A DNA stretch of 26,160 bases from a virus. Under the pieces are notes generated by a model. It ran no database searches and was not told the origin of the DNA. It saw nothing but the letters and a program-made list of their open reading frames with translations. A program made the position numbers and the translations under genes. The DNA is taken from the IMG/VR virus record IMGVR_UViG_3300036841_000052, positions 1 through 26,160 of that record, one strand, 5' to 3'. Positions 1 to 26,160 of the stretch are shown here, piece by piece (within the stretch, counting starts at the first letter, position 1; each line of letters opens with the position of its first letter).

Positions 1-1547
1 GTCAGCACGTTGTTTTTGCAGGGAGTTGACTTTCGCTAGCGTGTTTTGGTAATTCAGGTAAGCCGCAGAATAAGAAGCGATGTTGTACTTCTCTGCGTTC
101 ATCTGTGTCTGGTCAAGCCCACGCGCCTTGGCAAGCTCAAGGTACGAAGTCGCCATGATCCGGTTCACATCGGACTGCGCCTGCGCCTTTTTCGCGGCGT
201 TCTGGGCACCTTCGGACACGTTGGCGTAAGCCTGTTTGAGACCACCGAGATTGCCGGTGAGGATCGAGGAGAAACCCTTGAGCGTGTTGGAGATGATGTT
301 CTGCGCGGCCACGGTGGAGTGCTGCCAGTTCTCGGTAGCCGAAGCCGCCGCGTTGGCCGCGAGGGTCACCCCGACGTAGGCCGCCGCGATCGGTGCGATC
401 TTGCCGAGCACCCCGGCCACCCCGGCGCGCAAACCACCGGCGGCGGCCCCTTCGGCGTTGGCCGCCGCAGCACGGGTAGCCGCTGCTGCCTCCACGCTCT
501 GAGCCGCCGCGAGCCCGAGCAACGCCTTGCGAGCCGCTTCGATACCGGCGGTGACCGTGACAGCCGCACGGAACGCGATGTAAGCGACGGTAGCCGCCTT
601 GAGCAACCCGACGGGGATGTGGTTGAGCGCCCCAGCAAAGGTGGTGAAGAACTGGATCGTGGCGTTGCCGGGCAGGGTAAGCGCCGAGAGGAAATGCACC
701 GCCAACGTGCCGAGCTGTTCGAGAAGCGGGATGAGGTGTTCCAGCTCAGCCGAGAGCGTCTGCGCGAAGTGGGCGCCGCCGGGACCGTTGATCCAGTCAT
801 CGAAGGCGGCGGTCAGCTTCACCACGTAACCTTCGGCCTGCTCGATGAGCGGGGTGAAGGTCCGCAGGCCACCGACGATCGCGTCGATCCCGTGCGTGGC
901 AATGTCGGAGAGGTTGCGAGTGGATACGCTGATGAGCCCGTTGAACGTCGGGAGCTGGGTCATCAGCTCGGTGACCGAGCGGTTGAGCGGTGCGATCGCC
1001 TGCCCGGCCTGGCCCCGGATCAAGGTTTGCAGCGTGGTCTTGAGGTTGCCCCACATGGCGATGTACGCCTGGCCCTCGCGGGTGCCGTCCTTGATCTGTT
1101 GCTTGACATCAAAGAATGCCGCCGCACCGGCCGCGCCGAATCCGACCACTGCCGAGCTGAGCCCGGCGACGCCACCGGCGATGGGCACGAGCGCCGGGCC
1201 GAGCTGTTCGATCGCAGTGCGCACGAGCGAGAACTGCGTGTTAGCCCGCTTGGACATCCGCTCGGTCTGGGTGCCGACAGAACCGATCTGGCGGTTGGCG
1301 GCGGCCGTGGAGCTGGCAAGGGATCGGGTATCGAGGTCGACCCTGGTCCGGACCGACCGGCCGCTCTGGCGTTCCCGCCAGAGGTCGTAGGCGGCGGTGG
1401 CCTCACGGGTGTCGAGCTTGACGCGAACGCTGATCGGGTTGCGCTCGAAAGCGTCAGCCTCCGAACGAAGCTCTTTGAGATCGCGGCTGAAAGCCGAGCG
1501 GTCAAGAGTGGCGCGCGCTTCGATGGAGAGCCCGCATCAAATGTCAT
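1..1547 (-). CDS. Tape measure protein, N-terminal part (runs off left edge; frame disrupted near its start)
   Basis: An open minus-strand frame runs from about 1536 to base 1 without a stop. Its product begins LSIEARATLDRS, has two similar arginine-rich segments (VRVKLDT and RTRVDLDT), then glycine/alanine-rich hydrophobic stretches (for example LVPIAGGVAGL and FGAAGAAAFF), and long Ala/Gln-rich helical segments. This composition and its position after the tail chaperones fit a tape measure protein, which sets tail length and is ejected with DNA. The body frame has no ATG, GTG or TTG after an in-frame TGA at 1537-1539 until an ATG near 1257. The strongly supported start, ATG 1547 (MTFDAG), is in another frame; one extra G in the GGG at 1531-1533 would join them as MTFDAG-LSIEAR. 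The gene is annotated from that ATG across the discontinuity. The C-terminus lies outside the window. Confidence 0.85.
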
Positions 1548-1555
1548 GACGCGGT

Positions 1556-1565
1556 GATCACCTCC
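1556..1565 (-). promoter_or_regulatory. Strong ribosome binding site for the tape measure gene
   Basis: On the minus strand this reads GGAGGTGATC, perfectly complementary over ten bases to the usual bacterial 16S 3' end (GATCACCTCC). It lies 8 bases before ATG 1547, measured from its last base. This fixes ATG 1547 as the intended tape measure start, although that ATG is one base out of frame with the conserved-looking body of the gene. Confidence 0.7.
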
Positions 1566-1583
1566 CATCTGCCGATCTAGGCA

Positions 1584-1589
1584 TACAAT
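1584..1589 (+). promoter_or_regulatory. Candidate -10 box for a leaderless HNH transcript
   Basis: TACAAT lies 6 bases before the HNH start codon at 1596, and no Shine-Dalgarno sequence precedes that ATG. If TACAAT is a -10 box, transcription would start at or very near the ATG and give a leaderless mRNA, which is common in actinobacteria. No clear -35 is visible, so this is weak support. Confidence 0.3.
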
Positions 1590-1595
1590 AGTCCT

Positions 1596-2081
1596 ATGTC
1601 AAACATTCTTCGTGGCGTTCCACTCTACGAACGCCACGCCGCTAAGACTATCCGATGCGCGCCCGACGAATGCTGGCCCTGGAACGCCCACCGATCGAAA
1701 AAGAACTTCGGAATGATCGGGTGGAAGGGAAGCTCGATCGCAGCACATCGTGTGGCCTATGCCATCGCTCAAGGTTACGCAACCCCGGATGAAATACCCA
1801 GGGACATCGTTGTCGACCATATCTGTCATGGCCGAGATCAATCATGCAATGGAGGGAATAAGTGCGAGCACCGCGCCTGTCAAAATCCGGATCACCTCGA
1901 AGGAATAAGCACAGGAGAAAACACATTACGTGGTCGAAGTTTCGCCACAATCAACGCTGCCAAAACACATTGCCCCTATGGACACTCTCTCGATGATGCT
2001 TATCAAGTTCACCGCAACTCTCGCCAATGCCGCCCCTGCACATTGGAGCGAACACGTCTCCGACACATGCAGACCCGCTGA
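1596..2081 (+). CDS. HNH homing endonuclease
   Basis: A 161-aa protein on the strand opposite to its structural neighbours. Residues about 28-60 hold a WPW element and AHRVAYAIAQG, a DNA-contacting segment seen in HNH_3-type homing nucleases. Residues about 75-115 hold the ββα-metal core: VVDHICHG (the His pair), cysteine ligands in SCNGG, CEHRACQNPDHL and the closing N in GENTLRG. A C-terminal CPYGH...CRPC zinc-ribbon-like tail is typical of phage HNH proteins. It probably nicks or cuts phage DNA at the equivalent site lacking the gene and spreads by repair. It sits alone between tail chaperone and tape measure genes, is visibly poorer in G+C than its neighbours, and ends in a hairpin, all signs of a mobile insertion. 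An intron host is less likely because of the opposite orientation. Confidence 0.88.
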   Translation: MSNILRGVPLYERHAAKTIRCAPDECWPWNAHRSKKNFGMIGWKGSSIAAHRVAYAIAQGYATPDEIPRDIVVDHICHGRDQSCNGGNKCEHRACQNPDHLEGISTGENTLRGRSFATINAAKTHCPYGHSLDDAYQVHRNSRQCRPCTLERTRLRHMQTR

Positions 2082-2119
2082 CCGGTTGCTGCCGGGAGGC
2101 AAACAGACCGGCCAGCGGG
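2074..2119. terminator. Hairpin overlapping the HNH stop codon (terminator-like)
   Basis: Bases 2074-2086 pair with 2107-2119: a 13-bp stem with one A-C mismatch around a 20-base loop, which itself can form a small TGCC/GGCA hairpin. The left arm includes the HNH stop codon at 2079-2081. There is no T-tract. It may stop plus-strand transcription from running antisense into the tail chaperone gene. On the minus strand it lies between the gpGT stop (2150) and the tape measure start. Confidence 0.5.
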
Positions 2120-2149
2120 CCGCTTCTCCCACCGGCCACGGCGAGAGGT

Positions 2150-2829
2150 CTACACCCGGCGGTACTGCACGCCAAGCCCGATGAGCTGACTCGGCGTGCC
2201 ACTGCCGGTGATGCCCTTGCCTTTCTGCTGCGCCGCTCGGATCCGCTCGAAGTGCTCGATCATCTGCTCGCGGTACATCCGCTGGTGCGAGGAAGGCATC
2301 GCATCGAATTCCTGTTTAGTTATGCCTGTTTCTTTGATAAGAAGCCAGTAGAAGTTGCGAGCGTTAGGGCCGCCGGTCAGGAGGTCGTAGCGCTCCTCCG
2401 ATCTTTTCCCGTCAATTCATCCTGGAGGTATTCGGTGAACGCATCGAAGATCCGGCCGGGTAGCCGATCGAGGACCTCAGCGTTCGGTTCATTGGAGCAC
2501 AGGTTGGCTACGAGCTGGAGGCGCTCAGCACGGCCTTTGGCCCGGTTGTCGCGTTCCCATTTCTCGAACTCGTCCTCGATCTCGTATCGGAGGTCCTCGT
2601 TGCGCGCCTCGGCCGCCTCGGTAAGCCGGTGCTGGAAATGATCGAGCTTCGCGCCGTTGGAGCGCAGCATCGAGCCGATCGCACCGAAGTACGCGGTGAT
2701 CTGGAGATCGGTAGGTTCGGGGATCCGGTGCTTACCGGGGGTGTAACCGATCTCAGGATCCGCCTCAGGGATCCACTTCGTGAAGTCGTAGGCGAGGTCC
2801 TCGATACCTGCGCCGGTGAAACCTGCCAT
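2150..2829 (-). CDS. Tail assembly chaperone gpGT, -1 frameshift product
   Basis: Translating gpG from ATG 2829 through residue 142 and slipping back one base at GGGAAAA (2404-2410) opens a frame that adds 84 residues and ends at TAG 2150-2152, giving 226 aa. The added part begins RSEERYDLLTGGP and contains NFYWLLIKETGITKQEF, then a helical HQRMYREQMIEHFERI segment and a short Gly-rich tail. This looks like real protein and matches the layout of siphoviral T extensions. In lambda, gpG and gpGT act together to load the tape measure and recruit tail tube subunits; the same role is inferred here from position, length and the slip site. It ends upstream of the HNH insertion, with the tape measure beyond. 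Confidence 0.88.
2377..2829 (-). CDS. Tail assembly chaperone gpG (zero-frame product)
   Basis: A 150-aa acidic, helix-rich protein beginning MAGFTGAGIEDLAYDF, lying between the major tail protein and the tape measure gene, where siphoviruses keep their gpG-type chaperone. Charged helices (residues about 75-115, with IEDEFEKWERDNRAK) are typical of the family. The zero-frame end is only 8 residues past the slippery site, so most ribosomes would make this short form and a minority the 226-aa fusion. It follows the major tail protein gene after about 40 bases. No sequence signature alone proves the family; the frameshift and context do. Confidence 0.85.
   Translation of the reverse strand: MAGFTGAGIEDLAYDFTKWIPEADPEIGYTPGKHRIPEPTDLQITAYFGAIGSMLRSNGAKLDHFQHRLTEAAEARNEDLRYEIEDEFEKWERDNRAKGRAERLQLVANLCSNEPNAEVLDRLPGRIFDAFTEYLQDELTGKDRRSATTS
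2404..2410 (-). promoter_or_regulatory. Programmed -1 frameshift slippery site GGGAAAA
   Basis: On the minus strand the heptamer G GGA AAA lies in the X XXY YYZ phase of the gpG frame, at residues Gly141-Lys142. It resembles lambda's GGGAAAG. Four bases downstream, GGAGG (2395-2399) can pair with CCTCC (2380-2384) to form a small stem that might stimulate slipping. The gpG stop (2377-2379) follows directly. Confidence 0.85.
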
Positions 2830-2869
2830 GAGTGTTCCTCTCGTCCGTGGCCGGTGGGTATTGCTGATG

Positions 2870-3466
2870 TCAGGCGGTGGCCGCTGCGGTGATGTCGGTG
2901 ACCACGATCTCGTTGAGCTGGCAGATCGAGGTGAAGGTGACCGGGATCAGCCGGGCGCCGCCGCCGCCGCGCCGGAAGGTCGCTCCGACGTTCGCGGCGG
3001 CCGTCATGCGGGGCACGTAGAACCGGCGCGGCATTTCGAGTTGGTTCTGCGTTTCGAGCGTGACCGCGTACTTCTGGAGGGTGCCCTGCGGGGTGAGCGT
3101 GGTCTTGCCGAAAACCCCGGTGGCGGGCGCCGTGACGGTCTTGGTCGCGTTGAGCGCCCACATCCAGCTCTGCACGGTATCTTCCGCGAGGTTGGCGACG
3201 AACTGGAGCGTCGCCGTTTCGAGCTGCTGGTCGACCGGGGTCGGTTGCTCATCGATGTTCACGTCGTTGGTGGTCGGGTTCCAGTTGAGCTGCCAGCCCT
3301 GTTCGGTGGCACCGGCCGCGACCCAGGGAGCGACGTAGATGGCCGGGTCCCAGACCGTCACCGAATCCTCGGGCGCGTCGGTGTCGGCCGGTGCGATGAA
3401 GCCGACCGCTGAGCCGACGAGAACGTTGTCAGCGTCGTAGAAGCCGCCGATGTCTCCGATGGGCAT
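2870..3466 (-). CDS. Major tail (tube) protein
   Basis: A 198-aa beta-rich protein (MPIGDIGGFYDADNVLVG...) directly before the tail chaperone genes, the standard place of the siphovirus tail tube subunit. It carries alternating hydrophobic strands, a central WQLNWNPTT segment and a C-terminal IPVTFTSICQLNEIVVTD strand region. Length and composition fit a tail tube protein that polymerises around the tape measure. It follows the 88-aa gene by one base, which indicates translational coupling. Identification rests mainly on gene order, so a minor structural role cannot be fully excluded. Confidence 0.75.
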   Translation of the reverse strand: MPIGDIGGFYDADNVLVGSAVGFIAPADTDAPEDSVTVWDPAIYVAPWVAAGATEQGWQLNWNPTTNDVNIDEQPTPVDQQLETATLQFVANLAEDTVQSWMWALNATKTVTAPATGVFGKTTLTPQGTLQKYAVTLETQNQLEMPRRFYVPRMTAAANVGATFRRGGGGARLIPVTFTSICQLNEIVVTDITAAATA

Positions 3467-3467
3467 T

Positions 3468-3734
3468 TCAGACCTCTACCTTCTCCACGGCCACGCCGTG
3501 CTTGGCCGCCAGCTCGATCAGCTCAGCGGCACGGGATGCGCCGCCGCTGACCTTGGTGGGTTGGCGGGTGATGTGATCCTGCTCGTGTGAGAAACCGGAA
3601 GTCCCGAAGGGACCGACGACACGCAGTAGCGTCTCCCCGCGCTTGATGTCGGGCAGCACCCCGGAAACGGGCTCGACCGTGGGATCTACGGGCACGTCCA
3701 GAAGCTCGGCTTCCTCGCGGCGCTTGGTGGTCAT
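3468..3734 (-). CDS. Small neck/tail-region protein, unknown function
   Basis: An 88-aa protein starting MTTKRREEAELLDVPVD, with a short middle segment (GETLLRVVGPFGTSGFSH) and a C-terminal helix ending VAVEKVEV. It lies between the putative tail terminator and major tail protein genes and is spaced tightly with both (12 bases and 1 base), so it is expressed with them. The small size and proline/charged N-terminus resemble minor proteins that phages keep at this place, but no family is recognised. Confidence 0.65.
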   Translation of the reverse strand: MTTKRREEAELLDVPVDPTVEPVSGVLPDIKRGETLLRVVGPFGTSGFSHEQDHITRQPTKVSGGASRAAELIELAAKHGVAVEKVEV

Positions 3735-3746
3735 CGGTGCCCCTTC

Positions 3747-4184
3747 CTACAGCCCGCTCGTGGAGCTGACGATGTACGAACACGTGAAATGGTAACGGTT
3801 CGCGGTGTCTTGCTGGAACAATGTGGGCCGACCGCCGGAGCGCTGGATGTTGGTCACCCTGGCCGCTCCGATCAGGGTGGGAACGGTGACCCGGCAATAG
3901 ATCGTGTCGATGGCTATTGCGAGCGCTTCGGCGGTGTCGTATTCGTCCTGCGGCCCCACGACGTAGGTGGAGATGAACGGCCGGTCGTAGGCCGTTTCGA
4001 TGTCGAGCCCGGCGCCGCCGCCGACGGTCAGGAACGCGATCGCGTTGGGGCTCAGCACCAACCGGTCGTCGCTCGGCGGGCCGTGGTCGATCAGCGCGTT
4101 GTCCCAGCTCATCTCACGGAGCTTTTCCGCCGTCCACGCGGCGAGGTCGCGATAGGTGAGAGAGGAGCGCAGGGTGGTCGTCAC
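3747..4184 (-). CDS. Putative tail terminator / tail completion protein
   Basis: A 145-aa protein that starts MTTTLRSSLTYRDLAAWTAEKLREM and continues with short beta strands ending FTCSYIVSSTSGL. Size, an N-terminal helix followed by alternating strands, and its place between the HK97-gp10-like gene and the major tail protein match siphoviral tail terminator (minor tail) proteins that cap the tail tube at the neck. The ATG overlaps the stop of the upstream gene in an ATGA, indicating translational coupling. The assignment is by synteny and fold pattern, not by a diagnostic motif. Confidence 0.6.
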   Translation of the reverse strand: MTTTLRSSLTYRDLAAWTAEKLREMSWDNALIDHGPPSDDRLVLSPNAIAFLTVGGGAGLDIETAYDRPFISTYVVGPQDEYDTAEALAIAIDTIYCRVTVPTLIGAARVTNIQRSGGRPTLFQQDTANRYHFTCSYIVSSTSGL

Positions 4185-4669
4185 GGCGCCAGCTTCGGCC
4201 GCAACCGGCGGCGTGCGGTGCCGCGTCGCGGCCCGGTGTGGTGCAGGCCACGCGCTTTGAGCTTGAGCTGTTGCTCGGTTAGGCGCGGTGTCTTGGGCGG
4301 CCGGTCATAGACCGTGGCGCCGTCATCGACCACGAACGGGTGGCCGGAGGTTTCGAGGTCCCCGAACTCGCGCGGCGCGTGTGTCTCGACTTGCTTGGAG
4401 AGGTCCTCCGCGATCTTAATACCAGCGTCGCGGATCCCGGACCCGGCCGTGGTGAGCAGGCCGCGCGCCCATGTTTCGAGGTAGTGGTTGAGGTTGCCGT
4501 AGAGCGGGTCACGCAGATAGTGCGCCTGGCCGCCGCGCGGGTGCCGGAAAGCCGTACCTTCATGTTGATAATGGGCATACACCTGATCTACGACCAAATG
4601 GGACACGAGGTCGCCGTCACCGACCGCTTCGATCAGCTCGGTGATCCGCGCGTTGAACGTCCCGACCAT
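4181..4669 (-). CDS. HK97 gp10-like neck / head-tail joining protein
   Basis: A 162-aa protein. The start chosen is ATG 4669, which overlaps the upstream stop (ATGA); a longer frame to 4729 would overlap the previous gene by 60 bases. The motif YAHYQHEGTAFRHPRGG followed by an aromatic helix and a very basic C-terminus (TARRRLRPKLAP) is the pattern of HK97-gp10/minor capsid neck proteins. Such proteins help close the neck during head-tail joining. It is coupled at both ends to the connector and terminator genes. Confidence 0.7.
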   Translation of the reverse strand: MVGTFNARITELIEAVGDGDLVSHLVVDQVYAHYQHEGTAFRHPRGGQAHYLRDPLYGNLNHYLETWARGLLTTAGSGIRDAGIKIAEDLSKQVETHAPREFGDLETSGHPFVVDDGATVYDRPPKTPRLTEQQLKLKARGLHHTGPRRGTARRRLRPKLAP

Positions 4670-5208
4670 CACACGCGCCCGTAGTAGCTGACCCAATGGC
4701 CGGGCTCGAACGGTGCCGGAGCGGGCCACGGCGAACCGAACGGGTCGAGCCCAGAATCGAAGGTGAGGATCCCCGGTGCCGGTCGCTCGGGGTCGCCCGC
4801 GCCGCCGCTCTCGCCAACGTCAGAAGTATTTTCCGGCAACGGCAGGTTTGTCTTGCCATCTCGGACCGAGGTCAGCTCTACGAGCGCCTGCGCCGCGCGT
4901 AGCGCCACCGGGTCTTGTTGATTGACCGGTTGGGTCTTGCGCCAAGTGAGCAGAGCGAGGTAAGCCGCGATATCTCGGCTCCAGTAGTTGACCGGTGCCG
5001 GTGTGTTTCCGGAATCATCGGCCGCCACCGGTGTCGCGTACCTTCCGCCAATGTAGGTGTTGATCCGGGCATCGGCCTCAGCTATGGCGTCGGTGAGCTG
5101 TTCGTTGGACAGATCGGCCGCCGTGTTCGACGGTGGGTTCGGCGGGTTGTCGAGCGCAAAGCCGGGAGCGAGAGCTTGGCGCACGCTCTTGACGGTGCTG
5201 TACGCCAC
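4669..5208 (-). CDS. Head-tail connector protein (DUF1320 / Mu gp36-like)
   Basis: A 179-aa protein with the layout of head-tail adaptor families: an N-terminal MAYSTVKSVRQAL segment, then LSNEQLTDAIAEADARINTYI and a helical WSRDIAAYLALLTWRKTQ stretch. The helix with DARIN-x-YIGGRY is characteristic of DUF1320 (Mu gp36), which joins the portal to the tail. The C-terminal third is Pro/Gly-rich and ends in SYYGRV. The same virion has a Mu-like DUF935 portal, which makes the pairing coherent. Confidence 0.75.
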   Translation of the reverse strand: MAYSTVKSVRQALAPGFALDNPPNPPSNTAADLSNEQLTDAIAEADARINTYIGGRYATPVAADDSGNTPAPVNYWSRDIAAYLALLTWRKTQPVNQQDPVALRAAQALVELTSVRDGKTNLPLPENTSDVGESGGAGDPERPAPGILTFDSGLDPFGSPWPAPAPFEPGHWVSYYGRV

Positions 5209-5240
5209 GCTCTCGCTCCTCGGTACGTCTTGATGCGGCC

Positions 5241-5687
5241 TTACTCGGCGTCGGATTCGCCCGAGGATTTCTCGGCGTCGGATTCGCCCGAGGATTTCTC
5301 GGCCTCAGCCTCGCGCTTCTCGGCTTCCTCGTTGATCTTGGCCTGCACGCTCACCGCGTCGTCGGAGGGCAGCGGCACCGGCGCGAACTCCACGATCGGG
5401 CTCTTGGCCGGGTCCTCCGGCGCCCCGGCCGCGCGGCAGGCGTCGCGGGCCGTGGTGGCGCGCTTGGGCTTGCCGTCGTCGGGCGCGATGGCCTTGAGCT
5501 GAACGAGGCGGTCGAGCTTGTCCTGCGGCATATCGGCCGGAGGGGTGAAGCGCTGGCCGCGCACATAGCGCACCGTGCCGGTGGAAGGCTGTTCCCCGAC
5601 GCGCGCCTGCCGGACCCGCACCGTCAGTGCGGAGGTCAGGACGACGAAATCGCCGGGGCTCGAAGATTGCTGTCGCTTGGTCGGCAT
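5241..5687 (-). CDS. Small head-region protein with tandem acidic tail
   Basis: A 148-aa protein between the major capsid and connector genes. The N-terminal half has beta strands (FVVLTSALTVRVRQARVG) and a short FTPPADMPQDKLDRLVQLKAI helix pattern seen in small phage head-tail proteins. The C-terminus is highly charged and ends in two direct copies of a nine-residue KSSGESDAE unit, encoded by a 27-base tandem repeat. Its function is unknown; position suggests a head or neck role. The acidic tail could vary in length among relatives. Confidence 0.65.
   Translation of the reverse strand: MPTKRQQSSSPGDFVVLTSALTVRVRQARVGEQPSTGTVRYVRGQRFTPPADMPQDKLDRLVQLKAIAPDDGKPKRATTARDACRAAGAPEDPAKSPIVEFAPVPLPSDDAVSVQAKINEEAEKREAEAEKSSGESDAEKSSGESDAE
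5244..5303 (-). repeat. 27-bp tandem repeat encoding KSSGESDAE units
   Basis: Two perfect 27-base copies (starting at 5244 and 5271) plus the first six bases of a third form the 3' end of the 148-aa gene. The period is a multiple of three, so copy changes keep the frame. Confidence 0.9.
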
Positions 5688-5697
5688 GGTCCCTCTC

Positions 5698-6681
5698 TTA
5701 GCTGATCGTGTCGCCGGAGGCCGGGAACGTCTCGCCGGTGGTTACGCCGGTGATGACGCACGCGCACTTCGGCTGGTCGATGGCGATGGCCGAGGCCCGC
5801 GTCATATCGGTGCGGAAGCTCTCGGTCTTGCCGCCGTTGCCGCCGCCGCCCTCCGGATACATCGGCGTGGCACCGAGCGGGCGCTCATCGGAGATGGCCC
5901 CGACGACATTGCGTTGGAGCACGAGCGCGCCGTTGGGGATGTAGGCGTTGAGCCGCCACGAGGTGTAGACGTCCAGCCCCATGAAGGTTCGTTCGAGGAT
6001 GCCGGTGTAGGTCGGGCTCTTGACTGCGAGCGGGCTGTTGGCGTAGACCTTCGCGACCTCATCGGAGTCGAGGAAGTCCATCTCACCCTCGTCGGAGATG
6101 ACGAGGGTGTCGGCCTTGAACCCGAAGCGCTGCTGATTGCCCGGCGGGTCGAAGCTCGCGGTCTTGATGACGAACTTGGCCGCGTTCACGTCCTTGCGGA
6201 TGTGGCTGTCGGCGTCGCCCCACGGCGTGTCAGTGGCGAGGGTGTTGAGGTTCGGGTTGGCGATGAGCGCCGAGAAGAAGGCGTCCTCCCAGGCCCGGAC
6301 CATCGTGTTCGAGAGCTGGGTCATCTGCGTGGTGACCCACTCGGCCTTGTTGCGCCGGATCGCGGTGTAGCTGACCCGCAGCGCGTAAGCGCGGCGCACC
6401 GCACGCGCGACGCGCGGGCGCCCGACCTGACCGGCCACCGTCGGGATCTCGCCGAACTCGTCCATGATCGACGGGTTCTCATCGAGGAACAACGGCGTCG
6501 ACTCGAAGTAGCCCACGAGCCCGTTCTGCGTCGGGTCACCCTTACGCAGAATCGAGTCCACGAGGAACTGTTGGTTCGCCATGCTCAGGAGGCGCCGGGG
6601 GAGGAACGTGGTCGACTTCATCATGTCGGCCACGGTCATCGTGGTGCCGGTGTCCCGAGCGTTCACAAGCCGCTGCGGCAT
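5698..6681 (-). CDS. Major capsid protein
   Basis: A 327-aa protein following the protease-scaffold and decoration genes, the expected place for the HK97-fold capsid subunit. The N-terminal part (MTVADMMKSTTFLPRRLL...) is helical, the middle (VRAWEDAFFSALIANPNLN) resembles the long spine helix region, and the C-terminal part carries MYPEGGGGNGGKTESFRTDMTRASAIAIDQPKC, typical of capsid proteins that refer to the particular axial or peripheral domain strands. The length suits a medium T-number capsid. Whether the N-terminus is cleaved by the prohead protease cannot be seen. Confidence 0.85.
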   Translation of the reverse strand: MPQRLVNARDTGTTMTVADMMKSTTFLPRRLLSMANQQFLVDSILRKGDPTQNGLVGYFESTPLFLDENPSIMDEFGEIPTVAGQVGRPRVARAVRRAYALRVSYTAIRRNKAEWVTTQMTQLSNTMVRAWEDAFFSALIANPNLNTLATDTPWGDADSHIRKDVNAAKFVIKTASFDPPGNQQRFGFKADTLVISDEGEMDFLDSDEVAKVYANSPLAVKSPTYTGILERTFMGLDVYTSWRLNAYIPNGALVLQRNVVGAISDERPLGATPMYPEGGGGNGGKTESFRTDMTRASAIAIDQPKCACVITGVTTGETFPASGDTIS

Positions 6682-6720
6682 CTCTGGGTCCTTTCGGGGT
6701 GCTGTTCCGGGTGCCCGGCG

Positions 6721-7194
6721 TCAGAGGGTCAGTTGGGAACGGCCGGTGCCGCCGGAGGAGGAAACCCCGCCGACTTGGGTGCAATAGCCGATGATCGCGT
6801 CGGCGCCGTCGGCGCTGACCCACGCCCGGACCTTGCCCGCCGCCGCCGCACAAATCTTCGCGCCGTGCGCGACCGCTGCGGCGGTGTAGGTGAGGTCGTA
6901 CTCGCCCCGGTTGTAGACCGTGGTGGTCGCCGGAGGGATCGTGAGGTCGAGCCCGATGTTGAGCATTGGCGCCGAGCCGGTCGGGTACTGGAGCGCATCC
7001 CGGTTCGCCGCCGTGATGCAGTCGTTGGCCGCGACCCCGAGAACGTTCTTGGCTGCGTCCCCGGCCGCCTTGATGCCCTGCAACCCGGACTCGCTGGCCG
7101 TGGTCGATGCGATCACGACGGTTCCGGCCGCGAGGTTGGCATCGACCGCCTCGTAGACCCGATCGTCCTTGCGCCGCTGGAGCGTGCCTGCCAT
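6721..7194 (-). CDS. Capsid decoration/stabilisation protein
   Basis: A 157-aa protein beginning MAGTLQRRKDDRVYEAVDANLAAGTVV, rich in Ala, Gly, Thr and Val and predicted to be almost all beta. It lies between the protease-scaffold and capsid genes, as in many siphoviruses (gpD-like or DUF2190-like decoration proteins). The GxxV strand-loop pattern (GIKAAGDAAKNVLGVA) and a late YCTQVGGV strand fit that family. It probably binds the expanded capsid surface. The assignment is by synteny and composition. Confidence 0.7.
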   Translation of the reverse strand: MAGTLQRRKDDRVYEAVDANLAAGTVVIASTTASESGLQGIKAAGDAAKNVLGVAANDCITAANRDALQYPTGSAPMLNIGLDLTIPPATTTVYNRGEYDLTYTAAAVAHGAKICAAAAGKVRAWVSADGADAIIGYCTQVGGVSSSGGTGRSQLTL

Positions 7195-7232
7195 TGGTCA
7201 GCCTTTCGTGATTCCGAGTCCGGAAGGGGTTC

Positions 7233-8504
7233 TTACTCGGCCGAGCGGCCGGTCAGGTGCGGGAAGCTGACCTCGAACTGCGCTTCAAGCTGCGCGTCGA
7301 TGTCGCCGCCGTCGATGTCGTCCTCGCCGGAGCCGTAGTGACCGATCTCGTGCCCGAGGTCGATGGTGCCCTCCAGCCGGGAGAGCAGAGTCTCCACGAT
7401 CTCAGCCACCTCCACCTCCTCACCGCCGAAGCTGGTGTTCGAGAGGTCGACCACCAGCGCGTCCGGGCGCGCGAGCACCGGCTCGCAGAGGTCAACGGCC
7501 TCCGGCGGAATGCCCTTGGCGATGAACGCCGCGCGCCGGGAAGCCCAATCGCGCTTGACGGTGCGGCGCATGACTTCGGTGGCCTGTTGCTCAGCGCGCT
7601 CAGCGCGAGAGTTGGCGAGGTCGATCTGGCGCTGTGCTACGCGGGACAACTTGGCCTCCGTGGTGGTATCGGTGTCGTCACCCTCGATGTCGTCACCTTC
7701 GTCGTCGGCGTCGGTGTCCTCGTCGTCGCCGCCTTCGTCATCATCCTGGTCGCCGTCGCCGTCCTCGCTGTCGGTGAGATGCGAGAACTTCTCCACGAAC
7801 TGCGCCAGTTCCTCGTCGGTCATCGCATCGAGGTCGGCATCGGTGACCCTGCCTTCGAGCACGTCATCATCGGTGAGCGTGGCGAGGTTGATGGTTGCCT
7901 GGCGCTTCTTACCCACGGCATCCTCCGGGAATTGGGCGTTGGACAGGTCGAGCAATTCACCGGAAGCATAGACGCTCAGGTCGGCGTCCTCGGTCCAATC
8001 CCCCAGGTTGGTCACTTTGGGATCGGAAGTGCCGAGCACATGGACGAGGCGCGGCCCTTCTTTACCTTCGCGGATGCGCGCCGAAACACCGAGGCGCTGT
8101 TCGGAGCGGAGCACGGCGGCGGCCGATTCCTCGTCCGGGAACCGGATCTTCGTCCAGAGCCCCGGCATCGGCTTACCGGCCTTCGAGGTGATCGATGCCT
8201 GCACCTTGGCCGGAAGGTCCTCCCAGCGCACCGCCCTGGTGACCGTGCCACGCTCGCGTTCGGGGTCCATCGTGTGCCGGTTGTCGGCGTCCGCGAGGGT
8301 GAACGGGATCCGCTCTGCGGTCTTGGCGAAGCTGGAGATCAGGCCGGGGATCATCCCGGCGAAGTCGATGCGCCGGGTCTTGCCGGTCTTGTCATCGCGG
8401 TAGTCGAACTGCGTCGCAGGCAAAACTCGCTTCCAAAACGACCGACCCCCACCAGAGGAAAGAGCTATGTCCTCCACGGGGGTCAAAATCGTGCGCGCCT
8501 TCAT
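7233..8504 (-). CDS. Prohead protease fused to scaffold
   Basis: A 423-aa protein. Residues about 1-200 resemble capsid-maturation serine proteases: a candidate catalytic His77 in DADNRHTMD, then a strand segment LWTKIRFPDEE and a candidate Ser141 in RLGVSARI, followed by the GPRLVHVLGTSDPKV motif (near 151-164) where relatives carry the substrate-facing strand. Residues about 243-282 form an extremely Asp-rich linker. Residues 290-330 are helical and charged (RAERAEQQATEVMRR), as in scaffolds. A fusion of protease and scaffold is common. The start codon is preceded by only a 10-base gap from the previous gene and no clear Shine-Dalgarno sequence. The active site is inferred from motif alignment by eye. 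Confidence 0.8.
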   Translation of the reverse strand: MKARTILTPVEDIALSSGGGRSFWKRVLPATQFDYRDDKTGKTRRIDFAGMIPGLISSFAKTAERIPFTLADADNRHTMDPERERGTVTRAVRWEDLPAKVQASITSKAGKPMPGLWTKIRFPDEESAAAVLRSEQRLGVSARIREGKEGPRLVHVLGTSDPKVTNLGDWTEDADLSVYASGELLDLSNAQFPEDAVGKKRQATINLATLTDDDVLEGRVTDADLDAMTDEELAQFVEKFSHLTDSEDGDGDQDDDEGGDDEDTDADDEGDDIEGDDTDTTTEAKLSRVAQRQIDLANSRAERAEQQATEVMRRTVKRDWASRRAAFIAKGIPPEAVDLCEPVLARPDALVVDLSNTSFGGEEVEVAEIVETLLSRLEGTIDLGHEIGHYGSGEDDIDGGDIDAQLEAQFEVSFPHLTGRSAE

Positions 8505-8514
8505 GGCGGCAAGA

Positions 8515-10203
8515 CTAGCGCCTTGCTGAGAGCGCTTGCTGCGCGAACCGCTTCCGGGACGCCGACGAGGCCGGATTGGCGAGGATCGCTTTGAGCTTGT
8601 CAGTGCTCATCCGCTCATACATCTTCGTTTCAGCCGCGTCCATGAGCCCAGCTACCGAGGCGTGCCCCGACTTGTCATAAATAGGGGTGGCATGGCCGCC
8701 ACGGAATGCGTGATTCCTCAACCCCTCGAAATCGTCCTTGTCCTTGGCGGTGTCGCGGAGGTGCGCACTATCACCGGAGCTGGTACGACCCTTGTGCGCC
8801 CATTGCGAAAACATCTGGGTCTTACCGGTTTCCGGGTGGACCGATGTGATGTGGACTTCACCGCTCGCGGCGTGCCAGACGTGGCCCTCGCGGACCTCAG
8901 TTGCTTGGTTCTGCCCATAGGAGGCGCGGAACTTGACCCGTTGTCCCGGCGCGAGGTCGCCAACCTTGTGGCCGCGCTCCTCCAGATTGACCGCGTTGCT
9001 CTCGCGCTGCGCGAGCTTCTCGCGCGCCGCCTGCATGGTCGGGGTGTCACGCTTGGTCGCCTTTGGTTTCGATGCCGCACTGAACAAACGCTGACGGTTT
9101 CCTTCGGCGCGGGAACGCTCGAAAGCTGCGGAGCGCATCTCTTTCTCTCGCGCTGCCTTGTCGACGGCCGCCTTAGCCGCTGCCCGGCGCGCCTCGTCCT
9201 CGGCCTTGAACCGAGCGTTGCGTTCGTCCGTTTCGGCCTTGATCCGAGCCGCCTCGGTGTCACGGACGTGCCGCGCCGCGATCAACCCGTTCATCGCTTT
9301 CTTGAGATCCGTAACGGGTAGCTCCTGGCCCTCAGAAGTGATGCTGTTCCACTGACCGTCATGGCGTGGGCTGATCGTCCCGAGATGGGCACCGGACTGC
9401 TCCAACGCGAGTGAACGACCGTGCGCGAACGGGCTCTTATCGTTGAGCACGTAGGTCTTGCCGTTGGCGTGGTGGTAACCCTCACCGGTGCCGCCGTGAC
9501 TGGCGTAGCCGTATTTCTTGAGCGCCGCCTTGTTATGCCCTTCCAACTTGGCGTGCGCCGCCGCCTCCTTGGCGCTCTGCTCAGCACCGATGCGGGCCTT
9601 GTCCATGCTGGACTGGTCCGGGTAGAAGTGATGCTGCGCCGGTGCGCCGTAAGGCGGGTAGATCGTATGCAACCAACCGGAATACTTCCCTTCGGCTCGT
9701 TCAAGGTCCACCCGATCCATTCCGGCGATGCCGCGCTCCTCGCGGATCTTGTTCTCAACCTGGCTCTTGGTCGCACCGTCAGGCATTGGATGTTGGATCG
9801 TGGTGCGCTCTGAGCCCCACTCTTTCTTGAACTCGGCCTCGATCGCGGCACGGTTGGAAGCCATGTTATTGATCTCTTGTGCTCGGGTGCGGGGCTCCTC
9901 ACCGGGGGAGCCGCGCTTCTCAGCGCTCAGTACACTCTTGGCGCGCTTCGGCCTGCCGGTGCCCGGTAGCTCGATCCCCTCGGCGCGGCCCTTGCCTGCC
10001 GGTCGCCGGACACCGGAAGGCAGACTGCCGCCGCCCTTCCAGCGCTTCGCCTTCATCGCTGCGGCCACGGCGTTGAGCGGGACCCAGCCGTGGCGCCACT
10101 TGGAGCCGTCGCGACCGAATACGAGGTCGCCGTCCGGGGTGCGCGCCAAGTACACCTCGCGCTCAGCCAGCTTGTCGGCCGCCGCCTTGATCGAGGAGGT
10201 CAT
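8515..10203 (-). CDS. 562-aa putative internal virion protein with RHGW motif
   Basis: The start chosen is ATG 10203, 4 bases after the upstream stop; a longer frame to 10317 overlaps that gene. Residues 16-45 carry GDLVFGRDGSKWRHGWVPLN, the motif repeated in the 754-aa protein. Residues about 110-300 contain HHFYPDQ and several GYHHANGKTY/HGRSL stretches. Residues about 312-372 form a long charged helix or coiled coil. A late segment (VGDLAPGQRVKFRA... VWHAASGEVHITSVHP) looks like a small beta-barrel, and the end is helical. No enzyme family is recognised. Because it sits before the protease-scaffold gene and shares the RHGW module with the zeta-kinase protein, it may be packaged in the head; this is inference. 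Confidence 0.75.
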   Translation of the reverse strand: MTSSIKAAADKLAEREVYLARTPDGDLVFGRDGSKWRHGWVPLNAVAAAMKAKRWKGGGSLPSGVRRPAGKGRAEGIELPGTGRPKRAKSVLSAEKRGSPGEEPRTRAQEINNMASNRAAIEAEFKKEWGSERTTIQHPMPDGATKSQVENKIREERGIAGMDRVDLERAEGKYSGWLHTIYPPYGAPAQHHFYPDQSSMDKARIGAEQSAKEAAAHAKLEGHNKAALKKYGYASHGGTGEGYHHANGKTYVLNDKSPFAHGRSLALEQSGAHLGTISPRHDGQWNSITSEGQELPVTDLKKAMNGLIAARHVRDTEAARIKAETDERNARFKAEDEARRAAAKAAVDKAAREKEMRSAAFERSRAEGNRQRLFSAASKPKATKRDTPTMQAAREKLAQRESNAVNLEERGHKVGDLAPGQRVKFRASYGQNQATEVREGHVWHAASGEVHITSVHPETGKTQMFSQWAHKGRTSSGDSAHLRDTAKDKDDFEGLRNHAFRGGHATPIYDKSGHASVAGLMDAAETKMYERMSTDKLKAILANPASSASRKRFAQQALSARR

Positions 10204-10207
10204 CAGC

Positions 10208-10453
10208 TCAGCATCCCAACCGGTCGCACAGCTTGTTGTAGAGCTGTTCGGAAAGCTCCCCGTCCATGACCGCAGACTCGACCTGTAGCCACGTCCGGTC
10301 CTCCATCTCACCGTCACCGAAGCTGCCGTGCTCTGTCCGGATGAATCCGGACGGGCTCATCGGCCGTCCTTTGAGCGTCTTGGCGAGCGCGTCAACGTTG
10401 CCGGTTCGCTGCGCTTGCGCCAGCTCAGCACTGATGTCTACTGTCTTGCTCAT
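10208..10453 (-). CDS. 81-aa protein, unknown function
   Basis: A small protein starting MSKTVDISAELAQAQRTGNVD, with a middle FIRTEHGSFGDGEMEDRTWLQVESAV segment and an end LYNKLCDRLGC. It lies between the zeta-kinase gene (30-base gap) and the 562-aa gene (4-base gap), so it is probably co-translated with both. A position directly downstream of a zeta-like toxin domain invites the idea of an antitoxin, but it does not resemble the three-helix epsilon antitoxin by eye and no DNA-binding motif is seen. The function is left open. Confidence 0.6.
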   Translation of the reverse strand: MSKTVDISAELAQAQRTGNVDALAKTLKGRPMSPSGFIRTEHGSFGDGEMEDRTWLQVESAVMDGELSEQLYNKLCDRLGC

Positions 10454-10483
10454 TCCGCCTCCTCTCTCTACTACTATTCTACC

Positions 10484-12748
10484 CTATCCGGATCTGCCGG
10501 GATGACGGCCGATCAACCGGCCTTCGTATGTGGTGCCCTGATGGTAGAGTTGGGAATCTGCGAAACGGTGTCGTACCGCATCGAAAGCTTCCCGGTTCTT
10601 ACTGGAAGCGCCTGTCGCGCTCTTTCCGGCTTCCACGAACGACGACGGTACGTAGCGCTGACCAGGGTGGCCTTCGTTGTGTTGCGCCGCGATCCAACCT
10701 CCCTTGTGCCGCGCGGCCACCGACTGCGCGCTGAAATCATGCGGAATGTCGAAAAACATCGCGGTGGAGTGGTAACCGTCCGCGTCGAGCGGGTCGAGCC
10801 GCTTGGTAGCGGACTTGACGCTGTTCATGGTCATATCGTGGATGATGTTGTAGCCGTGCTTGCGCGCGTGGTCAGCAAGCATCTCAGCCATCATCGCGGA
10901 TTCCTCGTGGTGGAACGCGCTTGCCTCCAGCGGCGACAAACCGGGATGAGAATCGATCAAGCCCATGTGGGCCATTCGTTCCTTGAATATGTCCGGGTTG
11001 ACGGTGATGTATTGGTTCTCTACGTCCCCGAGCACGTTCTGGAGCCCGCGTGACTTCCCGGCACCGGGAAGTCCTCCCAGAAAGATCGCTTTCTTGTCTT
11101 TCCGAGCGCCCTGTCGTACTTGCTTACGGAATTCAGTCGCCACCAGCTTCTTGAACATCGCGCGGCGCTCACGGGTCCACTTGATCGAATCGGTGTCCTT
11201 GTCGTAGGTGCCGTACTTCGGGTTGACCCCGCCGTTGTCGGTGTGCGCATGTGCGAGCAGGTAGTCGTCCACGTACTTGCGGTGGGCTTCGTACTCGGCA
11301 TCACGCTTGGCGATGGCGCGAGCCTTTTCCGGGGAAGGCGTCTCACCCTTCTCCACCTTGAGCGGATCCTCGTTCTTGCGGGTGTAATGGCCCTTCCAGT
11401 TTCGAACGGGCTTCTTCTTTTTCGCTCCGGGGGTCGGGAATGTCCCAGCCTTGTGGTGGCCGCCTCCGGCCCCCATCCGTTCCTTGATCGTTACGGCTTC
11501 CGGGTTGAGCGGGATCCAGCCGTGACGCCAGTGCGCGCCGTTCTCACCGAGAATGAGGTCCTCGCTGGGCACTTCGATGGCGAATTGGCCCGCGAGCCCA
11601 CCGGTGAAAAGGTTCGGCAGACGGCCCTTGCCGATGTCGTAGTCACGCTCGGTGCGCGGGCGCTTCTCGGTCCGGTTCGGTTTGCCGGTGCGCATCTTCT
11701 GCGATCCGATGATCCGGTTCGCGATCTCGCGCTGGCGTGCGTATTCGGCCCGTGCGCGGCGGCGCTTCTTGCGGCCCTTCACGTCGGCCGCTCGTGGCTT
11801 CGAGCGGGTTTCTTCCCTTGGCGTCGCGACAACCGGCCGGTGCTTAGACCTGTCCGCAGCTTTCCGGGCTATCCGCTGGGCCTGACGACGGGCCAATTCT
11901 GCCTGTGCTGGCTTCCATTCGTACTCAAGGTCAGATTCCCGGACAATCGACTGCAACAAAGCATCCGGCATCCGAGCATAGTGAGCCGGATTGGATGCCA
12001 TCGAACCGGGGACGTCTGGTGCGTAACCGCCCTCTACGGTCGAGACCCCGCCGTATTCATTGTGATCCGGGACTTTGTACCGACCGCTCAAGAGCCCTTT
12101 CGGATCCGGTTCGTCCCGGTGCGGCACCTCGAAACCGTTGCCGAGCTTGCCATCGTCGTTGATCTTGATCCAGCCGTGCCGGTAGCGAAACGTACGGCCG
12201 ATGGCGAGGTCGACATCACCACCAGCGGCCTCGATCGCGGTGCCGATGTCGGGGTAGCGCCGCCTGACGGCCGCCACGATCCGGGCCTGCTCAGCCGGGC
12301 TCGCGTGGCCGCGCATCCGCAGCGCCGCGATGGCGTGAGCACGGTCATTGATCGGGTAGGCGCGCTTTTCCGGCAAGGCGAACTGTGATTTCTTGAGCTT
12401 CTTCCGTGCCTTGGCCTTGAGCTTGGCGAGGTCGACCACCGAGCCGACGGGCTCCGCGAAAGCCTTGCGCTGCGCGATGGAGGCGGCGGCCCCGGCAGCG
12501 ACGGCCGGGTTGCGGACGTGGCCCCGGCCCCACTTGCCGCGTATCGCGGCGTTGCGGATGATCCCGCGCGCCATCATGATCGCGCGGCGGCGCTCGGTGC
12601 CCTTGCGCATAAGCGCGTGCGCGACCTCCCGCTCGTAGTCGGAGAGCTTACGTTTGCCGTGGTAACCGGGCCGGGCCAGCGGGCTTGCGTCACCAGGACG
12701 GCCACCGGGTGTGACGGCGAGATCGAGGTCAGCGTTGATGACGGCCAT
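10484..12748 (-). CDS. 754-aa putative virion protein with C-terminal zeta-toxin-like kinase and two RHGW motifs
   Basis: The N-terminus (residues 30-100) has LSDYEREVAHALMRKG and GKWGRGHVRNPAVAAG, then YPINDRAHAIAALRM and HASPAEQARIVAAVRRRYP (131-166), a DUF6582-like pattern common in phage head genes. RHGW motifs occur at residues 190-193 and 408-411. Residues about 280-370 are very basic. From about 550 a P-loop kinase domain begins: FLGGLPGAGKS (556-566, K565), a candidate catalytic or substrate Asp586 in VNPDIFKERM, then HHEES and NIIHDMTM, the order seen in zeta toxins and related polynucleotide or sugar-nucleotide kinases. Zeta toxins phosphorylate UDP-N-acetylglucosamine. The gene lies in the head module, so the product may enter the virion or the cell. 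No epsilon-like antitoxin is recognised. Confidence 0.8.
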   Translation of the reverse strand: MAVINADLDLAVTPGGRPGDASPLARPGYHGKRKLSDYEREVAHALMRKGTERRRAIMMARGIIRNAAIRGKWGRGHVRNPAVAAGAAASIAQRKAFAEPVGSVVDLAKLKAKARKKLKKSQFALPEKRAYPINDRAHAIAALRMRGHASPAEQARIVAAVRRRYPDIGTAIEAAGGDVDLAIGRTFRYRHGWIKINDDGKLGNGFEVPHRDEPDPKGLLSGRYKVPDHNEYGGVSTVEGGYAPDVPGSMASNPAHYARMPDALLQSIVRESDLEYEWKPAQAELARRQAQRIARKAADRSKHRPVVATPREETRSKPRAADVKGRKKRRRARAEYARQREIANRIIGSQKMRTGKPNRTEKRPRTERDYDIGKGRLPNLFTGGLAGQFAIEVPSEDLILGENGAHWRHGWIPLNPEAVTIKERMGAGGGHHKAGTFPTPGAKKKKPVRNWKGHYTRKNEDPLKVEKGETPSPEKARAIAKRDAEYEAHRKYVDDYLLAHAHTDNGGVNPKYGTYDKDTDSIKWTRERRAMFKKLVATEFRKQVRQGARKDKKAIFLGGLPGAGKSRGLQNVLGDVENQYITVNPDIFKERMAHMGLIDSHPGLSPLEASAFHHEESAMMAEMLADHARKHGYNIIHDMTMNSVKSATKRLDPLDADGYHSTAMFFDIPHDFSAQSVAARHKGGWIAAQHNEGHPGQRYVPSSFVEAGKSATGASSKNREAFDAVRHRFADSQLYHQGTTYEGRLIGRHPGRSG

Positions 12749-12757
12749 GCGGGAAGT

Positions 12758-13057
12758 CTAGGTCCGGGTGAGGTAGCAGACCTCCGGTGGTGCGAGAACC
12801 ACCGAACCGTCGATACGGACCCACACGCCCTGCTCTACGTAGGCGTCGGCGGTGAAGATGCGGATGGCGCTCTGCCCGCTGACCGGGACCGTTTCGGCGT
12901 TGACCCAATCGCCGTCAGCGGGTTCGTTATCGAGGTCGACCGCCGCGAATTCGAGGTCGGCATCATCCACTATCGTCCCATCGCGGACCACCGTGACCTC
13001 GATCGGTAGAAGCTCATTGTTCGAGATCCTCGGGATCTTGATGGTCGGCGCGGGCAT
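12758..13057 (-). CDS. 99-aa beta-rich structural protein, unknown role
   Basis: The start chosen is ATG 13057, 2 bases after the stop of the LamG gene; the longer open frame to 13537 overlaps the LamG repeats and is shadow. The product, MPAPTIKIPRISNNELLPIEV..., is a short all-beta protein with alternating strands (TVVRDGTIVDDADLEFAAV; GVWVRIDGSVVLAPPEV). Small proteins like this occur between phage fibre/decoration genes and can be an accessory or trimerising partner. Its tight placement between the LamG and zeta-kinase genes suggests co-expression. No family is recognised with confidence. Confidence 0.65.
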   Translation of the reverse strand: MPAPTIKIPRISNNELLPIEVTVVRDGTIVDDADLEFAAVDLDNEPADGDWVNAETVPVSGQSAIRIFTADAYVEQGVWVRIDGSVVLAPPEVCYLTRT

Positions 13058-13059
13058 GC

Positions 13060-14667
13060 TCAGATGATAAGCCGCGCGGCGTAGGTTCGGCTCGATGCGT
13101 CGGCGGGCACGCTCGCAACGTAAATTCGGCCCGGAACGCTCACGGTCACCGAGTACACGTGTGCCGGGGGTAAGAGCGCCTCCACGTTCCAGCTTGTCGC
13201 GCGGGTGGCGAGCACCCCTTGCACGACCTCCCATGTTGTCGAGCGCGTCTGGCTGACGCTGGCCCGGGCTGCCCACGTCGTCGCCCTGGTGGTGGTTACC
13301 GCCTGGCGCACCGTCCAGCTTGTCGTTGCGCTGGCGCCGATGCTGGCTTCGGTGGCCCAGCTCGTGTCGCGGGTGGCGGTTACCGCCTGGCGCACCGTCC
13401 ACGTCGTGCTGCGGCTCGCATCGACTTCGAGGACCGAGCCCGCTACGTCCCAGCTCGTCGCTCGGGTGGCGGTTACCGTCTGCCGCACCGTCCACGTCGT
13501 ACTGCGCGCTTGGCTGACGCTGGCCTCGGTGGTCCATGTAGTGCTGCGGCTCGCGTCAACCTCGGTGATCGCCCCGGCTACGTCCCAGCTTGTGTCGCGG
13601 GTGGCGCTGACGCTCGCCTCGGTAGCCCAACTCGTATCGCGTGCTTGGCTGACGGTTGCCTCGGTGGCCCAGCTCGTATCGCGGGTGGCGCTGACGGTTG
13701 CCTCGGTGGCCCAGCTCGTATCGCGGGTGGCGCTGACGGTTGCCTCGGTGGCCCAGCTCGTATCGCGGGTAGCCGTAATCGCTTGGCGTGCCGTCCACGT
13801 TGTTGCCCTGCTCTGGCTGACGCTGGCTCGCGCTACCCACGTAGTAGCGCGCGCTTGGCTGACACCGGCTCGCGCGACCCACGTCGTTGCCCTGCTCTGA
13901 GTGACGCTGGCCCGTGCTACCCATGTTGTTACTCGCGATTGGCTGATGCTGGCCCGCGCTACCCACGTCGTTGCTCGCGTAGCGGTCACCGAAGCAAGAC
14001 CAAGCGGGTCAGCCTGGGTCCCGACCGGCGTGTTCATGCACGTCGTGATCTGAGCTGCGGTCAACGCACCGTGGTAGATCCGGACATCATCGACTGAGCC
14101 ATCGATAACGCCGTCACTAAAGTCGTTAGAAGATGCGACCTGGAAGTTCGCGGACGGGAACGTCAGCGTCCCACCGTTCCATGTGGTCTGTACCGCTTGC
14201 ACACCATTCTTGTAGAGAGTCAATTTCTGCGCGGTGGCGTCATAGGTCAATGCCCAATGGATCCACGTACCAGTAGAGAAGGTCACGCCTGTTGCTTGCG
14301 ACGTACCCACGTCGGGCACGAGCGCGTACATATCCCCGCCGATGACCCACAACGCGAAGTTGTTTACCCATCCACCTGTGTTGCCGGAGGCCAAAAGCGG
14401 TTTCTCAGCACTGGTGGCGATGTTCGCCCAGCACATGATGGTGAAAACGTCACCGACGCTTGAATTCAGCCACGAAGTCGCGCTGCCCGTGCCGTAGGAC
14501 ACCGCACCGGGACTGGCCCCGTTGCCGACGGCGGCTTTTCCGGTGCCGCCGTGTCCGGTGCCGTAGCTGATGTCACCGCCAGTGCTGTCGGTGAGGGTAT
14601 GACCGTTACCGGAAGCGTCCGTTCCGTTGCTCGCATCGAAGCTATAGGCGGCGAGCAGGGTCGCCAT
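13060..14667 (-). CDS. LamG-domain fibre-like protein with 14-residue repeats
   Basis: A 535-aa protein. Residues 1-220 form a LamG/concanavalin A-like jelly roll: MATLLAAYSFDAS with the GxxG-rich strands, FTIMCWANIAT, WIHWALTYDATAQKLTLYKNGVQ and GSVDDVRIYHGALTAAQI are diagnostic. Residues about 228-493 are around nineteen tandem 14-residue units of the type ATRDTSWATEATVS, each with an invariant Trp and an R-x-T/S-T/S-W core; two units are 17 residues. The last 40 residues are beta-rich and end in a stop that precedes the next gene by 2 bases. LamG domains bind carbohydrate or peptide ligands, so the protein may be a surface fibre or head appendage that contacts host or environmental polymers; this role is inferred. 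Confidence 0.82.
   Translation of the reverse strand: MATLLAAYSFDASNGTDASGNGHTLTDSTGGDISYGTGHGGTGKAAVGNGASPGAVSYGTGSATSWLNSSVGDVFTIMCWANIATSAEKPLLASGNTGGWVNNFALWVIGGDMYALVPDVGTSQATGVTFSTGTWIHWALTYDATAQKLTLYKNGVQAVQTTWNGGTLTFPSANFQVASSNDFSDGVIDGSVDDVRIYHGALTAAQITTCMNTPVGTQADPLGLASVTATRATTWVARASISQSRVTTWVARASVTQSRATTWVARAGVSQARATTWVARASVSQSRATTWTARQAITATRDTSWATEATVSATRDTSWATEATVSATRDTSWATEATVSQARDTSWATEASVSATRDTSWDVAGAITEVDASRSTTWTTEASVSQARSTTWTVRQTVTATRATSWDVAGSVLEVDASRSTTWTVRQAVTATRDTSWATEASIGASATTSWTVRQAVTTTRATTWAARASVSQTRSTTWEVVQGVLATRATSWNVEALLPPAHVYSVTVSVPGRIYVASVPADASSRTYAARLII
13191..13990 (-). repeat. Array of about nineteen 42-bp coding repeats
   Basis: The LamG gene's repeat region has a 42-base period (two units of 51 bases). 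Three adjacent copies near 13640-13770 are essentially identical, while others differ at many bases. The identical copies point to recent unequal exchange or slippage. Confidence 0.85.
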
Positions 14668-14673
14668 GGCGGA

Positions 14674-15231
14674 TCAGAGCGAGCCGGTGTCCCCGGTGAC
14701 CGCGATGGTCACACCGTCACCGGACTTCGCGGCCGAGTTGGATGCGGTGCGCCGGATCCAGAATGCCTTGACCGAACCGGCCGCGATGTCCCCGAGCGCG
14801 AGCCCGGCACCTGCGGTGGTCGGTGAGCTGTAGGACAGGCCCGTCACGCTCCCACCGGGTGCGGTTTCGCTGGCGCCGGTGAGCGCTTGCGCGCTGGAGC
14901 TTCCGAGCGCGGAAGAAGCCGTCGAATCGACCGCGATGGCGATGGACGCGCCCCCGGAAACTTCGGCGGAAAGGTAGACCACGGCGTTCTGGAGGGTGTT
15001 GGAGGCGTTGGCGTTGTGGACGAAGATGCACCGGTAGTCGACGGTGCTCGCGGCGTTTTCGGCGCCGGAGATGTCATCGAAAAGGTCGTTGGCCGAACCA
15101 CCGGCCCACTCGGTCGTAGAGATGTATTTGCCCTGGTAGCTGTTGGCGGCTGTGCCAGCGGTCGAGTTGCCCGCAGACCCCGATGACACGCTGTACTTGA
15201 ACTTGATGTCCGTGGCAACGATCGCGCTCAT
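14674..15231 (-). CDS. Phage virion structural protein, beta-rich
   Basis: A 185-aa protein, MSAIVATDIKFKYSVSSGSAGN..., rich in Ser, Ala, Gly and Thr. Its core DLFDDISGAENAASTVDYR followed by CIFVHNANASNTLQNAVVYL matches a structural protein recurrent in actinobacteriophages, usually annotated as minor virion protein. It ends in VTIAVTGDTGSL. The gene lies 6 bases before the LamG gene and 9 bases after the MuF-type gene, so all three are probably one translation unit. It may form the base of the LamG appendage; this is inferred from adjacency only. Confidence 0.7.
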   Translation of the reverse strand: MSAIVATDIKFKYSVSSGSAGNSTAGTAANSYQGKYISTTEWAGGSANDLFDDISGAENAASTVDYRCIFVHNANASNTLQNAVVYLSAEVSGGASIAIAVDSTASSALGSSSAQALTGASETAPGGSVTGLSYSSPTTAGAGLALGDIAAGSVKAFWIRRTASNSAAKSGDGVTIAVTGDTGSL

Positions 15232-15240
15232 GGCGATAGG

Positions 15241-15966
15241 TTAGCCGACCGAGCGCAGCTTCGGCCGGGTACCGACCTTTCGGGCTTCGAGCCGGACGAT
15301 GCCGAGCAGCTTGTCGTTGACCATCTCACCGTCCGGGTGTGGCGGCCCAGCCACACACGCGCAGTGCGGGTGCACCGATCCGGGCAGGCCGATGATCGTC
15401 GCTTCGTCGGCGTAGAAGTTCGCGCCGTCCGCGATACGGCACTCGGCCTCGCTGTTGCTCTCGGGGTCGCGGTACCACCCGAGCAACGGCCCCCAGCGCT
15501 GTGCGGCCTTGGCGGTGCGCCCTGCGGCGTCCAAGCGCTTGCGCCGTGCGGCGAGGTGGCGGGTCAGGTTCGGCGTTTCGGCCGCCGCCGCGTCGGCCTG
15601 CGGTTTCCCGGCGTCGAGCGCGGCCTGCACGCGGCTCGCGGCGGCCATGACGTAAGCGGCGCGGCTGTAGGGTTCCACGGCCGCTGCACGGCGCGCCACC
15701 TCAGCCCCGGCGCCGCTGGCGCTCACCCCGAAGGCGGATAGCTGCGGCCGGGCGCGCAGCGGCGCGGCCTTGGCGTCGATCAGGCGCAGCACGAGCGCGA
15801 CGGCGGCGGCGCTGACGTGCCAGGGTGCGAGTAGGACTGAAATCTCGGCCGCCGTCGCAGCGGCCCCGGCACCGGTGAGCAGGACAGCTGCGACGAGGTT
15901 GCTCATCTCGTCCTGCTCGGCCGGTACCGGGTGGGCCTCCACGACGCCGATGCCGGGCTCGCTCAC
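15241..15966 (-). CDS. MuF-type head morphogenesis protein
   Basis: A 241-aa protein. The start chosen is GTG 15966, overlapping the upstream TGA (GTGA); a longer ATG frame to 16044 would overlap the 74-aa gene by about 80 bases. After an Ala-rich helical N-terminus (residues 20-150), the C-terminal part has WGPLLGWYRDPESNSEAEC, then ADGANFYADEA and GLPGSVHPHCAC, which is the diagnostic MuF (SPP1 gp7-like) motif with the paired Cys/His. MuF proteins bind the portal and enter the prohead. Genes of this family usually follow the portal; here eight small genes separate them. Confidence 0.85.
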   Translation of the reverse strand: MSEPGIGVVEAHPVPAEQDEMSNLVAAVLLTGAGAAATAAEISVLLAPWHVSAAAVALVLRLIDAKAAPLRARPQLSAFGVSASGAGAEVARRAAAVEPYSRAAYVMAAASRVQAALDAGKPQADAAAAETPNLTRHLAARRKRLDAAGRTAKAAQRWGPLLGWYRDPESNSEAECRIADGANFYADEATIIGLPGSVHPHCACVAGPPHPDGEMVNDKLLGIVRLEARKVGTRPKLRSVG

Positions 15967-16187
15967 CGCCCGGCCCCGCAACTGCACAGGCAGGCGCCGA
16001 AGTGGAACGGCGGGAGTACGCACCGGTGGTCGCCACCGGACCACTGCTCAGCGCACTCGGCCCGGAAGCGGTGCATGCTCTCATCCGCTGGTGACGCGGC
16101 AACCTCTACTTGCCAAGGCTGATCAGTCCACCCGATCGGTTGCCAACCTGCGGCCTCTGGATCCCACTCACCGCTCACACGGCCCAT
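15963..16187 (-). CDS. 74-aa Cys/His-rich protein, unknown function
   Basis: MGRVSGEWDPEAAGWQPIGWTD... continues with HRFRAECAEQW and ends DHRCVLPPFHFGACLCSCGAGR, a set of Cys and His residues that could bind zinc. Its ATG overlaps the upstream stop by one base (TAATG) and its stop overlaps the next GTG (GTGA), so it is translated as part of a coupled run. No family is recognised. Confidence 0.65.
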   Translation of the reverse strand: MGRVSGEWDPEAAGWQPIGWTDQPWQVEVAASPADESMHRFRAECAEQWSGGDHRCVLPPFHFGACLCSCGAGR

Positions 16188-16876
16188 TATGAGCTTGCGA
16201 TCCGTCTCTGCGCACCAACCTTGTTGCGGCCACCGGAGGTGTCGGCGCGCTCGGCCGCCGCCTTCCCGGCGTAGTAACCTTTAGCCGAGCTGGTGGTGGC
16301 CCTCGGTCCCTTCGAGGTTTTCGGGAAAAGTTCCTTGAACCGGTCCTCGACCTGTTGGCGTTTGCTGGCGAGCACCAACTCAGTGCCGGTTCCGGTTTCA
16401 CGCACGATCTTGGCCTTGGCGTCGAGTAGGCGCCGGTAGACACGGTTGGCGAACCCGAGCCGGAAACCGTGGTTGAACGTCCGGCCATGTTCGTATTCCG
16501 GTCGCGGCTCATGCGCCAGGAACGTCTCACGCTGGAGTATCAGCGATGCCACCAGCGCTTGCACGAACGCGATGTCGGCTTCGTAGCCGACCAGCGTGCC
16601 GTGCCGGTTGTCCCAATCGCGGAGGAAGCTCACGTCGTTGACGATCGCGACGTTGTTCCGCAGAACATGGTCAGGCCGGTTGCGGGTGATGTCGACACGC
16701 ATCGTGACGATCTTGTCGCGTTCGGCAGGCTTGAGGTCGGCTTGTTCGATCGAGTAGCGGACCATCAACTGTTCGGCTTTGGCGAGATAGGCGGCGGCTT
16801 CGGCCTCGTACTCGGTGCTCTCAGCCTTGGCAAGTAGGGCCATGATCTTGTTCATCATAGCGTTGGTTTCGGTCAT
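16187..16876 (-). CDS. DUF2786-domain protein
   Basis: A 229-aa protein whose first 50 residues, NKIMALLAKAESTEYEAEAAAYLAKAEQLMVRYSI (split as MALLAKAESTEYEAEA then AYLAKAEQLM), are the DUF2786 signature, found mostly in actinobacterial and phage proteins. The middle has FLRDWDNRHGTLVGYEADI, RRLLDAKAKIVRETG and a basic end KGYYAGKAAAERADTS. DUF2786 proteins are of unknown biochemical function. The start overlaps the upstream stop (ATGA). Its presence inside a structural operon suggests a cargo gene rather than a virion part. Confidence 0.8.
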   Translation of the reverse strand: MTETNAMMNKIMALLAKAESTEYEAEAAAYLAKAEQLMVRYSIEQADLKPAERDKIVTMRVDITRNRPDHVLRNNVAIVNDVSFLRDWDNRHGTLVGYEADIAFVQALVASLILQRETFLAHEPRPEYEHGRTFNHGFRLGFANRVYRRLLDAKAKIVRETGTGTELVLASKRQQVEDRFKELFPKTSKGPRATTSSAKGYYAGKAAAERADTSGGRNKVGAQRRIASS

Positions 16877-17115
16877 TGGGTTTCCTCTCTGAATCCGGAA
16901 TTGAGTAGATCCTCGATGCGGGTCTTGTCCTCAGCAGCGATGAAAACCCGCGAAGTCATCAGCGGATAGCTGGCGTAGTCCTTGACCAGTTCGACCGCCT
17001 CACTGCGCCGGACGTGTGCCCGGCCGTGGCTGACCTTGCCGCCGTTGCCGAAAACCGTCTGGCCGCACAGCTCGCATTTGTAGCCTCGGCTGGCGTGGGC
17101 CTTCGGGTTGCCCAT
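16873..17115 (-). CDS. C2H2 zinc-finger-like small protein
   Basis: An 80-aa protein starting MGNPKAHASRGYKCELCGQ. The spacing C-x2-C-x12-H-x3-H (YKCELCGQTVFGNGGKVSHGRAH) matches a classical C2H2 finger and also resembles ribosomal protein L28-type zinc knuckles. The rest is helical and charged (EAVELVKDYASYPL; RIEDLLNSG). A role in nucleic-acid or protein binding is possible. The start overlaps the stop of the upstream gene by one base (TAATG) and the end overlaps the DUF2786 gene, so it is translated as part of the coupled run. Confidence 0.75.
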   Translation of the reverse strand: MGNPKAHASRGYKCELCGQTVFGNGGKVSHGRAHVRRSEAVELVKDYASYPLMTSRVFIAAEDKTRIEDLLNSGFREETQ

Positions 17116-17501
17116 TACCGGCTCAGCGCGTCATATTGGGCTTGCGTTTCCCACCGGTCGTGCAGTGCCATCGCACCGTAGAAGCGCTGGCCGGAAAGGC
17201 GCTCGGCCTCGGCGCTGAAACGGCTGTCGCTCGTAGCGCCGTAGTAACCGCCCATCATCGGGCCGATGAGCTTAGCGGCGTTGACCGGTTCGTTGATCGG
17301 CTGAAGGTGCAACACCAGGCCGCCGATGTTGCGCACCTTGATCTCAACCGCCTGGTCGAGCTTGGCCGGATCTATCTCGGACGGGAGCGTCCCAGCCGGG
17401 TAGAGGTAGGCGGTCTGGTGGCGGGATGAGAGCCCACCGTTGGAGCACTGGTAGCAGCCGAACAAGTCAACTGTGCAGATCGGTGTGACGTAGTTGGTCA
17501 T
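17115..17501 (-). CDS. 128-aa protein, unknown function
   Basis: MTNYVTPICTVDLFGCYQCSNGGLSSRHQ has three nearby cysteines that could bind metal, then PSEIDPAKLDQAVEIKVRNIG and a C-terminal FSAEAERLSGQRFYGA helix. It starts 1 base after the upstream stop and its TAA overlaps the next ATG (TAATG). No family is recognised; it belongs to the coupled accessory run downstream of the divergent promoter. Confidence 0.65.
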   Translation of the reverse strand: MTNYVTPICTVDLFGCYQCSNGGLSSRHQTAYLYPAGTLPSEIDPAKLDQAVEIKVRNIGGLVLHLQPINEPVNAAKLIGPMMGGYYGATSDSRFSAEAERLSGQRFYGAMALHDRWETQAQYDALSR

Positions 17502-17502
17502 C

Positions 17503-17763
17503 TCAGCCCCTTTCCGGGTAGTACAGCTCGTACTCGTAGCCCTGCTCAGTCACCTCGGCGCACCCGAGCACCAGCCCGTAGTCACCAGCGAGCTTCGCGG
17601 CGGCGGCTTGGTGGTTGGCCCCGATGCTCTTGGCCTGATCGACCACGACGGAGCGCTGCGGCCCAGCGGTCAGCTTGGCGACGATCTTGCCGACGTTGCT
17701 GTTGGCGCGGGTCGCGTAGCGGGTCTTGATGGTCAGTAGGCACTTCTGGCCCTCATAGCTCAT
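17503..17763 (-). CDS. 86-aa protein, unknown function
   Basis: Starts at ATG 17763, which overlaps the upstream stop in an ATGA; an ATG three codons earlier is less likely. The product MSYEGQKCLLTIKTRYATRANSNV... has short strands and an Ala-rich helix (GANHQAAAAKLAGDYGLV) and ends ELYYPERG. It is probably co-translated with its neighbours. No family is recognised. Confidence 0.65.
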   Translation of the reverse strand: MSYEGQKCLLTIKTRYATRANSNVGKIVAKLTAGPQRSVVVDQAKSIGANHQAAAAKLAGDYGLVLGCAEVTEQGYEYELYYPERG

Positions 17764-18101
17764 GCGTGGCACCCTCTCGGTAGGTCGTTGCGGCTGGCTC
17801 GCTTCGCGTTGTCCTCGCGGATTGCGCGCTGGAGCTGGATCTTGAAAACCTCGTCGGCGTAGGCCCGCGCATCAGCGTGGTAGCGCACGTTGATCTCCAC
17901 CGCGCCGCCGAACAAGACCCGGCTCTCATCGACCCACACCGACCCGAGGCAGCGGCACATTCCCTCAGCGCTGCGTACGATCTCCAGCACCGCCGCTGCC
18001 TCCGGGCCGAACTCGACGCTCCGGCCGGATTCCACACTGAAAAGCCTCAGCTCTCCATTAGCGCTACCGCTCCTGTTCGCCAGGTAGCTTCTCTGTTCCA
18101 T
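17760..18101 (-). CDS. 113-aa first gene of the accessory minus-strand run, unknown function
   Basis: The start chosen is ATG 18101 (MEQRSYLANRSGSANG), preceded by a GGAGAGGG ribosome binding site; an upstream alternative at 18137 would lie within the promoter region. The product has LRLFSVESGRSVEFGPEAAAVLEIV and EGMCRCLGSVWVDESRVLFGGAVEI, alternating strands and helices, then a basic C-terminus. It is first in the run driven by the divergent promoter. No family is recognised. Confidence 0.65.
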   Translation of the reverse strand: MEQRSYLANRSGSANGELRLFSVESGRSVEFGPEAAAVLEIVRSAEGMCRCLGSVWVDESRVLFGGAVEINVRYHADARAYADEVFKIQLQRAIREDNAKRASRNDLPRGCHA

Positions 18102-18125
18102 TTCCCTCTCCTCTCGCCTACTGCC

Positions 18126-18131
18126 AGTGTA
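18126..18131 (-). promoter_or_regulatory. Extended -10 promoter for the minus-strand run
   Basis: On the minus strand TGC-TACACT is an extended -10 box (TGn before TAnnnT) 24 bases before ATG 18101, leaving a short leader with a good ribosome binding site. A clear -35 is not seen. The 8-bp TTCCGGAA site lies 6 bases upstream of the box. Confidence 0.55.
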
Positions 18132-18134
18132 GCA

Positions 18135-18148
18135 CACTTCCGGAAGTG
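18135..18148. promoter_or_regulatory. Perfect 14-bp palindrome (operator candidate, site 1)
   Basis: CACTTCCGGAAGTG is identical to its reverse complement. It lies between the two divergent promoters and overlaps the spacer upstream of the minus-strand -10 box, a typical repressor position. Confidence 0.6.
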
Positions 18149-18172
18149 ATGCCTAGTTCTGCTGTCGCGTCG

Positions 18173-18218
18173 TTTCCGGTTGTGCTATGATGAAGATGCA
18201 AGAGAGGGAAACCGGAAA
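18173..18218. promoter_or_regulatory. 9-bp inverted repeat flanking the plus-strand promoter (sites 2 and 3)
   Basis: TTTCCGGTT (18173-18181) and AACCGGAAA (18210-18218) are perfect inverted copies. Their 8-bp cores are at 18174-18181 and 18210-18217, and the palindrome core is at 18138-18145: all three are exactly 36 bases apart. The arms flank the plus-strand -10 box and start region. Confidence 0.6.
18186..18191 (+). promoter_or_regulatory. Extended -10 promoter for the plus-strand pair
   Basis: TGC-TATGAT on the plus strand is an extended -10 box. It lies 38 bases before the chosen start codon, with an AAGGAGG site between. No strong -35 is visible. Confidence 0.6.
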
Positions 18219-18228
18219 GGAGGCCATG

Positions 18229-18438
18229 ATGGGATCCATCGCTTCGGCTGAGAAGGTGGTAGCAAGCAAAAGCGCCGCGATGTGCGGGGACGTTCTGCTC
18301 GACCTCTACAGCGCGTCGGTGATCGTCGCCGTCGCCGCCAAGCTCGGCCACGTCAACCGCGCCAAGCTTGACGCGATGCCGGTCGAGAAAGCCGCTCGAA
18401 TCTGCCTCAAGCTCGTAGACGCCCAGAAAGGGGCATGA
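18229..18438 (+). CDS. 69-aa helical protein, unknown function
   Basis: The start is chosen at ATG 18229 because AAGGAGG (18217-18223) is 5 bases before it; ATG 18226 and earlier codons are poorly spaced or fall in the promoter. The product MGSIASAEKVVASKSAAMCG followed by DLYSASVIVAVAAKLGHVN is helical throughout, with a VEKAARICLKLVDAQ end. It is one of two plus-strand genes in this module and lies 1 base before the next. No family is recognised; a regulatory or accessory role is possible because it starts at the divergent control region. Confidence 0.65.
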   Translation: MGSIASAEKVVASKSAAMCGDVLLDLYSASVIVAVAAKLGHVNRAKLDAMPVEKAARICLKLVDAQKGA

Positions 18439-18439
18439 A

Positions 18440-18910
18440 ATGGCGAACTACGTTTCCGCCGCCGAAGCCGGGGTCAAGGTCGGTGACTTCTTCTACCGCT
18501 CGTGGGGCTACGACCAGACCAACGTCAACTACTACGAGGTGGTCGGGATCTCAGCTTCGGGCAAGTCGGTCAAGCTGCGCGAGGTCTGCGTCGGCCGCGT
18601 CGGGTCCTACGAAGGCCCGCACGATCGCGTCGTCCCGGTCAAAGGCCAGTTCTACGACCACTGCCGCTGGTGTGACAACCTCATCGAGCGCGGTCGCGAT
18701 GGTCGCTACGTCCACCGTTACCACGACGGCCAGCGTGAGTGCTTCTGGCCCGAGGGCAAGCTGGCCGAACCGATGATTTACTCCAAGCGGCTCCGGTGCA
18801 TCGAATTCAACGGCCGCAAAGACATCAGCGCCGCGTTCAACTCCTACTCCTCGCTTTACAAGTGGGACGGCGCGCCGAAATACCAAACCGGAATCGGGTA
18901 CGGCCATTGA
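18440..18910 (+). CDS. 156-aa phage accessory protein, unknown function
   Basis: The product begins MANYVSAAEAGVKVGDFFYR, followed by SWGYDQTNVNYYEVVGISA, a segment shared by many small phage and actinobacterial proteins of unknown function. Residues about 50-90 carry VKLREVCVGRVGSYEGPHDR and a CRWC pair with a nearby YDH, a possible metal site. The C-terminus has FNSYSSLYKWDGAPKY. It starts one base after the upstream stop on the same strand and ends before a bidirectional hairpin. Its orientation against the structural operon suggests a separately expressed cargo gene. Confidence 0.75.
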   Translation: MANYVSAAEAGVKVGDFFYRSWGYDQTNVNYYEVVGISASGKSVKLREVCVGRVGSYEGPHDRVVPVKGQFYDHCRWCDNLIERGRDGRYVHRYHDGQRECFWPEGKLAEPMIYSKRLRCIEFNGRKDISAAFNSYSSLYKWDGAPKYQTGIGYGH

Positions 18911-18933
18911 GCCTCTAAACTGAAATGATCTCC

Positions 18934-18965
18934 GGCCCCGGCGTAGGACAGACTGCGCCGGGGTC
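18934..18965. terminator. Bidirectional terminator-like hairpin between convergent genes
   Basis: Bases 18934-18943 pair with 18956-18965 (ten pairs including one G-T wobble, with CCCCGGCG/CGCCGGGG core) around a 12-base loop. It separates the plus-strand 156-aa gene from the minus-strand portal gene end. There is no T-run, as is common in high-G+C bacteria. Confidence 0.65.
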
Positions 18966-18969
18966 GTGA

Positions 18970-20478
18970 CTATGCCAGGGGTTTCGGTTTCGCCCCGGCC
19001 GCCTTGATCGCCTTCTCGGCCGCGCCTGCCGCGCCGTTGAGCCCGGCGAGGTTCTGCCGGTGCGCGGTCATCGTCACGCCGAACTGCTCTTGCTGCATCT
19101 TGTCCTGCTGGGCCTGGCGCGCCTTGGCCTCGTCGGCCGCGCGTTGGAAGTCCGCTGCGGTCTTGTCCTCGTCCAGCCCGATGAAGCTTGCCACCCGCGC
19201 CGCGAGCGCCCCGATGAACTCGGCCGGGATCGCCACCGTGGGGCTCACGGAAAGGCTGGTGAGCAACTGGAAGGCACGGTCCTTGTCCTCGGCGGTCAGC
19301 GGCTCGAACACCAGCTTGGGTACTTTGGCGTTCGGCCCGAAGTTGTAGCGGGTCACCGGTGCGAAAAGGTCGCGCCGGATCCCGGTCGCCAGTTCCGAGA
19401 GCCGTCCCTCCTCGCTCTGGAGGTAGAAATCGGATGCGTCCTGGCTCAGCGCTAGGCTCCCGTGGCCTTCGCTGGCCTGGCTGGCGAGATCGATGAAACC
19501 GGCGAGCACCGCGTTGGCCGGTTCGGAATCCAGCCACTTGATCGTGGCGAGGAACTGGTCCGCCCCTTTACCGGAAACGTCGAGGGGTTGCACCACGATG
19601 CCCTGTGGTCCGGAATTCGTGTAGATCGGCGCTACGCCGCCGCCGCGCGTGTTGGCGAGGGTCTTGGCCGCTGATTTCGTTTCGGTCTCGTCCTGCCCGA
19701 TCACGGCGATGCGCGGCAACGACAGACTTTCGAGGTACTGGAACCACAGCAACAAGATGCGTTGCTTGGTCTTGTAGGCCCAATAAGCCACCTCCAGCTC
19801 GGAGGTGCCGTTGATCGGGTCGGTGCGCTTGCCGTTGATGTAGACGAACGCGCGCGGTGCCTTGCCGGGCTTGTTGAGGATCTTGTACGGGAAGATCCCC
19901 TTGCGGATGTCGTCCCCGAGGTAGTACGGGTCCTGCTCGAACCCGACGATCGCACCGTTGGCCGGGTCCCGCATCGGTCGGCACGTGGTCTGGGAGCGCC
20001 ACGCCACTTTGGAGTAGACCACCTGGCCCGCCGTGTCCCCGGCACCGTGGCCCCAGACCAGCTCGAAGAAGGCTTTCTTGTAGCTGATCGCGCTAGTGGC
20101 CTGGTCGATAACCTGTTGCAGCGGCGTCGAGCACGCCCCGGCCGCGAGGTCGTCGCCGGAGAACATCGCGGTCAAGGAATCAGCCTCCCCTTTGTCACCG
20201 GCCAGCCCATCGATCTTCCACTCGGCCGCCATGATCGGCTGGGTCAGCACCGTCTCGATCTGGCGCGATCGCGCGGAGCGCTTGAGCATCTCCGAGAGGT
20301 CGCGCGCCTCCCAATCGTCGTAGGAGATCAGGTTCTTGGTGTTGATGTCGAAGCCGTAGTTCCACCGGTCGAAAAACCCGAATTCGGTGCCGATCTCCTC
20401 ACCGAATGGCGGGTCGGATAGCGCTTTGCGGCTCACCAGTCGTAGGTTCGGGGAGTTGGCCGGGGTCGGTGCGGTCAT
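18970..20478 (-). CDS. Portal protein (DUF935, Mu gp29-like)
   Basis: A 502-aa protein following the terminase and protease-like genes. The N-terminal half has FGFFDRWNYGFDINTKNLISYDDWEARDLSEMLKRSARSRQIETVLTQPIMAAEW (here split: SYDDWEARDLSEML; LTQPIMAAEWKIDGLAGDKG) and FEQDPYYLGDD, the pattern of the DUF935 portal family used by Mu and many siphoviruses. Further blocks are YWAYKTKQRILLLWFQYLES (clip/wing region) and DLASQASEGHGSLALSQDAS. It forms the dodecameric ring for DNA entry and tail joining. It starts 13 bases after a very stable hairpin and has no evident Shine-Dalgarno sequence. Confidence 0.85.
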   Translation of the reverse strand: MTAPTPANSPNLRLVSRKALSDPPFGEEIGTEFGFFDRWNYGFDINTKNLISYDDWEARDLSEMLKRSARSRQIETVLTQPIMAAEWKIDGLAGDKGEADSLTAMFSGDDLAAGACSTPLQQVIDQATSAISYKKAFFELVWGHGAGDTAGQVVYSKVAWRSQTTCRPMRDPANGAIVGFEQDPYYLGDDIRKGIFPYKILNKPGKAPRAFVYINGKRTDPINGTSELEVAYWAYKTKQRILLLWFQYLESLSLPRIAVIGQDETETKSAAKTLANTRGGGVAPIYTNSGPQGIVVQPLDVSGKGADQFLATIKWLDSEPANAVLAGFIDLASQASEGHGSLALSQDASDFYLQSEEGRLSELATGIRRDLFAPVTRYNFGPNAKVPKLVFEPLTAEDKDRAFQLLTSLSVSPTVAIPAEFIGALAARVASFIGLDEDKTAADFQRAADEAKARQAQQDKMQQEQFGVTMTAHRQNLAGLNGAAGAAEKAIKAAGAKPKPLA

Positions 20479-20488
20479 AGCGGGCAGT

Positions 20489-20530
20489 CTAAGGCCCGCA
20501 CCGCCAGAGAGGGAGCGGTGCGGGCCTTAG
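20489..20530 (-). promoter_or_regulatory. 16-bp perfect hairpin upstream of the portal gene
   Basis: Bases 20489-20504 pair perfectly with 20515-20530 around a 10-base loop in the 93-base gap between the protease-like gene and the portal start. There is no T-run. It could act as a terminator, an mRNA end or stabiliser, or a control of portal translation; its end is 10 bases from the portal ATG. Confidence 0.7.
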
Positions 20531-20571
20531 CGCGAGACGACCAGCGAGGTCATGAACGAGGGTAGCTGATC

Positions 20572-22386
20572 CTAGTCGCTGGGAAGGTCGGTCTCAGTGG
20601 TCAACCCGCTGGCGGGGTCCAGCCCCTTGATCTTGAAGTATTCGGTGAAGTGGTGGTTGAGCCAATCGGTCAGGTTGAGGTGCGACCGAGCAACTGCCTT
20701 AGCAATGTGAGAAGCCACCTCAGCACTCGCACCGGGAAAGGGCGCATCGGGCGGTTGCGGCGTCGGTTGCGGCGTCGGTTGCGGCGTCGGTTGCGGCGTC
20801 GGTTGCGGCGTCGGTTGCGGCTCAGGGACGGGGAGCTTACGGCCGGTCAGCGCTTCGTACTCGGCCGCGAGCTGCGTGATGCTCACGCCTTCGATGAACG
20901 CCTTCGAGGCGAAATGCTCAGGCCAGATGACGACCCACGCCTCCTCCACTTGGTGTGTACGGAAGCTCTCGTCCCAGCGCGTCTCGGCCGCCCACGTGAC
21001 GAAGCGCCAATCGGCCGGGCTCGTGTCGTCGCCCACCCCGGTAATGGAATGCCCGCCGTCGTCGGCGCTGCCCTTGGTGTAGGTCCACTCCCGGCCGCCG
21101 TTGAATTGGCTCATGTTCTGCGCCTGCACGTTGACCCCGTACCAGACCTGGCCGAAAACCGCGTGCGCGGCGCGGAGGTCGGCCGCGTCGGTGTGGTCCA
21201 CCTTCGCGAACGCAACCGCCTTGGTCCCGTCAGGGCCACCGGTCTTGGCGAGGTACTCCAGGCACGTCTGGATCTCCATGCCGTCGTCGCCTGCTCCGGT
21301 ATCCGGGTCGAAATCCGGGTTCTGGGTCCGGTAGAGCGCGTAGACCGCATCAAGGTCCGGGTAGTCCTCGGTACCGGTCAGCACCTTGGTCACCAGCGCG
21401 CGTTGGTTGGCCCACGTCACGGCCACGCAGTTATGGCTCGTCAGTCCCTCGGCAAAGTATGTCCGGCTGGTCGTGTCCAGCATCACGACTTCGCGTTCAC
21501 CGATGAAAGTCTTACGCACCAGCCTTGCCACATTGCTGCGCTGTAGGCGTCCCAATTTGTCGATGTCGAGCTTCGGCAACAATCGAAGTGGACGTACCGA
21601 TCCCATCAAGCGCAGGAAATCAGCACGCTTACCAACTGTGAGCCGATGAACATCTTGTCGTGCCTCGTATCTGGTGCTCCGCAGATCCACCATATGGCGG
21701 TACTCGATCCGGAGCGCTTTGAGGCATCGCTCGACTTCTTCCAGCATTTGGTTCTGCACCTGCGAGAACACGATCCGTTGGCTGGTACCGGTTTGATCGA
21801 GGTTGCCCTCACCGTCCAGCGCAGCGGCGACGTACCCCGCAGCGTAGGTTTCGTCGGTATCCCAAACATCAAGGGGTTTGCCGACGGAAGAAGCGTTGTA
21901 TCCCCCGGCTTTGAGGTTACGGGTTTCAGCCCATTTGGCTCCGTTAGCCATTGAGCCGATCAACCAGCGGTGCCCAGCGGAAGCGCGCACGACGGTTCCG
22001 TCATCGAATTCCAACTCATAGCATGGACGCATCACTCGATCTACACACTCCACCACCGAAGTGGTGTAGTAACGGCCCTTGGACTTTGCACCGCCGATCT
22101 CACTTTCAACCGGGTTTTCGGTGAAAGCGATCAACTTGTCCCCGACTGCCAGATCACCGGCCGGTACCCATCGCAACTCAGCCGTCAACACCCGCGTTTC
22201 CGGGGTCACGCAGTCACCGTGGTAGTCGTTGCCGAGCATCTGCCAGGCGATACCGGATGCCGCGCCGTAGTCGACCGAATCCGGGATGGTGATCTGCCCG
22301 GCCTCGTCGGTGCGCAAGATCGCCTTGAACGGCAGCGCCGGTGCGTTTTTCGGCGGCCTGCGTCCGAAGGCCAGCGGTGGGCTCAT
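20572..22386 (-). CDS. Papain-fold cysteine protease-like protein interrupted by an intein
   Basis: A 604-aa precursor; removal of residues 59-319 gives a 343-aa protein. The spliced host has WQMLGNDYHGDC-VAVTWAN, a papain-like active-site helix with the Cys at precursor residue 320 (mature 59), then ADDGGHSITGVGDD with a candidate His, and VTWAAETRWDESF with the third block. This block order recurs in a widespread actinobacteriophage family whose enzymatic activity is not firmly known. A Pro-Gln-Thr tandem linker (PQPT units) separates the globular domain from an acidic C-terminal region (LTDWLNHHFTEYFKIKG). The gene overlaps its upstream neighbour (ATGA). A virion or host-cell-wall related role is possible but unproven. 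Confidence 0.8.
   Translation of the reverse strand: MSPPLAFGRRPPKNAPALPFKAILRTDEAGQITIPDSVDYGAASGIAWQMLGNDYHGDCVTPETRVLTAELRWVPAGDLAVGDKLIAFTENPVESEIGGAKSKGRYYTTSVVECVDRVMRPCYELEFDDGTVVRASAGHRWLIGSMANGAKWAETRNLKAGGYNASSVGKPLDVWDTDETYAAGYVAAALDGEGNLDQTGTSQRIVFSQVQNQMLEEVERCLKALRIEYRHMVDLRSTRYEARQDVHRLTVGKRADFLRLMGSVRPLRLLPKLDIDKLGRLQRSNVARLVRKTFIGEREVVMLDTTSRTYFAEGLTSHNCVAVTWANQRALVTKVLTGTEDYPDLDAVYALYRTQNPDFDPDTGAGDDGMEIQTCLEYLAKTGGPDGTKAVAFAKVDHTDAADLRAAHAVFGQVWYGVNVQAQNMSQFNGGREWTYTKGSADDGGHSITGVGDDTSPADWRFVTWAAETRWDESFRTHQVEEAWVVIWPEHFASKAFIEGVSITQLAAEYEALTGRKLPVPEPQPTPQPTPQPTPQPTPQPTPQPPDAPFPGASAEVASHIAKAVARSHLNLTDWLNHHFTEYFKIKGLDPASGLTTETDLPSD
20753..20823 (-). repeat. 12-bp tandem repeat encoding a PQPT linker
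   Basis: Five full copies of a 12-base unit (plus strand GGTTGCGGCGTC) and a partial sixth encode the Pro-Gln-Pro-Thr linker of the protease-like protein. Frame-neutral copy changes are expected. Confidence 0.95.
21430..22212 (-). mobile_element. LAGLIDADG intein inserted at a predicted catalytic Cys
   Basis: 261 residues from Cys1 (precursor 59) to Asn (precursor 319). Block A is CVTPETRVL, block B includes the GTVVRASAGHRW region (with the His but Ala/Ser where Thr is usual), block F/G is REVVMLDTTSRTYFAEGLTSHN followed by +1 Cys. A LAGLIDADG-type motif GYVAAALDGEGNL lies at precursor 184-196, and the domain ends with a LMGSVRPLRLLPKL segment. Only one such motif is seen, so the endonuclease may act as a dimer or be degenerate. 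The Cys +1 is also the likely protease nucleophile. Confidence 0.93.
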
Positions 22387-22796
22387 CGGTTTTCCTCCGC
22401 GTTGTCTTGTTGCGCGATGGCGGCGCGGACGAAGGCGTCCTTCGCCTCCAGTAGCTTACGCAACCCGGTGGTCAGCTCCGGGTCGTCGGTTCCGATCACC
22501 GTCGTCGCGATCTTTGCGAGCATCTGGCACGCCTGCGCGATGTCGGTGGCCGCACCGGTTGGCAGGCGCGGGTTCGGTGTCAGCCATCGGTGCAGCGCGC
22601 GCACGGCCGGGTGGCGGCCCACCAGCGCGTCGGCCTCGGCCTGCTCGGCCTCGCCGGGTGCCTCGTCGGCCTGTGCGGCCTCTTGGTCGGTCGTCCGGTA
22701 CTTCGGGTGGGTCACCTTGCCCGCCTGTGCGGCCTCTTGGTCGGTCGTCCGGTACTTCGGGTGGGTCACCTTGCCCGCCTGGGTCGGTTCGTTCAT
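22383..22796 (-). CDS. 137-aa protein with an 18-residue tandem repeat, unknown function
   Basis: The start chosen is ATG 22796 (MNEPTQAGKVTHPKY), overlapping the stop of the small upstream ORF (ATGA); a longer frame to 23090 has out-of-character Arg/Pro composition and covers that ORF. Residues about 7-42 are two copies of an 18-residue unit beginning AGKVTHPKYR. The rest is a helical acid-rich region (EAPGEAEQAEADALVGRHP) and a late GLRKLLEAKDAFVRAAIAQQ helix. The stop overlaps the start of the protease-like gene. No family is recognised. Confidence 0.65.
   Translation of the reverse strand: MNEPTQAGKVTHPKYRTTDQEAAQAGKVTHPKYRTTDQEAAQADEAPGEAEQAEADALVGRHPAVRALHRWLTPNPRLPTGAATDIAQACQMLAKIATTVIGTDDPELTTGLRKLLEAKDAFVRAAIAQQDNAEENR
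22669..22781 (-). repeat. 54-bp perfect tandem repeat
   Basis: Two identical 54-base copies (with a few bases over) encode the duplicated 18-residue unit in the 137-aa gene. Perfect identity argues for recent duplication. Confidence 0.95.
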
Positions 22797-22936
22797 CTGT
22801 GCGGCTCCTGTCGGGTGCGGTCGGTGGTGGCCGGGCACACCGGGCAACCGCTCACCGGTGCCCGGCCGTGCTGGTGGCCCTGTGCGAAGTGGGCCGCGAC
22901 GGCTTGCGCGGTTTCGCGCGCTGCGTGCTCGGTCAT
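22793..22936 (-). CDS. 47-aa CPVC miniprotein
   Basis: An open frame from ATG 22936 to TGA 22793-22795: MTEHAARETAQAVAAHFAQG, then a GHQHGRAPVSG segment and CPVCPATT. The CPVC pair and nearby His residues suggest a small metal-binding or redox motif. Its stop overlaps the next start in ATGA, and a GAGAGG sequence precedes it. It fills the gap between the terminase and the repeat protein. It is short, so confidence is moderate. Confidence 0.6.
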   Translation of the reverse strand: MTEHAARETAQAVAAHFAQGHQHGRAPVSGCPVCPATTDRTRQEPHR

Positions 22937-22989
22937 GTGTGGTCCCTCTCATCGTGTAGTTCGTGGCCGGTGGTTTCGGTTCGGTCTGG

Positions 22990-24936
22990 TCAAGTCTGCC
23001 ACGCTTGCGCGTCGGTGGGCAGGTAAACCGTCGATCTTGCCTGCTCGGTTTCTTCCATTCTACCGTTCCAGCGCGGTTTCCGGAAGCCATCGTCGCTGGG
23101 CGCCTTCACCATTTCCAAAAGGTCGTCAAGCTCATCTTGCGCGTTGCGCGTGTTCGCCGCGACCACCGTGGCTGGGTGCGCGGTCGTTGTTTCGATGTCG
23201 GCCGCCGTCATCGGCGCGTAACCGGACGGGTAGGTGGCCCCGGTTGCGGTGTTAGGTGGGTTCCGGCGCCGCGTCATATCATCGACCATGGCCGCTTCTG
23301 GGTCCGCGAACACCCGGCCGGAAGGCCGGAACGCTTGGATCACCGCGTCTGCCGAGTCGGTGCTGCGTCCGAGGCGCTTCTTTATCTCGTCCTTGCTCTC
23401 GATCTGGATCGTGCCGTTGGCGAGGTGTTTCCATTTCGGTGCGCAAAGCTCCTCCTCCAGCCGTTCGTCCGGTGGCAGCATCAGCTTGTGCGGGTGCCGT
23501 GCGCTCGGGTCCAGAAGCTCGCGTAGGTGCCACCATGCAGCGGCCCGGTCGTTGAAGAATTTATAGCTTCCGCTCGTTGCGTCGCGTCGCCAAGTCGCTG
23601 CGCTCGCGGTGAATCCGATAACGGCGCCTTCGATCTGGCCCCTCTTACGGTAGCGGCGCAGAAGGTCGAACACCCCCGCGCCGATCCCGATCGTGTCGAC
23701 CACGGCCAAACAGTGCGGTTCCTGCAAATGCGCCGCTGCGGCGTCGGTCGTTTCCGTGGTGTCAGCCAATCGGAAGCGCTCCAGCGGTGCGATGTAGTCG
23801 CCGTAACGAATCGCGAACACCGTCTCGTCCTCGCCGCCGCGCGCCACGTCGACGCCGACCACCTTGCACGTCGGGTTCGGCACGGCTGCGGTGAGCTGCG
23901 GCGTCGGTGCGGTGCCGTAGCGGTCGGTGAAGCGCCGCCAGCGGTCGAAGGCGAAGTGCACCCACCCGAGCGGGATCACTCCGTCGGAGGTCGAAGGCGG
24001 GAACACCCCACGCACCTTGGCGGTGAACAAAGAGCTGGCCGCCGCACGGCGCGCGACCAAGCTCGGCCGCGCTTCTGGTGGTGTGTTCGCGAACTCGGTT
24101 TCGCTCACCCCGGCCCAACGTGCGATGCGCTCCTCGATCCACAGCGGGCTGAGCAGGTAGGGCCGGATCTGTTCGGGGATCTCCTCCGTGCTGTAGTCGA
24201 TGCCCTCGGCTGCCATCAGCGCGGCCGTCATCGGGTAGCGCGGCGCGTCGGAGTCCGGGCCGACGATCTCGGCCTCAGTCATGTTCGGGCTCTCCAGCCC
24301 GTCGAGCGCGATCACGTTCCACCCGGCGTTGGCTGCGGTGCCGGGCCTGCACACGGCCGCGAAGTGGCTACCGGGGTTGTCCGGGTTGCCGATCGCGAGC
24401 ACGCGGCTGTACTCGTTGGTAACGAGGCTGTCCACGGCGTCGAAGAGGTGTTTGCTTACGCCGCACGCCTCATCGATCACCACGAGCACGTACTTGGCGT
24501 GGATGCCCTGAAAGGCCGAATCCTCGTAGTCAGCGGGCTTTCGGCCGTAACCCACCAGCTCGGCGCCGATGTACCACTGCGGGTAACCGGCGCGGTTGAT
24601 CTTGCCCATGAGGCCGCCGAGGCGGTGGCTCTTGGCGACCTCACGCCACAGGATCGCTGACACCTGCGCAGCTGACGGCGCGGTGGACACCACGAACGCC
24701 TCGCCTACCGGGTGTACGTCGATCCACCACGCCATGATCTCGGCGGCGATCTTGCTCTTTCCGAGGTCGTGCGCGCTCCGGACGGCGGTGTAGCGGTTGT
24801 CTATGACGCTTTGCTGGATCTGCGCCTGTTTGGACCATGCGATCGTGCCGGTTTTGTCGCGGCTCCAGTCGGTAGCGCGGCTGACATAGCTGTTGGCCGG
24901 GTCGTAGCGTGCAGCGAGGTCGGCCCAGATGGTCAT
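22990..24936 (-). CDS. Terminase large subunit
   Basis: The start chosen is ATG 24936 (MTIWADLAARYDP), 7 bases after the upstream stop with GAGGAA before it; the frame continues to 24990 but overlaps that gene. The 648-aa protein has a Walker A variant SAHDLGKS (residues 54-61), Walker B VLVVIDEA (150-157) with Asp155 and Glu156, and an RNase H-like nuclease: Asp363 in VVGVDVARGGED, Asp414 in AVVDTIGIGAG, and Asp527/530 in RSTDSADAV. These are the ATPase and DNA-cutting sites of the packaging motor. The enzyme pumps DNA through the portal and cuts it. The gene follows the small subunit and two tiny ORFs. Confidence 0.95.
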   Translation of the reverse strand: MTIWADLAARYDPANSYVSRATDWSRDKTGTIAWSKQAQIQQSVIDNRYTAVRSAHDLGKSKIAAEIMAWWIDVHPVGEAFVVSTAPSAAQVSAILWREVAKSHRLGGLMGKINRAGYPQWYIGAELVGYGRKPADYEDSAFQGIHAKYVLVVIDEACGVSKHLFDAVDSLVTNEYSRVLAIGNPDNPGSHFAAVCRPGTAANAGWNVIALDGLESPNMTEAEIVGPDSDAPRYPMTAALMAAEGIDYSTEEIPEQIRPYLLSPLWIEERIARWAGVSETEFANTPPEARPSLVARRAAASSLFTAKVRGVFPPSTSDGVIPLGWVHFAFDRWRRFTDRYGTAPTPQLTAAVPNPTCKVVGVDVARGGEDETVFAIRYGDYIAPLERFRLADTTETTDAAAAHLQEPHCLAVVDTIGIGAGVFDLLRRYRKRGQIEGAVIGFTASAATWRRDATSGSYKFFNDRAAAWWHLRELLDPSARHPHKLMLPPDERLEEELCAPKWKHLANGTIQIESKDEIKKRLGRSTDSADAVIQAFRPSGRVFADPEAAMVDDMTRRRNPPNTATGATYPSGYAPMTAADIETTTAHPATVVAANTRNAQDELDDLLEMVKAPSDDGFRKPRWNGRMEETEQARSTVYLPTDAQAWQT

Positions 24937-24943
24937 GGATTCC

Positions 24944-25108
24944 TCACGGTGGCAGCCCTTTGGCGCGGCGCAGCGCTTGGCGTGCTTCACTGTAGGCGGC
25001 GTTGACTTCGCTCACGCAGTGCAGGCACCACGGGCATTGCGGGTGTGCGCAGTGCGGCAAGGCGGCTACTTCGCCGCATCTGCGGCATTTATTCGCTGTG
25101 CTCTCCAT
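24944..25108 (-). CDS. 54-aa zinc-ribbon-like miniprotein
   Basis: The start chosen is ATG 25108, preceded by AGGAGG at good spacing; a longer frame to 25156 is possible. The product MESTANKCRRCGEVAALPHC continues with AHPQCPWCLHC: seven Cys/His ligands in CxxC, CxxC-like arrangement, then a charged helix. Such small zinc ribbons are common in actinophage packaging modules. The reading frame overlaps the preceding membrane miniprotein by 20 bases, so they may be translated together. No specific function is known. Confidence 0.7.
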   Translation of the reverse strand: MESTANKCRRCGEVAALPHCAHPQCPWCLHCVSEVNAAYSEARQALRRAKGLPP

Positions 25109-25262
25109 CCGGCGGCCTCCTGTTCGCCTCGCGCATGGCCTCCAGTTCGCTCTCACGGCGCGCAGCGCGGCTGCGAGTGCTCGCGTGCGCCGAACGCCAC
25201 CACAGCTCAGCAGCGACCGCTACGGCCCCGCCGGACAGCATCGCAACCAACCACCACGGCAT
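25089..25262 (-). CDS. 57-aa single-helix membrane miniprotein
   Basis: A frame from ATG 25262 to TAA 25089-25091: MPWWLVAMLSGGAVAVAAEL then WWRSAHASTRSR. Residues 3-22 are a hydrophobic helix bounded by tryptophans, followed by a basic, charged segment (RAARRESELEAMREANRR). It starts 9 bases after the terminase small subunit stop and overlaps the zinc-ribbon ORF. A membrane or envelope-associated role is suggested by sequence; it is not a recognised holin. Confidence 0.6.
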   Translation of the reverse strand: MPWWLVAMLSGGAVAVAAELWWRSAHASTRSRAARRESELEAMREANRRPPDGEHSE

Positions 25263-25271
25263 CGCTCAAGC

Positions 25272-25961
25272 CTAAGCCGAGGCCGTGATGGCGTTGATCG
25301 CGTCACGCACGATGGCGCCGGTAGCCGGGTCGGTGGCGTCGTGGCCGAGGTCGATCACGAGCCGGTCGATCACCTGAGCGAGGATCCCTACCTGTGCGCG
25401 TTCTAATTCGAGGCGCTGTTGAGTGAACCCTGCGGCGATCCATTGTTTGGTGATCTGCAAGAGGTGACCACGGTTCCAGTTGAGCAGGTTCACCCATCCG
25501 TTGTAGGCAGCTTCGTAGCGAGTGACCCGCGTTTCGGATTGTGTGTGCTTGTCCTCGCCGTCCTCAGTTCCGGATTCTTCGCTCTCAGTGAATTCGGTTC
25601 CGGCCAGCCCGAAAATCATTTCTCTTTCGGTTTCGAGTTTCTGGATTTGTGCTTCGCAGAACGCTACCCATGCCATCGTGCGCCGAAGCTCTATCTGGAG
25701 CTGTGACGCTCCGTTCGTCACGTCCGATTCCGGAACGGGAGCAATCTCGTAACGTTGCATGATCTTCGCCACCTCGATCCCAGCGGCCGTTTCCCGAGCG
25801 ATCCGGAATTCAGGACCGCGCATGTGTTTGCGGCACTTCCGGGAACCTTTGACGCGCGGGTTCTGACATCGCGGACCCGCTTTCGTCATCGCCGCGCAGC
25901 GCGCACCGTCCACTAGCCGTGTGCGGTCAAGACCTCGTTTGCCGTTAGAACCGACACTCAT
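25272..25961 (-). CDS. Terminase small subunit
   Basis: A 229-aa protein upstream of the large subunit. It opens with MSVGSNGKRGLDRTRLVDGARCAAMTKAGPR (here CAAMTKAGPRCQNPRVKG and KCRKH), a Cys/His cluster that is a hallmark of actinophage TerS N-termini. The middle (LQIELRRTMAWVAFCEAQIQKLE) is a long helix, and the end (LVIDLGHDATDPATGAIVRDAINAI) is helical. TerS binds pac/cos DNA and activates TerL. The ATG overlaps the small upstream ORF by 17 bases. Assignment rests on the finger motif and order. Confidence 0.8.
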   Translation of the reverse strand: MSVGSNGKRGLDRTRLVDGARCAAMTKAGPRCQNPRVKGSRKCRKHMRGPEFRIARETAAGIEVAKIMQRYEIAPVPESDVTNGASQLQIELRRTMAWVAFCEAQIQKLETEREMIFGLAGTEFTESEESGTEDGEDKHTQSETRVTRYEAAYNGWVNLLNWNRGHLLQITKQWIAAGFTQQRLELERAQVGILAQVIDRLVIDLGHDATDPATGAIVRDAINAITASA

Positions 25962-26097
25962 CGACCCATAGTCCCTTCTCGGCCACTAGAACACGTGCTG
26001 CGTTCGATGTGTCGATCCACCACATCTGACCCTCCGTTTCAGCCCAAATTTTAGCTATGCACTCGATTTCGTCAGGGACTAGCTGTTTCAAGATCAT
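25945..26097 (-). CDS. 50-aa ORF upstream of terminase small subunit, unknown function
   Basis: An open frame from ATG 26097 to TAA 25945-25947: MILKQLVPDEIECIAKIWAE followed by TEGQMWWIDTSNAARVLVAE and a short acidic end. It is well-formed protein with a compact helix-strand pattern. Its stop lies inside the TerS start region. Its start codon lies inside a repeated 17-bp sequence, and no clear Shine-Dalgarno sequence precedes it. No family is recognised. Confidence 0.55.
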   Translation of the reverse strand: MILKQLVPDEIECIAKIWAETEGQMWWIDTSNAARVLVAEKGLWVDECRF

Positions 26098-26140
26098 GTT
26101 CCCAGGTGTTCCCAGGTGTTCCTAGATCATGTTCCCAGGT
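26091..26140. repeat. Repeated 17-bp/10-bp elements before the packaging genes
   Basis: AGATCATGTTCCCAGGT occurs at 26091-26107 and 26124-26140, with an extra GTTCCCAGGT at 26108-26117 and a truncated GTTCCT at 26118-26123. Lying upstream of terminase, they could be protein-binding sites (control or pac/cos) or duplicated translation-start sequence. The rest of 26098-26160 has no visible gene. Confidence 0.7.
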
Positions 26141-26160
26141 AACGGGCCAGAATCCCCTTA

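What the first reader, a model, noticed from the sequence alone, without database searches (positions are those of the whole stretch)
10484..12748. Zeta-toxin-like kinase as a C-terminal domain of a head-module protein
The P-loop kinase (GLPGAGKS at 559-566, Asp586) has zeta-toxin order and sits at the end of a large basic protein with phage head signatures. A packaged kinase that acts on UDP-GlcNAc or another nucleotide sugar after injection would be a new kind of injected effector or a superinfection/abortive device. An obvious epsilon antitoxin is missing.
Basis: partly seen in the sequence, partly recalled or inferred. Interest (0 to 1): 0.8.

Follow-up and report, generated by a model that had tools for sequence, protein, structure and literature searches.

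The report
Zeta-like kinase on phage head cargo
A phage head gene carries, at its C-terminal end, an intact-looking kinase of the zeta-toxin fold; [quoted passage not shown]

Summary
Window 10484-12748 (-) encodes 754 aa ending in a Zeta_toxin domain (Pfam 1.7e-22). The AlphaFold model (pLDDT 90) matches zeta and PezT best, then the NAD kinase AvrRxo1. Lysine, catalytic Asp586 and two lid arginines are kept. 'UDP-GlcNAc kinase' is not shown: invariant residues do not settle substrate, and haloarchaeal virus relatives, whose hosts lack murein, have lost the sugar-phosphate-contacting threonine that this copy keeps. The gene lies between MuF-like and scaffold/protease genes. A ~75-aa N-terminal helical domain ('chassis', no Pfam/PHROG hit) recurs in 21 of 22 dereplicated portal-related viral contigs, always before the scaffold gene where one is seen, joined to ADP-ribosyltransferase, 2H phosphoesterase, this kinase, or no enzyme recognised. 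A motif [VILMF][DE]L[ASTG] is enriched in these cargo proteins (55 seen, 10 expected) and in scaffold/protease proteins (60 vs 6.9) but not in terminase, portal, MuF or capsid proteins. I read it as prohead-protease or docking sites, which is inference. Injected zeta-like kinases on phage MuF proteins were proposed in 2017 (PMC5512222). So: a new variant of a known kind. The 81-aa neighbour is not epsilon-like by any search run; packaging and toxicity are untested.

The parts
10484..12748 (-). 754-aa protein: chassis domain, phrog_16160-like segment, two RHGWI motifs, C-terminal zeta-like kinase
12449..12748 (-). aa 1-100, N-terminal 'chassis' helical domain (helices at aa 37-98, pLDDT about 90)
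12266..12430 (-). aa 107-161, phrog_16160-like segment (9.2e-12)
12149..12196 (-). aa 185-200, first RHGWI motif
11489..11554 (-). aa 399-420, second RHGWI motif; matches the next large ORF (E 2e-10 over aa 390-474)
12716..12727 (-). aa 8-11 LDLA, first [VILMF][DE]L[ASTG] site
12425..12436 (-). aa 105-108 VDLA, second site
12203..12214 (-). aa 179-182 VDLA, third site, directly before the first RHGWI motif
10487..11191 (-). aa 520-754, zeta-toxin-fold kinase domain
11051..11074 (-). aa 559-566 Walker A GLPGAGKS (Lys565)
10991..10993 (-). Asp586, equivalent of zeta Asp67 (catalytic base)
10829..10831 (-). Thr640, equivalent of zeta Thr118 (contacts UNAG phosphate)
10709..10711 (-). Arg680, lid arginine present in all aligned relatives that cover it
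10655..10657 (-). Arg698, second lid arginine
10208..10453 (-). 81-aa ORF, with a purine-rich stretch before its start; weak syntenic counterpart after the kinase in L019
8515..10203 (-). about 562-aa ORF (likely ATG start at 10203) with one RHGWV motif, no family found
7233..8504 (-). scaffold/protease-like protein, homologous to the genes before the capsid gene in related phages; four [VILMF][DE]L[ASTG] sites
5698..6681 (-). major capsid protein (phrog_1650, 1.4e-67)
15241..16044 (-). MuF-like minor head protein (matches MuF genes of L019 and Bogota)
18970..20478 (-). portal (Portal_Mu, 5.3e-29)
22990..24990 (-). terminase large subunit (phrog_2, 2.9e-27)

Best explanation
The gene encodes a head cargo protein. 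Shown: it sits between the MuF-like and scaffold/protease genes; it begins with a helical domain that is a near-constant feature of this position in related phages; and it ends in a zeta-toxin-fold kinase with all tested catalytic residues. Inferred: the N-terminal part binds the scaffold, portal or inner shell and so brings the protein into the prohead; the prohead protease, or some other recognition step, acts at the [VI][DE]L[AS] sites it shares with the scaffold, separating carrier pieces from the enzyme; the kinase leaves the head with the DNA and phosphorylates a small nucleotide-containing metabolite in the new host cell. In this actinobacterial branch a nucleotide-sugar precursor of the wall is the first candidate, because Thr640 (zeta Thr118) is kept; NAD or another nucleotide is the alternative. 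Likely benefit: it weakens or stalls the host, or disarms a nucleotide-based defence, at the start of infection. No antitoxin is strictly needed, because a head gene is expressed late in a cell that will lyse.
For: Kinase fold and residues. Head position in the window. Same family inside head modules elsewhere: L019 (47% identical kinase in alignment A2; TerL-portal-MuF-kinase order), L027 (MuF and kinase in one ORF), L028, L029, L041, Phrappuccino and HVTV-1/HCTV-5. Carrier plus variable enzyme: Streptomyces phage Bogota gp9, next to MuF, has the same N-terminal domain (1e-7) and two HGWI motifs but an ADP-ribosyltransferase end; 21 of 22 dereplicated portal-related contigs with at least 4.5 kb after the portal have the chassis ORF, with ART or LigT/2H ends or none recognised. 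L050 has a related chassis followed by an HGWV motif, without a kinase. Motif shared with the scaffold/protease. Precedent for packaged, protease-processed, ejected head proteins: PMC10052503, PMC5512222.
Against: No virion proteomics exists for this phage or, in the papers I could read, for its relatives. The motif was first seen by eye in cargo proteins; scaffold proteins are homologous to each other, so their 60 sites are not independent. No protease domain was recognised by Pfam in the scaffold-like protein. Sites lie in the N-terminal third of the kinase protein, none directly before the kinase domain. Substrate is unknown.
Confidence: 0.6

Rival explanations
1. The kinase works in the producing cell, late in infection: made with the head proteins, it blocks wall precursor synthesis and helps lysis, and its presence in the head module reflects only co-expression.
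For: Zeta and PezT kinases cause lysis by acting on UNAG; the gene is in the late operon.
Against: The enzyme is joined to a carrier domain that is kept when the enzyme is changed or absent; haloarchaeal virus relatives have the same location although their hosts lack murein (host wall from general knowledge).
Confidence: 0.15
2. Same packaged effector, but the substrate is not a wall precursor: it phosphorylates NAD, a cyclic nucleotide signal or RNA ends and counters a host defence. (A branch of the best explanation rather than an exclusive rival.)
For: AvrRxo1, which makes 3'-NADP (PMC5923241), is the next structural neighbour after zeta/PezT, then polynucleotide kinases. Catalytic residues are kept in all relatives but the UNAG-contact Thr is not. 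The same slot holds NAD-using ADP-ribosyltransferases and 2H phosphoesterases.
Against: This copy keeps Thr640 and scores best with UNAG kinases.
Confidence: 0.25
3. Toxin-antitoxin or toxin-immunity pair: the 81-aa ORF protects the lysogen or producer from the kinase, as small ORFs are thought to do behind MuF toxins.
For: 81-aa ORF directly downstream; a 31% identical start of an ORF follows the kinase in L019; most MuF toxin genes are followed by small ORFs (PMC5576092).
Against: No Pfam or PHROG family; similarity to the L019 ORF is weak (E 0.03); Bogota gp10 after the ART gene is also small and did not match it, so small ORFs at this place need not be kinase-specific.
Confidence: 0.15
4. 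A minor head protein with a decayed or merely structural P-loop domain and no effector role.
For: The gene is in the head module and the enzyme part is dispensable in relatives (L050).
Against: Lys565, Asp586, His614, Asn634, Arg680 and Arg698 are unchanged across 25 kinases sharing about 18-47% identity with this one.
Confidence: 0.06

Closest known systems
Polyvalent proteins with zeta-toxin-like kinases (Iyer et al. 2017, PMC5512222)
   Same: Multidomain phage proteins near head genes, predicted to be packaged and injected; zeta-like kinases fused to MuF are named there, with a wall-weakening role.
   Different: Here the kinase is not on MuF but on a separate protein after MuF, with a chassis domain; I found no mention of such a carrier in the passages read.
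MuF polymorphic toxins (Jamet et al. 2017, PMC5576092)
   Same: Constant head-linked N-terminus, variable toxic C-terminus, small ORF downstream.
   Different: The constant part is not MuF; the word zeta does not occur in that paper.
Epsilon/zeta and PezAT toxin-antitoxin kinases
   Same: Fold, Walker A, catalytic Asp, UNAG-contact Thr, lid arginines.
   Different: 16-18% identity in the aligned structures, no epsilon found, fused to a 500-aa head-linked part, invariant His614.
Haloarchaeal virus HVTV-1 gp115 and HCTV-5 gp114 'zeta toxin'
   Same: Same kinase family, between the MuF gene and the protease/capsid genes, joined to other enzymes.
   Different: Kinase is N-terminal; UNAG-contact Thr is replaced by Val; hosts without murein.
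T4 Alt and SPN3US ejection proteins
   Same: Enzymes or proteins loaded into the head and ejected with DNA, many cut by the prohead protease at a short motif.
   Different: Different carrier, different motif; here neither loading nor cutting is shown.

Membership tests
Zeta toxin kinase family (PF06414) | Significant match to the family profile | tested here: met
   80.3 bits vs cut-off 22.3
Zeta toxin kinase family (PF06414) | Zeta fold with Walker A Lys, catalytic Asp and two lid Arg | tested here: met
   AF2 pLDDT 90; top PDB hits 3q8x, 1gvn, 2p5t, E down to 8e-10, TM 0.61-0.66; residues; the lid-Arg equivalence rests on alignment and memory of zeta Arg158/Arg171
Zeta/PezT UNAG kinase toxin | Thr118 contact to UNAG phosphate | tested here: met
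   Thr640 aligns to Thr118; role of Thr118 from PMC3062530
Zeta/PezT UNAG kinase toxin | Phosphorylates UNAG and is toxic | not testable with these tools
   Needs enzyme assay and expression
Epsilon/zeta toxin-antitoxin system | Adjacent epsilon antitoxin | tested here: inconclusive
   Only an 81-aa ORF with no Pfam or PHROG match; its fold was not predicted
MuF polymorphic toxin | MuF domain in the same protein | tested here: not met
   No Phage_Mu_F hit in the protein; MuF-like gene is separate at 15241-16044
Polyvalent protein (Iyer et al. 2017) | Effector domain(s) on a protein encoded among head and packaging genes | tested here: met
Polyvalent protein (Iyer et al. 2017) | Two or more enzymatic domains in one polypeptide | tested here: not met
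   One enzyme domain recognised in this copy; relatives such as L060 and HVTV-1 gp115 have several
Polyvalent protein (Iyer et al. 2017) | Injected with the DNA | not testable with these tools
   Needs virion proteomics and an ejection assay

The most novel reading that the evidence does not exclude
A previously undescribed cargo-loading system of actinobacterial phages: a conserved chassis domain after MuF, joined to interchangeable enzymes through short linkers (RHGWI, GGQF, RDxxGRW) preceded by [VI][DE]L[AS] sites that are also strung along the scaffold, so that one prohead protease frees the scaffold and releases each enzyme inside the head.
Probability: 0.35. Interest if true: 0.75.

Novelty: new variant of a known kind. 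Interest (0 to 1): 0.5.

Why it matters
If right, it names the carrier by which a group of actinobacterial phages may bring enzymes into the cell with their DNA, and gives a short motif by which cargo and its release can be predicted in other phages. It also makes a concrete question testable: what zeta-like kinases in phage heads phosphorylate, given that archaeal viruses without a murein target carry them too.

Tried and rejected
Full-length protein against viral contigs found nothing, and its N-terminus against annotated phages found nothing, so relatives were reached through the kinase alignment, Bogota gp9 and the portal. TerL and protease family searches across the kinase loci placed only some of them. 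A shared cargo/protease motif was sought in HVTV-1 and not found. The 81-aa ORF was compared with all small ORFs in fetched loci: one weak hit. Foldseek against viral models shows many zeta domains in 500-1500-aa phage proteins, so the architecture itself is not new. The AF2 model of aa 1-240 (pLDDT 69) was not searched for folds: only its helical part is reliable. No promoter-like site was found and terminator-like sites did not exceed shuffles. Papers searched for virion detection of a zeta kinase gave none. DUF6582 as a name for aa 107-161 is from memory; Pfam did not return it.

Full report
Observation. Window 10484-12748 on the minus strand is a 754-aa ORF. Its C-terminal part matches Pfam Zeta_toxin at 1.7e-22 (aa 547-712) and AAA_33 at 3.6e-8. 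By sequence the nearest solved structures are PezT 2p5t and zeta 1gvn, both weak. GLPGAGKS is at aa 559-566 and Asp586 aligns to zeta Asp67. Codon-position GC supports this frame over its antisense.

Setting. The window is a 26,160-base viral fragment. The minus-strand order is terminase (22990-24990), an intein-bearing 604-aa protein, portal (18970-20478), small genes, MuF-like (15241-16044), a phrog_13135 gene, a LamG protein, a short gene, the kinase gene, an 81-aa ORF, a ~562-aa ORF, a scaffold/protease-like gene (7233-8504), a decoration-like gene, and the capsid gene (5698-6681). MuF-like and scaffold assignments rest on homology to the same genes in L019 and in Streptomyces phage Bogota; the only direct family hint for the MuF-like gene is very weak.

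Kinase. From annotated phages, tblastn found relatives only in Mycobacterium phages Phrappuccino and Settecandela and in haloarchaeal viruses. A three-sequence alignment (A1) then brought 24 viral loci. In the 25-row alignment (A2), Lys565, Asp586, Lys589, His614 and Asn634 are invariant, and Arg680 and Arg698 are present in every row that covers them. The AlphaFold2 model has pLDDT 90.4, pTM 0.89. Against the PDB the best matches are zeta (3q8x, 1gvn), PezT (2p5t), then AvrRxo1 (4z8q and related), then polynucleotide kinases at lower confidence. Zeta phosphorylates UNAG with Asp67 as base and Thr118 at the UNAG phosphate (PMC3062530); AvrRxo1 phosphorylates NAD (cited in PMC5923241). This copy keeps the threonine (Thr640). 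The four haloarchaeal-type rows (L033, L035, L036, L040) have valine there, and haloarchaea lack murein (general knowledge). So the family as a whole cannot depend on murein synthesis as target, and the substrate here is open.

Kinase genes in head modules. Of the 24 loci, 11 have a portal, MuF, capsid, terminase or S78 protease gene close to the kinase in the fetched stretch (L019, L023, L025, L027, L028, L029, L033, L035, L036, L040, L041). In L027 a MuF domain and the kinase are in one ORF with a DNA-ligase domain; in L041 the kinase ORF starts 9 bases after the portal. The rest are farther from such genes or could not be typed. The search started from head-module proteins, so this is not an unbiased rate.

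Carrier. Bogota gp9, annotated ADP-ribosyltransferase and lying directly after MuF, shares the window protein's first domain (44% over 39 aa, 1e-7) and has two HGWI motifs, but ends in an ADP-ribosyltransferase (phrog_3895, 7.6e-17). A profile of that first domain (five sequences, window included), run on 55 portal-related viral loci, finds it again and again in an ORF following MuF. After removing near-duplicates, 21 of 22 loci with at least 4.5 kb after the portal have it. Where both genes are seen it follows MuF, and where a scaffold gene is seen it precedes it; in one locus (L047) no MuF gene was recognised. The enzyme part varies: Pfam ADP-ribosyltransferase in L018 on the same protein, and in L073, L080 and L088 on the next ORF; LigT/2H in L018, with weak 2H-type matches in L052 and L059; kinase in L019 and in the ORF after the chassis gene in L060 and L082, where L060 also has a PI3/4-kinase-like match and DUF7178. 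L050 has the chassis and an HGWV motif, like the window protein, but no kinase. L048 ends in a sequence that looks like an ADP-ribosyltransferase by eye, but Pfam finds none. Predicted structure of aa 1-240 is a confident helical bundle at aa 37-98 and further helices to about aa 174, low confidence elsewhere.

Motif. Reading these proteins I noticed [VI][DE]L[AS] in front of modules and linkers; in L060 several modules are preceded by such a site followed by an RDxxGRW or HGW linker. Counted over dereplicated sets as [VILMF][DE]L[ASTG]: cargo 55 seen, 10 expected by shuffling; scaffold/protease 60 vs 6.9; terminase 6 vs 8.5; portal 15 vs 11; MuF 2 vs 3.4; capsid 1 vs 2.2; head-tail 1 vs 2.6; four tail proteins of the MTP group 5 vs 0.5. 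The pattern was framed on cargo proteins, so the scaffold result is the confirmatory one, but scaffolds are homologous and their sites are not independent. A scan over residues picks the same choices in both sets (I or V before D/E, then L, then S, A or T), and the reversed pattern is only mildly enriched. In the window alone the kinase protein has 3 (0.28 expected, P 0.0015) and the scaffold 4 (0.53 expected, P 0.001); terminase, capsid, MuF, LamG, the 604-aa and the 562-aa proteins have none and the portal has 1. The MTP excess means the motif is not exclusive to cargo and scaffold. Prohead proteases of other phages cut many head proteins at short motifs (SPN3US gp245 after AxE, PMC10052503), so cleavage sites are a natural reading; docking sites are another.

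Antitoxin. The 81-aa ORF has no family. After the kinase in L019 the contig end holds the start of an ORF 31% identical to it (E 0.03; shared MDGEL). Small ORFs after MuF toxins are usual (PMC5576092). An immunity role is possible, not shown.

Literature. Iyer et al. 2017 state that zeta-toxin-like kinases occur in polyvalent proteins and fused to MuF in phages and may weaken the wall during injection (PMC5512222). Haloarchaeal virus zeta genes were noted with unknown role (PMC4284463). I found no report of a zeta kinase detected in virions.

Verdict. Real, and of a known kind in idea; the carrier domain and the motif shared with the scaffold are what I did not find described, with limited literature coverage. 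Packaging, processing, injection, substrate and toxicity are all inference.

Noticed in passing
window 20572-22386 (-): 604-aa protein between terminase and portal contains a Hint/LAGLIDADG intein (LAGLIDADG_3 0.0008, intein-containing family 3e-11); the flanks read ...NDYHGD and CVAVTWANQ..., a cysteine-peptidase-like sequence by eye (phrog_19005, 1e-10).
   Followed up: partly
window 13060-14667 (-): LamG-domain protein with 42-base tandem repeats (13584-13979) encoding a TTW/TSW-rich repeat.
   Followed up: partly
window 1596-2081 (+): 161-aa ORF on the opposite strand with an HNH-endonuclease-like sequence by eye, inside the tail region.
   Followed up: no
L060:14271-19526: 1751-aa phage protein with PI3/4-kinase-like, DUF7178 and zeta-like domains and four RDxxGRW-type linkers plus one HGW linker.
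   Followed up: partly
L027:6282-9998: 1238-aa protein joining MuF, a weak GNAT match, zeta-like kinase and ATP-dependent DNA ligase domains.
   Followed up: no
L045:10782-12815: Slot protein after MuF in a close relative, with an HGYI motif and a C-terminal HELGH zinc-peptidase signature, no Pfam family above cut-off.
   Followed up: no
L004:11557-15498 and L005:8542-12423: Haloarchaeal virus zeta proteins carry a repeated SDPTEQAPNRWT-type linker between modules (two copies in HVTV-1 gp115); HCTV-5's separate ART gene 109 shares the linker and the ART end of HVTV-1 gp115.
   Followed up: partly
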